This document shows, one piece after another, positions 1 to 52,239 of a stretch of DNA of 52,239 nt. Below the pieces are notes generated by a model. The model made no database searches. It was not told where the DNA came from and saw only the letters and a list, made by a program, of their open reading frames with translations. This stretch comes from a virus. Where the stretch lies: positions 1-52,239 of the IMG/VR virus record IMGVR_UViG_3300009158_000066; one strand, written 5' to 3'. Position 1 is the first letter of the stretch. Every line of letters begins with the position of its first letter. A program made the position numbers and the translations under genes.

Positions 1-3000
1 ACACCAACATTATCATGAGTACTATCTACATTAGTGAGTGTGTTGTTAAAAACTTTTATATCACATGACAACTCACTATACTCATCGGGTATTACACTAG
101 TAGAAAAAATAATCTGAAACGAACTATCATTAAGATATATTATTTGATAATTCTTACTATCAATTAGTGAGTTGTCTTCTGAACTTACAATCTGTATGGT
201 TGGTTTCTCAAGATTGAGATTATGCTGTATGATAAACGAAAGAGAATTATATACACTACATATAACACTTTGACGATATGTACCGTTTACGTTAACTTCA
301 TCAGTATTTACAACATTTTCAAATATTAATGACTTCAATGCTTGCCACTCTTGCATGTGATCAGGTTGTAATAAACTGAATAAATGCGCAGTCATATCAA
401 ACGATTCGTTCTTTCTACGCAATTCATAATCTGAAGTAAATAAACTTTTAACTTCAAACACATTAGTCTCACCAGCTAGTGTATATTCAGGAAAAGTTTT
501 TGCATATTTTTGATACCACTTATTACCTGTAAAATCACCTAAAGCATATAAACTTTTACGTTCGGGATTGCTGTTAATAGATACAACATTATCAGCTGCA
601 ATAAACTGACCGTGAGTAGAATTAGGGTATATTTTTACATTAGTAACATTACCTATTTGACTACTTTCTATTAATGTTATATTAGCATAAAAGCACACTG
701 TTTTATTATACTTTGAATCTACAACCCATAATCTTTCAAAAGCGTCAATTGTAAGACCTGTAATGTCTTCATTAGTGATTTCAACACTACTATATAATTT
801 AGATACCTTTTTAAGTGTGCCGTTCGGTTCAAGGTGCCATAATTTATTTTCTAATGTCTTGATATTCAAGTAACCAATATTACGCTTATCTGAAATATAC
901 CATACATTACTAGATTTATCTACACAGGCGTGCGTAGCAGCTGTACCTTCTAAATCTATAGTGCTTTTTATGTTACAATCTTGATCTATATGCAATAAAA
1001 CACTACGATTATAAGTCGATATATTTCCTCCCTCACCATATTCAATACAATTAATAATACAATATGCATTGTTATTATAATCAAAAACAATACTAGTACA
1101 TACTTTTATACCTTTATAGTTTGATAAAGCACCTGATAATCTTAATATCCATTTCTGTTTACCAGTTGTATCGTATTTTATAATACAACTCTCTTCTATA
1201 TTATTATAAGATACCCAAATATTATCTGTTTGATCAGTTTCAACTAACGGTGGTTTATAAGTAAAGTCACCGTCTTTTACATGGTTTACAGATTGAACGT
1301 TCACCATTACTCTAAAATATTGATTTAATATTTCTGCATTAGGTGGTAATGTTATTGTAACACTATTTGTGTCAACAACATTAATTTTAATATCTTCTAT
1401 TAAGTCGTATCTATAATAATTAAAGACTTGTATTTGAGGGTTTAATGTATTTAAGTTATGAGTTATTTTAATGTCTGATGCTGTTAAGCCTGTTATTGTT
1501 TTTTCATAATTATGTAATGAAGGAACAGCAGAAGTTAGTAGATTTAAATTACTATCAAATTTTAAAATATCATGTCTATTGAAAAGAGATACCCAAAAAT
1601 TATTTTTAGAATCAACACTAACATATGCAGGGGAAGAGCTTTGCTTGGAAAATTCTTCATAAGTTTGTGTAGTGCTTAAGAATTGAAATAATGTAACGCT
1701 ATTGTGCTCAATACTTTCACTACCATCTATATTATGAAAGCTAGCATAGTAATGTATAGTATCATTTGTTGAGTCTAAAACAACTACACCACTCCGACTT
1801 TTATCACTACCTCTCGTTACAGTTTGATTATATGGAAGTACAGCAATTGCATATGTACCAACCTCTCCGGGTAGTTGGTAATTAAAACTATTAGTCTCTT
1901 TGACACCTGAAACTAAAAAAGTATCAACTGTACCTAATATAGTATGAGGGAGCTTTTGATTTAAAGTGTAGTTAAGCTGTTCAGGTAGCGGTGCAAGTCT
2001 TACACGAGTTAATTTCTTCTCTAGACTATTATTAATCCACGCTACCGGTTGAGGTGTATATCTAGCTGGAAATACAAATTCTTTACTAGAAAGTGCCTGC
2101 TGCACAGTAATGTCAAATACGTCAACACTTGCACTCACTTTAACAAAAGCACTTTCTAACAACGGTGTACATTCTGTATATATAAAACCAGAAGACCTCA
2201 CACCTTGATGGTCTGTTTTTTGAAATCGTGGTTTGTTTGATAGTGTACTTGATGGTGCAACAGTAAAACTGCCAGATAATGAGTCTGATGTTAGTAATTT
2301 AATGTTTACAAATTTTGCATCTACTAATGAATTTGACTCAGGGTAATTATATGCTATACTTGTTGATGTTAAATCAGTATATAAGGTAGACGTGTTCTGT
2401 GCAGTTATAAGCAGAGGTATTTTAGTATCTGTCCATACGTATTTATGTATGTCTGTACTATTGTCGTATTTTAGCTTTAACGTGCCAGGGGGGATATAAT
2501 TCACCTGCCAGGCAAGCGTTGCTGTATTTACTTTACTATTAGCAAAACTAACATAAGAGTGTATAGTACTGTCTTTAAAAGTATCAAACCCGGTAGTTTG
2601 TAAGGTTACGTTTAAGAGTAATGGTTGCTCTTTGTGTGGTAAACCTGTACTAATATCGTCTATATACCTAAACTTACACGTACCTGTAACAGCATGAGTA
2701 ACAGCAACCATATTATCGTTTAAACTCGTTACTGGTTGAGTACTTACCTCCATTAATTCAATAACAGGTAACTCTCCGGTAGAATCTACTTCATCTGCAC
2801 AAAAGCGCCAAGTAGGCACGAGATCACGATACTTTACAGGTGCATATTTTGATGGTATAGATTTACTATTAATTGCAAACAAGTTTACAAATAAAGGTTT
2901 ATCTATTGTAGTGCTTGTCACACCTACAGTAAAAGTACCAGACATTTTACCTGGATCTCCATACACATAAGGTATATCAGTAAACTGTATAGCGTCTCGA

Positions 3001-3251
3001 ATCAAGTCTTCCACCTCTAAAACTCTCACAAACCTATACTCATTACCTTCTATATCTATAGAATTATATACTACATCATACACTCCCGCTTTATTATATG
3101 TATGTTCAACACTACCAACATCTCTATATATAGTACCATCACCCATATCCCACTCAATACGTAAGAGTATTTGAGATACATTCTCTTGTTGTAGCTTAAA
3201 GGTGGTTAGACGCGTGTTACCTGTATTTTTATTAATAGATATATTCATCAT
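1..3251 (-). CDS. Large PKD and beta-propeller-like tail or baseplate adhesin, C-terminus cut by window edge
   Basis: An open frame runs without a stop from the ATG at 3251 to the window edge, giving at least 1083 residues; I translated it by hand. Near residues 30-65 there is a PKD-like segment (W34, GDGT at 37-40, HTY near 50, then GVYDV). Near residues 542-565, 667-685, 772-785 and 834-853 lie short repeats with a D-x-x-N-x-W-V pattern, resembling SMP-30/NHL beta-propeller blades. Two HNLN-type segments (about 594-620 and 1005-1020) resemble phage fibre repeats. The start overlaps the gp6 stop as ATGA, so it is co-translated with gp6. A structural role in the tail or host contact is inferred; no T4 homologue is recognised. 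Confidence 0.75.
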   Translation of the reverse strand, partial: MMNISINKNTGNTRLTTFKLQQENVSQILLRIEWDMGDGTIYRDVGSVEHTYNKAGVYDVVYNSIDIEGNEYRFVRVLEVEDLIRDAIQFTDIPYVYGDPGKMSGTFTVGVTSTTIDKPLFVNLFAINSKSIPSKYAPVKYRDLVPTWRFCADEVDSTGELPVIELMEVSTQPVTSLNDNMVAVTHAVTGTCKFRYIDDISTGLPHKEQPLLLNVTLQTTGFDTFKDSTIHSYVSFANSKVNTATLAWQVNYIPPGTLKLKYDNSTDIHKYVWTDTKIPLLITAQNTSTLYTDLTSTSIAYNYPESNSLVDAKFVNIKLLTSDSLSGSFTVAPSSTLSNKPRFQKTDHQGVRSSGFIYTECTPLLESAFVKVSASVDVFDITVQQALSSKEFVFPARYTPQPVAWINNSLEKKLTRVRLAPLPEQLNYTLNQKLPHTILGTVDTFLVSGVKETNSFNYQLPGEVGTYAIAVLPYNQTVTRGSDKSRSGVVVLDSTNDTIHYYASFHNIDGSESIEHNSVTLFQFLSTTQTYEEFSKQSSSPAYVSVDSKNNFWVSLFNRHDILKFDSNLNLLTSAVPSLHNYEKTITGLTASDIKITHNLNTLNPQIQVFNYYRYDLIEDIKINVVDTNSVTITLPPNAEILNQYFRVMVNVQSVNHVKDGDFTYKPPLVETDQTDNIWVSYNNIEESCIIKYDTTGKQKWILRLSGALSNYKGIKVCTSIVFDYNNNAYCIINCIEYGEGGNISTYNRSVLLHIDQDCNIKSTIDLEGTAATHACVDKSSNVWYISDKRNIGYLNIKTLENKLWHLEPNGTLKKVSKLYSSVEITNEDITGLTIDAFERLWVVDSKYNKTVCFYANITLIESSQIGNVTNVKIYPNSTHGQFIAADNVVSINSNPERKSLYALGDFTGNKWYQKYAKTFPEYTLAGETNVFEVKSLFTSDYELRRKNESFDMTAHLFSLLQPDHMQEWQALKSLIFENVVNTDEVNVNGTYRQSVICSVYNSLSFIIQHNLNLEKPTIQIVSSEDNSLIDSKNYQIIYLNDSSFQIIFSTSVIPDEYSELSCDIKVFNNTLTNVDSTHDNVG

Positions 3252-5071
3252 ACAACTACAATCTTAGCAATAAGTTTATTAATATCGTAAAGGTAAGGAA
3301 ATTGAAATTTATGAAGTGTCTTTGAACCTGTTACATAACCATTATCTATACTTGTAGTGTAATTTGGATTCCAAACAATTAAAGAAAGACCATTGTATGA
3401 AACTTCAGCTCTATCCGTACGTGTAGTACGCAAACTTTCAACTCCATCAATACCACTGATCTGTGACTCTATATATCTTGCATCAATAGTTTGTCCCAGG
3501 GAGCAATTTAATTGACTGAAGTAGTCAGTAAATATTTTTCTTACGTCAGCTTTTATGCTTTCATCAGTGCGTTTAGCAAATTTATTTCTCACAACCTGCA
3601 ATACAGTTAAATCTTCAATAGAAGGGTCAAACGCTCTTGGTTCCTGTAAGTCTATAAAAATATTAGATACCCCTATAGCTACAGCCATATAAATTGGATC
3701 AATGAACATTATTTCTGTTGTAGCCATCTTTGTATCCTCAAGCGTCGAGGATATTAATTGTTTTTGTGTTGGTGTGACGTACACCTCCACGTAAGATGTT
3801 GAACGAGGCACTACTATTAAATATATGCTATTAAAATTACAAGAACTACCAAACGTTACTTGATTATACAAAGCACGACCTACAAATAAAGGGTTTTCAA
3901 GCCCAAGATCGTAGAAATATTTTATATATGTCTCCATATATTCGTTATTGTTGATAGCTATTGTATCTTGTATAAAGTTGCTGAAATTACTTTTTACATA
4001 ACTAGCATAATCTTGTGTGGTCACCAGACGATATTGTGCTCTATAACCTGCAACAGCTGACTCTTTAATCTGTTCAACTGTCTGAGGCACTTGTGATAGC
4101 GTAGATCGAGTTGAGTTTGTAACCATACAGTGGTTTATATTCGTATCATTAAGTAAATTTGATATATTGTATGTATCTTGTTGATCTTCTAAAATTTTGT
4201 TAAAAACAGGTGTGTTGTACCTTGCCATTCTTGAGCGGTCAAACGTGTACGTACCTACCTGACCGTTTGTTCCATCACTTACAAGGTAATATACACAAAC
4301 TCTATCAATAGTTTCAAGTTTTCGACCACTTAAATTATCACCAAACTTAAGTTCATATTGTTTATTCTCTGTAAATCTCAACTCATGCTTTAATGTAGGA
4401 CCACTCTCAAGGTAAAGACTAGCAGATTGTTCATATTTAAACCACTTATTTGAATCACCATGCTTTACATAAACATGTATATTATTGTGATCTATAAGAG
4501 CGTTCTCAGGTGTAATAAGATATAATATTTCGTTGTTGTTGCCGCTTGGAGTGAACAGTGAGCTTTCTACAAATCTACCTTGTACTAAAAATTTTGAACT
4601 ACTGTGATCTAATAAAATTTGAATACCTTCAACTGTCTTATTAAACAATATATCCTCTGTTACGCTGTATGTAATCTGACTTTGACCTATAGTTGAATAC
4701 CTCGGTATAATATAAGTTCTATCAGCTTCAAGGTTTTCATCAGCTTCAAGAACAAACGGAAGAAGACTTGACTGATAACCTAAAGGCTTATAATCTAATA
4801 TACGAACTATACGACTAAAATTTTCATAGATTTGAGCTTCTGAAAACATTGACTCTGTTGCTGTTTTATTGAGATAATATATTAAGGTATTGTATGCATA
4901 TGCAACAATATCTATTATACTTGCAAGGTTGCTGCCTATTTGATTTTGATCAGTAAAAATCCCCTGCTTGTTCATGCGCTCTATTATGAGCTGTCTGAGA
5001 GACACAGCATCAAAAGCAATATAAGTATCTTTTGGTAGTGGTAAATTGTCTAATGGTTGCTCGGATGCCAT
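3248..5071 (-). CDS. gp6: Baseplate wedge protein gp6-like
   Basis: Roughly 607 residues, close to T4 gp6 (660 aa). The N-terminal third (FDAVSLRQLIIERM, then ASIIDIVAYAYNTLIYY and a YKPLGYQSS stretch) is typical of gp6/J-like wedge proteins, which link wedges into the baseplate ring and sit beside gp25. The C-terminal part carries a conserved IDARYIESQISGIDGVESL segment. I chose the ATG at 5071, four bases after the gp25 stop, over an upstream TTG at 5089 that would overlap gp25. The gene lies directly downstream of gp25 in one minus-strand operon and ends in an ATGA overlap with the large adhesin gene. Confidence 0.88.
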   Translation of the reverse strand: MASEQPLDNLPLPKDTYIAFDAVSLRQLIIERMNKQGIFTDQNQIGSNLASIIDIVAYAYNTLIYYLNKTATESMFSEAQIYENFSRIVRILDYKPLGYQSSLLPFVLEADENLEADRTYIIPRYSTIGQSQITYSVTEDILFNKTVEGIQILLDHSSSKFLVQGRFVESSLFTPSGNNNEILYLITPENALIDHNNIHVYVKHGDSNKWFKYEQSASLYLESGPTLKHELRFTENKQYELKFGDNLSGRKLETIDRVCVYYLVSDGTNGQVGTYTFDRSRMARYNTPVFNKILEDQQDTYNISNLLNDTNINHCMVTNSTRSTLSQVPQTVEQIKESAVAGYRAQYRLVTTQDYASYVKSNFSNFIQDTIAINNNEYMETYIKYFYDLGLENPLFVGRALYNQVTFGSSCNFNSIYLIVVPRSTSYVEVYVTPTQKQLISSTLEDTKMATTEIMFIDPIYMAVAIGVSNIFIDLQEPRAFDPSIEDLTVLQVVRNKFAKRTDESIKADVRKIFTDYFSQLNCSLGQTIDARYIESQISGIDGVESLRTTRTDRAEVSYNGLSLIVWNPNYTTSIDNGYVTGSKTLHKFQFPYLYDINKLIAKIVVV

Positions 5072-5075
5072 AAAG

Positions 5076-5579
5076 TTAATTATTGTCAATTGAATAAACT
5101 ACAAATTCTCTTGTCGAGTTAGATTGCTGTGAGCTCTGTACGTCCATACCTAAAGACATTGAACTACCTATTTGTTCACAAAAGATACTTATTATCACCT
5201 TAAAAAGAGACAAATCATTAAAAACCTGTACATCTACTTCAAGAACCTCGACCCGTAGCTCACTCCTTTTAATAGCTTCTTTTATATCAGTACCTAGCAA
5301 TCTACCTGTAATATCATTTACAGGCATAAAAAGATATTTGCGTAAATCTGCTCCATAATTAGGAAACAAAAATCTTTGACCTTTTTGAGTGTTAAAAAGA
5401 TTGTATAGTGAATTTTTAATGGCTTGATAATCAATACTTGCTACAATGTCAGGCCCTTCATAGAGCTGGGTAAAAACATCTAAATCTCCCTTGCGTGATG
5501 TTAGATCTAAATGTAAATCTTTATACACATACGGTTTTTGCTCATCTAAAAAATTAAAATCTCGTACTTTAATTGCCAT
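5076..5579 (-). CDS. gp25: Baseplate wedge protein gp25-like (GPW/gp25 family)
   Basis: 167 residues against 132 in T4 gp25. The core is the family signature at about residues 66-105: GQRFLFPNYGADLRKYLF, then a conserved leucine and RVEV. Gp25 and phage P2 gpW form the wedge part that contacts the inner sheath ring and starts sheath assembly. It is the first gene of the minus-strand operon gp25-gp6-adhesin. A late-type -10 element (CTAAATA) lies 15 bases upstream. An N-terminal extension of about 40 residues and a Gln/Ser-rich C-terminal tail are longer than in T4. Confidence 0.9.
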   Translation of the reverse strand: MAIKVRDFNFLDEQKPYVYKDLHLDLTSRKGDLDVFTQLYEGPDIVASIDYQAIKNSLYNLFNTQKGQRFLFPNYGADLRKYLFMPVNDITGRLLGTDIKEAIKRSELRVEVLEVDVQVFNDLSLFKVIISIFCEQIGSSMSLGMDVQSSQQSNSTREFVVYSIDNN

Positions 5580-5594
5580 AAAAGGTGTTATATG

Positions 5595-5601
5595 TATTTA
5601 G
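5595..5601 (-). promoter_or_regulatory. Late-type -10 element for gp25-gp6 operon
   Basis: The minus strand reads CTAAATAC 15 bases before the gp25 ATG. T4-like late promoters consist essentially of a TATAAATA-like -10 box recognised by the gp55 holoenzyme, and a gp55 homologue is encoded in this window. The match is 6 of 7 to TATAAATA without the last base, so the call rests mainly on position before a structural operon. Confidence 0.45.
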
Positions 5602-5621
5602 TGTGAAAGTATGAGTGGTAG

Positions 5622-5630
5622 CATAAATAA
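5622..5630 (+). promoter_or_regulatory. Late-type -10 element inside a weak hairpin
   Basis: CATAAATAA lies 9 bases before the ATG at 5640 and is divergent to the gp25 late element. It sits in the 24-base loop of a possible 6-bp stem, GTGTGA (5601-5606) with TCACAC (5631-5636). Transcription from this box would begin inside or after the 3-prime arm. Confidence 0.45.
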
Positions 5631-5639
5631 TCACACGCT

Positions 5640-6170
5640 ATGAGCCAAAAGTTTGATAAACTACTAAATGAATTTATGTCGAGGTACGAGACATACGGTT
5701 TCTCACCTGGTGATCAAGTAGTCTTAAAAAAAGACGCACTTAATCACAAGTACTTTCAAAGATGTGATAAAAAGTACATCGACACGTTAAAAGCATGCAT
5801 GAATGCAGACTTCGGCTACAATATGTTTCTTGCCTCTAGCCCTATTACACTCGACGGTGTATACGGTGTAGAAGATGAACCTATATGTATGGTGAGAGTC
5901 GAATTTGCACCCGGTTCATCAGGCGATCATATGAGAGTACCTTGCTCTGTACTACAAGTAGTTGATAGTGGTATAAACAGACCCTCTATACCCGATAAAC
6001 TAAAGCATAAAAATAGAGATTCTCTAAAACCTGAAGAAATAAAACACAATTCTGCCGTTAAATTTGACACCAATCTTATAAATAAAAATATCAAGCTTGC
6101 AGGTGGTGAAAAATGGGACGACGGTAAACCAGGTGGCGGAAATACACCAAAAAACTACACATCTAAGTAG
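5640..6170 (+). CDS. Hypothetical phage protein, 176 aa
   Basis: I do not recognise a defined family. The protein is charged, with a globular-looking first two thirds (residues 1-110, with an SPGDQVVLKKDAL segment that resembles a small beta-barrel start) and a low-complexity Lys/Gly/Asn-rich tail (residues 115-176, ending in GGGNTPKNYTSK). There is no signal peptide or membrane segment. It stands alone on the plus strand between the divergent gp25 operon and nrdA, 18 bases before the nrdA reading frame. The late-type element just upstream suggests expression with structural genes, which would make a virion-associated role possible. That is inference. Confidence 0.75.
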   Translation: MSQKFDKLLNEFMSRYETYGFSPGDQVVLKKDALNHKYFQRCDKKYIDTLKACMNADFGYNMFLASSPITLDGVYGVEDEPICMVRVEFAPGSSGDHMRVPCSVLQVVDSGINRPSIPDKLKHKNRDSLKPEEIKHNSAVKFDTNLINKNIKLAGGEKWDDGKPGGGNTPKNYTSK

Positions 6171-6188
6171 TTTTAACCTAGAGCTTTT

Positions 6189-8507
6189 ATGAGCACGTCA
6201 TATAATAACACACTCGAGCTATCTACTGAAGGCGAGGCAAACACTATGAGCGACATTACAATCAACGTTAAAAAAAGAAACGGTTCACTCGAGCCACTTA
6301 ATATCGATAAAATTAATAAAGTGATCAGTTGGGCTATTCAAGATCTTCATAATGTTAGTCTTTCAGACATAGCTATCAACGCAAAGTTAAATTTCGTTGA
6401 CGGTATTACAACAAGAGAGGTGCATAGCGCTTTGATCGATTCTGCATCTAACTTGATTAGTATAGAGAACTCTGAATATCAATATGTAGCAGGTAGACTC
6501 TTAAACTATCAACTTAGAAAAGATGTATGGGGTGGTAAACACGCACCGCGTCTTCTTGATGTTATAAAGACAGGTATACAAAATAAAATATATGAAGAAA
6601 GTATATTAACCAAATACACCGAAGAAGAGCTCAATAAAATAGGTGAATACATTGATCATGAACGTGATTTTGCGTTTACTTTTGCAGGTATAAAACAACT
6701 TTGCGATAAATATCTGATTAAAAATCGTGTTACAAATCAAATATTTGAAACCCCTCAGTTTGCTTACATGTTGATTGCACTATATGGTTTTGCAAATTAT
6801 ACAAAATCAACACGTTCAACATATGTTAAGAAATTTTATGATGCAATTTCAAGACATAAAATAAATTTACCTACACCTATTATGTCTGGGTTGAGAACCA
6901 ACTTGCAAAGCTATGCAAGTTGCTGTCTTATTGGTATAGACGATACAAAAGAGTCTATCACAGCAAGTGGTACAGCTGTTTCAATTGCTACAGCAAGTCG
7001 ATGCGGTATAGGTATTGATGTATCAAAAATACGTGCAATTGGTTCACCTGTTCATGGTGGAGAGATTGTTCATACAGGTGTTATACCGTTTCTTAAAATA
7101 TATGAAGCATCCGTTAAAGCTTGGCAGCAGAATGCAATTAGAGGTGGTTCTGCAACTGTAAATATACAATGGTGGCATTATGAAGTAGAAGATGTTGTTG
7201 TATTAAAGAATAATGCTGGTACAGATGATAACCGAGTTCGTAAATTAGACTACACTATAGGGTTGTCTAAGTTGTTCTATGATAGAGTCCTGAAGAATGA
7301 AAACATTACACTCTTCAACCCTGATGAGGTTAAAGATCTTTTCAACGCTTGGGGTACTGCTAAATTTGATGAAACTTACATTAAAAAAGAACAAGATACA
7401 AGCATTCAGATGAAGAAGGTTGTCTCTGCTAGAAAGTTGTTCTCTCTAATTGTAAAAGAACGAGTTGAAACAGGTAGAATCTATATAATGAACGTAGACA
7501 CTGCTAACGAGCATGGTGCTTGGCTTGATACAGTAACTATGACAAACTTATGTACGGAGGTTATGCACCCGACTATACCTCTTACTGATTTTCATGACTC
7601 TGAAGCAGAAATAGGTATGTGTATATTGAGTGCTGTAAATATGCTTGAGATTAAAAATTGGAGTGATCTTGAACGCGTATGTGACTTAATCGTACGCTTT
7701 CTAGATGAAATTATAGATAATCAAACATACTTTAATAAAGCTGCAGAGAATTTTGCCAAGAAACGTAGAAGTTTAGGTGTGGGTATTACCAATCTAGCTG
7801 CTATTCTCGCTAAAAATGGTTTAACATACGATGATCCAGCTGCTCCTAATTTTGTAGATGAATGGATAGAGCATTTACAGTACTTTCTATTAAAAGCTAG
7901 TGTGCAGCTCGCACAAGAACGTGGTAAGTGTGAGAAATATGATAGAACTAAGTACTCCCAAGGTATATTACCCATTGATACCTATAAAGAGTATATAGAT
8001 ACTTTCATAACAAGACCCCGCTCTCTTGATTGGGAGAGTTTACGTGCAGATATAAGCAAGCATGGTCTAAGACACTCTACCCTTACAGCGTTCATGCCAT
8101 GTGAATCAAGCTCTGCCATTCAAAGCTCAACTAACGGTGTAGAACCGGTGAGATCGTTGATGACGTACAAATCATCTAAAATGGGTAAACTACCTGTCTT
8201 GGCTCCGAACGCAAAGAAATGGGCTTATCAGTTAGCTTTTGATTTGCCTGATAATATTGGTTTATTGAATATAAACGCTGCAATACAAAAATATTGCGAC
8301 ATGGCTATTAGCACCAACGTATATTATAATTACACACACTACGAAAACGGCATGCTTCCAGACTCAAAAGTCATGAAAGAGATCATGTATGCGTACAAGA
8401 TCGGTCTTGTAAGTCTGTATTATAACAATACGGATGATGGTGATAAAGAGCAATTAACTAATACTGTCGAAAATAGTGATTGCGCGGGTGGTGCTTGTAA
8501 ACTTTAA
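6189..8507 (+). CDS. nrdA: Ribonucleoside-diphosphate reductase, class Ia alpha subunit
   Basis: Reduces ribonucleoside diphosphates to deoxyribonucleotides together with NrdB. The ATP-cone occupies about residues 22-110. The catalytic barrel has the active-site cysteine pair partners at C245/C246 (ASCCLIG) and C478 (CILSAVN), and the thiyl-radical loop NLCTE with N453, C455 and E457. The C-terminus carries the redox pair in CAGGACKL (C765, C770), which is re-reduced by thioredoxin or glutaredoxin. At 772 residues it is normal length. The ATP-cone only begins after M20, and an ATG at 6246 is preceded by a purine-rich GAAGGCGAGG, so translation may start there, giving 753 residues. It is followed 7 bases later by nrdB. 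Confidence 0.96.
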   Translation: MSTSYNNTLELSTEGEANTMSDITINVKKRNGSLEPLNIDKINKVISWAIQDLHNVSLSDIAINAKLNFVDGITTREVHSALIDSASNLISIENSEYQYVAGRLLNYQLRKDVWGGKHAPRLLDVIKTGIQNKIYEESILTKYTEEELNKIGEYIDHERDFAFTFAGIKQLCDKYLIKNRVTNQIFETPQFAYMLIALYGFANYTKSTRSTYVKKFYDAISRHKINLPTPIMSGLRTNLQSYASCCLIGIDDTKESITASGTAVSIATASRCGIGIDVSKIRAIGSPVHGGEIVHTGVIPFLKIYEASVKAWQQNAIRGGSATVNIQWWHYEVEDVVVLKNNAGTDDNRVRKLDYTIGLSKLFYDRVLKNENITLFNPDEVKDLFNAWGTAKFDETYIKKEQDTSIQMKKVVSARKLFSLIVKERVETGRIYIMNVDTANEHGAWLDTVTMTNLCTEVMHPTIPLTDFHDSEAEIGMCILSAVNMLEIKNWSDLERVCDLIVRFLDEIIDNQTYFNKAAENFAKKRRSLGVGITNLAAILAKNGLTYDDPAAPNFVDEWIEHLQYFLLKASVQLAQERGKCEKYDRTKYSQGILPIDTYKEYIDTFITRPRSLDWESLRADISKHGLRHSTLTAFMPCESSSAIQSSTNGVEPVRSLMTYKSSKMGKLPVLAPNAKKWAYQLAFDLPDNIGLLNINAAIQKYCDMAISTNVYYNYTHYENGMLPDSKVMKEIMYAYKIGLVSLYYNNTDDGDKEQLTNTVENSDCAGGACKL

Positions 8508-8514
8508 TAAAAAT

Positions 8515-9579
8515 ATGAAAACAGTTCTTAATCTTAAAAATATAGACCATACAAAACAACCACTCTTCTTTGGTGAAGATTTAAGCCTTCAAAGATACGA
8601 TAAATTTAAATATCCTGTTTTCTTTGAATTATTTAAAAAGCAAGAAGAGTTCTTTTGGTGGCCTCATGAAATCTCACTACAAAAAGATCGTAATGACTAT
8701 GCTAAGTTAACCGACTTAGAGCGTTTTGTGTTTGATACAAATCTTAGATTTCAAATTCTAGGGGACTCAATGCTGAGTAGGTCTATACATCAGTTAAAGA
8801 GTATGGTAACTAATCCAGAACTTGAAATATGTATGAATACATGGTCACGCTTTGAAGGTATTCATAGCTACTCTTATTCATATTTGCTTAATAACGTATA
8901 TTCAGACCCCACTAGCTTCTTTGATAGTATTATTGACGATAAAGAGATAACTAGTAGAGCAGAATTAATTCGTGGCAATTACGATAAAATTCTAACAGAA
9001 ACATCTGGAGACGATATACGAGATAGAGTGTTTAACTGTATTCTCGCTACAAATGTAATGGAAGGTTTAGTGTTTTATGTTTCTTTTGCCTGTTCCTATT
9101 ACTTTGGTTATAGAGGTAAGATGGAAGGTAATGCTAAAATTATTAAATTTATTCAACGGGATGAATCTCAGCATTTTGCTATCACTCAAAACCTTATCAA
9201 GATTTTACGTGAAGAAGATTCAGAGGGTTTTAAGGATGTCGTAAAACGTAATGAGGATAAGATATATGCTATGTACGAGCAAGCAGCTCTAAATGAAATT
9301 GAATGGTCACAGTATCTATTCAGTAAAGGTGGTTTGCTTGGTTTAAATACGGACGTTTTAACGGGGTATACTAAGTGGTTGTGTGATAATAGGTTGAGAT
9401 CTCTTGGATATAAAAAGATCTTCAACCAGAAAGAGAATCCAATTGCTGGCTGGCTGGACGGGTATCTTGATAGTAGCAAGGTACAAAATGCTAATCAAGA
9501 AGCAGAGCAAGGTTCTTATAAGGTGGGAGCTCGCAATACAGATGTTGATGAAGGGACGTTTGACGGGTTTACTCTTTAA
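8515..9579 (+). CDS. nrdB: Ribonucleoside-diphosphate reductase, class Ia beta subunit
   Basis: Supplies the tyrosyl radical for NrdA. The diiron ligands are visible: D84 (ILGDSM), E114 and H117 (FEGIHSYSY), then E in NVMEGLVFY and the RDESQHFA pair, with the radical tyrosine Y121. The C-terminus (DEGTFDGFTL) resembles the tail that docks to NrdA. I start at the ATG 8515 because the protein then begins MKTVLNLKN with a following FFGEDLSLQRYD, as in T4 NrdB; the frame extends upstream to 8476 inside nrdA but that part looks unrelated. 354 residues. It ends shortly before a strong terminator. Confidence 0.96.
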   Translation: MKTVLNLKNIDHTKQPLFFGEDLSLQRYDKFKYPVFFELFKKQEEFFWWPHEISLQKDRNDYAKLTDLERFVFDTNLRFQILGDSMLSRSIHQLKSMVTNPELEICMNTWSRFEGIHSYSYSYLLNNVYSDPTSFFDSIIDDKEITSRAELIRGNYDKILTETSGDDIRDRVFNCILATNVMEGLVFYVSFACSYYFGYRGKMEGNAKIIKFIQRDESQHFAITQNLIKILREEDSEGFKDVVKRNEDKIYAMYEQAALNEIEWSQYLFSKGGLLGLNTDVLTGYTKWLCDNRLRSLGYKKIFNQKENPIAGWLDGYLDSSKVQNANQEAEQGSYKVGARNTDVDEGTFDGFTL

Positions 9580-9600
9580 GAGTAATAAGTAATTTTAATA

Positions 9601-9633
9601 AAGCCTGTTAGAAGAAATTCTAACAGGCTTTTT
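9601..9633. terminator. Bidirectional intrinsic terminator after nrdAB
   Basis: A perfect 13-bp stem (9601-9613 with 9618-9630, core GCCTGTTAGAA) closes a GAAA tetraloop and is followed by a T run. It separates the convergent nrdB (plus) and the 344-residue gene (minus), whose stop codon touches the T run, so it can serve both strands. Confidence 0.92.
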
Positions 9634-10666
9634 ATAGTTCAAAACTTATGTGAAAACCTTTACCGTCAAGGTTTTGTTGAATTGATACCCTATTGTTTAA
9701 AAACGTCAATGTGTTTGCAAGTATACTGTCAGAAGCACTAAAACCTTTGCACATATAAGGTTTGTCTGCATTTGTTAAGACCATATAATTAAAATTAAAT
9801 TTTTTCTTATATAATACAATCTGTATTCCACCACATAAAGCTTTCATAGCCATTTTAGTAGCACCGTTCGGCCAACGAGTTATTAAACCTTTTCTAAGAA
9901 AATCATATTGCTCAAGAGCGTTAGTTGCAGTAATAGTGCTTATAATATCACTTGAATAGATATTATATGTATCATTTACTGTGCTTGTATCTATAAGAAG
10001 TTCTTCACCTTCTTGAGAGGAAATTATACCAGATAGCACACAAAGAGTTATTGATAGTGTTCTTGCTGTTTGTTCGCTACGCAAGAATTGACTCTTAAAA
10101 CTATCATCAATAGATATCTTACTTGTTGCTAATAATCTACCACGAGTGCCCTTAAACTCTATACGAAGAGGCGTATACTGCTCTATTTCAACGTCACCTG
10201 CTTTTGGTTTGATACCACCAGAGAAAAAAGAAAAGAATATCTCTCCTTCTCCAATTCGGTTATGACCTCTTGCGCCATCAGTATCTGCTTTCCAGGCATT
10301 ATCATTTATATAATTAACATTTTTAACATTTGAAGTAAAACACGATACAACAGTATCTATAATATTAAAATCTTCTCTTTTATTAAACCACATTATTGTA
10401 GCTTTACGAAACTTTTCAAAGTTAAACGAAGTGAGATCTTCTGCTCGGATACCTAAATCTATACAAAGATTTGTAAATATTTGTACGTTTTGTTTGGTAA
10501 TATAACTATCTGAACTATTACTCAAAATACACTCAACTCTTTCACGAAGATTTTTATTTTTATCTAAAAAAGTTAACAAAAAAGGCTCTATAAGAGTGCT
10601 GTATGTTTCAGGATCAAAACTATAAACATCTTCATCAGAGGAAAGTGACTTTACAATGGATGTCAT
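9632..10666 (-). CDS. Hypothetical protein with PD-(D/E)XK-like motif
   Basis: 344 residues. The central block (about 138-180) contains E140 in GEGE, then KAGDVE (D158) and LRIEFKG (E170, K172), followed by TRGRL. The order Glu-Asp-Glu-x-Lys matches the active-site layout of PD-(D/E)XK nucleases. I have no firm family. The flanking N-terminal (1-130) and C-terminal (185-344) parts have no features I recognise. It is convergent to nrdB and divergent from the dNMP kinase gene, and has its own upstream space. A restriction-like or structure-specific nuclease is one possibility, and a virion protein with a degenerate fold is another. Confidence 0.72.
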   Translation of the reverse strand: MTSIVKSLSSDEDVYSFDPETYSTLIEPFLLTFLDKNKNLRERVECILSNSSDSYITKQNVQIFTNLCIDLGIRAEDLTSFNFEKFRKATIMWFNKREDFNIIDTVVSCFTSNVKNVNYINDNAWKADTDGARGHNRIGEGEIFFSFFSGGIKPKAGDVEIEQYTPLRIEFKGTRGRLLATSKISIDDSFKSQFLRSEQTARTLSITLCVLSGIISSQEGEELLIDTSTVNDTYNIYSSDIISTITATNALEQYDFLRKGLITRWPNGATKMAMKALCGGIQIVLYKKKFNFNYMVLTNADKPYMCKGFSASDSILANTLTFLNNRVSIQQNLDGKGFHISFEL

Positions 10667-10717
10667 CTATACATTAATATTAATTGTTAATAGAGTATTA
10701 TCAACAACCTCTCGCAT

Positions 10718-10745
10718 TTGAATTTTATTAAAAATATATTATCAT
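10718..10745 (+). promoter_or_regulatory. Sigma70-like promoter, probably leaderless transcript
   Basis: TTGAAT (10718-10723), 16 bases, TATCAT (10740-10745), then only 6 bases to the ATG at 10752. Initiation 6-7 bases after the -10 box would place the 5-prime end at the start codon. Confidence 0.5.
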
Positions 10746-10751
10746 TTTCAA

Positions 10752-11327
10752 ATGAAAAAAATTGTTGGTATATGTGGGGTTGCGCGGAGCGGTAAGGATT
10801 CTCTTTTTAAGATAATTAAAAGCTCACTAGAACCGTACAATATAAACTGCTTGCGTATTAGCATAGCAGACAGTCTTCGACAAGAGTTATCTGAGTTTTT
10901 ACACAAGCAACTTGGTATATCCCCGTGGACAGAATGTCATAGTGAAAAGGAGATAATACGTGAGGTGTTGGTGTCGTGGTCTAGAGTGCGTAGATCTCTC
11001 GATAAAGATTATTGGATCAAACGCATAAACAGTCAGCTGCAAGACGGTTACAATATAATAACAGACGTTCGTTATGAAAATGAAATTGAATATATTAAAC
11101 GGTTAGATGGTAAATGTATTTTTGTAGAGAGACTAATTGATAGTGAAGGTACACCCTTGCGACCACCAAATAATGAAGAGCTTATCAATACTGTACCGCT
11201 TAAAGACATATGTGACTCTACTCTGACTTGGAATAACCTTGATAATTATACGCACAACCAATTAATAAGCATTGCTGAAAATCAATTGAGTTTGTTATTT
11301 AACAACAACAATCCATACTCTATCTAA
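10752..11327 (+). CDS. gp1: Deoxynucleoside monophosphate kinase, T4 gp1-like
   Basis: 191 residues (T4 gp1 is 241). The P-loop is at the N-terminus: GVARSGKDS (G9 to S17), the GKD form typical of dNMP kinases. The middle carries ITDVRYENEIEYIK, matching the conserved D-V-R-x-x-x-E motif that contacts substrate. Such enzymes phosphorylate dNMPs to dNDPs in the phage nucleotide supply, so the function fits the nearby nrdAB genes. The C-terminal 33 bases overlap a convergent small gene. No Shine-Dalgarno is visible; a promoter with its -10 box 6 bases upstream suggests leaderless early expression. Confidence 0.85.
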   Translation: MKKIVGICGVARSGKDSLFKIIKSSLEPYNINCLRISIADSLRQELSEFLHKQLGISPWTECHSEKEIIREVLVSWSRVRRSLDKDYWIKRINSQLQDGYNIITDVRYENEIEYIKRLDGKCIFVERLIDSEGTPLRPPNNEELINTVPLKDICDSTLTWNNLDNYTHNQLISIAENQLSLLFNNNNPYSI

Positions 11328-11483
11328 TAACATGATATCGTACGTGCCTTTAGCGGTATCAAACCCTTCTGCTCTAAGGTACTGTTCAACAACGTGTAGT
11401 TCTTTTTGATAATCAGAAGATGTATAAAACTCACTATCAAAAGTGCCATCCTTCTTTAAAGGGTCAATTCTAATTTTATACAT
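11295..11483 (-). CDS. Small hypothetical protein, 62 aa
   Basis: A compact, well-mixed sequence that begins MYKIRIDPLKKDG and ends VWIVVVK, with alternating hydrophobics that suggest a small beta-rich fold. No family is recognised. The last 33 bases overlap the end of the dNMP kinase gene on the other strand, a common arrangement for convergent phage genes. Without it the 200-base gap would be empty. There is no strong ribosome-binding site. Supported only by composition and position. Confidence 0.55.
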   Translation of the reverse strand: MYKIRIDPLKKDGTFDSEFYTSSDYQKELHVVEQYLRAEGFDTAKGTYDIMLLDRVWIVVVK

Positions 11484-11493
11484 AACTTTATGA

Positions 11494-11521
11494 TTGAATT
11501 AATTTCAAATACGTTTATATT
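11494..11521 (+). promoter_or_regulatory. Sigma70-like promoter, probably leaderless transcript
   Basis: TTGAAT (11494-11499), 16 bases, TATATT (11516-11521), then 8 bases to the ATG at 11530. This is the same arrangement as upstream of the dNMP kinase. Confidence 0.5.
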
Positions 11522-11529
11522 TATAGCAT

Positions 11530-11739
11530 ATGCAAGCATCTAACCGCGATAACCCTATTGAAAACAATATTGCAGAGATTATACATACTCTAGATAAGAT
11601 ATCTCAGCGTCTACCTGTTACTCTTACTAAAGAATTAAGAGCTCTTACTAAAGAGCAATACACTCTCCTAACAGATAGTCTCAATAGACTTCAACACATT
11701 CAGCGCTTAAGCGCTGGGGATTTTAATAGTTTTGTCTAA
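11530..11739 (+). CDS. Small hypothetical helical protein, 69 aa
   Basis: No recognised family. The sequence is mostly helical in character (IAEIIHTLDKISQRL, then LTKEQYTLLTDSLNRLQHI) with heptad-like leucines, so a small coiled-coil or adaptor protein is plausible. It follows a clear promoter-like sequence and is succeeded 11 bases later by another small coiled-coil gene. A perfect 14-base palindrome, AGCGCTTAAGCGCT, lies at 11702-11715 within its 3-prime end. Confidence 0.6.
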   Translation: MQASNRDNPIENNIAEIIHTLDKISQRLPVTLTKELRALTKEQYTLLTDSLNRLQHIQRLSAGDFNSFV

Positions 11740-11750
11740 ATATACGTACT

Positions 11751-11915
11751 ATGGCGACTAAAACTCCAGACAAACGAATAAGTGATCTAGAGACAGAAAA
11801 CTTAAAACTTAAACAAAAAGTTGAAGTTCTTGAAAATATTGTTTCAAATATTAAAAGTATTTTAAAAACAAAAGTTGAACAAGTTCGCCACGCTTTAAAA
11901 GCTCATAAAAAATAA
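11751..11915 (+). CDS. Small coiled-coil protein, 54 aa
   Basis: A short frame from ATG 11751 to TAA 11913-11915. It starts MATKTPDKRI and then has heptads (ISDLETENLKLKQKVEVLE) with Leu/Ile/Val at a and d positions, as in a leucine zipper, ending in a lysine-rich tail. It follows the 69-residue gene by 11 bases, so both probably share a transcript. Function is unknown. The regular coiled coil supports the view that it is translated. Confidence 0.6.
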   Translation: MATKTPDKRISDLETENLKLKQKVEVLENIVSNIKSILKTKVEQVRHALKAHKK

Positions 11916-11940
11916 AACAGCAATTATTCTTAAAGAGCGA

Positions 11941-11974
11941 AATAGAGTGAGTCATGCATTTGACTCACTCTATT
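11941..11974 (+). promoter_or_regulatory. Long hairpin containing the GTG start of the next gene
   Basis: A perfect 14-bp stem (11941-11954 with 11961-11974, core AGAGTGAGTCA) with a 6-base loop. It is not followed by a U run (TTTGGG), so it is a poor intrinsic terminator. The GTG at 11947 lies in the 5-prime arm, so the hairpin would hide the start codon in a long transcript. Confidence 0.6.
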
Positions 11975-12876
11975 TGGGTTGTGTAAGACCTCTATGCTTG
12001 GAGTTTTTTAGTGTTGTAATTGCTGAGCTTGTAAAGAAAAAGACATCCCCTCTTATACTAGACATCGTCAAACAATATAAGAGTATATTAAAGCGTAGTA
12101 CATATAGAGTTACAAGAAATTTAAGACAATTTTTGTTTCTTAAATTTAAACGTTTTATTTATAGTAGAAAAAAATACTATAAGAGTTACGGATTTACTAT
12201 ACAGTTTTCTAAGACAAGCGCGTTTATATACAAAGATCCTACTGATACATGTATATTTACTATTAATTTTACTGAGCAAAAAGCTCAGGGGTTGACACAA
12301 TTATACTGTGATAGTAAAACAGGTGTGTTTGTGCATGAAATTACCTTCTCCAACCCTTGTGTTGAGTTTTATATGTCTATGCTCTGTATGCTCAATAAAA
12401 CACCATTATATTGTCTTAAAGATGTAATGTTTGAGCTTGATTCTATTTATATACACGAAAAACAACATGTATATGATGATGTTATATATAAGACTATTGA
12501 TACTAGTAGATCAGATGCTTATTACAATAAAATCTTAAAAAAAGACAGCGACTTCTACTACAGCAAATACTTACATCACCCTGTAGAGCTAGCAGCAAAC
12601 ATGCAGCAATTAGCATTTTTGCTACATATGCTCAGACCGTCAGGGACAATTGATGCTACTAGATTCTTAAACTTCTTTAAAAAATATAAGATATCAAAGT
12701 ATTCAAGATCTTTTTTACAATCTGAAGTATGTAAGTATAAAGTTTTATTTTCTCGCAATAAGAACCATACAAAATATTGGTTTAAATTCATGTTTAAGCT
12801 TTTAAATATGAAATACTATCAGCTTTACGGTAGAAATATACTAGTAAATGTAAATCAGTGCATATCAAGTATTTAA
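11947..12876 (+). CDS. Putative HExxH metalloprotease-like protein
   Basis: 309 residues with GTG start. Residues 170-174 read HEKQH, a zincin HExxH signature in a plausible helical context (DSIYIHEKQHVYDDV), and 40 residues on comes HHPVELAANMQ with E214, the position expected of a third zinc ligand in the H-E-x-x-H...E layout of gluzincin-like proteins. The rest is rich in Tyr, Phe and Lys and matches no family I know. There is no signal peptide. The start is uncertain: GTG 11947 lies inside a hairpin, and TTG codons at 11974 and 11998 are in-frame alternatives. Protease activity is an inference from the motif alone. Confidence 0.65.
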   Translation: MSHAFDSLYLGCVRPLCLEFFSVVIAELVKKKTSPLILDIVKQYKSILKRSTYRVTRNLRQFLFLKFKRFIYSRKKYYKSYGFTIQFSKTSAFIYKDPTDTCIFTINFTEQKAQGLTQLYCDSKTGVFVHEITFSNPCVEFYMSMLCMLNKTPLYCLKDVMFELDSIYIHEKQHVYDDVIYKTIDTSRSDAYYNKILKKDSDFYYSKYLHHPVELAANMQQLAFLLHMLRPSGTIDATRFLNFFKKYKISKYSRSFLQSEVCKYKVLFSRNKNHTKYWFKFMFKLLNMKYYQLYGRNILVNVNQCISSI

Positions 12877-12887
12877 ATACCCTTAAA

Positions 12888-12912
12888 TAATATTTTTTTT
12901 GAATAAATATTA
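12888..12912 (+). promoter_or_regulatory. Late-type -10 element nested in a start-proximal hairpin
   Basis: AATAAATA lies at 12902-12909. The flanks form an 8-bp AT stem (TAATATTT 12888-12895 with AAATATTA 12905-12912), and the ATG follows at 12915. A transcript from the late element would lack the 5-prime arm. AT-only stems arise by chance in such DNA, so confidence is moderate. Confidence 0.4.
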
Positions 12913-12914
12913 AT

Positions 12915-13232
12915 ATGCAACATTCTTTATTATGTGCTGCAGAGATATTTAAAGTTAATCAAGTTTATTACGCAAAATTAATACTCTTAAACTCAGTTAA
13001 TGATTTTTACAATTATGTTGATTCTCACAACTACTTAAAAGATGATGACTATACATATACTTCCCTTGATTGTGGAAGCTCGTGTACGTTAATACCTGGT
13101 AAATATACCAGGGCAAACACACAGCAATACCTTCATGAGTGGGTATGCAGTTCTAATAATATTCTAGATATTGAATTTAGTATGTTAGAACGTAACTTAG
13201 AAATTACAGTACGTGTAAAGATTACGCATTAA
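12915..13232 (+). CDS. Hypothetical protein, 105 aa
   Basis: No recognised family. The sequence looks globular and beta-rich (AEIFKVNQVYYAKLILLN at the start; LEITVRVKIT at the end) with four cysteines and no membrane segment. It follows the HExxH gene on the same strand after 38 AT-rich bases that contain a late-type element. Its last 11 bases overlap the convergent 404-residue gene. Function is unknown. Confidence 0.65.
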   Translation: MQHSLLCAAEIFKVNQVYYAKLILLNSVNDFYNYVDSHNYLKDDDYTYTSLDCGSSCTLIPGKYTRANTQQYLHEWVCSSNNILDIEFSMLERNLEITVRVKITH

Positions 13233-14436
13233 ACGCCTCAACAACATCACGTAATATAAAGCGTCTTAAGTTTGCTTCAGCTCCCTCTTCATCATCAAAG
13301 AAAGCTGTTACTAACTTAAACAATTCAAATTGTCCTGATCCAAGCAAACTACTCAAATCACTAACAATCTGATTGGCTTCATTATGTAAATCTATAAACT
13401 TCTCTGTCGTTTTGAGTTTGTCTACAGAACTTACAGCTCCTGCTTTTACAAATTTACTTGTAGAGTCTGCTGCGGTGGCAAACATATGTCTTGCTTCATC
13501 AACAACATCTAAAAGACGTTTCACTTTCTGCCCTTCTGGTATATGTAAAATTTTACCAGTTACAGATTTAGAGCTGTTGTATTTAACTATGTTTTCTGCT
13601 GATCTTTGTTGCTCGTACCCTAATCTAGCTGCTGTATTGTTCAGCCATGAAGCAAGGGAGGATACTGCTGTTGAAAACCCAAAATACCTACCATTTTGAA
13701 CATTAGATATTGATTTTGTTTTTTGTTCCTGATATGCTTCATCTTTTTTTGTTTTCCACTTCTCAAATAATTCTGTTATAGTTTTTTGAAAATATTCAAG
13801 AGGTCGCGGTTGTGCTGAGTCGTCGCCTGATGCTTGAACTCTTTTGGCTTCATCATCTGCTAAGTAAGGTGCAACAACATCTACTACATAGGAAACAAAT
13901 TTATGATATATAATATCTTCCATCCGTTCTAACTGCTCAACAAGTCTAGCACTTTCTTCAATAGATGTTCCAAGGTGAGATAAATCCCCATCTTTAGTTG
14001 TTTCAGATTTATTAATATTGCGTGATATTTGCTGTCTTAAAGCTTGTGCGCGATTAAACCGAGACATATAAGGCTCAATAATACTTTCAGCATGACTTTT
14101 AGTTTCAGGGTCTTTATTAATAACACTAAAAACACCACCCAGTTTCTTGTAATACGCTGCCTGCATCTGCATCATCTCTCTTTGTGCTTGTTGTTGTGTT
14201 TGCTGAGAATATTCACCTTCTGTATCACCTTCTATCTTAGCACCAAAACGAGTTGCTGCTTTTTCAGGATCAAATTCATATCTACTATCTTGATCACGAT
14301 TGTATAAACCAACACCCTGAATAGCAGAAGATTTGCCGAAGCCTTTTGGTGCGCCGAAATATTTACCACCAGATAGACCGCCTTGACGTTCTTCTGCTTC
14401 TAAGAGAGTGTTTACAATGTGTTGAAAGCTTATCAT
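13222..14436 (-). CDS. Candidate capsid-targeted internal virion protein, 404 aa
   Basis: The N-terminus is a short amphipathic peptide (MISFQHIVNTLLEAE) ending in LLE before A14, which matches the (L/I)-x-E cleavage rule of the T4 gp21 prohead protease. Three other proteins in this window have similar leaders. The body is Gln/Ala/Lys-rich and largely helical, with a Gln-rich stretch near residues 78-95, a conserved-looking HLGTSIEESARLVEQLERM segment and no enzymatic motif I recognise. A role as a protein packaged in the head and ejected with DNA is inferred. It could instead be a scaffold or neck protein. Confidence 0.7.
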   Translation of the reverse strand: MISFQHIVNTLLEAEERQGGLSGGKYFGAPKGFGKSSAIQGVGLYNRDQDSRYEFDPEKAATRFGAKIEGDTEGEYSQQTQQQAQREMMQMQAAYYKKLGGVFSVINKDPETKSHAESIIEPYMSRFNRAQALRQQISRNINKSETTKDGDLSHLGTSIEESARLVEQLERMEDIIYHKFVSYVVDVVAPYLADDEAKRVQASGDDSAQPRPLEYFQKTITELFEKWKTKKDEAYQEQKTKSISNVQNGRYFGFSTAVSSLASWLNNTAARLGYEQQRSAENIVKYNSSKSVTGKILHIPEGQKVKRLLDVVDEARHMFATAADSTSKFVKAGAVSSVDKLKTTEKFIDLHNEANQIVSDLSSLLGSGQFELFKLVTAFFDDEEGAEANLRRFILRDVVEAFNA

Positions 14437-14457
14437 AAGTACATATAATTATTCTAA

Positions 14458-14628
14458 ATGCTTAAAAAACTCTGGAGTATTTGGTGTAAAACAATGGGTC
14501 ATAAAATATCTAATGATTCACTTGAATCTGATATAGCTGCAGCTATTCGTACATTCTGGTGGGTTATTAATATAATAACTTGTTTTTTTATTATAGCTGG
14601 TATAATTAGACACTGGAACCATGGATAA
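14458..14628 (+). CDS. Small single-pass membrane protein, 56 aa
   Basis: From ATG 14458 to TAA 14626-14628. A basic N-terminus (MLKKLWSIWCKTMGHK) is followed by one hydrophobic helix of about 19 residues (TFWWVINIITCFFIIAGII) and a short IRHWNHG end. The form recalls small membrane proteins conserved in marine T4-like phages, though I cannot name the family. It overlaps the next gene by 8 bases and lies divergent from the 404-residue gene. Probably acts at the host inner membrane. Confidence 0.65.
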   Translation: MLKKLWSIWCKTMGHKISNDSLESDIAAAIRTFWWVINIITCFFIIAGIIRHWNHG

Positions 14629-14815
14629 TAATGAAATACTAAAGCTTCTACAGCTTCAAAACAAAGCGGTTCAAATAATTAAATCTATACAAAGCTCGTG
14701 TGATTTAAATCAAAGACAAACAAACATACGCACGATGAAAGTGTCTGAGAACATTTTATCTCAAATAGACAGTACTCTTAAAGAGATTGAAGCACTTAAA
14801 AATACAACGAAATAA
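14621..14815 (+). CDS. Small coiled-coil hypothetical protein, 64 aa
   Basis: No family recognised. The sequence is one long helix-like run (EILKLLQLQNKAVQIIKSIQ, later SENILSQIDSTLKEIEALK) with leucine/isoleucine heptads. Its ATG lies inside the last codons of the small membrane protein, so the pair is translationally coupled. Possibly the two work together. Confidence 0.6.
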   Translation: MDNNEILKLLQLQNKAVQIIKSIQSSCDLNQRQTNIRTMKVSENILSQIDSTLKEIEALKNTTK

Positions 14816-14839
14816 GTGTATTAAGACATAAAGATATAA

Positions 14840-14845
14840 TATAAT
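14840..14845 (+). promoter_or_regulatory. Possible -10 element before the IMPDH/GMPR gene
   Basis: Two overlapping TATAAT hexamers (14835-14840 and 14840-14845) precede the ATG at 14855 by 9 bases. No convincing -35 box is seen at 16-18 bases. Confidence 0.35.
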
Positions 14846-14854
14846 ATGTAACAT

Positions 14855-15787
14855 ATGCAAAAAGCTTTATGTTACGATGATGTATTCCTAATGCCGCGAG
14901 AGTGTAAGCTTGCATCTCGCAAAGAAGCTGTTGTGTCAAGACAGCTTGGTAGCAACGTTTTTAAACTACCAGTAGTACCTGCAAATATGGTATCTACAAT
15001 TAACTATAACTGGGCAAAGCAACTCGATCAACAAGGTTATTTTTATGTTATGCATCGATTCAACAACACTACCGTTGATTTTGTTGATTATGCAGAACAG
15101 CAAAATTTTAATATTGTAAGTATTAGTACAGGGGTTTCTCAAGAGAGTGCTACTGAGATCAACAGCCTTCAAGGTAAAAAAGTTGACTACGTCACTATTG
15201 ATGTGGCTCACGGTCACAGTCGTGCTGTCAGCAAACAGATAGAGCTTATTAAAAGAGTACTACCAAATGCGTATGTAATTGCTGGTAACGTCGCTACATC
15301 TGAGGGCGCTCAATACCTTGAAGATAATGGTGCAGATGCAGTAAAAGTTGGTATTGGTTCGGGTGTTATATGTACAACAAAACTACAAACCGGTTTTCAT
15401 ATACCTATGTTTACATGTATACAAGACTGTGTTAGTGCTTTAAAGCGTTGTAGTGTAATAGCGGATGGAGGTGTAAGATACCCCGGTGATATAACTAAAG
15501 CGCTTGTTGCAGGAGCTGATATGGTTATGGCAGGCGGTATATTTGCTGGTTGTAGTGATTCGCCTGCAGGTGTAGTAGATGGTAAAAAGGTTTATTACGG
15601 CTCCACTAGCTTGGCTGCCAAGCAAAAAAACGACCATATAGAAGGTCGTACTATATCAATTGATGTGGAGGTAGATTTACAAACGCGTTTGCATGAGATT
15701 ACTCAGGCTCTACAGAGTTCAGTTAGTTATGCAGGTGGTTATAGTTTGTGTGCTCTTAGCGGTGTAGAATTTAAAATAAAAGCTTGA
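14855..15787 (+). CDS. guaC: IMP dehydrogenase/GMP reductase family enzyme, probably GMP reductase
   Basis: A single (beta/alpha)8 barrel of 310 residues without the CBS pair found in most IMP dehydrogenases. The catalytic loop is GIGSGVICTTKLQTG with nucleophile C173. VIADGGVRYPGDITKAL and MVMAGGIFAG form the phosphate-binding region, and YYGSTS with a later HIEG follow. The TTK-x-x-TG form of the loop favours GMP reductase (GMP + NADPH to IMP + NH3) over IMP dehydrogenase. The usual GPGS is GIGSG here, a deviation at the proline. It may adjust purine pools in infected cells; a link with deazaguanine synthesis, which consumes GTP, is speculative. Confidence 0.82.
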   Translation: MQKALCYDDVFLMPRECKLASRKEAVVSRQLGSNVFKLPVVPANMVSTINYNWAKQLDQQGYFYVMHRFNNTTVDFVDYAEQQNFNIVSISTGVSQESATEINSLQGKKVDYVTIDVAHGHSRAVSKQIELIKRVLPNAYVIAGNVATSEGAQYLEDNGADAVKVGIGSGVICTTKLQTGFHIPMFTCIQDCVSALKRCSVIADGGVRYPGDITKALVAGADMVMAGGIFAGCSDSPAGVVDGKKVYYGSTSLAAKQKNDHIEGRTISIDVEVDLQTRLHEITQALQSSVSYAGGYSLCALSGVEFKIKA

Positions 15788-15819
15788 TCGTAGTGTATTT
15801 TAATATATTATTACGTTAT

Positions 15820-16029
15820 ATGAATAACTGCACAATAAAGACAATTGAAAATGTAACTGGTTCTTGCTCACGCGAAACTAAGATTGAGGCACTCAAGCGC
15901 TGTATTAATATGGACAAGTATAATCTTATTGGTATTGTAGATCGTACCTGCTCTGCAGTACTACAGCCTAAGTTCTATAATGTTAGAGATCGGTTTGGTA
16001 GGTTTGTACGTATTCGTTCTAAGCGTTAA
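15820..16029 (+). CDS. Small hypothetical basic protein, 69 aa
   Basis: The frame opens at a TTG (15784) overlapping the previous stop, but the ATG at 15820 is a better start and gives MNNCTIKTIENVTG. The protein has four cysteines and a basic end (RDRFGRFVRIRSKR). No family is recognised. It follows the GMP reductase-like gene and precedes a terminator, so it is the last gene of that short operon. Confidence 0.55.
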   Translation: MNNCTIKTIENVTGSCSRETKIEALKRCINMDKYNLIGIVDRTCSAVLQPKFYNVRDRFGRFVRIRSKR

Positions 16030-16050
16030 ATTTTGGTACCAGTCTAGTTA

Positions 16051-16081
16051 AAAGAGGGATTAAAATATCCCTCTTTTTTTT
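16051..16081 (+). terminator. Intrinsic terminator
   Basis: A 10-bp stem AAAGAGGGAT (16051-16060) with ATCCCTCTTT (16067-16076), a 6-base loop and a T run to 16081. Confidence 0.9.
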
Positions 16082-16109
16082 GTAAAAAGTAAACAACAGT
16101 ATATATATT
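16080..16109 (+). promoter_or_regulatory. Possible promoter just after the terminator
   Basis: TTGTAA (16080-16085), 18 bases, TATATT (16104-16109), then 4 bases to the ATG at 16114; an alternative -10 TATATA at 16102 has 16-base spacing and 6 bases to the ATG. The gene must have its own promoter since a terminator directly precedes it. Confidence 0.35.
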
Positions 16110-16113
16110 ACAC

Positions 16114-17067
16114 ATGCATCGTAGAACTAAAGTAGTTTCTAAAGTTAAAAAAATAAACAAAAAGTTAAAAGTTACTAACGTAGATGCAAAGCGTACCAAC
16201 AAAAAAACTGTAGTAAACAACAAGAAAGTGCCGAAAAAAGTACCAAAAGCTAAAGTACTAAAGAAGGTGCCAAAGTCAGTAAAAAAAGTACCAAAAGCTA
16301 AAGTACTAAAGAAGGTGCCAAAGTCAGTAAAAAAGGTACCAAAAGCTAAGGTACCTGAAAAGATAAAAAAAGTACCTAAAAAAATAAAGACTGTCAAGAA
16401 AGTACCAATAACTAAGACACCTAAGAAGATTAAGAAAGTGCCAAAAGTTAAAGTACCAAAACTAAAAACGCGTAAAATACCTTTAAAAAAGAAAAAACGC
16501 AAGAAAAAGAAAAAGCTAAGAATAGCAAAGGTATATTATCAACTGACATGCTTGTTATCTAACAAAACATGTAGATACTCTCATGAAAGAGCTGTCAAAT
16601 TGATGCATAAATTAAAATTTAGCACTGTTGAAGAATTATGTAATAACTACATTTCAAGAGATGTATGTAAACTTCTTAAAACAGGACATACAGAGAGTGA
16701 AATTAGGTTAAAATATAATAATCAAAATGTAGTAGATGTTCCTTTCGCAATTATAAAAAAGTATATCAAGACTTTTTTTACATCGGAGCAAATGCTACGC
16801 AGAAGAAGACGTAAAGTTGTTAATGATGTTATTAATGATAAAGAACTCATAAACAAAAGTATAAGAGCAGAATATGCACCTGTAAAAGTAGATCTCAATA
16901 AACCTGAATGTGTTGCAGATATGACACATAATGTATGCTTGAGACCTGATATATTTCTCAATAATGATCGATTTTGTAACTACTGTAGTTTTTTTGAGAA
17001 TTGTGCATGTAATTTAAAGAAATGGAATAAAAAAATAGATGTTAAACGTAATAAAAGATTTAAATAA
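16114..17067 (+). CDS. Lysine-rich KVPK-repeat protein with cysteine-rich C-terminus
   Basis: 317 residues. Residues 1-137 are a highly basic, proline-punctuated tail built on KVPK/KAKV units, including two perfect 16-residue repeats (period VPKAKVLKKVPKSVKK) and ending in an almost pure Lys/Arg block. This resembles histone H1-type or AlgP-like tails, which bind DNA or RNA without specificity. Residues 138-317 look globular and include RRRRRK near 228 and a cysteine cluster (CVADMTHNVC, then FCNYCSFFENCAC) that may bind zinc or iron-sulphur. Nucleic-acid binding is inferred. It overlaps the following nuclease gene by 29 bases. Confidence 0.75.
   Translation: MHRRTKVVSKVKKINKKLKVTNVDAKRTNKKTVVNNKKVPKKVPKAKVLKKVPKSVKKVPKAKVLKKVPKSVKKVPKAKVPEKIKKVPKKIKTVKKVPITKTPKKIKKVPKVKVPKLKTRKIPLKKKKRKKKKKLRIAKVYYQLTCLLSNKTCRYSHERAVKLMHKLKFSTVEELCNNYISRDVCKLLKTGHTESEIRLKYNNQNVVDVPFAIIKKYIKTFFTSEQMLRRRRRKVVNDVINDKELINKSIRAEYAPVKVDLNKPECVADMTHNVCLRPDIFLNNDRFCNYCSFFENCACNLKKWNKKIDVKRNKRFK
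16240..16350 (+). repeat. In-frame 48-bp tandem repeat
   Basis: Two 48-bp copies (16240-16287 and 16288-16335, starting GTACCAAAAGCTAAAGTACT) differ little at nucleotide level, and a third begins at 16336 and decays after about 14 bases. The near identity, with synonymous sites included, points to recent duplication within the coding sequence. Confidence 0.9.
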
Positions 17068-17851
17068 ATTTAATTGTATTAAGTTCTTGGATAGTGAACA
17101 TAGATACTTTATAAACGGAAAACCTGCTACAACTTCAATTACATCAGTAATTAGTAAATGTAAAGCAGCGTTTGATAATGATAAGTGGTCAAAGCATAAA
17201 GCTAAACAACGCAATGTAGATCAAGAGGTTATTTTAAAGGAATGGCAAGATAACGCTCTCTTTTCAACTCAACTTGGTACACTATTACACAGTTATATTG
17301 AAAATTACTGGAGTAATAAAATTAAAAAATATGATCAACAAAGTATGATCAATATTTTTGGTGCAGAAAAACATACCGAAATGCGCAAGTTACTTGCTAC
17401 ATTTATTAAGTCATTCCACGGTATGTATGACCGTAGTCAACATATTGTGCCTATTAGGAGTGAGCTTGTTATAGGTGATTACGAGCGCAGCTGTATTTGC
17501 GGTATGGTTGATATGCTTGCATTTAATGAGCAAGAGAATTGTTTTGAAATATACGATTTTAAAACAAATAAAAAATTTACACATCGCAATCCATATAAGG
17601 AAAAATTTATACATCCTGCAATAGCACATCTTGATGTCAGTGATTTAAACTCTTATAGTCTACAGCAATCTTTCTATAAGCTTATAATAGAAAGATATAC
17701 AAACATTAGAATTAAAAACTGTTATCTTTTATGGTTTGATCGATCTACTTCAAGTTGTGAGAAGATATTGTGTACAGATCTTACAGAGTATTGTACACAG
17801 ATTTTAGATGGCTACTGTACATCTGAACTTAATTTAGATATGACACTGTAA
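17039..17851 (+). CDS. PD-(D/E)XK superfamily nuclease (RecB/Cas4-like)
   Basis: 270 residues with the superfamily motifs in order: GTLLHSYIENYW (H84), SELVIGDYERSCICGMVDML (E142, D158), YDFKTNK (D173, K175) and SLQQSFYKLIIE, the QxxxY-like motif. This matches the RecB-type nuclease domain used by phage and Cas4 exonucleases. It likely processes DNA ends during replication or recombination, or degrades host DNA. The ATG lies inside the lysine-rich gene, 29 bases before its stop, so the two are coupled. The 3-prime end overlaps a convergent membrane protein gene by 40 bases. Confidence 0.82.
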   Translation: MLNVIKDLNKFNCIKFLDSEHRYFINGKPATTSITSVISKCKAAFDNDKWSKHKAKQRNVDQEVILKEWQDNALFSTQLGTLLHSYIENYWSNKIKKYDQQSMINIFGAEKHTEMRKLLATFIKSFHGMYDRSQHIVPIRSELVIGDYERSCICGMVDMLAFNEQENCFEIYDFKTNKKFTHRNPYKEKFIHPAIAHLDVSDLNSYSLQQSFYKLIIERYTNIRIKNCYLLWFDRSTSSCEKILCTDLTEYCTQILDGYCTSELNLDMTL

Positions 17852-18135
17852 CCTATCAAAGAACACACGTATACAGTAAATATATGTATATTGCACGTCA
17901 CTAATACTGATAATACAAAAGCTAAACATTTCCAACACGAGATTAATCTTGCAAAGAAACGTGTAAATCTATCGCCACCTTTATACTTTTGATATAAAAA
18001 TTCAGGATATGTAAGATTTTCTGGTACTTGAAGTATTTTACCTGTGAACAGATTATAGTAATAAAATACAAAATTTGTCCTAAACCATATAAATAAAACT
18101 GTTATAATAAAGAAAATTTTGTTAGAGTTAAGCAT
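17812..18135 (-). CDS. Small membrane protein, 107 aa
   Basis: Two hydrophobic segments (residues 7-27 and about 70-97) flank a polar loop, with RLISCWKCLAFVLSV placing C-x-x-C at the start of the second helix. This looks like DUF1360-type small phage membrane proteins, which carry a Cys-x-x-Cys before a helix, but I cannot confirm the family. It is convergent with the nuclease gene (40-base overlap) and its ATG lies within the CATAAATA element that serves the next plus-strand gene. Probably located in the host membrane. Confidence 0.6.
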   Translation of the reverse strand: MLNSNKIFFIITVLFIWFRTNFVFYYYNLFTGKILQVPENLTYPEFLYQKYKGGDRFTRFFARLISCWKCLAFVLSVLVTCNIHIFTVYVCSLIGYSVISKLSSDVQ

Positions 18136-18140
18136 AAATA
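18133..18140 (+). promoter_or_regulatory. Late-type -10 element
   Basis: CATAAATA, 9 bases before the ATG at 18150. It precedes a gene with a predicted capsid-targeting leader. Confidence 0.5.
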
Positions 18141-18149
18141 TATTTACCT

Positions 18150-18569
18150 ATGAAGTTTGATGTACTTGTTAAGAATTTATTTAATGAAGATGTTACTGAT
18201 GAGCAACCAGCTGCAGTTGCTCCTGAAGTACAGCCTGAGGCAGGAAGTGCAGATAATATACCTACACCTGACAGGTTTGATGATGTGAAGCCTATGCCTC
18301 AATCTCCAGGTGTAGATATTGAGGAAGTTAGGCAAAAGATAGCTGGGTTGGTAAAGATGGCAGATGCATTAAACGGTTTAGGTGACGAAGAGTCTCTACA
18401 GAGTTATTTTACTAGAGTTAACAGAGGTGCACTTGATGGTATCAGTAAAGTGGTAAAATCAAACATTGAAGCTGCAGCAGGTTATTTATTAGACACTGCA
18501 AATGCATTGAATACGATAGTTATACAAGCTAAGAGCAATAATGCTCAACAACAACGACAACAATATTAG
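18150..18569 (+). CDS. Candidate capsid-targeted small protein, 139 aa
   Basis: The N-terminus MKFDVLVKNLFNED follows the same pattern as the other candidate capsid leaders, with FNE before D14. Residues 17-50 are Pro/Ala/Glu-rich and acidic, suggesting a flexible linker, and residues 55-130 are helical (VRQKIAGLVKMADALNGL). The end is Gln-rich. No family is recognised. A late-type element lies directly upstream. Together these suggest a small internal head protein, by inference. Confidence 0.65.
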   Translation: MKFDVLVKNLFNEDVTDEQPAAVAPEVQPEAGSADNIPTPDRFDDVKPMPQSPGVDIEEVRQKIAGLVKMADALNGLGDEESLQSYFTRVNRGALDGISKVVKSNIEAAAGYLLDTANALNTIVIQAKSNNAQQQRQQY

Positions 18570-18576
18570 TTTTATC

Positions 18577-18605
18577 TTGCTTAACAGCGTAAAAGAATTT
18601 AAAAT
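18577..18605 (+). promoter_or_regulatory. Promoter, probably leaderless transcript, for primase
   Basis: TTGCTT (18577-18582), 17 bases, TAAAAT (18600-18605), 6 bases to the GTG start at 18612. Confidence 0.45.
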
Positions 18606-18611
18606 ATACAG

Positions 18612-19637
18612 GTGAGTATATTACCCGTAGACTACGTCATTCAGAATTTATATACATACTGCAAAAGGCCTGTATATAAAAGAAATCAAAAAGTCTACAA
18701 TGCAGAATGCTGTATATGCAATGAAGGGGCTTCTGCTGGACGCAAAAGAAGGTTGTTTTACTTTCCTGATAAGCGATATTTTTATTGCTTTAATTGCTCT
18801 CAATCGTGGAAGGAAGTTCAGTGGCTTCAACAAGTAACTAATAAATCTTATACAGAGATACTTGCTGATACAAAAAATTACGCAACTGAATTTAAGCCAG
18901 AGACTGTTGTTGAATGTATATCTGAAACAATAGCAGATGTACGTCAATTACCTGACAATTGCGTTGACTTAGAAGATCAAAATCAAATTAACTTCTATAG
19001 TACTAAGAAAAGAGAGTACAAGAAGATTATAAACGCTATTGAGTATTGCACTCAGCGACAATTATTTACTTCTGTAAATCGTTGTAGTAAGTTTTATCTT
19101 TCTCTTGATGATAAGCTTCATACAAATAGACTTGTTATACCGTTTTTTGATCAACATAACACTCTTGCATGCTATCAGTCACGTGCACTCACTTCTACTC
19201 AGTTTCCGAAATATTTAACCAAAGAGGGTGAAAAATGTTTGTTCGGTGAAGATAGAATTAAAGAAGAAATACCTTATATCTTTATCTTCGAGGGGCCTAT
19301 TGATAGTATGTTTGTTCAAAACGGTGTTGCTATGGCAGGTACAGACTTAACAGAAAAACAGCAACACTTTTTAGATAACTGCATAGGTTATCAAAAAATC
19401 TTTATCTACGATAATGATAAAAATAATAACTCTCTTGCCAAGAAGATTAAAAATAAGCTAAAAGCAGGCCATAAAGTCTTTATATGGCCTGAAAAATTTT
19501 CTAAATTTAAAGACGTAAATGAAGTTTGCTGTAAGCTAAAACTTAACGAATTTAATTGGAAATTTATAGTGAGTAATTCTTTTTCTGAGACAGAAGGTAT
19601 TGTAAAGTATACACTATCTCAAAACCTAAGTAGTTAG
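18612..19637 (+). CDS. gp61: DNA primase, T4 gp61-like
   Basis: 341 residues, the size of T4 gp61 (342). The zinc-binding domain has CCIC (residues 32-35) and, after RLFYFPDKRYF, a second pair in YCFNCSQSW. The TOPRIM-type core shows IFIFEGPIDSMFVQN with the catalytic Glu and FIYDNDKNN with the acidic DxD. It makes RNA primers at the fork with helicase gp41, also in this window. The start is GTG with no ribosome-binding site but a promoter-like sequence 6 bases before it. Four bases at its 3-prime end overlap the convergent 469-residue gene. Confidence 0.88.
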   Translation: MSILPVDYVIQNLYTYCKRPVYKRNQKVYNAECCICNEGASAGRKRRLFYFPDKRYFYCFNCSQSWKEVQWLQQVTNKSYTEILADTKNYATEFKPETVVECISETIADVRQLPDNCVDLEDQNQINFYSTKKREYKKIINAIEYCTQRQLFTSVNRCSKFYLSLDDKLHTNRLVIPFFDQHNTLACYQSRALTSTQFPKYLTKEGEKCLFGEDRIKEEIPYIFIFEGPIDSMFVQNGVAMAGTDLTEKQQHFLDNCIGYQKIFIYDNDKNNNSLAKKIKNKLKAGHKVFIWPEKFSKFKDVNEVCCKLKLNEFNWKFIVSNSFSETEGIVKYTLSQNLSS

Positions 19638-21043
19638 ATATTGCTCATTCCTTGAGCGATAGTCTTTAATCCTGACTCTACACCTTGTAACGTTTGTAGC
19701 CCGCTTGGAAGTTCTGCTGGTTTTGATATAGTCTCTAATCTTGCTAAAATATTAGCATATTCTCTACTTAGTCCGTATTTTTTAGATACAGAATTTATAT
19801 CTTTTATACTCTGAATAACATCAGCAGTGGCAGCTTTAAGCTGTGGGTAATTAACTATTTGATCTTCTCCACCTATATACGCTTCAAGAGATGTATTATC
19901 AAACTTAAAAATCCCTTCTAAGATATTGTAATACATTCTTGCAAGAATGTTTGCATCTAACTGACCTTCATTCACAGTTTTCTTGGTAGCAGAACTAAAA
20001 ACTGGAGCAGTACCTGCAGGGTTATTTTCAATAGCAGAATTATCTGCTGTTGGTGTAGCTGTTAAAGATGGGTCAATTAACGTCTTCCACTGGCCGAGAA
20101 CGTTTTTACAAAAAGTCAATAAACTTTCACTGATAGAACTTATATTGTCTATAATATTTTTAGACTCGGGGTCATCAGCTTTAAAATTCTTTCTTATACC
20201 AGCAAGCCATGGCGCCTTAAAAGTCTTGCCTGCTTGTGATGCAGTCTTAAGAAAGCTCATTGTCGGGTTGAACATAAAACCAGCACGTGTAAGATACTCT
20301 TGATATTCATGTAAGAACACACCATAACTATCTGCAGCTTTTGAGTTTTCTGTATCATTGTGATGAGATGCAATAGCTAGAGCTGTACCGTGCCATAAAC
20401 TATGTGAGATTATAGTGTTAATAGAGACTGCATCTGAAGTATCACCTCTTAAAGCTTTACGTATAAGAGCTGGTATACGTGGGTTGTCACCTACTTGGTT
20501 AAGAAAAGCTTCTTGGTTAGCACCATCTTTTTCGTATATATCAATAAACTCCTTACCTGGACCCGTGGGAGCAGCCCATCGCGTAAACAATGTTAATAAT
20601 ATCTCTTCTAGAGATCCAAAACCTGTAGGGGGAGAGGTACTAGCATATTTCGTGTTGTCAGGTTTTTGACCTGATACTAACAAATTCTTAATTGTATCTT
20701 TAGAAAGAATTGCTGGTAACTCTTTTTTGGTTGCATCAGTTAATGTAGCCCCCGGTATACTTTGCGGTGATGCAACAATTGCTTTATTATCTCCAAAAAA
20801 TATAGACAATATAATTAACGTAGGTGCATTGTTACCTGTACTTGAAATAGCGCTTTCTGGCACACGATAAGAACCAGAACCTGCTGTCATACCGACTTTT
20901 ATAGCATCATCACCTACACGTTTTATAGAATCTGGAGATATTGAGTTAAAATACTCAACAAACGATTTTGTCCATGAATCTATTATAGCCTCCGAAAGAA
21001 TATGTCGTTTGACTGCAAAACTATACAACTCATTAAATCTCAT
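19634..21043 (-). CDS. Candidate capsid-targeted internal virion protein, 469 aa
   Basis: The N-terminus MRFNELYSFAVKRHILSEA ends in LSE before A19, a gp21-type protease site after a slightly longer amphipathic leader. The mature part has no motif I can name: it is Ser/Thr/Ala-rich, with a helical core around residues 200-310 (SVNTIISHSLWHG-like segments) and a mostly helical C-terminus. It is the last gene of the long minus-strand run. A late-type element is located in the loop of a hairpin that overlaps its start. An ejected head protein is the best guess; an enzyme of unknown fold cannot be excluded. Confidence 0.7.
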   Translation of the reverse strand: MRFNELYSFAVKRHILSEAIIDSWTKSFVEYFNSISPDSIKRVGDDAIKVGMTAGSGSYRVPESAISSTGNNAPTLIILSIFFGDNKAIVASPQSIPGATLTDATKKELPAILSKDTIKNLLVSGQKPDNTKYASTSPPTGFGSLEEILLTLFTRWAAPTGPGKEFIDIYEKDGANQEAFLNQVGDNPRIPALIRKALRGDTSDAVSINTIISHSLWHGTALAIASHHNDTENSKAADSYGVFLHEYQEYLTRAGFMFNPTMSFLKTASQAGKTFKAPWLAGIRKNFKADDPESKNIIDNISSISESLLTFCKNVLGQWKTLIDPSLTATPTADNSAIENNPAGTAPVFSSATKKTVNEGQLDANILARMYYNILEGIFKFDNTSLEAYIGGEDQIVNYPQLKAATADVIQSIKDINSVSKKYGLSREYANILARLETISKPAELPSGLQTLQGVESGLKTIAQGMSNI

Positions 21044-21076
21044 ACAATATATCTTTATTTATGAGATATATTGTAT
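21042..21076 (-). promoter_or_regulatory. Start-codon hairpin with nested late promoter
   Basis: A perfect 13-bp stem (21042-21054 with 21064-21076) has a 9-base loop and includes part of the start codon of the 469-residue gene. CATAAATA (minus strand, 21056-21063) occupies the loop. A transcript begun at that element would lack the upstream arm and leave the start free, whereas readthrough mRNA would fold it. Confidence 0.6.
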
Positions 21077-21077
21077 T

Positions 21078-21695
21078 TTAGCTATAGATTAAACTACCAT
21101 CTTGTTCAGTAAAAAAAGCACCATCTGACTTGAGATACAACTTTATCATCTCACAGCGAAGATCAGGTGGTCCGTTTAGTGTTATAACAGCAGGACAATT
21201 GTCTAAAGGAAAGAATATATCCTTACCTCTTTCATATGTACCTACAACAGCGCTAAAAATATTATCGATTTCATCAATATACGCTTCGTCAATCTCTCTG
21301 TTTTCTTTTTCTTCTAATTTAATTTCTCTACTTCTTGGTACATAAAAAATAATATCATATTTTGATATTACATCGCGTATCTTGTATTTTGTAGTTATTA
21401 CAAAATCATCAGTGACCTTCTTATTAGCATGCAACCACAACGTATGTACAGCATTGTCTATAACACATCTATCTAATACTGTATTAGGTGTAGCTGTATT
21501 AATTTCTTCTATTAAAGCATCTAGAATAATAGATTGAGACTCTTTAGTACCTTGTTTATTAATATCTAGACCTTTCTCTAAAATTAAGTCTCTGTAAGTT
21601 TTTTCTGACTTCTTAAAATTAGGCCAATTTTTAATAAACTGTTCAATTAATGTAGTCTTACCACTACATGCACTACCCATAAAAGCTATTTTCAT
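21078..21695 (-). CDS. P-loop nucleotide kinase-like ATPase (NadR/AAA_28 type)
   Basis: 205 residues. The Walker A motif is at the N-terminus: GSACSGKTT (G7-T15). TVLDRCVIDNAVHTLWLH matches the D-R-x-x-x-D motif of AAA_28 and thymidylate-kinase-like enzymes, and IIFYVP follows. The enzyme is probably a small-molecule or nucleotide kinase. A second protein of the same design lies at 40546-41076. Both paralogues adjoin a 7-deazaguanine gene (here QueE, 20 bases upstream), so a role with a modified nucleotide is possible though unproven. Confidence 0.78.
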   Translation of the reverse strand: MKIAFMGSACSGKTTLIEQFIKNWPNFKKSEKTYRDLILEKGLDINKQGTKESQSIILDALIEEINTATPNTVLDRCVIDNAVHTLWLHANKKVTDDFVITTKYKIRDVISKYDIIFYVPRSREIKLEEKENREIDEAYIDEIDNIFSAVVGTYERGKDIFFPLDNCPAVITLNGPPDLRCEMIKLYLKSDGAFFTEQDGSLIYS

Positions 21696-21714
21696 AAAGT
21701 TAACTTATAACAAA

Positions 21715-22533
21715 CTACACACCAGTACAACTACCCCATGCAGATATATGCAAACGTTGTAGACCTCTAATTCCATATTTTTTAGACATCTCTAAGATAA
21801 AATTTGTACGCTCGTGAAAGTCTTCCTGCTTATCCAAGCCAGGCATCATACAAACACTCTTGATAGTTATATCAAACGGTTCAATATAACTTGCAAACAC
21901 TTCTTTTATATCATCTTCTGTACTTACTACAAACTTAAAACTATGGTTCTTATGAGTCTTAATAATCTGAATAGCTTCAGGGTTGATTCTCATCTCTTTA
22001 GACATACCGCTATTATCTAATTTAGCAGAACAGTTTATTTGATCTAGTCTATTCAATAATGCATCGTCAATACGTATTGTACCGTTTGTCTCAATTTCAT
22101 TAAATGTATTACCTTCTGGGTCAAACCACTCAAGAAACTCTACAATAGCTTTTTGATGCTTGGGTATTGTAGGTTCACCACCAGTCCATATCAAATGAAC
22201 CAACCCATTCTTAACGTTCTCTAAGATGCCTAAAGAAACCCAATCATCAACAAGATATTGAAACGGCTTGTAATTACCCTTGACCCATACAGGTGCACTA
22301 TCACACGTCCATGTAGCCTTACCTTCACGCTGAAGGGCTCCAATCAGATTACCACCAGCAACATATTCTTCAGTACTCTTCATCTCTTTTGTAAGAGATA
22401 TAATCTCTTGTGCAAGTAAACCGCAGCGAAGATTGCAGGATTTTAACCTTATAAAGTAAGCAGGTATACCTGTTGATATACCTTCACCTTGAACACTATA
22501 AAAACTCTCAGATATCTCTAGATGATCTTTCAT
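21715..22533 (-). CDS. queE: 7-carboxy-7-deazaguanine synthase (radical SAM)
   Basis: 272 residues. Begins with the typical EISESFYSVQGEG and IPAYFIRLKSCNLRC segments; TGGEPTIPKHQ and FNEIETNGT match QueE motifs for SAM and substrate. QueE turns CPH4 into 7-carboxy-7-deazaguanine, the common precursor of queuosine and deazaguanine DNA bases. The cluster cysteines are unusual: C33 and C37 are followed not by a nearby third cysteine but by C77 in TWTCDSAPVW, about 40 residues later. The gene is in the minus-strand run, directly upstream of the P-loop kinase. FolE2, QueF and DpdA are encoded elsewhere in the window. Confidence 0.93.
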   Translation of the reverse strand: MKDHLEISESFYSVQGEGISTGIPAYFIRLKSCNLRCGLLAQEIISLTKEMKSTEEYVAGGNLIGALQREGKATWTCDSAPVWVKGNYKPFQYLVDDWVSLGILENVKNGLVHLIWTGGEPTIPKHQKAIVEFLEWFDPEGNTFNEIETNGTIRIDDALLNRLDQINCSAKLDNSGMSKEMRINPEAIQIIKTHKNHSFKFVVSTEDDIKEVFASYIEPFDITIKSVCMMPGLDKQEDFHERTNFILEMSKKYGIRGLQRLHISAWGSCTGV

Positions 22534-22536
22534 ATA

Positions 22537-22851
22537 TTAATCAATATTAGACACTTGAGAAGTAACATCTACAACTTTTATATTTCTTTTGAAATGTTCT
22601 AATATATCTTTCGTCCACTCATCCTCAAACACAGGGGCTTCTCCTTTTTTAGTTCGATATGCATATGCTTGAATTTTCTCAAGATCAATATCATCTATTT
22701 CTTTTTCAATAACTTTTGAAACACCCACCATATCTCTCAAGTCATCTGAATCCCAATCAGCTGTAATATCTGATGTACAGCTGAATAGTAGTGATTGAAG
22801 CAGTAAGTTAGCTTGTCTATTTGTTAATTTTAGTGTTACACGATCGCTCAT
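22537..22851 (-). CDS. Hypothetical protein, 104 aa
   Basis: Acidic, soluble-looking protein of mixed helical character (RQANLLLQSLLFSC at the start, then many Asp residues, and KDILEHFKRNIKVVDV near the end). No family is recognised. It stands 3 bases before queE in the same minus-strand transcript, so it may be co-regulated with it. Its own upstream region (22852-22877) is short and without a clear promoter. Confidence 0.65.
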   Translation of the reverse strand: MSDRVTLKLTNRQANLLLQSLLFSCTSDITADWDSDDLRDMVGVSKVIEKEIDDIDLEKIQAYAYRTKKGEAPVFEDEWTKDILEHFKRNIKVVDVTSQVSNID

Positions 22852-22877
22852 GTAAGTTAATATACTATAAATATATA

Positions 22878-23243
22878 CTACTTCAACGTCAGGATGTATT
22901 TAAATTTATTTAAATGTCCAACTATCTCGTCTCGTATGTTTAAAAGATCTGTATCTTTTGTAGTATTTAATAAAGAAGGTAGTTCGATCTGAAGAGTATC
23001 AATAGTCATATCTATCAATTCAGATATCCTTACATTGTCTATATCTATAATATCAAATGTGTTTTGTTGAAAGACTAATCTACCATATTTCCCTTGATAC
23101 GTCTCGACTAGAGTGTCAAGCGATTCACCTAAATCAGCATAAGCAGTGCCGTAGGCTACATGTCTACTGTATGCTTTAGTCTGCCAATGCAATATACGTA
23201 TCTGTTCCTGCAATTTTATTAACTGTACTACAACGTGTGTCAT
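22878..23243 (-). CDS. Ferritin/Dps-like four-helix protein
   Basis: 121 residues. ILHWQTKAYSRHVAYGTAYA followed by LGESLDTLVETYQGKYGR recalls phage proteins of the DUF5856/Dps-like kind, in which HW, a second His and the D-x-x-x-E motif lie on helices of a four-helix bundle. H19, H28, D42 and E46 are candidate metal ligands in that arrangement (numbering approximate). Iron storage or DNA binding like Dps is possible but not shown. It overlaps no neighbour and follows the zinc-ribbon gene by 3 bases. Confidence 0.65.
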   Translation of the reverse strand: MTHVVVQLIKLQEQIRILHWQTKAYSRHVAYGTAYADLGESLDTLVETYQGKYGRLVFQQNTFDIIDIDNVRISELIDMTIDTLQIELPSLLNTTKDTDLLNIRDEIVGHLNKFKYILTLK

Positions 23244-23246
23244 ATA

Positions 23247-23972
23247 TTACCTTGGCGCCTGTGTTGTTGGCGGTACTTGACCTGTTGGTGCAGCTGATGC
23301 AGCTGGAGCTGTGGTTGCAGGTGTAGGGGCTGCAGCAGGAGGTGTGTTGGTAAGATTCTTATTGGTTGTAAGCATTTGATGTAGATCATCTGTAGTGTGA
23401 CCTATCATTTTTGCAAATGCAGACGCTGCAGCCTGTACTTCAGGCTTTTGTAGTAATTGAGCAGAATTTGGGGCTGCAGATGGTGCAGGAGCTGTTGTTG
23501 TTCCTGGTGCCGCTGGCTTTTGCTGTTGTGAGTTAGCATTCGCAGGTAGACCTGGTTGAGCTACTCCAGCTGGTAAATTTTCTTTTACGAGATAATCAAA
23601 ACGTTTACCACTTGCTGCAATTGCATTCATATCGTTTATATATGCAACCTTAAACTTATTGCAGCTTTCACAGAAACCGCGAAGCTTTAACCTAAATTGA
23701 TCACGCGATTCAGTTAAATTAGATATTGGTGTGTTACACTTTTCGCATGCAACTTTCATTTTACCAATCTTCTTTTTCTTAGCTGAGTGACCTTTTGCAT
23801 ACAAACTACCACCTTTTGCAAATGGATTGCCGCTCTTAGAGCTGCTTTTTGAGTCATCTTTATCTTCTTCACTATTTTTTTCTTTCTTAGCAAATGGATT
23901 TACTCCCTTTTGAAAAGGTACAAATCCCTTCTTCTTTTTTTCGTTTAAGTGTTCTTCAGATAAATTTCTCAT
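23247..23972 (-). CDS. Zinc-ribbon protein with Lys-rich N-terminus and Pro/Ala-rich tail
   Basis: 241 residues. Two cysteine pairs, CEKC (about residue 76) and CESC (about residue 99), form a likely zinc ribbon. The preceding 70 residues are Lys/Ser/Asp-rich and carry NPFAK repeats; residues 130-241 are Pro/Ala/Thr/Gln-rich, probably disordered. The start MRNLSEEHLNEKKKKG contains LSE and LNE, so it could be a fifth capsid-leader protein, but it lacks the clear amphipathic pattern. A late-type AATAAATA lies 12 bases upstream. Structural or DNA-binding role unknown. Confidence 0.68.
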   Translation of the reverse strand: MRNLSEEHLNEKKKKGFVPFQKGVNPFAKKEKNSEEDKDDSKSSSKSGNPFAKGGSLYAKGHSAKKKKIGKMKVACEKCNTPISNLTESRDQFRLKLRGFCESCNKFKVAYINDMNAIAASGKRFDYLVKENLPAGVAQPGLPANANSQQQKPAAPGTTTAPAPSAAPNSAQLLQKPEVQAAASAFAKMIGHTTDDLHQMLTTNKNLTNTPPAAAPTPATTAPAASAAPTGQVPPTTQAPR

Positions 23973-23983
23973 ATTACTTATTT

Positions 23984-24475
23984 TTATTTATTCTCAAACG
24001 TATCATTACTAGCAAAAATTGATGATTTAGATTTAAGTCTTTTCTTTAATGCTGTTAAATTATTGTTGATAACAAAGCGATTTAATGCATTTGCTGTAGA
24101 CTTTACACCTTCAAGACGTCTTTCAGCAGCGCAGGGTAACTCAACGTCGTCGCGGCGTGAGAGATAGAATACCGGTATTGGAGATGTCTTTTCTATCTTT
24201 TTAACTAGAATGTTCAAAAAGTCCAACTTTAACTGTTGACTTTTAAATTCTGACTGATAAAATACGATTGTAGATCTGAACTTTAGACTTTCACTGTTTA
24301 TTAGATCTAGAGAAGAAGTGACAAAATAGTGATATATAAGATTCAAAAGATCTTTATGAGCTTTTAGATTTAAATTCATTGAGCGCGCGGTCTGAAGCGC
24401 TTGTTTTGCTGCCTGCTCTAGGCACTTTATTCCATCAATAACAAGAACTCGGTGCTGAGGAAATGTTCTTTTCAT
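23984..24475 (-). CDS. Hypothetical basic protein, 163 aa
   Basis: No family recognised. Mostly helical and basic, with HRVLVIDGIKCLEQAAKQAL near the start, a hydrophobic central part (LLNLIYHYFVTSSLDL) and a lysine-rich end. No catalytic motif is apparent. Located between the two zinc-protein genes of the minus-strand run, with 11-base and 19-base spacers. Its stop region contains the late-type element of the next gene. Confidence 0.62.
   Translation of the reverse strand: MKRTFPQHRVLVIDGIKCLEQAAKQALQTARSMNLNLKAHKDLLNLIYHYFVTSSLDLINSESLKFRSTIVFYQSEFKSQQLKLDFLNILVKKIEKTSPIPVFYLSRRDDVELPCAAERRLEGVKSTANALNRFVINNNLTALKKRLKSKSSIFASNDTFENK
23985..23992 (-). promoter_or_regulatory. Late-type -10 element
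   Basis: The minus strand reads AATAAATA, 12 bases before the ATG at 23972. It overlaps the stop codon of the upstream gene. Confidence 0.45.
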
Positions 24476-24494
24476 ATATTGATTATATGAGATT

Positions 24495-25082
24495 TTACGA
24501 CTTTATAAAGTTAAAGATAGTATTTAGTGGAATATTATCGCGAATAGCCTGATCCATCACCTGTGCAAGATCGTTGAATATACCTGTAAGTTGCTCTTCA
24601 TAATAAAATAATTGCTCCTGCGGAATATTGCGTGTTGAAATTGTATTTTCTAATTGAAGTCTGGAAGTCAATATATCTACTTTTGTACCCAACATCTTTT
24701 TAATTGATATAATAGTTTGTGTTTCAGGGCTGTAAGATTTATGTTCTTCTATAGAATCTGGTCTCTTTATACAAGTACCTTCTTTATTAATTACACCTAG
24801 TTTATATGCATCAAATTCTTCATATGGTTTGGTTAGTAGTTGAAGAAGAATATTATTCATTAAAGCACTTTCTATGTGCTCTTTAAACATACCATTGAAC
24901 TGTATACCATGTACATGCATACCACCGGGGCCATATCTACATCCCTTTCCGTAGTTCATACTGCCACAGTAACTACACTTTTTAGGGTCATCTGGGTGGA
25001 CGTGTATACTGTTCGGGCTATATCTGCAACCTGAACCGAAATTACCGCTACCGCAATATACACATCTACTTTGTTGAGCCAT
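24495..25082 (-). CDS. Protein with two tandem CxxCGS zinc-binding repeats
   Basis: 195 residues. Residues 1-58 contain two copies of a 23-residue unit: C-x-Y-C-G-S, then N, F/Y, G-x-GCRY, and a histidine pair HVH. Each repeat has three cysteines and two histidines, enough for one zinc. The rest (60-195) is helical with no family I recognise (FEEHIESALMNN-like start and a QEQLFYYEEQL helix). It is the third gene of the minus-strand run, after a nuclease gene. A nucleic-acid or protein-binding function is plausible; the repeat may be known in other T4-like phages but I cannot confirm. Confidence 0.7.
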   Translation of the reverse strand: MAQQSRCVYCGSGNFGSGCRYSPNSIHVHPDDPKKCSYCGSMNYGKGCRYGPGGMHVHGIQFNGMFKEHIESALMNNILLQLLTKPYEEFDAYKLGVINKEGTCIKRPDSIEEHKSYSPETQTIISIKKMLGTKVDILTSRLQLENTISTRNIPQEQLFYYEEQLTGIFNDLAQVMDQAIRDNIPLNTIFNFIKS

Positions 25083-25083
25083 A

Positions 25084-25581
25084 TTATATAGTTTGATTAC
25101 TTAATATTTTTTCTTTATTATTCTCAATAAAATTGTCTGCTTTTACAAAAATATAAGCGTCTTTATAAACCATAAAGTTTTCTTGGTTGGAGTATAATTG
25201 TGTATGTTTCTTATCAAAAACAATAAATTCACCTTTATGATTTATCTTTATACATAAAAACCATAATGGTTTAGTTGTATTTTTAGCTTGTTCAAGCCAG
25301 TTGTTTAATTGCTCGCAATTATCAAAAAGACTGCTAAAAGCAAATTCTTTATAAAACTTACATTCAAAATCTACATGTGATAATTCATTAGGCACAATTA
25401 TATCACCTGAACATAAAAGAAGCTGACTACTTGTTAACTTATTAGCTCTAAAATTGTTTTTACCACCAACAAAAGCGCCACTATTAGGTATACGTTCAAA
25501 ATTAAGTTGAAAAATACTTGTCAATTTTTTTGCTAATGTACGCTCATAACTCTTCCCTTTGTTTTTATTGTAGTTACTCAT
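25084..25581 (-). CDS. Holliday junction resolvase-like PD-(D/E)XK nuclease
   Basis: 165 residues. The order NKGKSYERTLAKKL (E13), then SGDIIVPN (D60) and FECKFYKEF (E73, K75) matches the Glu-Asp-Glu-x-Lys active site of Hjc-type and related resolvases. Its basic N-terminus fits DNA binding. It overlaps the upstream 81-residue gene by 4 bases. Resolution of branched DNA before packaging is a likely role; in T4 this is done by the unrelated endonuclease VII (gp49), which I did not find here. Confidence 0.75.
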   Translation of the reverse strand: MSNYNKNKGKSYERTLAKKLTSIFQLNFERIPNSGAFVGGKNNFRANKLTSSQLLLCSGDIIVPNELSHVDFECKFYKEFAFSSLFDNCEQLNNWLEQAKNTTKPLWFLCIKINHKGEFIVFDKKHTQLYSNQENFMVYKDAYIFVKADNFIENNKEKILSNQTI

Positions 25582-25823
25582 CTGTGATGCTTTTTCTTAT
25601 TCTTCTTATTGGTTGTTTTTTTAAGACCTTTATAGAGGGTAGTTGTTAATAGTTCTGGTTGAGATCTTTTAATTATCTTCCCACCACCAATAAGGCTAGC
25701 AACTCGTGCATCTCCATCGTTATACACTTTACCACTTGAAAAAACAGTATCACTAGGTGCCATACCAACACTTGCCATTGTTGTTTCTAATATTGCATTA
25801 ACTAGTTTGTCAAAATTTATCAT
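25578..25823 (-). CDS. Candidate capsid-targeted small basic protein, 81 aa
   Basis: Begins MINFDKLVNAILETTM; ILE before T14 matches the candidate protease rule, and the spacing of hydrophobics matches the 404- and 139-residue proteins. The C-terminus is very basic (LKKTTNKKNKKKHHR), suitable for binding packaged DNA as T4 internal proteins do. The central part is short and Gly/Ser-rich. A late-type element (TTAAATAA) lies 10 bases upstream. It is the first gene of the minus-strand run and overlaps the resolvase gene by 4 bases. Internal-protein role is inferred. Confidence 0.65.
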   Translation of the reverse strand: MINFDKLVNAILETTMASVGMAPSDTVFSSGKVYNDGDARVASLIGGGKIIKRSQPELLTTTLYKGLKKTTNKKNKKKHHR

Positions 25824-25833
25824 AACGATACTA

Positions 25834-25841
25834 TTATTTAA
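25834..25841 (-). promoter_or_regulatory. Late-type -10 element for the minus-strand run
   Basis: The minus strand reads TTAAATAA, 10 bases before the ATG at 25823. Confidence 0.45.
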
Positions 25842-25895
25842 GGTTGTTAGTTGAAATGTTTGGAAAAGCAGCTATTATTTAATTTATTAAATAAT

Positions 25896-26321
25896 ATGAC
25901 TGAACAGGAAACTCCAGCAGCAGAACAAACACTTTTTGAGCGTTATCATAACCAACTCACAAAGGTAGTATCTGTTGACGAGTTTAATATGAAACAAGTA
26001 CAGATGGATTTACCTGTACATAGACATTATTGGGTTGGAAGATTAATGCATCATAAATTTGAAATATCAAAATTACAAAAAACCCGTAAACAAGCTATAC
26101 ACAAGGTAGTTCAAAAGCTTCAAGATGAAAGTCCAATAAACCTTACATCAAAAAGTGCTTACAGTTCAGCAGAACAACATAGTGTTATTATTAAAATTGA
26201 TGAACAGATTACTGAGAATGAACTTCTTGTAGAGTATCTTTCAAAGATTGAAGCTAACTTTAGAAGCGTAAGTTACGATATCAAAAATTTAATAGAAATC
26301 ATTAGATTGGAAACAACATGA
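25896..26321 (+). CDS. uvsY: Recombination mediator UvsY-like
   Basis: 141 residues from the ATG at 25896, like T4 UvsY (137 aa); the open frame extends upstream to TTG 25851, but that start is less likely. The pattern of an N-terminal helix with VVSVDEFNMKQVQMD, then HRHYWVGRL and a basic KFEISKLQKTRKQ helix, matches the UvsY layout. UvsY loads UvsX onto gp32-coated ssDNA; both partners are in this window. It overlaps uvsW by 4 bases, the linkage seen in T4-like phages. An AT-only inverted repeat (25875-25894) stands one base before the ATG. Confidence 0.72.
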   Translation: MTEQETPAAEQTLFERYHNQLTKVVSVDEFNMKQVQMDLPVHRHYWVGRLMHHKFEISKLQKTRKQAIHKVVQKLQDESPINLTSKSAYSSAEQHSVIIKIDEQITENELLVEYLSKIEANFRSVSYDIKNLIEIIRLETT

Positions 26322-27787
26322 TAAACGTTATTTTTGATTTTGATTCAGGCAGAAAGAAAGCAATCCTCACATCAGACTGTTTGCAGGAGGTAAGGGAGTT
26401 CTTTTCTGTTGAAGATAAAACACAAAAATTTAAAAGACGTTTTTCTGTTGGTTGGAGACCTTCATCTAGAATATATGCAATTACACCTCAGGGTAGGTTT
26501 GATTTGAGATTGCATAATGAGATTTTAAGATACATAAAAAGTAAGCATGTATCTTGTAATGTTGAATATACAAATGCTTTTAAGACTGCAGGTAATATAC
26601 CTCGTCTTGATTCAAAAATTGTAACAACTTTAAAAATCCCTTTACGAGATTATCAACTTGAATGTGTTGAGCAAGCTCTTGATTTAGGTAGCGGTGTAAT
26701 TGTACTACCAACATCCGCGGGTAAGACATTAGTAATGGCTACTCTTGTATCTAGTATACAAGATCAATTATCATCAAGTTTTAAAACGCTAATACTTGTA
26801 CCAGATTTGCAATTAGTAATGCAATCTTGTAGTGACTTTATTGAGTATGGTATAGATGAATCAAGAATAACTAAATGGACTGGCTCTCATGAGCCTAACC
26901 CTGATGCAAGTATAATAGTTGCTAACAGTCAGATCTTGTTGTCTGAGAAACAAGATACAAGCATTTTAAAAAATATACAATTACTTGTTATAGATGAAGT
27001 ACATAAATTAAAGCAGTCTAATAAAATAAGTAAACTAGTTGCAAAAATACCTGCAAAAATGAGGTATGGTTTAACAGGTACTATGCCAGACGAGAACATA
27101 GATAGATGGCATATAATAGGTCAATTGGGTGATATTATATATAAAAAGAAAAGTATAGACCTTCGTGAGTTGAATTATATCTCAAGTGTGCGAGTAGTAA
27201 TACTTAAAATGATGTATGCAAATGTGCCATACATTGAAGCAAGCAATAGTTCAAATCCAACAGCTGCTTATGAACAGGAATTAGAGTTCCTTCAACACAA
27301 TAAATTTCGCAACAAGACAATACAAACGTTGGCAGATTCTTTAACAAAAAATACACTAATATTAGTAGATCGTATAGTTCATGGTGAGATTTTACTTGAA
27401 CAGCTAAAAGCAAATACCAAGAAAGAAGTTTACTTTATATGTGGGTCTGTCGAGCTTGAAGAGCGTGAGAGAGTTCGCAATTTAATGGAAACAAATGATA
27501 ATGTAGTGTGTGTAGCTATATCTAAAATTTTTAGTACAGGTGTAAATATTCGCAACTTACATTACATAGTATTTGCTAGTATTGGAAAAGCTAAAATAAA
27601 AATAATTCAAAGTATAGGGAGAAGCTTACGGTTACATTCAAGCAAGAAACAAGCGACTATATTTGATATAGGTGACGACATGCGGTACGGCAACAGTCAT
27701 CTTTTTGAAAGAATTTCACTTTACGATTCTGAGAGTATACCACACAGTACAAAAATTATTAAAGAACCCAATGAAAACAACAACTAA
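26318..27787 (+). CDS. uvsW: UvsW-like SF2 DNA helicase
   Basis: 489 residues, shorter than T4 UvsW (587 with the C-terminal part). SF2 motifs are clear: Q-motif-like LRDYQLECVEQAL, Walker A PTSAGKT (about 131-137), LLVIDEVHKL (DEVH box), YGLTGTMP (motif III), then ISKIFSTGVNI and QSIGRSLRL (motifs V and VI). UvsW unwinds R-loops and branched DNA and drives the switch from origin-dependent to recombination-dependent replication. It overlaps uvsY by 4 bases, and the late sigma gene begins inside its 3-prime end. Confidence 0.92.
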   Translation: MINVIFDFDSGRKKAILTSDCLQEVREFFSVEDKTQKFKRRFSVGWRPSSRIYAITPQGRFDLRLHNEILRYIKSKHVSCNVEYTNAFKTAGNIPRLDSKIVTTLKIPLRDYQLECVEQALDLGSGVIVLPTSAGKTLVMATLVSSIQDQLSSSFKTLILVPDLQLVMQSCSDFIEYGIDESRITKWTGSHEPNPDASIIVANSQILLSEKQDTSILKNIQLLVIDEVHKLKQSNKISKLVAKIPAKMRYGLTGTMPDENIDRWHIIGQLGDIIYKKKSIDLRELNYISSVRVVILKMMYANVPYIEASNSSNPTAAYEQELEFLQHNKFRNKTIQTLADSLTKNTLILVDRIVHGEILLEQLKANTKKEVYFICGSVELEERERVRNLMETNDNVVCVAISKIFSTGVNIRNLHYIVFASIGKAKIKIIQSIGRSLRLHSSKKQATIFDIGDDMRYGNSHLFERISLYDSESIPHSTKIIKEPNENNN

Positions 27788-28358
27788 AAAACAAACAGAT
27801 TCTCTCATAGATGACGATATAAGTTCAATAGATTTAGGTGACTTATTAGATAAACCAAAAAAGCGTATTAGGAGAACAAAGGAAGAGTTGAAACCTAACT
27901 ATGTTGATCCAAAAGAAATGGAAGAAAGTATAAAAGCATATTATGCATGTGGAGTAATACCTGAAAGTTTAGCAGATTCAATACAAAAGATTGCTACACG
28001 TTTGGGGTATGCACAGAATTTTATAAATTATTCCTACAAAGAAGAAATGATTGGTGACGCAGTAATCAAAATGATGACAGCGTTGATGAGAAATAGATTT
28101 AAAGTAGATAGTGGCTATAACCCGTTTAGTTATTTCACTAAAGTTGCATATAGAGCGTTTCAGAATCGGATCAAGCGAGAGAAGAAAGAACACGACACTA
28201 TGCGTAGATATCAGGCAGATGTTTATAGTGCTTTAGCAGAGGGTGGTATGTTGCCTGCTAGAAAGAATCGTAGAGAGTGTGAGGATGAAGGCAATAGTTA
28301 TTATGACGATGATCATGTAGAGGCTGAGACAGTTGAATTTGCTGAAGAAACAGAGTAG
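27771..28358 (+). CDS. gp55: Late transcription sigma factor gp55-like
   Basis: 195 residues from the ATG at 27771, inside uvsW; the open frame begins earlier (27672) but that part is antisense-like shadow. The conserved region has YKEEMIGDAVIKMM, then YNPFSYFTKVAYRAFQNRIKREKKEH, matching the sigma region 2-like part of gp55 that reads the TATAAATA late -10 box. The T4 protein ends in a hydrophobic clamp-binding tail; here the last residues are acidic (AETVEFAEETE) with no clear LDFLY-type peptide. Late-type boxes are found upstream of several structural genes in the window. Confidence 0.88.
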   Translation: MKTTTKKQTDSLIDDDISSIDLGDLLDKPKKRIRRTKEELKPNYVDPKEMEESIKAYYACGVIPESLADSIQKIATRLGYAQNFINYSYKEEMIGDAVIKMMTALMRNRFKVDSGYNPFSYFTKVAYRAFQNRIKREKKEHDTMRRYQADVYSALAEGGMLPARKNRRECEDEGNSYYDDDHVEAETVEFAEETE

Positions 28359-28390
28359 AAAAACACACATAAAGAGACTACCATCGATTA

Positions 28391-29446
28391 ATGGCAAAGT
28401 ATGATGATTTAAATATAGCTTGCATTTCTGATATTCATCTTGGAGTACATCAGGACTCAGCTCTTTGGCACGATCAACATATTAAGCTTGCAGAATGGAT
28501 AAGAGACACGCTTAAGTCTAAGAATATAAAAAATATTATCATTGCTGGTGATATTTTTCATAATCGTCATGAAATAAGCGTGTCTACTCTACATACAGCC
28601 AAGCGATTTTTTGATATTTTAAAAGATTTTGAAATTGATGCAATTACTGGTAATCACGATTGTTATTATAGAGACAACTCTAAAATCAATTCTATTTCAG
28701 TATTAGAATCTAATAACGTTAGAATATTTGATACGTTAGTACAGAAAAATATAGGTGGTAGATCTTTTGCGTTTTGTCCATGGGGTACTGAGCTCAGTGA
28801 TATACCTAATGTCGATGTAGTTGTTGGTCATTTTGAATTGTTAAACTTTAAAATGAATACCAATATGCATTGTGATCATGGCTGGGATGGATTAAGCCTT
28901 CTAGATAAATGTCATACTGTTTTAACTGGGCATTTTCACTTACGTCAGGAAAGAGTATATAAAGACAGTAAAGCGGTTATATACCTTGGTTCACCTCTTG
29001 AGCTTGATTGGGGAGATAGAGACGGTCAAAAAGGTATAACTATAATCAACACCAGAAAGCTTGAAACAACGCTTATAGAAAACACTGTATCATCAAAGCA
29101 TGTTAAGGTAAGTATATCTGAACTACAAAATGGAACAGTAGCTTTGAAAGCTCTTAAAGGTTCACTACATTCAAATTATGTAAAGATTATTGTAGATGTT
29201 AAATTTGACGGAGCTAATGTAGATGCTTTATTAACAAAGTTTAACTCGTATCAGCCTCTACAATTAAAAGTTGATTATGATGTACCTAGTGATATTACTG
29301 TTGTAGGTGAGCTTGAAGAAACAAGATTAATATCAATTGAAGATACATTGAAAGAATATATAGATTTACTAGAAGTACAAATTTCAAAGAAACATGTTTT
29401 TGATAAATGTGTAGAATACTACAAAACATTTCAAACTATTAACTAA
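28391..29446 (+). CDS. gp47: Recombination nuclease subunit gp47-like (Mre11/SbcD)
   Basis: 351 residues (T4 gp47: 339). Metallophosphoesterase motifs appear in order: SDIHLGVH (D14, H16), AGDIFHNRHE, TGNHDCY, VVGHFELL and LTGHFHLR, the complete Mre11/SbcD set of two-metal ligands. With gp46 it forms the nuclease-ATPase that processes DNA ends to start recombination-dependent replication. gp46 follows after 4 bases. The C-terminal domain (250-351) is less conserved, as usual. Confidence 0.94.
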   Translation: MAKYDDLNIACISDIHLGVHQDSALWHDQHIKLAEWIRDTLKSKNIKNIIIAGDIFHNRHEISVSTLHTAKRFFDILKDFEIDAITGNHDCYYRDNSKINSISVLESNNVRIFDTLVQKNIGGRSFAFCPWGTELSDIPNVDVVVGHFELLNFKMNTNMHCDHGWDGLSLLDKCHTVLTGHFHLRQERVYKDSKAVIYLGSPLELDWGDRDGQKGITIINTRKLETTLIENTVSSKHVKVSISELQNGTVALKALKGSLHSNYVKIIVDVKFDGANVDALLTKFNSYQPLQLKVDYDVPSDITVVGELEETRLISIEDTLKEYIDLLEVQISKKHVFDKCVEYYKTFQTIN

Positions 29447-29450
29447 TAAT

Positions 29451-31259
29451 ATGAAGCAAATTATTTTAAAAAATATAAAGATAGAAAATTTTCTATCTGT
29501 TGGTAGTAATGCTCTTGAACTACCTCTAGATAATAATGTAAATATTATTACTGGTAGAAACTATGATAAAGAAGATAGTAAGAATGGTGTAGGTAAATCT
29601 ACTATAACTGATGCAGTGCACTTTGCTTTGTACGGTACACCTCTTAGAGATATTTCAAAAGAACAAACTGTAAATCATACCACAGGTAAAAATTGCAAAG
29701 TAGAATTGTCTTTTGTAGTAAAGACAGAATGTACTCAAGATGAGTATGTGATTGTAAGAAGTATATCACCTACAAAGTGTTCTATTTACAAAAATAAAGA
29801 AAACGTAACTCTGTCAACCATGGCAAAGTCTACTGAGTATCTACAAGATCTTATAAATTGTAGTAGTAAAGTATTTCAAAATTCGGTAGTAATGTCAATT
29901 AATAATACTGTGCCGTTTATGGCGCAGAGTAAAGTTGATAAAAGAAAGTATATTGAAAACATGCTTCAATTAGAAGTTTTTTCTCAAATGCTTTTAAGAG
30001 CTAGAGAAGATTATAATGAATTAAAACATGGTTATGATTTAGCTAGATCTAAGCATACTAATAATCTTAATATGTTTTCTAATATTGAAAAGCAGATTAA
30101 TATTTTTGATATTGAAAAACAAGACAGTATTGCAAAGATTGAATCATCACTTGATGAAAAAAATAAAACTCTTGTAGAGTTAGAAAGTAGTCTATTAAAG
30201 TTAGGTAAGACGTCTGTTACTGTTCAAGATTTTACAGAAGATATTAAAAAAATTGAAGATAAGTGTGTTAAATTAAACGCTAAACGTAAAGAGCTAATAG
30301 AAAAGAAAGCACAAACACTTACAGAGAAAAAAATCTTAAAAGAACAATTAAAGCAATTACTTGACTCTACTAAACCGTGCCCTACATGCAAGAGAGCTTT
30401 TGATGTAGATAGTAATTGTGATCATCTAACAGAAAATTTAAAAACTCAAATTAATAATATTGATGAAACAGCTTTTAACGGGAAGTTAGAAGAACTTGAC
30501 GAACTATACGACAAACTTCGAACTGGTTTGAAGAGTATAGAAACAAAACAGAACGACAATAGAAACAGTGTATCTACATTTCAACGAGCTGAGGTAGTAT
30601 TAACTACAAAAATTGAAAATGTAAAAGAGTATATAACAGATTTAAATTTAAGTTTAAAGCAAAAACAATCTGATACAAACACGTTACTAAATGAACAAAA
30701 AGAACAAATACAAAAAGACATAAACTTATCTGAGATAGATGTCAATAATATTGAAAGTGAACTTAAAATACTAGATTGTGTAAAGTATGTCCTTTCTGAA
30801 GAAGGTGTAAAGTCATTTCTTATCAAGAAAATATTGAAAGTATTAAACAGTAAGATCAATTTTTATCTATCTCATTTACAAGCTCCTGTAAAGTGTGAGT
30901 TTAATGAATTTTTTGAAGAGTGTATTACAGATGAGAAGAAGAATGAATGCTCATATTTTAATTTTTCAGGTGGGGAGAGAAAGCGTATAGACCTAGCGTG
31001 TTTATTTGCGTTTATGGACATGAAAAGACTGCAAGGTGAAACAGTGTTTAATACTACGTTCTATGATGAATTGTTAGACTCATCGCTTGATGATAAAGGT
31101 GTAGAACTCGTCTTGGACCTACTTGTTCAACGTAATAAAGACTTTGGTGAAGGTAGTTATATAATAACACATCGAGGTCAGTCATTATTAAATCGTGTAG
31201 ACAAGATTATTAATCTTGAAAAACGTAACGGTGCAACCTATTTATTACAAGATATCTAA
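29451..31259 (+). CDS. gp46: Recombination ATPase subunit gp46-like (Rad50/SbcC)
   Basis: 602 residues (T4 gp46: 560). The N-terminal Walker A is NGVGKST (45-51). Two long coiled-coil arms (about 190-305 and 330-440) flank the zinc hook CPTC at 310-313. The C-terminal ABC signature FSGGERKRID and the Walker B/D-loop region (FYDELLDSSLDDKG) complete the ATPase head. With gp47 it resects double-strand ends. Highly charged and AT-rich coding as in its neighbours; no anomaly. Confidence 0.95.
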   Translation: MKQIILKNIKIENFLSVGSNALELPLDNNVNIITGRNYDKEDSKNGVGKSTITDAVHFALYGTPLRDISKEQTVNHTTGKNCKVELSFVVKTECTQDEYVIVRSISPTKCSIYKNKENVTLSTMAKSTEYLQDLINCSSKVFQNSVVMSINNTVPFMAQSKVDKRKYIENMLQLEVFSQMLLRAREDYNELKHGYDLARSKHTNNLNMFSNIEKQINIFDIEKQDSIAKIESSLDEKNKTLVELESSLLKLGKTSVTVQDFTEDIKKIEDKCVKLNAKRKELIEKKAQTLTEKKILKEQLKQLLDSTKPCPTCKRAFDVDSNCDHLTENLKTQINNIDETAFNGKLEELDELYDKLRTGLKSIETKQNDNRNSVSTFQRAEVVLTTKIENVKEYITDLNLSLKQKQSDTNTLLNEQKEQIQKDINLSEIDVNNIESELKILDCVKYVLSEEGVKSFLIKKILKVLNSKINFYLSHLQAPVKCEFNEFFEECITDEKKNECSYFNFSGGERKRIDLACLFAFMDMKRLQGETVFNTTFYDELLDSSLDDKGVELVLDLLVQRNKDFGEGSYIITHRGQSLLNRVDKIINLEKRNGATYLLQDI

Positions 31260-31265
31260 ATAAAT

Positions 31266-32504
31266 ATGGAATATAAAGCTCACGAGTATAATGTAAGGAA
31301 CGTTATTGGTGCACCAATAGGTTTACCATTGAATATACCATCATCAATGTTGCTAGCGCCTGATTTTGCAGGAAATCAAAAAAAGAAATCTGATATTACG
31401 GATGTTCCAGGTGCTAAATTACCACGAGCTATAAATTACCTTGCTGATTACGGTGGTTGTGCTCTTTGGAGATGTTTAGGACCTAACTTTGTTATAAATT
31501 TATATGAAAAAGGTGTAGTGCATGAACTCACACAAATGGTTTTGGATGAGAGGTTTTATCATGGTATAAAAGCTGTTAAACTTCAACGTCAAGCAACACC
31601 TATACAGCTTCAATTTGCACAACAACTTAAAAAGTTAAGTGAAAAGATGGGGTTTAAAATAATATATGAAGTTGATGATATCGTCTTAGGTGAAGATATA
31701 CCTCTTTATAATAAAAATAAAGGTGCGTTTATGCCTACAGAAATACGCAATAGCATTATTGAGATAATGCAACTTGCAGATGAGATTACAGTTCCATCAG
31801 AGTTTATGAGAGATTATTATATCTCTAAGACAGGCAATACAAAAGCTACTTATATACCAAATTATCTTTTCAGGTGGTGGTGGGATAGATATTACAATCT
31901 TGGTGATAGAGTCAAGTTGTATGAAAGGAATAAAAAGAAACCAGTTATTGCAGTCTTTGCTTCCGGTACACATGTTGATGTAACCGGTAGAGCTAATTTT
32001 GTCGATGACTTTTCACCGGTAGTGCAGCAAATAATACACACCCGTACAATGTATAAGTGGGTGTTTTACGGGTCGTTTCCGTTTCAGGTTAAACCTTTCA
32101 TTGAAAAAGGTGAGATGGAATTTAGACCATGGACAAAATTGCCGGATTATGCTCGTGCTGTAGCTGAATCTGGCGCTCAGCTTACGTTTGCAGCATTATT
32201 AGATAATAATTTCAATAATGCTAAGAGTAATATTAAATTGACAGAAGCTGGGGCAGTTGGTATACCATGCGTATGCCCTGATCTTGCCCCATATAAAGAA
32301 GCCCTCTTGAAATACAAGACAGGTGATGAATTTATTGACTCAATAAAATGGGCTTTAAAAGATCAAACACGTTACGCAGATATATGCAAAAAATCTAGAG
32401 CTCATGCAGAAACATACTGGCTTGAGAGTGAATGTAATATAGAAAAAACGGTTGAGGCTTATTTTACCCCGTTTGGAAGCAAGGAACGTAAATATCTTAT
32501 CTAA
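31266..32504 (+). CDS. Glycosyltransferase, GT-B type
   Basis: 412 residues. The C-terminal half carries [19 protein letters not shown] followed by [11 protein letters not shown], the sugar-nucleotide-binding pattern of GT4-like GT-B enzymes (E-x7-E region). [10 protein letters not shown] in the N-terminal half is common in such transferases. It overlaps gmd by one base (TAATG), so sugar-nucleotide supply and transfer are coupled. Substrate unknown; fucose is suggested by the next two genes. Host surface, virion or modified DNA are all possible targets. Confidence 0.8.
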
Positions 32505-33535
32505 TGAAAACAGCAGTAATAACAGGCATTACAGGTCAGGATGGGTCGTATCTAACAGAACAGTTACTTGAAAAAGGTTACGCTGTTCACGGTATGATGC
32601 GTAGATCATCATCATTTAATACACACCGTATTGAACATATTTACTCGCATGAGAATTTAAAATTACATTACGGTGATTTGACTGATACAGGTAGTATATA
32701 TTCTTTATTAGAGCTTATTGAGCCTGATGAAATATACAACCTGGCAGCGCAAAGTCACGTTAAAGTATCTTTTGATATACCAGAATATACCGCACAAGTA
32801 GATGCGGTAGGCACATTGAGATTTTTAGATGCAATACGTAAAGTTGGTTTAGAAAAGAAAACAAGATTTTATCAAGCATCTACCAGTGAGCTTTATGGTA
32901 AAGTGCAGGAGACCCCTCAGACTGAAAAAACACCATTTTATCCAAGATCTCCATATGGTGTAGCAAAAATGTTTAGTTACTGGAGTATTGTAAATCATAG
33001 AGAAGCTTACGGTCTTCATGCCTCTAACGGCATTCTATTTAATCATGAATCCCCAAGGCGAGGTGAAACGTTTGTTAGTAGAAAAATAACACGTGCAGCG
33101 ACTAGAATTGCAGTAGGATCACAATCTGTACTAAAGTTGGGTAATCTAGACGCTAAGCGTGATTGGGGATACGCTCCTGAATATACAGATATGATGTGGC
33201 GTATTCTACAGCAAGAAACTCCCGATGATTATGTTTGTGCTACAGGCGTGACTACTACAGTTAGAGATTTTTGCAAGTATGTATTTGATAGTCTTGGTGT
33301 TGAGATTGCGTTTAAAGGTACAGGGGTTGAAGAGGTTGGCTTCGACGTTAAGACAAACAAGACTTTAATAGAAATAGATCCTAGTTATTTTAGACCTACA
33401 GAAGTAGATCTTCTTTTAGGAGATTATACAAAGGCAAAAACAACATTAAATTGGCAACCAACAGTAAACGTAAGAGAACTTGCAAGTATAATGGTTGAGA
33501 GTGACCTCAAGCTAGCTAATAAAGAGAAAAATTAA
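32504..33535 (+). CDS. gmd: GDP-mannose 4,6-dehydratase
   Basis: 343 residues, normal length. The Rossmann motif is [11 protein letters not shown] (residues 7-17), then [23 protein letters not shown] and [14 protein letters not shown]; the catalytic YGVAKMF has the Y-x-x-x-K pair, and [13 protein letters not shown] is highly diagnostic of Gmd. It converts GDP-mannose to GDP-4-keto-6-deoxymannose, which Fcl, the next gene, turns into GDP-fucose. One base overlap with the upstream glycosyltransferase and one spacer base before fcl. Confidence 0.97.
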
Positions 33536-33536
33536 T

Positions 33537-34457
33537 ATGAAAACAGTATACGTTGCAGGGCATACAGGAATGGTTGGTTCAGCAATATGCAAACGTCTTG
33601 AGCAAGATGGTGTTATTGTTTTAAAAAAAACAAGTAAAGAACTTGATCTTCGAGATCAACTTTCTACAAATACCTGGTTGCAAGAATCAAAACCTGATGC
33701 AGTAATTATAGCTGCAGCTAAGGTTGGAGGTATACATGCAAATAATACTTACCCTGCAGAGTTCATATATGATAATTTAACTATAGCTTCTAACTTAATA
33801 CACTCTTCTTATAAAGTAGGTGTTAAGAAATTAATATTTTTAGGTAGTTCTTGTATTTACCCTAAATTTGCAGAACAACCTATCCAAGAAAGTTCATTAT
33901 TAACATCACCTCTTGAACCTACAAATGAAGCTTATGCAATTGCCAAGATTGCAGCTCTTAAACTATGTCAGTACTACAGAAAGCAATATGGTGTAGATTA
34001 TCATAGTGTAATGCCTTGTAATCTTTTCGGTGAAGGTGATAATTATCACCCAGATAACAGCCATGTGTTACCGGGGTTGATTAGAAGGTTTCATGAAGCT
34101 AAAATTGACAACAAACAAGATGTAATAATGTGGGGCACCGGTACACCGTTGAGAGAGTTTCTATTTGCTGATGATCTTGCAAAAATAATAGTCAAACTTT
34201 TAGCAAAAACAGATTTGCCTGATTGGTTAAATATTGGTTCTGATGATGAGTACACCATTAGAGAGCTTGCAGAGATGGTCAAGAACGTCGTAGGGTTTGC
34301 AGGAGATATAATTTTAGATTCTACAAAGCCAGACGGTACACCGAGAAAGAAGATGGATAACACTTTACTTAAAAACATTGTAGATGTTGAGTATACAGAG
34401 TTCACGAAAGGTTTAGAGCTTGCTTATAAAGATTTTCTACGTAGATATACTAAGTAG
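33537..34457 (+). CDS. fcl: GDP-L-fucose synthase
   Basis: 306 residues. Rossmann start AGHTGMVGSAI, then AAAKVGGIHANN, FLGSSCIYPK and NEAYAIAKIAALK (Y-x-x-x-K), and the conserved NLFGEGDNYHPDNSHVLPG region. It performs the epimerisation and reduction that end in GDP-L-fucose, using NADPH. Follows gmd by one base in a clear two-step pathway. A fucosyltransferase-like fusion lies at 37054, after DNA polymerase. Confidence 0.96.
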   Translation: MKTVYVAGHTGMVGSAICKRLEQDGVIVLKKTSKELDLRDQLSTNTWLQESKPDAVIIAAAKVGGIHANNTYPAEFIYDNLTIASNLIHSSYKVGVKKLIFLGSSCIYPKFAEQPIQESSLLTSPLEPTNEAYAIAKIAALKLCQYYRKQYGVDYHSVMPCNLFGEGDNYHPDNSHVLPGLIRRFHEAKIDNKQDVIMWGTGTPLREFLFADDLAKIIVKLLAKTDLPDWLNIGSDDEYTIRELAEMVKNVVGFAGDIILDSTKPDGTPRKKMDNTLLKNIVDVEYTEFTKGLELAYKDFLRRYTK

Positions 34458-34463
34458 AGCTCG

Positions 34464-34469
34464 TATAAT
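34464..34469 (+). promoter_or_regulatory. Possible -10 element, leaderless start for gp43
   Basis: TATAAT 6 bases before the polymerase ATG at 34476, the same -10 to start spacing as at 10752 and 38935. No good -35 is present, so weak on its own. Confidence 0.35.
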
Positions 34470-34475
34470 ATATGC

Positions 34476-37028
34476 ATGTATCGAAACGCATTTTACGATA
34501 ATAAAGAAGGAACAATAAGACTTCGAACTTGGACAGAAGATGGTAAGCGTATTGATACAGACGTGCCGTTTAGTCCGTTTTTGTATACAGAATCAGCAAC
34601 ACCTGCTGACGCAACTAGTATTTTTCGTACTCACTTAAAGCGTAGAGTTTTTAAGAATAACATGGAGCGTAGTAAATTTGTAAAAGAAACTTCTACGAGC
34701 CGTTTGTTCGGTAATATGTCTTGCGAGCAGCAGTTTTTACTTGAAGCGTTTAAAGAACAGGTAGGTGGTAAAGACTTTAGTAAATACCCATTAAAGATAT
34801 ATTCGTTCGATATTGAAACGTACTCCCCTAATGAGTTTCCAATACCTGAGTTAGCTAAAGACCCTGTAATACTAATTACAATACATAATAATCTAACTGA
34901 TGAAATTTTTAGCTGGGGTGTTGAAAAAGAATATAAACCTAAGAATGAACACGTAAAGTATTATTGCTGTCGTACAGAGTTTGAGATGTTTGAAAAGTTT
35001 ATGAATTTCTGGAAGATAGACCCTCCAGATATTTTAGTAGGGTGGAACTCTGAACGATTTGATATTCCATATATTATAAATAGAGCTCGTGGGTTGCTGG
35101 GTGATGAATTTATAAATCAACTTTCACCTGTTGGAAAATTATACTATAAACCTATTATGGATAATTTTGGTAGAAATACAGGAAAATGGATTATATATGG
35201 TTTGAGTTGTCTTGACTATATGGAGATATATAGAGCGTATGCAAAAGGTGAACGTGAATCTTATTCTCTTAACTATATCGGTGAGTATGAATTAAAGGAA
35301 GGTAAATTAGCAATCAATGCTACAAATCTCTCTAACCTTGCTAATGAAGATTGGGAAAATTTTGTAGACTACAATATTCAAGATGTACAGCTTCTTGTAA
35401 AACTAGAAGCAAAATTAAACTATCTTCGAATTGTACGCCTACTTGCGTATAAGGGTTGCACTAACTTTGAAGCAGCATTAGGTAAGATTGCTATTGTAAC
35501 AGGTGCAATGTATCTTCAGGCATACAAGCAGGGGTATGTTATACCCACCTTTAAAAATGAAGAGATTAGAGATACACTCGTTGGTGGTTATGTTAGAGAG
35601 CCAGAACGCGGTCTCAAAAAAAGTATAGTAAGTTATGACGTTAACTCACTATACCCAAACACAATTATAACTTTAAACATATCTGCAGAAACAAAGTTAG
35701 GTAAAATTGTGATTGGTGAATATGGTGTAGACGACAAACTGACAATTAGATTAGTAAACGGTAAGATACATGAGTTAACAGAAAAACAGTTTAAAGCTTT
35801 TATTAAAAAAGAAAAGATCTCAGTATCAAAAGCGGGGGTATTATATTCTCAAAAATATAAAGGTGTATGTCCGAATCTAATTGACACTCTTTATACTGAA
35901 CGTGTTGAAGCTCAAAAACAAAAGTTAACTCTTGAAAAGAAGAAAAAGTTAAATGAAGAAGAAAAAGCTACTGTAGAATATCTTGACACTCTACAGTATA
36001 CGATTAAGATTCTACTCAATTCAATTTATGGTACTTTTGCAAACAAATATAGTGCGTTTATGGATATTGACAACGCGTCGTCAATCACAAAAACAGGTCA
36101 AGCGGTAGCGAAAGAAGGAGCTAAGATACTAGACCAATTTATTCAAAAAACATATGGTGTAGAGTCTTCTTGTGTTATTGCAGGGGATACAGACAGTGTA
36201 TACATTACTATACAGCCAATTTTAGATAAATTAGAACTGCCGCTAGCTGTAGATAATTTAATAACAAAAAAAGTACATACAATTGTTGATGAAATTACAG
36301 AGGTAGTAAATAGGGAAATTAATAGTTGGGCTGGTACAGAATTAAATTCAAGCGATTCACGTTTTGTTTTCAAGAGAGAGGTAATTGCAGATGTAGGTAC
36401 ATTTTTGCAGAAAAAAAGATATATAATTCGTATCTTAGATAAGGAAGGGGTAGCAGTTGAAGGTGGTAAATTTAAGTATGTAGGTGTTGAGATAGCCAGA
36501 AGCACTATGCCTAAAAAAGTTAAAGAGATTGTTAAAGAAGTTTTAGAAAACGCTCTCTTGACTAACGACATTAAAGGTACCAATGACATTTATCGTCATG
36601 CATACGACACATTTATCTCATTACCGCTTGCAGAAGTAGCTTTTAGAAGTAGTATTCAGAATTACAATAAATACGCTGAAGGTGCTACCTTAGATAAATT
36701 TAACAAAGGTACACCATGTCACGTGAAAGCTAGTATAGCGTTTAATCTACTTTTAGAGAAGTTTAAATTGTCTGGTAAGTATGAAAAAATACAGTCAGGT
36801 CAAAAAGTAAAGTACTTCTACACAGCCAACAACCCCTATAGACTTGACGCTATTGCTTTTGTAACAGATTACCCAAAAGAATTTGAAAAGGTCAAGATTG
36901 ACTATGAGAAAATGTTTTTAAAAATTGCAGCTCCTCCGGTAGAGCGTTTATATGAAGCTTTAGATTGGAGACTACCTCAAATTGGTAAAGAAGTACAAAC
37001 TGATTTATTTGATCTATTCTGTATATAG
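34476..37028 (+). CDS. gp43: Family B DNA polymerase, T4 gp43-like
   Basis: 850 residues (T4: 898). Exonuclease motifs: FDIETY (D112, E114), VGWNSERFDIPYI and YNIQDVQLL. Polymerase motifs: YDVNSLYPNT (D388), LLNSIYGTFANKY and AGDTDSVY (D571, D573). The C-terminus QTDLFDLFCI is a PIP-like sliding-clamp binding peptide fitting the gp45 homologue at 48152. It is a complete proofreading replicase with no inteins or introns. It lies between the GDP-fucose genes and a glycosyltransferase rather than next to clamp-loader genes as in T4. Confidence 0.97.
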   Translation: MYRNAFYDNKEGTIRLRTWTEDGKRIDTDVPFSPFLYTESATPADATSIFRTHLKRRVFKNNMERSKFVKETSTSRLFGNMSCEQQFLLEAFKEQVGGKDFSKYPLKIYSFDIETYSPNEFPIPELAKDPVILITIHNNLTDEIFSWGVEKEYKPKNEHVKYYCCRTEFEMFEKFMNFWKIDPPDILVGWNSERFDIPYIINRARGLLGDEFINQLSPVGKLYYKPIMDNFGRNTGKWIIYGLSCLDYMEIYRAYAKGERESYSLNYIGEYELKEGKLAINATNLSNLANEDWENFVDYNIQDVQLLVKLEAKLNYLRIVRLLAYKGCTNFEAALGKIAIVTGAMYLQAYKQGYVIPTFKNEEIRDTLVGGYVREPERGLKKSIVSYDVNSLYPNTIITLNISAETKLGKIVIGEYGVDDKLTIRLVNGKIHELTEKQFKAFIKKEKISVSKAGVLYSQKYKGVCPNLIDTLYTERVEAQKQKLTLEKKKKLNEEEKATVEYLDTLQYTIKILLNSIYGTFANKYSAFMDIDNASSITKTGQAVAKEGAKILDQFIQKTYGVESSCVIAGDTDSVYITIQPILDKLELPLAVDNLITKKVHTIVDEITEVVNREINSWAGTELNSSDSRFVFKREVIADVGTFLQKKRYIIRILDKEGVAVEGGKFKYVGVEIARSTMPKKVKEIVKEVLENALLTNDIKGTNDIYRHAYDTFISLPLAEVAFRSSIQNYNKYAEGATLDKFNKGTPCHVKASIAFNLLLEKFKLSGKYEKIQSGQKVKYFYTANNPYRLDAIAFVTDYPKEFEKVKIDYEKMFLKIAAPPVERLYEALDWRLPQIGKEVQTDLFDLFCI

Positions 37029-37032
37029 ATCA

Positions 37033-37055
37033 AATAAATATCTTTTATAAGATAT
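37033..37055 (+). promoter_or_regulatory. Late-type -10 element and hairpin at a start codon
   Basis: AATAAATA (37033-37040) overlaps the 5-prime arm of a 7-bp stem, ATATCTT (37038-37044) with AAGATAT (37049-37055), whose 3-prime arm contains the A and T of the next ATG at 37054. Late transcripts would begin in the loop. Confidence 0.45.
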
Positions 37056-38730
37056 GCAAGACCTTTTACCGGAATATAAAACTGAATCAGGTTACATTTA
37101 CTTTACAATAACAAATGCAGGGTACATACAATTTGTTCTTAATTTCTGTAAAAGAAATAAAGAATTAAACACACTTAAAAAATTAATAATAGTTTGCACA
37201 GATAAAGAATCCTACAACCAACTAACCTACCTCGTTGATTGTATATGTGTATATTTTCCGTGCTTTATATCTAAAACTCTTGAATCCTGGCATACAACAA
37301 ACTATAAAGATATTGTTTTTAAGAAGCTAGATATCACAAAATGGGTTCTTCAATGGGCACAGTTAAACGATGTTAAACGTGTCGTGTACCTTGATACTGA
37401 TATGTGGTTGTATAAAGATTTTGTACCTGATCTTGAAAATTTTGTAGATAAAACATACGATATCGTAGATGTTATAATGCAAGATGGTGAAAATTATGCT
37501 GATGAACCTTTTGAACCTACATACACAATAACACCGACAACAAGTACGCTTGAGGTTAAGAAATACTGCACACGTCTATGTACAGGTCTAATGATACTAA
37601 AACCTAATAATACTGTTACAGATATGCTTGACTATAAGAGCAATAGACTTGTAGATTGGTCTAAGTACGTAGGTAATCAACCATTTTTAAATGACACTAT
37701 TGATGCTTATCAAATTACGGCAATAGCTCTACCAAGACGTCTAGCAATAAATGGTAGCATATTCAACACTAGCGATATAGCAAGTAGTAAGGATAAACTT
37801 GAACTCGAACTAAATAAACTGAAGTGTAGTGATACATGGTTATTACATTACACATATTCTATTGGTGTTGCAAAAATAGAAATGATGTCTTTATTAGGTC
37901 ACTGGGCTCTGTCTACTGCTGAAACTCAAGCTTTTTTAGGTAAAAGTACAGGTCGTCCAGATCTATATGTAAGATGCCCTGACGGATTTGCAAATCAGCT
38001 GAGAATTCTACTTGCAGGAGTTTATCTAATGCAAACTAATAGTATAAACAGCTTTACAATTGAATGGGTGTTAAACAATCATAATAATGTAAATTTTTTA
38101 GATTATTTTGAAAAACCACCAGGTGTTGTTATAAAAGATATTGATAGTAGTATTGACGATGAAAAAATTATTAAAACTTGTAGTTTTGAATACTTAATTA
38201 ACAAATACGCTAAACGAGGCACGCTATGGAATACAGCACTTAGTGTAGCTTTAAAGTATTTAATTATAAAAAGAGATGTACAACTAGAAGTTGATAGTTT
38301 CGTTAAACAAAACAAGATCAATGAATCCCTTGGTGTTCACGCAAGACGTACATGCAAGACAGCTCTACTAGAAGGTGTACACGATAGAAGTTTACCTCTT
38401 ACAAACACTGAAATTCTATCCATCTGTAGATCGTTTACAAAAGTGTATGTCGCAACAGATAATAAAGAAACACAAGACTACTTCATCAAGGAATTAAACG
38501 AATCCGTTGTAGTATACAAGCCTATCATACATGGAGCGGAGCATTTTCCGTATGATGAATATAGTAGAGATGGTGTACAGAGATACACAGACGGTAAGCA
38601 CAATATAATGGACTTCTTATCACTAAAACAGTGTAGAACTTTTTTAGGTAGCAATGAAAGTGCTTATTCGTTACTATTATTTCATTGGAGAAAAAATAGT
38701 AACGACTACCATGTCTTTGGTAAACTATAA
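37054..38730 (+). CDS. Bifunctional glycosyltransferase: GT-A domain fused to fucosyltransferase-like domain
   Basis: 558 residues. The N-terminal domain (about 1-285) has VVYLDTDMWLYKD with DTD at 114-116, the metal-binding DxD of GT-A enzymes, and a later HYTYSIG segment. The C-terminal domain (about 300-558) has CPDGFANQLRILLAG, GVHARRTCKT (HARR 429-432) and FLGSNESAYSLL, which resemble O-fucosyl/alpha-fucosyltransferase motifs (HxRR). With GDP-fucose genes just upstream, the enzyme probably adds fucose and a second sugar to an unknown acceptor. Its start lies in a hairpin with a late-type element, so it may be expressed late. Confidence 0.78.
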   Translation: MQDLLPEYKTESGYIYFTITNAGYIQFVLNFCKRNKELNTLKKLIIVCTDKESYNQLTYLVDCICVYFPCFISKTLESWHTTNYKDIVFKKLDITKWVLQWAQLNDVKRVVYLDTDMWLYKDFVPDLENFVDKTYDIVDVIMQDGENYADEPFEPTYTITPTTSTLEVKKYCTRLCTGLMILKPNNTVTDMLDYKSNRLVDWSKYVGNQPFLNDTIDAYQITAIALPRRLAINGSIFNTSDIASSKDKLELELNKLKCSDTWLLHYTYSIGVAKIEMMSLLGHWALSTAETQAFLGKSTGRPDLYVRCPDGFANQLRILLAGVYLMQTNSINSFTIEWVLNNHNNVNFLDYFEKPPGVVIKDIDSSIDDEKIIKTCSFEYLINKYAKRGTLWNTALSVALKYLIIKRDVQLEVDSFVKQNKINESLGVHARRTCKTALLEGVHDRSLPLTNTEILSICRSFTKVYVATDNKETQDYFIKELNESVVVYKPIIHGAEHFPYDEYSRDGVQRYTDGKHNIMDFLSLKQCRTFLGSNESAYSLLLFHWRKNSNDYHVFGKL

Positions 38731-38898
38731 AAGTAAAAAAGTGTCAACGGTGTATGTTTCAAGCTGAGCTATTGTACATCTATATTTTTCTTCAGATGTT
38801 ATTAAGAGTTTAGTCTTTGCTTTACACTCATCTTTTGTCTCAGAAATTGTACTCCAGAGATATTTACAATCTATTTTAGATACATACATTATTTTCAT
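38725..38898 (-). CDS. Possible small minus-strand gene, 57 aa
   Basis: An ATG at 38898 opens 57 codons ending at 38725, overlapping the glycosyltransferase end by 6 bases. The protein starts MKIMYVSKIDCKYLW and is polar with three cysteines. No family or ribosome-binding site is seen. It fills the otherwise unexplained gap of 204 bases and is divergent from dpdA. Could be a chance frame; an RNA or regulatory leader is the alternative. Confidence 0.4.
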   Translation of the reverse strand: MKIMYVSKIDCKYLWSTISETKDECKAKTKLLITSEEKYRCTIAQLETYTVDTFLLL

Positions 38899-38927
38899 TT
38901 GAAAAAAAATTAAAAGTGAGGTATAAT
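38899..38927 (+). promoter_or_regulatory. Strong sigma70-like promoter for dpdA cluster
   Basis: TTGAAA (38899-38904), 17 bases, TATAAT (38922-38927), 7 bases to ATG 38935. This is the best promoter match in the window and predicts a transcript beginning at or one base before the start codon. Confidence 0.7.
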
Positions 38928-38934
38928 TCTACTT

Positions 38935-39789
38935 ATGCTAGTAAGTCACGAAACACCTGTAGACATGTTGGATGTATCAAGATACTACAATGACTATGAT
39001 TATTGTCTTGTTCATCTTTTACCGGAAAACGAAAAATACAAAGATTTTTATATTGAATCTGTTAAGTTAGGTAGACATGTTCTACTTGACAATTCAATTT
39101 TTGAATTAGGAGAAGCATATGATAACACAAAATTTGCGCAGTGGGTTGTAGATCTAACCCCGACTGAGTACATTGTACCAGATGTTCTTGAAGAGACTCA
39201 TCAAACAATTAGTTCTTTTGTAAGCTTTACAGGGACATATAAAGACTTACCAGGCAAAAAGATTGGCGTTGTACAAGGAAAGACTTATGAAGAAATAGTT
39301 GAGTGTTATAAATTTCTTGCAGACAAAGTAGATAAAATTGCTATAAGTTTTGACTATAGCTTTTATCTCAATAGTAAAGAAGAAAACAACAATTATAAAA
39401 AATTTATTGTATCAGAATTAAATATTAGAGAAGATCTTATTGATAATAAATGGTGCGATTACGCTATTGGTAGAATTCAGCTTTTAAATAGATTGATAGG
39501 GGATGGTATTTTTGTTGAGAAACCTCATCACTTATTAGGGTGTAGTGTACCTTGGGAATTTAAAGCTATTAATAATACACTTGATAGCTTTTATTTAAAG
39601 TGTATTGAAACTATAGACACATCAAACCCTATAGTAGCAGGTATATTAGAGCATCCGTATAACATTAACTACGGTCTTTGTGAGAAGTGGTCTTATAAGT
39701 TAGTAGACTTTATTAATCATGTTCCGCATATCAAGCAAAAACAAATAATACAAAACAACGTATGGATGTTTAAGAATTTCTGTCGTTAA
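38935..39789 (+). CDS. dpdA: DpdA-like DNA-guanine transglycosylase (TGT-like)
   Basis: 284 residues. Features match phage DpdA proteins: LLDNSIFELGE (D52), IVPDVLEETHQT (D83), GVVQGKTYEE (Q114, G115), PHHLLGCSVPWE (198-208) and TIDTSNPI (D228), parallel to the two catalytic aspartates and the base pocket of TGT enzymes. DpdA exchanges guanine in DNA for a 7-deazaguanine base after replication. It heads a cluster with a PurN-like formyltransferase, a P-loop kinase and QueF, and has a strong promoter. QueE and FolE2 occur elsewhere in the window. Call is by motif resemblance; subfamily not determined. Confidence 0.82.
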   Translation: MLVSHETPVDMLDVSRYYNDYDYCLVHLLPENEKYKDFYIESVKLGRHVLLDNSIFELGEAYDNTKFAQWVVDLTPTEYIVPDVLEETHQTISSFVSFTGTYKDLPGKKIGVVQGKTYEEIVECYKFLADKVDKIAISFDYSFYLNSKEENNNYKKFIVSELNIREDLIDNKWCDYAIGRIQLLNRLIGDGIFVEKPHHLLGCSVPWEFKAINNTLDSFYLKCIETIDTSNPIVAGILEHPYNINYGLCEKWSYKLVDFINHVPHIKQKQIIQNNVWMFKNFCR

Positions 39790-39793
39790 TTTT

Positions 39794-40330
39794 ATGAAAA
39801 AATGGGTAGCTTTATTCTCACAAACAGGTACAGAGATCTTTAATCTAATTGAAGATCTTGCTATTAAACCTGATAGAATTGTTATTAATAATTCTGATCT
39901 AACAAATGTTAATAGTAAATTGTTAGATAAACATTTTGATGTATTGTGGGTTGTACCTAATAAGCCAAGCATTGAGGAGTATGATACCTTTCTTGATGAA
40001 AGTACAATCGTAACAATGCACGGTTGGTTGAGAATTGTGCCGCCTATAATTTGTGAGAGATATAAGATATATAATCTACACCCAGCTCCATTAACTCGTT
40101 ACCCATTTCTCAAAGGTAAAGATCCGCAAAAAAGATGTATAGAACAAAATCTAGAGTACGGTGGTAACACGTTACATGTGTGTTCGAGTGAGTTAGATTC
40201 AGGCAAAATTATATATGAGGATGAGGTTAGAATAAGAGGCTACAGTGTTAATGTAGCATATGATGCAATATATGCATCAGCATTTAAACTGTGGAAGAAA
40301 TTTCTAATAAATGAATTTAAAAGAAGTTAA
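39794..40330 (+). CDS. dpdN: PurN-like formyltransferase, candidate DpdN
   Basis: 178 residues. NLHPAPLTRYPFLKG holds N94 and H96, and SSELDSGKI holds D135, the Asn-His-Asp catalytic triad of 10-formyl-THF formyltransferases; TMHGWLRIVPP precedes it. It lies 4 bases after dpdA and before queF, so formylation of preQ1 (DpdN-type, giving fdPreQ1) fits better than purine synthesis, which would need PurN in isolation. A published phage family DpdN has this role. The assignment here is by context and family level only. Confidence 0.72.
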   Translation: MKKWVALFSQTGTEIFNLIEDLAIKPDRIVINNSDLTNVNSKLLDKHFDVLWVVPNKPSIEEYDTFLDESTIVTMHGWLRIVPPIICERYKIYNLHPAPLTRYPFLKGKDPQKRCIEQNLEYGGNTLHVCSSELDSGKIIYEDEVRIRGYSVNVAYDAIYASAFKLWKKFLINEFKRS

Positions 40331-40541
40331 AAGTTCAATACAGTTAGAGTTGCTTTATAAAATCTTGTCATGTATTTACAATGATGAACTAGAAACTTTA
40401 TTTGCGACAGAAAGTTATAGAGATATACATACCTTAGTCAAAAGTATGATTATTTACGACATGATATTTTACACTGCAGATAATAGATTGTTATTGACTT
40501 CTATAGGTAGAAACGTATTATTCAATTGCCCGTTATTTTAA
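40311..40541 (+). CDS. Small hypothetical protein in the dpd cluster, 76 aa
   Basis: MNLKEVKSSIQLELLYKIL opens a helical protein with a later YRDIHTLVKSMIIYDMIFY and a C-terminal GRNVLFNCPLF. Small size and helix-rich pattern could suit a winged-helix or adaptor fold, but no family is recognised. It overlaps the formyltransferase end by 20 bases and is 4 bases before the kinase gene, so it is part of the modification operon. Confidence 0.58.
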   Translation: MNLKEVKSSIQLELLYKILSCIYNDELETLFATESYRDIHTLVKSMIIYDMIFYTADNRLLLTSIGRNVLFNCPLF

Positions 40542-40545
40542 ATTT

Positions 40546-41076
40546 ATGAAAATTGCACTTTCAGGTCTACACAGTCAAGGCAAGACAACGTTACTCAATA
40601 TCTTTGATAACAATCAAATTTTTAAAGATTATTATAAAGTGCCAAGCCCTACAAGAATACTTCAAAGTGAAGGTTTTGTAATAAATGAAAGCGGGGATGA
40701 AGTTACTCAAACACTCATAATGATGCAACATTATAAGAACGCTGTAAAGTGCGGTACAAAAGCTTTTTTTGATCGTTGTACTTTAGATGGCTTAGCGTAT
40801 AGTCTCTTTTTTAAAGAGAAATTAAAAGATAAAAAAGTGTATAGTTTAATTGTAGATTTATTTAAATTAACAATTCAAAGCTATGATGTTATATTTTATA
40901 TTGAACCAGAACTTGAACTACAGAATGACAATACACGATCTCTTGATCGTGTATTTTTTGACAATGTAAAACAAAACTTTGAAGACGTTATTGCAGAGTA
41001 CAAAATTGATGTTAAAAGAGTTAAAGGTACAATACAAGAACGTGTAGATTTTATACAGAAATTTATTAATATTTAA
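40546..41076 (+). CDS. P-loop nucleotide kinase-like protein (AAA_28 type)
   Basis: 176 residues. Walker A GLHSQGKTT (residues 7-15), then AFFDRCTLDGLAYSLFF with the D-R-x-x-x-D motif and VIFYIEPE, as in the protein at 21078-21695. Both look like NadR/thymidylate-kinase-like small-molecule kinases. It sits between the formyltransferase and queF with 2-4 base gaps. Phosphorylation of a 7-deazaguanine nucleoside or base precursor is a testable idea; it could also serve a general dNMP or cofactor role. Confidence 0.78.
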   Translation: MKIALSGLHSQGKTTLLNIFDNNQIFKDYYKVPSPTRILQSEGFVINESGDEVTQTLIMMQHYKNAVKCGTKAFFDRCTLDGLAYSLFFKEKLKDKKVYSLIVDLFKLTIQSYDVIFYIEPELELQNDNTRSLDRVFFDNVKQNFEDVIAEYKIDVKRVKGTIQERVDFIQKFINI

Positions 41077-41078
41077 AT

Positions 41079-41987
41079 ATGAGTGATATACTAGACAATT
41101 CAGCTATTTCAAAAGTTCTAGGTCAGAGAGTATCTGCACCTGCTCGTTATGATAAATCTATTTTAGTCCGAGAACCTCGACAAAGTAATAGAACGTATTT
41201 AGGTATACGTGATAGTGCTTTACCGTTTGTTGGTAAAGATCTTTGGAATAACTGGGAGATTAGTGCGCTTACAACTAACGGTATGCCGATAACAGGTATT
41301 GCACAAATAGTATACGACTGTAACTCAAAGTATATTGTTGAATCAAAATCTGCTAAGTTGTATTTTAATTCTTTCAATATGACTCAATTTGGAGATTCAA
41401 GTACGGAGGTAATTAAAAATATTGAAGAGTGTGCTTCAAGAGATTTATCTGAACTACTTGAATCACCCGTATCTGTAAAGATATTTTCAGCATCAGCTCA
41501 TAATTCACGAGATACTGATTTGAAGGAATATTCAAAGTATATAACACTTGAAGACCAAGAAGGTGTAAATGAAATAAAATTTAACACATATAGTGAGAAT
41601 TCAGGTTTGCTTGTTATTAACAAGAGTAATACAACTCAAGAACAATACTTTAGAAGTACACTACTACGTTCAAATTGCCGTGTAACTAATCAACCCGATC
41701 ACGGAGATGTATATATCTACCTGAAATCAAAAAATAAAATTACACCAAAATCCCTTATTCAATATATAGTGAGTTTTAGAAATGAGTGTCATTTTCACGA
41801 AGAGATCTGTGAGGCTATTTATAAACGTATTCTTGATCTATGTGAACCTGAAGAGTTGAGAGTGTCATGCTATTATGTACGTCGTGGAAGTTTAGACATC
41901 AACCCTGTACGAGCTACTCATGAACATTTACTTGAAGATTATCTATTAAATACTAATATACGTTTCTGTAAGACACCTAGACAATAA
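41079..41987 (+). CDS. queF: NADPH-dependent 7-cyano-7-deazaguanine reductase
   Basis: 302 residues, the long (E. coli-like) QueF. The N-terminal half has DLWNNWEISALT and YIVESKSAKLYFNSFN (E88). The C-terminal half has LLRSNCRVTNQPDHGD with nucleophile C200 and D207, and ECHFHEEICEAIY, then RRGSLDINPVRA, all diagnostic. It reduces preQ0 to preQ1 (four electrons). In a cluster with DpdA this suggests a preQ1-based DNA base. It starts 2 bases after the kinase gene. Confidence 0.95.
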   Translation: MSDILDNSAISKVLGQRVSAPARYDKSILVREPRQSNRTYLGIRDSALPFVGKDLWNNWEISALTTNGMPITGIAQIVYDCNSKYIVESKSAKLYFNSFNMTQFGDSSTEVIKNIEECASRDLSELLESPVSVKIFSASAHNSRDTDLKEYSKYITLEDQEGVNEIKFNTYSENSGLLVINKSNTTQEQYFRSTLLRSNCRVTNQPDHGDVYIYLKSKNKITPKSLIQYIVSFRNECHFHEEICEAIYKRILDLCEPEELRVSCYYVRRGSLDINPVRATHEHLLEDYLLNTNIRFCKTPRQ

Positions 41988-41992
41988 AAATT

Positions 41993-42373
41993 ATGAAGAA
42001 AAACGAAAAAGACAATAAAGAAACCTTGACAGTGTTTCTTGATACAATTGGTCGAACTATTCTTGGCGCTCTTGAAGCGGAAGATAGTAACTCAATTACT
42101 ATCAAGAACCCTGCAGTCGTAAACATTACTCCCAACCCTACAAACGGTCAGATATCTCTACAGTTACTACCTCTATTTTTTAGAGAGTTTCTAGCAGATA
42201 GTACCGAACCTACCAGGTGGGTGTATCAGAAGAGTTTAATAACTCGCTGTCAAGATATTACTCTTGACTTCAAGTTTCTAGCACAATACGGCCAAATTTT
42301 TGCACCAATTCAAGCTCAACAAGCAGAGCCTCCCAAGGGAGATGGTAATGTGATCAAATTATTTGATGAATAA
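41993..42373 (+). CDS. Sm-like hypothetical phage protein, 126 aa
   Basis: Alternating hydrophobic pattern (TVFLDTIGRTILGALEAED, then SITIKNPAVVNI and ISLQLLPLFFREFLAD) resembles conserved small beta-barrel phage proteins with an Sm-like character, though I cannot name a family. The C-terminal NVIKLFDE looks like a short peptide motif. It is the last gene of the dpd operon, 5 bases after queF, and is followed by a terminator. Function unknown. Confidence 0.65.
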   Translation: MKKNEKDNKETLTVFLDTIGRTILGALEAEDSNSITIKNPAVVNITPNPTNGQISLQLLPLFFREFLADSTEPTRWVYQKSLITRCQDITLDFKFLAQYGQIFAPIQAQQAEPPKGDGNVIKLFDE

Positions 42374-42400
42374 TTAAAACACAACACTAACAAACTCATT

Positions 42401-42434
42401 AAAACCTACACAATACAAAGTGTAGGTTTTTTTT
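42401..42434 (+). terminator. Intrinsic terminator after dpd cluster
   Basis: An 11-bp stem AAAACCTACAC (42401-42411) with GTGTAGGTTTT (42420-42430), an 8-base loop and a T run to 42434. It separates the dpd cluster from uvsX. Confidence 0.92.
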
Positions 42435-42460
42435 GATTTAACGAGAATGTAATATATCAT
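42433..42460 (+). promoter_or_regulatory. Promoter for uvsX, probably leaderless transcript
   Basis: TTGATT (42433-42438), 16 bases, TATCAT (42455-42460), 7 bases to ATG 42468. It follows directly on the terminator T run. Confidence 0.5.
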
Positions 42461-42467
42461 ACTACAT

Positions 42468-43565
42468 ATGGCTAAAGACTCTCTTAATCATCTTAAAGAT
42501 ATTTTCAAATCTGTCGACGATCTTAACCCTGACGCTGCTACTCTCGATGAAAGTACTCTTTCGTCTGCTGACGAATGGATTGATACTGGGTGTTATGCAT
42601 TAAACGCTATCATTTCAGGTTCTTTATATAAAGGTATACCTGTAGGGCGTATTGCAGGGTTTGCAGGACCATCGCAAGCTGGCAAATCACTGATAATGAA
42701 TCGCATCATGGCTAATGCTCAGAAGATAGGCTATGTACCTGTAATTTGGGATTCGGAAGTTGCAGTAGATAAGCGCAGCGCTGAAGGTGCAGGTATGGAC
42801 ACAAAACGGGTTAAGTATTACCCAGTAGAAACTATTGAAGATTGTAGAAATCAAATGTGTAAATTCTTTGATAATATTATTGCAGCAAATAATCCAGAGT
42901 TAAAATTTATCGTTGCAATTGATTCTCTCGGTAACTTAGCAAGTGCGAAGGAAATAAGAGATGCATCTGCAGGTAAGGATGCAAGTGATGTTGGTCAACG
43001 TGCAAAAGCAATCAAATCAATGATGCGTACTTTAACGTATAAAGCTGCAAAAGCAAAAGTACCAGTGTTGTTTAGTAATCATATATATGATAGTATGGAG
43101 ATGTTTCCTTCACTCGTTAAGACACAAAGTGGTGGGAAAGGACCTATATATCTTGCATCAGTATTAGTGCAGTTGAGTACTCGTAACGAGAAGTCTACTG
43201 AAAACCCAAATGAAGCGTCAGTAGCTATTTCAAATAATGTTTCAGGTGTAACACTTTCAGCAATGACTGTTAAAAATCGTTTTGTACCAAACTTTTTAAA
43301 GACTGAATTATATTTAAATTTCAAAACCGGTCTTGATAAATACTCAGGGCTATTTGAAATAGCAACAGCGTATGGAGTTTTAGTGAAAGCAGGTAATAGA
43401 TATACATTTGGTGAAGAGAATTTAGGTTATCGTAAAGATATTGAAAAAAATATTGAATGTTGGGAGAAGATAATGCCAAAACTTGAAGAAGTTCTGCAAG
43501 AGCAATTATGTTATAGCAATGATAAGACAGCTGAGTTGCAAAAAGAAGTTGACGATATAGCATAA
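42468..43565 (+). CDS. uvsX: Recombinase UvsX (RecA family)
   Basis: 365 residues (T4 UvsX: 391). Walker A GPSQAGKS (67-74), then VIWDSEVAVDKRSAEG, FIVAIDSLGNL (Walker B) and the VGQRAKAIKSMMRTL region plus VLFSNHIYDSMEMFP. It forms filaments on ssDNA, with UvsY and gp32 as partners, for strand exchange and recombination-dependent replication. It is the first gene after a terminator with its own promoter; gp41 helicase starts 5 bases later. Confidence 0.95.
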   Translation: MAKDSLNHLKDIFKSVDDLNPDAATLDESTLSSADEWIDTGCYALNAIISGSLYKGIPVGRIAGFAGPSQAGKSLIMNRIMANAQKIGYVPVIWDSEVAVDKRSAEGAGMDTKRVKYYPVETIEDCRNQMCKFFDNIIAANNPELKFIVAIDSLGNLASAKEIRDASAGKDASDVGQRAKAIKSMMRTLTYKAAKAKVPVLFSNHIYDSMEMFPSLVKTQSGGKGPIYLASVLVQLSTRNEKSTENPNEASVAISNNVSGVTLSAMTVKNRFVPNFLKTELYLNFKTGLDKYSGLFEIATAYGVLVKAGNRYTFGEENLGYRKDIEKNIECWEKIMPKLEEVLQEQLCYSNDKTAELQKEVDDIA

Positions 43566-43570
43566 TATCT

Positions 43571-44920
43571 ATGCAGAATACAAACATAGCAACAACGCTT
43601 GACCTTGACTTCTACGAAGGTGTAATTTTGCTAAATAGTCTCTTAAGTACAGACTATCTAGCAACAATAATAGATTTTGTTAAACCTGATTATTTTAATG
43701 ATAAAGACATTAGGGTAGTGTTTAGTACTATATCTAATTTCTTTCAAGAAAGAGGTGTAATACCAACACATACAGAAATAAAATCAAGACTCCTAACAGA
43801 AGAAGATAAAAAAGCATTTAATAATACAGCTACAAAGTTAAAACAACTCGATAAAACTTTTGAAAAGCAAGAACTTCTAATAAACACCGAGCGCTTTCTT
43901 AAAGAAAGATGTCTACAGAAAGCTATTATTGAAACTGCAGAAAAATTTTCAAAAGGTAAGATAGAACCTCAAGAAATTTTACAAGAGTTTGAAAAAGCTA
44001 GTGCTATCTCATTAAGTGAGAGTATGGGGCATTGGTATTTTGAAGATATTGATAAACATATCAAAGATCTCGTCACAACCTACAACCCACTACCTTTAGG
44101 TTGGAGATTTTTAGACGAACGTTTAGAGGGCGGACTTTATCCAAAAACGTTAACTTGTTTTTTAGGTCAAGTTAACGTCGGTAAGAGTATATTCTTGGGA
44201 AATATAGCTACAAATATAGTTATGAGAAATCATAACGTGTTGTTGATTTCTCTTGAGATGTCTGAGTTTATGTATGCTAAGCGAATAAGCTCTCAGATTA
44301 CACAGATACCACATAATGAATTAAAAGTATACACTGATGAGATTAAAGAGTCTGTAGAACATCTAAAGCGACAAATAGAAAGTAAATTGGTAATTAAAGA
44401 GTACCCACCAAAATCAATTACATGTAGACATATTGACGCATACATGACTAAACTAACACAACGCGGGTTTAAACCTGCTGTTTTAGTTATTGATTATATT
44501 AATTTATTAAAACCGGTTTCAAAGAACTTAAACTCATATGAGAGTGTTAAAGAAGTTGCTGAACAGTTAAGAGCTCTATCGTTTAAATACAATATACCGA
44601 TTGTAACAGCTTCTCAGCTTAAGAGAGATGCGTTCAATACATCCAACCCAGGTATGGAGGGGGTATCAGAAAGTATTGGTCTTGCAGCAACTTGTGATGT
44701 TATGTGCTCTATATGGCAGGAAGAAGAAGATAAAGAATTAGGTCTAGTTCATTTAGGTATGATCAAGAACCGATTTGGGCCAAATTATGGTACATGCGCT
44801 TTTAAAATTAAATATGACACACTCACTCTAACAGAGACAAGTGTTGATTATTTTGCAGCTGATAATGTAGAAAACGCTATTGAAGACGCATCAACTACAT
44901 TAGATAAATTGAGTGTTTAA
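43571..44920 (+). CDS. gp41: Replicative DNA helicase gp41-like (DnaB family)
   Basis: 449 residues. The N-terminal helical domain (1-150) precedes PLGWRFLDERLEGGLYPK, Walker A GQVNVGKS (199-206), then LLISLEMSEFMYAKR and VLVIDYINLLKP (Walker B) and a C-terminal GLVHLGMIKNRFG. It unwinds DNA 5-prime to 3-prime at the fork and interacts with primase gp61. It lies directly after uvsX, as in many T4-like phages. Confidence 0.95.
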   Translation: MQNTNIATTLDLDFYEGVILLNSLLSTDYLATIIDFVKPDYFNDKDIRVVFSTISNFFQERGVIPTHTEIKSRLLTEEDKKAFNNTATKLKQLDKTFEKQELLINTERFLKERCLQKAIIETAEKFSKGKIEPQEILQEFEKASAISLSESMGHWYFEDIDKHIKDLVTTYNPLPLGWRFLDERLEGGLYPKTLTCFLGQVNVGKSIFLGNIATNIVMRNHNVLLISLEMSEFMYAKRISSQITQIPHNELKVYTDEIKESVEHLKRQIESKLVIKEYPPKSITCRHIDAYMTKLTQRGFKPAVLVIDYINLLKPVSKNLNSYESVKEVAEQLRALSFKYNIPIVTASQLKRDAFNTSNPGMEGVSESIGLAATCDVMCSIWQEEEDKELGLVHLGMIKNRFGPNYGTCAFKIKYDTLTLTETSVDYFAADNVENAIEDASTTLDKLSV

Positions 44921-44968
44921 GATATTATAAAATAACACACTATACTTTAAGTTGAACTAAAAGTACAA

Positions 44969-44993
44969 ATCGCCTAATTAACAATTAGGCGAT
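44969..44993 (+). promoter_or_regulatory. Hairpin containing a start codon
   Basis: A perfect 11-bp stem, ATCGCCTAATT (44969-44979) with AATTAGGCGAT (44983-44993), and a 3-base loop. The ATG at 44992 begins in its 3-prime arm. No U run follows, so a translational role is more likely than termination. Confidence 0.65.
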
Positions 44994-45309
44994 GCTTAAT
45001 AGTAAAAATATTACAAATATTATACATAATAGTAACCCTGTTGAAACAACTGCTGGCAAGGAGTTTATAACAGGTTTACTAAAAGTTGGAGCGTTTCTGT
45101 CAATAGTTAGCGGCAAGAAGATAAATTCTTCTACTTTATTTACTATGATCCTTGAAAATAGCGACATTCGCTATATATTTGTGTCATTAACAGGTGCTTC
45201 AGACGAAAGAGAAGCACTATTGGGTATGCTATATATGTACCCTGCTCTTTTAAAGAGTAAAAATGTTAAAAAGACGTTTCAAAGATCCCTTAAAAATGAC
45301 AGAATTTGA
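44992..45309 (+). CDS. Hypothetical protein, 105 aa
   Basis: No family recognised. The sequence seems helical and globular (GKEFITGLLKVGAFLSIV, then SDIRYIFVSLTGASDEREALLGMLY) with a basic end. It lies between gp41 and the gp59-like gene, overlapping the latter by 47 bases (14 if the ATG at 45296 is used there), so a role in replication is possible. The ATG is within a stable hairpin. Confidence 0.62.
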   Translation: MLNSKNITNIIHNSNPVETTAGKEFITGLLKVGAFLSIVSGKKINSSTLFTMILENSDIRYIFVSLTGASDEREALLGMLYMYPALLKSKNVKKTFQRSLKNDRI

Positions 45310-45973
45310 AAAGCAAATATACAACAGTTATCTTGCAATAACCCGACAGATAAAAAACAAACCGTTCAAAAAGAGAGCAAACTTTGAAAATTTTGAACAA
45401 ACACCAGAATATCTTTTAGTAAAAAGACTCTGTATTCTCTTTAGCAAACATAAAGAGATTGATATAAAAACTTACTTTGAAGCCCCATATAAAATATACC
45501 AAGATGCTTCATTTTTCGATTTAGGCTATTACTCAAGCCCTCGAGCTGTAAAAGCATACACTTTATATCGAAAAATATTAAACTCTAATAATCCTGATGA
45601 TTGTGTTGATGAAGTTAAAAAATCATTAGAGTTTTTAACTAAATTCTGTATTGATTCAAATATACAGCTTTTAGATTATACAAAACATTCTAGTGGTAGT
45701 ATACCTACATGGGTAGAACATCTTAAAAGAAATCAAATACACCCTTACACCTTAATGGAGTTTACAGGTATATATAAAACACTCAATACACTTACCCCTG
45801 AAGAACAAGAAATACTGCTTGGGTCTTTTGCTTCAGACTACTTTAAGTTTAGAGACAAGTATAATAACAGCAACACCCTCAAGCCGTTACTGCAAAAAGC
45901 TTTCTTTAAACTTCAGAATTTAATTTTTAAACGCTTGCAGATAAAGAAGGAGAATATACAATATAAAGAATAA
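45263..45973 (+). CDS. gp59: gp59-like helicase loader candidate
   Basis: 236 residues from ATG 45263, or 225 from 45296. It stands directly upstream of gp32, the position of gene 59 in T4. Helical composition, a central YLLVKRLCILFSKHKEIDI and a C-terminal SIPTWVEHLKRNQIHPYTLMEF resemble the gp59 layout (ALIFISN and YIFKLLQSNIISFETFILL segments in T4), though identity is low. gp59 loads gp41 on gp32-covered ssDNA. Alternative: an unrelated helical protein placed there by chance. Confidence 0.58.
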   Translation: MLKRRFKDPLKMTEFEKQIYNSYLAITRQIKNKPFKKRANFENFEQTPEYLLVKRLCILFSKHKEIDIKTYFEAPYKIYQDASFFDLGYYSSPRAVKAYTLYRKILNSNNPDDCVDEVKKSLEFLTKFCIDSNIQLLDYTKHSSGSIPTWVEHLKRNQIHPYTLMEFTGIYKTLNTLTPEEQEILLGSFASDYFKFRDKYNNSNTLKPLLQKAFFKLQNLIFKRLQIKKENIQYKE

Positions 45974-45976
45974 ATT

Positions 45977-46891
45977 ATGAAATTTACTAACTCAATGTTT
46001 AACGATATTAAGACAGCAATGACTTCTAAAGGTGAATCAGCTTTTAAAGATGTCTTAAAATTTGAAGCAGGCAAGACGTATAACCTACGCCTTGTACCAA
46101 ACATCAACCAGCCAAAGAAAAGCATCTTTCATTATTATCATCATAGCTGGAATAGCTTGGCTAGTACTAAGTTTCTATCTACTGTATGCCCTACTACGTT
46201 TGGTGAATCATGCCCTATCTGCAGTCACGCTATCAAGACTTTTCGTAACGGTTCAAACGAAGAAAAAGAAAAGAACAAGCTTATTTCTAGAAAAGAAAAT
46301 TGGCTTGCTAATGTGTATGTAGTAGCAGACCCTTCTAACGCTGAGAATGTAGGTAAGGTCAAGATGCTTAGGTATGGTCGCGAATTGGCAAAGATTATCA
46401 ACGAAGCAATTGACGGTGAAGATTCTGAAGATTTTGGAGCCAAGATCTTTGATGTAGTGAATGGTTGTACCTTGCGCGTAAAGTGTGAAGCTCGTTCTGG
46501 AGCTCCGCAGAAGAAGCAGTTTGTTACGTACGGTTCGAGTAAGTTCGTAGCAGCATCAACGCTTGATGATATTGATGCTGGTCGTCTAGCTGAAATTCAC
46601 GCAAGTATCTTTGATCTTGAAGCTGTCAACAAGCTTGCTACCTCCCCTGAATTGCAGAGGATGTTAGACCAACATTATTTCTGCGTTGAAGATGCAGTGT
46701 CTTCAGAAGATGAAATTGTTGATGATGAAATACCTAGCAAGAAACCTGAACTAACTAAAAAGAAAGAAGTATCTAAACCAAAAACTCAGATTGATGATAT
46801 CTTCGAAGGAGTAAAAGAAGCTAAGAGTAAGAGTGAAGACGAAGACGATTTTTATGACGATGAATTGAAAGATATTCTCAGCAAAATGTAA
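45977..46891 (+). CDS. gp32: Single-stranded DNA-binding protein gp32
   Basis: 304 residues (T4: 301). The basic N-terminus is followed by a core with a zinc site: His55/56, C71, C79 and C82 (HHSWNS, CPTTFGESCPIC), corresponding to the T4 H-C-C-C site. The C-terminal tail is acidic (SEDEDDFYDDELKDILSKM), used for contacts with gp59 and other replication proteins. It coordinates replication, recombination and repair. Clear gene order gp59-gp32 supports the assignment. Confidence 0.96.
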   Translation: MKFTNSMFNDIKTAMTSKGESAFKDVLKFEAGKTYNLRLVPNINQPKKSIFHYYHHSWNSLASTKFLSTVCPTTFGESCPICSHAIKTFRNGSNEEKEKNKLISRKENWLANVYVVADPSNAENVGKVKMLRYGRELAKIINEAIDGEDSEDFGAKIFDVVNGCTLRVKCEARSGAPQKKQFVTYGSSKFVAASTLDDIDAGRLAEIHASIFDLEAVNKLATSPELQRMLDQHYFCVEDAVSSEDEIVDDEIPSKKPELTKKKEVSKPKTQIDDIFEGVKEAKSKSEDEDDFYDDELKDILSKM

Positions 46892-46934
46892 CCTTTAACT
46901 TTATTAATTTTAGTAACTAACTTATATAAATTAT

Positions 46935-47768
46935 ATGCCACGTAAAAAAACAAACGACGACATACCAGACATTCAAAATACAATTGAGGGATTTCCAAAG
47001 AAATATATACCAAAAGTAGGTACTCGAGACGCCACGGTGCCTATCAAGATCATTCGTAAGGATGGAACTGTAAATGAAGGTAGTGGTAAGGTTAGTATGT
47101 ATACTGATCTTACACCTGAAGTAAAGGGTACGAATATGAGTCGGTATCGTATTCTTATTGAAGAGATTCTTCAGAAAGATGGTTATTATATTCATGAAGT
47201 AATTCCGAGTCTCCTTACTGAATGTAAGGAGCGTCTTAAGGCTGATAATGCTTATGTGAAGATTAACTTTGACTACTTTCTTAAGAAGAAAGCGCCAGTA
47301 TCAGGTGTAGAGTCTCATATGGATTATAGAGGCTGTATGGAAGGTAAATTGATCAATGGAGAGCAGAAGCTATATCTAAAGGTTAGTGTGCTGTATGCAT
47401 CGTTGTGCCCTTGTAGTAAAGAGATTAGTGATTATGGAGCTCATAATCAGCGAAGTGTTGCAGATGTAGTAGTAGAACTTGATGAGTCAAAAGGTGTTAT
47501 GTGGATTGAGGAGTTGATTGATATTGTAGAGCGTTGCAGTTCTGCACCTATCATTAACGCATTGAAGAGAATCGATGAAGCATATCAAACAGAACTAATG
47601 TATGAAAACCCTCGCTTTGTTGAAGATATGGTTCGCTTGATTGGTCAAGAGCTTGATATTGAGCTTGATAACCGTATCAAAGATTATAGTGTTGTAGTAA
47701 ATCACTATGAAAGTATTCATAGTTCAACTGCATGTGCAATTATTAACGCTGGTAGAACATTAACGTAA
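46935..47768 (+). CDS. folE2: GTP cyclohydrolase IB
   Basis: 277 residues. Diagnostic FolE2 motifs: VESHMDYRG, SLCPCSKEISDYGAHNQRS (metal-site cysteine and histidine) and ENPRFVEDMVR. It converts GTP to 7,8-dihydroneopterin triphosphate, the first step of both folate and 7-deazaguanine synthesis. With QueE, QueF and DpdA in the same genome it most likely feeds DNA modification; QueD and QueC are absent from the window. It is placed between gp32 and a small gene before the clamp gene. The zinc-independent type could work when zinc is scarce. Confidence 0.95.
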   Translation: MPRKKTNDDIPDIQNTIEGFPKKYIPKVGTRDATVPIKIIRKDGTVNEGSGKVSMYTDLTPEVKGTNMSRYRILIEEILQKDGYYIHEVIPSLLTECKERLKADNAYVKINFDYFLKKKAPVSGVESHMDYRGCMEGKLINGEQKLYLKVSVLYASLCPCSKEISDYGAHNQRSVADVVVELDESKGVMWIEELIDIVERCSSAPIINALKRIDEAYQTELMYENPRFVEDMVRLIGQELDIELDNRIKDYSVVVNHYESIHSSTACAIINAGRTLT

Positions 47769-47772
47769 TATT

Positions 47773-48150
47773 ATGGATGAATTTGCAGCAGCTTTAATGG
47801 CAAAATTAGTATCTGGCAACCTCCAAATGGTTGATGAATCTACTGTACAGAGATCTACATCCGGTCCAGCAAACAAACTAGACCCTCATTCATTTCTACG
47901 TCAGCAGCAGCAGCAACAGAAACAGCAGGAGCAGATTAATGCAAATGTGTATCAGCCTGATGCTCATACTGAGGTTAACGTACATACAGTTCATGCAATA
48001 CAAGAAGAACCTCAATCTAATATTGCAAGATCAAAGAAGTTAAACAATACGCTAAATGTAGATAGTGCTGATTCTCAAAAATTAATTAAAATTTTTACAA
48101 GTATTGATAAATCTTTAAAAGCAATTGTAACTCATCTAACAAAACAGTAA
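47773..48150 (+). CDS. Hypothetical Gln-rich protein, 125 aa
   Basis: No family recognised. A helical start (MDEFAAALMAKLVSGNL) leads to a Gln-rich linker (residues 43-58) and a helical end (SQKLIKIFTSIDKSLKAIV). Probably a small adaptor with a flexible middle. It follows folE2 by 4 bases, and the clamp gene starts one base after its stop, so it is translationally linked to gp45. Confidence 0.6.
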   Translation: MDEFAAALMAKLVSGNLQMVDESTVQRSTSGPANKLDPHSFLRQQQQQQKQQEQINANVYQPDAHTEVNVHTVHAIQEEPQSNIARSKKLNNTLNVDSADSQKLIKIFTSIDKSLKAIVTHLTKQ

Positions 48151-48151
48151 A

Positions 48152-48886
48152 TTGAAAACAACATTAAAATTACATAAAGAGAGTTTCGTGAGTCACTTTC
48201 TCCTACCTTTAGGCAAGCTAACTGATAATGTAATTTTAAACCTTACATCAGATAAAGTTGTTGCAACGTGCAGTACACCAGACGCTGGGGTGGTAGTATG
48301 TGCGGAGTATATATCTGAGTTTGATGTTGATAAAAGTTTAACCCTCAATCTACCCGACGTCAAGAAGTTCTCAAAGCTTCTTGACGGTTTAGCAGATGAA
48401 TACATTACATTAACATTTAATAGCAATCATTTAGCGTATAAAAGCTCTAGTATTAAGTTTAATTACTTTTTATTAGAAGAAGGTTATGTACAGCGTTGCC
48501 CTGTAAGTTCAGCAAAGATACAAGGTCTTACACATGATAGCTGCTTTACATTAACCTCAGATAAATTAAACGAAATACTAAGGGGCCATAGTATTGCTTC
48601 TGATGCTAGCAAGGTGTATTTCTTTCTTCAAGATGGGGAAGTGTATGCTGAGCTAAATGATAAAGAACGTCAGAATATCAACAATATTATGTATAGTGTT
48701 ACAGATGAGATTGAAGGAGAAGAATTTAATACACTTGCATTAAATCTAGAGTCCCTTAGAATGCTAACTGGGTTAAGAAATAGTAAATTTGAAGTAAAAA
48801 TTAATAACAAATTAAATGTATTTCTTTTTGATATCATCGAAGAGAAAATAAATATACGATTTGCTATCTCAGCTCTTGTTAAATAA
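48152..48886 (+). CDS. gp45: Sliding clamp gp45
   Basis: 244 residues (T4: 228). Begins LKLHKESFVSHFLLPLGKL and follows the two-domain clamp pattern (LNLTSDKVVATCSTPDAG, then LNLPDVKKFSKLLDGL, LTSDKLNEILRGH and SKFEVKINNKLNVFLFDI). It tethers gp43, which has a matching PIP tail, and in T4-like phages also activates late transcription with gp55 and gp33. The start is a TTG one base after the preceding stop; the next in-frame start (GTG at 48188) would remove the first beta strand. Low-level, coupled start is likely. Confidence 0.87.
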   Translation: MKTTLKLHKESFVSHFLLPLGKLTDNVILNLTSDKVVATCSTPDAGVVVCAEYISEFDVDKSLTLNLPDVKKFSKLLDGLADEYITLTFNSNHLAYKSSSIKFNYFLLEEGYVQRCPVSSAKIQGLTHDSCFTLTSDKLNEILRGHSIASDASKVYFFLQDGEVYAELNDKERQNINNIMYSVTDEIEGEEFNTLALNLESLRMLTGLRNSKFEVKINNKLNVFLFDIIEEKINIRFAISALVK

Positions 48887-48890
48887 TATT

Positions 48891-49253
48891 ATGTCTAACA
48901 AGATTACGACGTTAGGTTATATTGTAAAAAGACTCAAAGACAGTGGTTATTTTGTAAACAAATTATTTACTGATTATAGTGAGATTGACCCACGTGCTTG
49001 GTCAATTGTGATTGATCCAGGTGGGGCTAGTGTGTTTTGCACTTGTTATATAAATGATCCGTTTGTAGGAGAAAGTTATATAGAGCTTTATGATGGAGGT
49101 CAATTTGTACCAGGTAGGTTAAAGTTGAAGACAAGCTCTTATGAAGTTCTTATAGAGACACTAGTTAGATGTGGTATTAATAATAAAGCAACATCGTACA
49201 ATCGTCGTTGTGAACTAAACCAACAGCAAACAATTGACAATAACAATAAATAA
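48891..49253 (+). CDS. Conserved hypothetical protein, 120 aa
   Basis: From ATG 48891 (the frame opens upstream in the clamp gene, but this ATG is 4 bases after its stop). Mostly beta pattern: WSIVIDPGGASVFCTCYI, YIELYDGGQFVPGRLKL, then SYEVLIETLVRCGI. The end is Asn/Gln-rich. It resembles short conserved proteins in marine T4-like phages but has no function known to me. Operon with gp45 and the next gene. Confidence 0.62.
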   Translation: MSNKITTLGYIVKRLKDSGYFVNKLFTDYSEIDPRAWSIVIDPGGASVFCTCYINDPFVGESYIELYDGGQFVPGRLKLKTSSYEVLIETLVRCGINNKATSYNRRCELNQQQTIDNNNK

Positions 49254-49258
49254 TTAAA

Positions 49259-49669
49259 ATGAAATCTGAGCAACCTGATCCAAAGAAAAATAAAAAGGTA
49301 GCTAAGCCGGAGGTTAAACCTAAAGCTCGACCAAAACGTACAGCTAAACGTAAGTTAACAGAAAAAATAAATGTAGTAGAAGACATAAATGTAACAGAGA
49401 AGATAGACATTCCTGCATATGTTCATGACGCAATCAAACAAGCATTTTTACGATACTATGATAAAGCGAGTATCAAAAAAGCTCAAGATTACGACTTAAC
49501 ACATATAGATGGTATACTCAGTGAGTATTTAGATAATTTTATTTTATTAGGTTTTGATACTCAAGGTCAAAAGGTATCTTTAATGCATGCAGGTACTCAT
49601 TGCGGTAAGGATGCCTTGCTTGAGCATTTACGATCAACACTAATACAAATGCTAGGCCCTGAGCATTAA
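49259..49669 (+). CDS. Hypothetical protein before terminase, 136 aa
   Basis: The first 35 residues are Lys/Pro/Arg-rich (KKNKKVAKPEVKPKARPKR), and the rest looks globular (VHDAIKQAFLRYYDK, DGILSEYLDNFILLGFD and a C-terminal DALLEHLRSTLIQML). Located in the slot where T4 has gene 16 (small terminase), but I see no firm resemblance, so it is left unnamed. A hairpin separates it from the large terminase. Confidence 0.6.
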   Translation: MKSEQPDPKKNKKVAKPEVKPKARPKRTAKRKLTEKINVVEDINVTEKIDIPAYVHDAIKQAFLRYYDKASIKKAQDYDLTHIDGILSEYLDNFILLGFDTQGQKVSLMHAGTHCGKDALLEHLRSTLIQMLGPEH

Positions 49670-49702
49670 ATATTAACTAACATATATAGAAGTTAAAAAA
49701 AT

Positions 49703-49734
49703 AAAAGTTGTGATAAGTAATTATCACAACTTTT
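49703..49734 (+). promoter_or_regulatory. Strong hairpin 3 bases before terminase ATG
   Basis: A perfect 14-bp stem (49703-49716 with 49721-49734, core AAAAGTTGTGATAA) with a GTAA tetraloop of GNRA type, followed by TTTT within the stem and ACTATG. It may act as a terminator for the upstream operon or as a start-site block. GATAAGTA in its 5-prime arm and loop is a partial match to the late -10 box (two mismatches). Confidence 0.65.
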
Positions 49735-49737
49735 ACT

Positions 49738-51558
49738 ATGAACAACAAGGCAGACAATCTGCAAGACGCAGAAGATGAGGACAAGCTACTTGATGAAGCT
49801 CTCAATAAAGTTAACGAGCAACCTATTGATGACAAGCAATATTACAGAGGAGATAAAAAACTTTTAAAAGACGGTGCGGAGTTTGAATGGACTCCAAAAA
49901 TGATCAAAGAAGTAAGAGAATGCGCTGAAGATATTATATATTTCGCAGAAAAACATTTTTTTATAACTAACCCAGATAAAGGTAAGATTATAATTGAACT
50001 ATACACTGCACAAAAAAGAATTCTAAGAGGTTTACAAAACAATCGATTTGTTAGTGTTCTTTCCTGCCGACAAGCTGGCAAAACAACATTAATGACCATA
50101 TTTGCATTGTGGATGACATGCTTTAGTGACGATCAACGCGTTATTATTGTAGCAAATAACGAAAACACTGCAATTCGTGTATTAAAACGTATACGATTAG
50201 CTTACGAGCTACTTACACCTTTTCTCAAGCCGGGTTTAAAAGAATATGGTAAAACAGGTATTACATTTGCTAATGATAGTAGTATTGGTGTAAGTACAAC
50301 AACATCTACAGCAGCAAGAGGTGATACAGCTAATTGTCTTATTATTGATGAAGCTGCATTTATTGATCAAAATTTTATTAATGATTTCTGGAAATCTGTC
50401 ATACCTACTATTTCTCAAAGTAGGAAGTCTAAAATCTTTATGGTATCAACACCCAACGGTACAAACAATAAATTTTACGAAATATACTCAGGTGCTGAGA
50501 AAGAAGTCAACGGCTGGAAAGCTGAACGTATTGATTGGTGGGAGGTACCAGGTCGTACAGAGAGATGGAAGAAGCAAATAGTATCTGCGCTTGGATCTGA
50601 AGAAGCGTTCAGACAAGAATATGAAAACCATTTTGTTGATGATGGTGAAGGTGCAGTTGCTGCTGAAACCATTGAACGGTTAAAAGCAGAAAGAAAACCG
50701 CCTATATGGTCTAGTCAAGATAATAGTTATAAGGTCTTCAATACCCCATCACCTGAACGGTTGTATGTGATAGGAGTAGATGTAGGTGAAGGAATAGGGC
50801 GCGCAAGTTCAGTCGCGCAAGTGCTTGATATAACAGACTTAAAAAATATAGAGCAAGTAGCAGTATTGTGCCATTCAACTCTAGACCCATATCACTTTGC
50901 TAATAAATTATTTGCGCTTGCAAATACGTGGGGAACACCACCTCTTATGATTGAACGCAACAACTGCGGTGGTCAAGTTATAGACGCACTATATTACAAT
51001 CTAAGTTATACTAGAATAGTAAGTTACTCAAGACTATCAAACACTGGCTCTATGATGAGCACAAAAAGTCTAGGTATTTTCAGTCATAATAATCTTCGCT
51101 TGAACGCTATCAGTAATTTGCGTTATTGGTTAAACTCTCTACACGCAGTTAGAATTAATGACATAGATACAATTAAAGAGTTTGAAACGTTTGTGAAGCA
51201 ATCTAACGGTGTATATCGTAAACGTAACGATAGATTTTTTGATGACAGAATAATGAGTCTTGTATGGGGGCTGTATGCTCTTAATACAGATATATGCCAA
51301 CAGTTGTTTTCCGTTGACGAATACGATAATCAAGGTCTACCTTCATTAATATCTACAAATAATGATTATGATATAGATTTAAATACATTTAAAGTAAAAG
51401 ATCTTGATACCAATACAGTTGTAAGTATTGTTTCGCCTATTATTAACGAGCGGTTTAACAATAAAAAAGATGACCTCTTTAATGATGATAAGTTTCAGCC
51501 TAAGTACAATGAAGATATAGAAGACCTGTTCTTGCAAGGTTATACATTTTTTCAATAA
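49738..51558 (+). CDS. gp17: Terminase large subunit gp17-like
   Basis: 606 residues (T4 gp17: 610). The ATPase domain has Walker A SCRQAGKTT (109-117) and Walker B CLIIDEAAFID (about 200-210), then the coupling motif STPNGTNNKFYE. The nuclease domain shows YVIGVDVGEGIGR with the first catalytic Asp, and DDRIMSLVWGLYAL near the end. It packages DNA through the portal and makes the headful cut. Its start is 3 bases after a strong hairpin; tail genes follow at once. Confidence 0.96.
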   Translation: MNNKADNLQDAEDEDKLLDEALNKVNEQPIDDKQYYRGDKKLLKDGAEFEWTPKMIKEVRECAEDIIYFAEKHFFITNPDKGKIIIELYTAQKRILRGLQNNRFVSVLSCRQAGKTTLMTIFALWMTCFSDDQRVIIVANNENTAIRVLKRIRLAYELLTPFLKPGLKEYGKTGITFANDSSIGVSTTTSTAARGDTANCLIIDEAAFIDQNFINDFWKSVIPTISQSRKSKIFMVSTPNGTNNKFYEIYSGAEKEVNGWKAERIDWWEVPGRTERWKKQIVSALGSEEAFRQEYENHFVDDGEGAVAAETIERLKAERKPPIWSSQDNSYKVFNTPSPERLYVIGVDVGEGIGRASSVAQVLDITDLKNIEQVAVLCHSTLDPYHFANKLFALANTWGTPPLMIERNNCGGQVIDALYYNLSYTRIVSYSRLSNTGSMMSTKSLGIFSHNNLRLNAISNLRYWLNSLHAVRINDIDTIKEFETFVKQSNGVYRKRNDRFFDDRIMSLVWGLYALNTDICQQLFSVDEYDNQGLPSLISTNNDYDIDLNTFKVKDLDTNTVVSIVSPIINERFNNKKDDLFNDDKFQPKYNEDIEDLFLQGYTFFQ

Positions 51559-51561
51559 GTT

Positions 51562-52149
51562 ATGAGTACAGAAAATCCAATTATTCAGTCCATATTAAAT
51601 CAAGGTGGTAAAGATAAATTTTTAGTTGTACTTGATGTACCGCCATTTTTGCGTGATTTAAAGTTAGGTAATGAAGTAGCAGGAGTCAAACCTTTACAAT
51701 TAACAGTGTATGGTAGCGTTGTACCTGCTGCAAATATACCAAACGTAGCCAACGGATATGCAGGTCAAATTCAACATGTAACTTCGATGCATCGTCCTGA
51801 ATTTACCCCACTCACGATAAACTTTGTAATAGATAACCAATATCACAATTACTATCTTATGTGGAAGTGGTTTGAAGGTTTAAACGATCCAAGAACGGGC
51901 ATATACACTGTAAACCTTCAAAATAGTAATGTACCAGCAAAAACAAGAGGTTTATATGAATATCAAGCAAATATGACGATATACGGTCTAGATGAATACA
52001 ACCATAAGGTTATATCATTTAATTACCTGCATGTTTTTGTAATTGGAATGGGTGGTATTGATTACAATTATCAAGATCAAGGAGTTTTAACAAGTAACGT
52101 AACATTTCAATTTGACCAACTTGTAGTCAGCTTATTGCCCGGAGCATAA
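51562..52149 (+). CDS. gp19: Tail tube protein gp19-like
   Basis: 195 residues (T4 gp19: 163). Beta-rich pattern of a tail tube protein: DKFLVVLDVPPFLRD, LQLTVYGSVVPAANIP, RPEFTPLTINFVIDNQYHNYYLMWKW, and the C-terminal NVTFQFDQLVV. It forms the hollow tube inside the sheath. It lies between terminase and sheath, a position change from T4, where 18 precedes 19. A related tube-initiator or gp54-like protein is the alternative. Confidence 0.78.
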   Translation: MSTENPIIQSILNQGGKDKFLVVLDVPPFLRDLKLGNEVAGVKPLQLTVYGSVVPAANIPNVANGYAGQIQHVTSMHRPEFTPLTINFVIDNQYHNYYLMWKWFEGLNDPRTGIYTVNLQNSNVPAKTRGLYEYQANMTIYGLDEYNHKVISFNYLHVFVIGMGGIDYNYQDQGVLTSNVTFQFDQLVVSLLPGA

Positions 52150-52164
52150 AATTCCACTGAAAAG

Positions 52165-52172
52165 AATAAATA
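52165..52172 (+). promoter_or_regulatory. Late-type -10 element for sheath gene
   Basis: AATAAATA, 23 bases before the ATG at 52196, in the spot where a structural gene would carry a late promoter. Confidence 0.5.
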
Positions 52173-52195
52173 ATTTTACAAGTATTTAAAAACCC

Positions 52196-52239
52196 ATGAG
52201 AACAATTAATTCACCCGGCGTACAAATAACAGAAATTGA
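52196..52239 (+). CDS. gp18: Tail sheath protein gp18, N-terminal fragment
   Basis: Only 14 codons are in the window: MRTINSPGVQITEI, matching the SPGV-x-x-x-E start of T4-like sheath proteins. The frame is open at the edge. Position after terminase and tube gene supports it. Confidence 0.7.
   Translation, partial: MRTINSPGVQITEI

Follow-up and report, generated by a model that had tools for sequence, protein, structure and literature searches.

A P-loop kinase as the constant companion of DpdA3-type genes in a T4-like phage fragment with predicted formyl-preQ1 DNA

The DNA analysed here (IMG/VR record IMGVR_UViG_3300009158_000066, 52,239 nucleotides, all of which is called the window) is quite probably best explained as a T4-like phage fragment with a DpdA3-type guanine-replacement cassette and, as predicted from its genes, formyl-preQ1 DNA. 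The new result is that a P-loop kinase was found to go with this DpdA in almost every relative examined. No other gene, the formyltransferase included, accompanied DpdA as constantly; this relation was absent from the earlier note on this sequence. To our knowledge, the kinase as a constant partner is not part of the published description of fdPreQ1/DpdN and DpdA3. The DpdA type associated with complete replacement of guanine has as its steadiest companion a gene that usually carries a thymidylate kinase annotation.

The genes of dpdA, a PurN-like formyltransferase, the kinase and queF were found in one tight operon on the plus strand (38935-41987), with intergenic gaps of 4, -20, 4 and 2 nt when the 76-aa ORF is counted (Table 1). 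The earlier note had described such an operon with a DpdA-like transglycosylase, a PurN-like formyltransferase with an intact Asn-His-Asp triad, a P-loop kinase and QueF, and all of this was borne out by the matches and motifs given below. Its placing of the operon behind the strongest promoter in the window carries little weight. In a scan of positions 34000-52239, the site upstream of dpdA was found to tie with a minus-strand site at 44522 as the best promoter-like site, the scan contained 91 sites against 81.6 +/- 8.9 expected (no excess), and the -10 box of the site ends 8 nt upstream of the dpdA ATG, so that the promoter claim is uninformative. An ORF of like size was found at the position of the 76-aa ORF in one metagenomic locus (L027). 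The 126-aa ORF is probably outside the deazaguanine pathway, and the hairpin that follows it is likely the operon end. No tRNA genes were found in the window.

Table 1. Positions of the cassette genes, nearby signals and related genes in the window
Feature	Position	Strand	Evidence
guaC-like GMP reductase	14855..15787	+	PF00478 201 bits
Second kinase paralog, directly downstream of queE	21078..21695	-	AAA_28 30 bits
queE, 7-carboxy-7-deazaguanine synthase	21715..22533	-	phrog_2076 (QueE-like) 143.8 bits
Sigma-70-like site TTGAAA-17-TATAAT	38899..38927	+	Weak evidence
dpdA, small DNA-guanine-transglycosylase-type (DpdA3-like), 284 aa	38935..39789	+	TGT/DpdA fold, motifs, homologs
dpdN-like formyltransferase, PurN fold, 178 aa	39794..40330	+	PF00551, triad, immuto_2-6A homolog
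76-aa ORF inside the operon, no assigned function	40311..40541	+	ORF list; L027 counterpart
P-loop nucleoside/nucleotide kinase, 176 aa	40546..41076	+	AAA_28, fold matches, DpdA linkage
queF, preQ0 nitrile reductase, bimodular type, 302 aa	41079..41987	+	TIGR03138, 3bp1 alignment
126-aa ORF at the operon end	41993..42373	+	Kept before uvsX in T4-like relatives
Terminator-like hairpin and T-run	42401..42430	+	Sequence pattern
folE2, GTP cyclohydrolase, first step to preQ0	46935..47768	+	PF02649 229.6 bits; NF010200 224.9 over 215

The dpdA product was found to have no Pfam or NCBIfam match, and its PHROG matches were only to groups of unknown function (best phrog_19058). A fold search was needed, since the profile search of PDB sequences gave no significant match and only a sub-threshold 7ui4 (E 0.72). 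The AlphaFold model (pLDDT 95.5, pTM 0.92) was found to match just three PDB entries at E<=0.001, and these were the TGT 7apm, the DpdA 7ui4 and the TGT 7ovo. In 62 aligned members, D52, D83 and D228 were found to be invariant and Q114 almost invariant, and we take these four to be the two catalytic Asp and the guanine-binding Asp and Gln. With E. coli Tgt, an alignment of low score was obtained for the QG motif and the stretch preceding D228; the DpdA3 profile likewise gave low scores against Tgt, DpdA1 and DpdA2 taken as single sequences. By fold, motifs and context the protein is most likely a DpdA, with insertion into DNA as its predicted function. The isoelectric point was rejected as a sign of DNA binding, as DpdA3 differs little in acidity from E. 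coli Tgt and DpdA1.

The formyltransferase was found to match Formyl_trans_N (PF00551) at 38.3 bits (cut-off 26.1), and the triad Asn94-His96-Asp135 was invariant across 42 aligned members. The score against the PurN equivalog profile was 36 bits, far under the cut-off of 150.1; the acceptor is therefore assigned from context, and the low score also argues against a PurN role. The protein might formylate another substrate (e.g. glycinamide ribonucleotide, as a purine auxiliary gene), with dPreQ1 or another derivative as the product, and one PHROG of phage PurN-like proteins is indeed classed as an auxiliary metabolic gene, while the 23 loci that contained dpdA, kinase and queF without DpdN would yield dPreQ1. 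This is improbable, as 57 of the 60 DpdN loci counted contained dpdA, kinase and queF together and the other three miss a member within the search range. At least four gains or losses of DpdN were found on the DpdA tree.

The queF product was found to score over the Pfam cut-offs for QueF_N (112 bits) and QueF (72.5 bits), and it aligned with the solved QueF 3bp1 at E 2e-40, catalytic motifs included. Against TIGR03138 it scored 243.1 bits over positions 5-267 of 275, which is below the equivalog cut-off of 293.45. It contained ESKS at 88, Cys200, Asp207 and FHE239-241, which we take to be the NADPH motif, the catalytic Cys/Asp and the Glu (in FHE). From the preQ1 pathway, FolE2, QueE and QueF were found in the record, and QueD and QueC in larger relatives such as the 218-kb G009, whose QueE is 61% identical to that of the window. 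No match to QueC or QueD was found anywhere in the 52-kb record; since both are present in larger relatives, the record is read as a fragment and their absence most simply as an effect of this.

The order dpdA-formyltransferase-kinase-queF was found to be shared by the isolated Flavobacterium phage vB_FspM_immuto_2-6A (NC_055915) and by 56 of the 87 non-identical viral loci from metagenomes, and the cassette is common in metagenomic phages. One locus with a short-type QueF (L024) had a shuffled order, with all four cassette genes still together. Formyl-preQ1 DNA is the best prediction because the same four genes recur in the same order in immuto_2-6A and in dozens of metagenomic phages, and it is well founded since preQ1 synthesis, a TGT-fold DpdA and a PurN-type formyltransferase recur as a block. 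The earlier note had predicted 7-(formylamino)methyl-7-deazaguanine from this enzyme set, with FolE2 and QueE present and QueD and QueC missing, and each of these points is supported. FolE2 and QueE, with QueD and QueC from elsewhere in the genome, would make preQ0, which QueF would convert to preQ1. The small TGT-fold DpdA would swap guanine for preQ1, and DpdN would formylate the aminomethyl group with formyl-tetrahydrofolate as donor. The DNA would then contain 7-(formylamino)methyl-7-deazaguanine, probably in place of most or all of its guanines. From the computed genes, folds, motifs and linkage we infer this chemistry, which of formylation and insertion comes first and how far the replacement goes, as well as the kinase substrate proposed below.

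Formyl-preQ1 DNA is reportedly a known kind, described by Cui in 2023 with the DpdN system and the DpdA3 subfamily; that system is said to contain a TGT-type DpdA, QueF and a PurN-type formyltransferase, as the window does, and the window cassette would be one more, divergent, cassette of this type. The phage immuto_2-6A shares core and order, with identities of 42% (dpdA), 40% (formyltransferase), 29% (kinase) and 43% (queF). It uses FolE where the window has FolE2, and its QueD and QueE lie close by, with QueC at a distance of about 15 kb, whereas the window record has neither QueC nor QueD. Its cassette contained a phosphoribosyltransferase and a MazG-superfamily gene, whereas the window was found to contain a GMP reductase and, next to queE, a second kinase. 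Campylobacter firehammervirus CP220, which we take to be a dADG phage, contained a DpdA relative (42% identity) and, next after it, a kinase from the family of the window kinase (33%), whereas formyltransferase and QueF, both present in the window cassette, are not beside its dpdA.

The kinase was found to match AAA_28 at 47.4 bits (cut-off 27), and in the fold search its model matched TMPK, deoxynucleoside kinase and the NadR kinase domain. The residues G12, K13, T15, R77, D81, D128, R131 and R166 were invariant in 57 members; Walker A, DR motif, C-terminal arginines and fold place the protein in the TMPK/dNK/NadR group. It was found together with DpdA in every one of the 87 non-identical viral loci that had room for it (within 4 kb in 85), with or without the formyltransferase or QueF and across differing gene orders; one locus (L180) had no visible kinase. 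At 50% identity, 11 of 12 DpdA clusters contained the partner, and the twelfth, phiST, has a different kinase type. Among the remote relatives of dpdA, phiST and MA9V-3 contained an AAA_18 kinase directly upstream of dpdA, BSTP12 and Youna2 a thymidylate-kinase-like protein in the neighbourhood, and StAshley a T4 gp1-type dNMP kinase about 6 kb from dpdA, beside FolE. The phages 9g (DpdA1, 317 aa) and KVP40 (DpdA2, 459 aa) contain preQ0 genes and a DpdA as the window does, with longer DpdA proteins, and no Walker A kinase was found among their neighbours tested.

The kinase most likely belongs to the DpdA step and not to formylation, with a guanine- or 7-deazaguanine-type (deoxy)nucleoside or nucleotide as its presumed substrate. 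Relatives of it were also found in Streptomyces phages without an annotated dpdA in the stretch read, and a kinase exclusive to DpdA phages was rejected on this ground. These relatives would suit an ordinary T4-gp1-like dNMP kinase that is there by descent only, which is nevertheless very unlikely, as the partnership holds across the DpdA clusters, with another kinase type in phiST, and survives different gene orders.

The constant kinase, the other P-loop kinases by remote DpdA relatives and some pool enzymes suggest that DpdA3 may swap the base on a nucleotide and that the kinase would then phosphorylate that nucleotide. As a tentative proposal, DpdA3 would move the deoxyribose(-phosphate) of dGMP or dG from guanine to preQ1, with guanine freed. 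The kinase would raise the 7-deaza nucleotide towards the triphosphate for incorporation by the phage polymerase, dGTP hydrolases would supply dGMP and deprive the polymerase of dGTP, and a phosphoribosyltransferase and GMP reductase would clear the freed guanine. The kinase was kept through the repeated DpdN changes, the tested neighbours of DpdA1 and DpdA2 are consistent with such a role for it, and dpdA was found to adjoin the DNA polymerase gene in Bacillus, Weizmannia and Brevundimonas phages. Pool genes in support were PF18909 (dGTP_diPhyd_N) between dpdN and kinase (L019-L022), a MazG-superfamily gene near dpdA (immuto_2-6A, L161, phiST), a phosphoribosyltransferase near the cassette (immuto_2-6A, L181, L182, L023, L024; xanthine/guanine-type in some) and GMP reductase. 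Against the proposal, pool-emptying genes are confined to the smaller part of the loci, GMP reductase is shared by phages of many other kinds, and the locus L180 lacks a visible kinase. PF18909 and PRA-PH were rejected as general cassette members, each being over cut-off in 1 of 20 larger records. Exchange on a nucleotide is a finer version of the best explanation, one that names the step of the kinase.

It is quite possible, if short of probable, that DpdA3 instead exchanges bases in DNA after replication and frees one guanine per site; salvage by phosphoribosyltransferase, kinase and GMP reductase would draw off this guanine, so that the exchange reaches completion. The known DpdA and TGT-fold enzymes work on RNA or DNA, the structure match 7ui4 being a DNA enzyme, which favours this reading over exchange on a nucleotide, and the xanthine/guanine-type phosphoribosyltransferase and GMP reductase of some cassettes agree with it. 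Two reports also count against a nucleotide substrate: Cui reportedly concluded in 2023 that insertion is post-replicative, and Crippen reportedly found in 2019 no dADG phosphates in infected Campylobacter hosts. Post-replicative exchange leaves the dGTP hydrolases of the cassettes unexplained, as dGTP would be required for normal replication. Moreover, it is the kinase, not the phosphoribosyltransferase, that is constant, and hosts already carry a guanylate kinase.

A precedent for exchange on a nucleotide was found in phage DmtZ, which moves the deoxyribose phosphate of dAMP onto the Z base, and in DUF5664 (PF18909), a hydrolase of dATP and dGTP (PMC12884076). Like the system proposed here, these Z-DNA phages (PurZ0 type: DmtZ, DutZ, DUF5664) combine a base-transfer enzyme, a PF18909 pool enzyme and complete base replacement; a PF18909 enzyme is present in some relatives of the window cassette but not in the window, and DmtZ, which acts on dAMP, is of the NDT fold, whereas the window system has the TGT fold, guanine and a kinase. 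Hutinet 2019 left room for a route in which some phages make a modified dGTP, with no exchange of bases in the DNA (PMC6884629), and the kinase, dGTP hydrolases and GMP reductase make this question directly assayable on purified enzymes. DpdA3 could be, with less than even confidence, a deoxyribose-5-phosphate transferase and not a DNA transglycosylase (dGMP + 7-deazaguanine base -> 7-deaza-dGMP + guanine), the kinase phosphorylating the product and some cassettes emptying the dGTP and guanine pools. If so, DpdA3 would be the TGT-fold counterpart of the DmtZ reaction, which would explain the replacement of all guanine, and would offer an enzymatic route to 7-deaza-dGTP analogues.

The GMP reductase of the window and the second kinase after queE were both missing from the earlier note. 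The product of 14855-15787 was found to score 310 bits with the NCBIfam GMP reductase model against 169 for IMP dehydrogenase. Homologs were found in six representative loci as well as in the window record, in several relatives inside the dpd cassette; specificity to DpdA phages was rejected, as the gene occurs in many other phages. In the 218-kb relative G009, the gene order was found to be QueD-QueE-kinase.

The genes for a DpdA-like transglycosylase, a DpdN-like formyltransferase, a P-loop kinase and QueF were found at the positions claimed by the earlier note. The DpdA-like product gave no match in a Pfam search, and its AlphaFold model (pLDDT 95.5; alignment of 62 members) matched only three PDB structures at E≤0.001: DpdA 7ui4, which is a DNA preQ0 insertase, and two tRNA-guanine transglycosylases. 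The residues D52, D83 and D228 were invariant and Q114 nearly invariant in this alignment, and the QG motif and the region before D228 aligned with E. coli Tgt at a low score. The formyltransferase contained PF00551 and the intact triad previously noticed, Asn94-His96-Asp135, which was invariant among the aligned members. QueF, which scored 243 bits against TIGR03138 and thus below its curated cut-off of 293, was found to be bimodular and to carry Cys200, Asp207, FHE239-241 and an ESKS motif; the type, catalytic residues and motif argue for a putative nitrile reductase yielding preQ1 rather than a QueF-L amidotransferase. The kinase is a member of the thymidylate kinase/deoxynucleoside kinase/NadR group.

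Features of the window with their positions
Feature	Position	Strand	Remark
GMP reductase (GuaC-like)	14855-15787		310 bits GMP reductase vs 169 IMP dehydrogenase
Second paralog of cassette kinase	21078-21695		Directly downstream of queE
queE	21715-22533		
Glycosyltransferase-like gene (PF03407)	37054-38730		
dpdA	38935-39789	+	
dpdN-like	39794-40330	+	
P-loop kinase	40546-41076	+	
queF	41079-41987	+	
Hairpin with T-run	42401-42430		Likely operon end

The closest isolate, Flavobacterium phage immuto_2-6A, was annotated with DpdA, formyltransferase, thymidylate kinase and QueF in the same order (identity 42%, 40%, 29% and 43%, respectively). From the enzyme set and this cassette, formyl-preQ1 DNA is predicted, in support of the earlier proposal. 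Cui in 2023 is said to have found fdPreQ1, introduced the name DpdN and described a DpdA3 subfamily with complete replacement. The window cassette itself belongs to a known kind of system, and the part worth following is the partnership of the kinase with DpdA. The claim that the strongest promoter in the window precedes the operon is weak: the site is an 11/12 match, its -10 box ends 8 nt upstream of the ATG, and such sites are not in excess in this region.

About 150 viral loci were gathered by DpdA and formyltransferase searches, the kinase never being a query, and the best 80 of more than 560 matched stretches were taken in each alignment search. Of the 87 loci whose DpdA genes were non-identical and which extended at least 3 kb downstream, 85 carried the kinase within 4 kb of dpdA, and the remaining two carried it farther along the same cassette. 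The order was dpdA-dpdN-kinase-queF in 56 loci, dpdA-kinase-queF in 23, dpdA-kinase in three, dpdA-dpdN-kinase in two and dpdA-queF-kinase-dpdN in one. The formyltransferase was gained or lost at least four times on the DpdA tree while the kinase was retained; the kinase is therefore a partner of DpdA and not of formylation. In CP220, reportedly a dADG phage, dpdA adjoined the kinase without dpdN or queF. No kinase was seen at the locus of L180, a contig from a Clostridiales bin.

Many marine viral contigs (L060-L102) contained the dpdA-kinase-queF block without the formyltransferase, for which dPreQ1 DNA is predicted; in L060, L062 and L065 it was surrounded by opposite-strand genes. One locus (L024:8116-10540) contained the four functions in shuffled order, with QueF of the short type, which points to independent assembly. 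An HD-domain and P-loop (AAA_33) protein was encoded immediately 5′ of dpdA in CP220 (L011:8868-9899), and an upstream ORF in L180 looked MazG-like by eye.

Among remote DpdA relatives, an AAA_18 P-loop protein was encoded immediately 5′ of dpdA in Cellulophaga phiST and Chryseobacterium MA9V-3, and a protein named thymidylate-kinase-like from the BSTP8 annotation, with no Pfam match above cut-off, in the Bacillus BSTP phages and Weizmannia Youna2. The Youna2 protein matched the window-type kinase profile weakly (E 1e-4), so the kinases of remote relatives are not all unrelated to the window type. Brevundimonas StAshley contained a T4 gp1-type dNMP kinase about 6 kb from dpdA, beside FolE. No Walker A kinase was found among the tested neighbours in 9g (DpdA1) and KVP40 (DpdA2), a thin control of two records only. 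The dpdA gene adjoined a DNA polymerase gene in three of the remote-relative groups. The glycosyltransferase-like gene lies between DNA polymerase and dpdA in the window and was missing from this place in L031 and L054, where a polymerase-like ORF adjoined dpdA.

Several cassettes contained extra pool enzymes, namely a PF18909 dATP/dGTP diphosphohydrolase domain, a MazG-superfamily hydrolase, a purine phosphoribosyltransferase and GMP reductase, the last as a homolog between dpdN and kinase in relatives including L136, L145, L153 and L159. Modified dGTP synthesis was proposed as possible in some phages, and undetected deoxyribosyltransferases were not ruled out (Hutinet 2019, PMC6884629). The phage enzyme DmtZ, a precedent for base transfer, joins deoxyribose phosphate to a base, and DUF5664 (PF18909) serves there as a pool enzyme (PMC12884076). 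Exchange at the nucleotide level, a somewhat doubtful possibility, would fit this precedent, the constant kinase, the dGTP hydrolases and the guanine-handling enzymes. However, Crippen in 2019 reportedly saw no dADG phosphates in infected cells. Exchange after replication, coupled to guanine salvage, is a tenable possibility of about equal weight; it would account for the phosphoribosyltransferase and GMP reductase but leaves the dGTP hydrolases unaccounted for. In L017, L018 and further loci up to L166, a protein of about 111-118 aa was encoded between dpdN and kinase; the L128 member matched nucleotide modification associated domain 1 (DUF1599) weakly, with a score under the cut-off.

The window, a viral contig of 52,239 bases, contained T4-like markers (gp32-like SSB, UvsX-like recombinase, DNA polymerase, DnaB-like helicase, sliding clamp and T4-type terminase) and both ribonucleotide reductase subunits, and the FolE2 and QueE genes reported before were confirmed. 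The 218-kb relative G009 (locus L173) contained the order QueD-QueE-kinase as well as QueC, so the QueD and QueC of the window most simply lie beyond the ends of the fragment. The QueE of the window has a presumed radical SAM motif formed by C33, C37 and C77, in which a long insert separates the last two cysteines.
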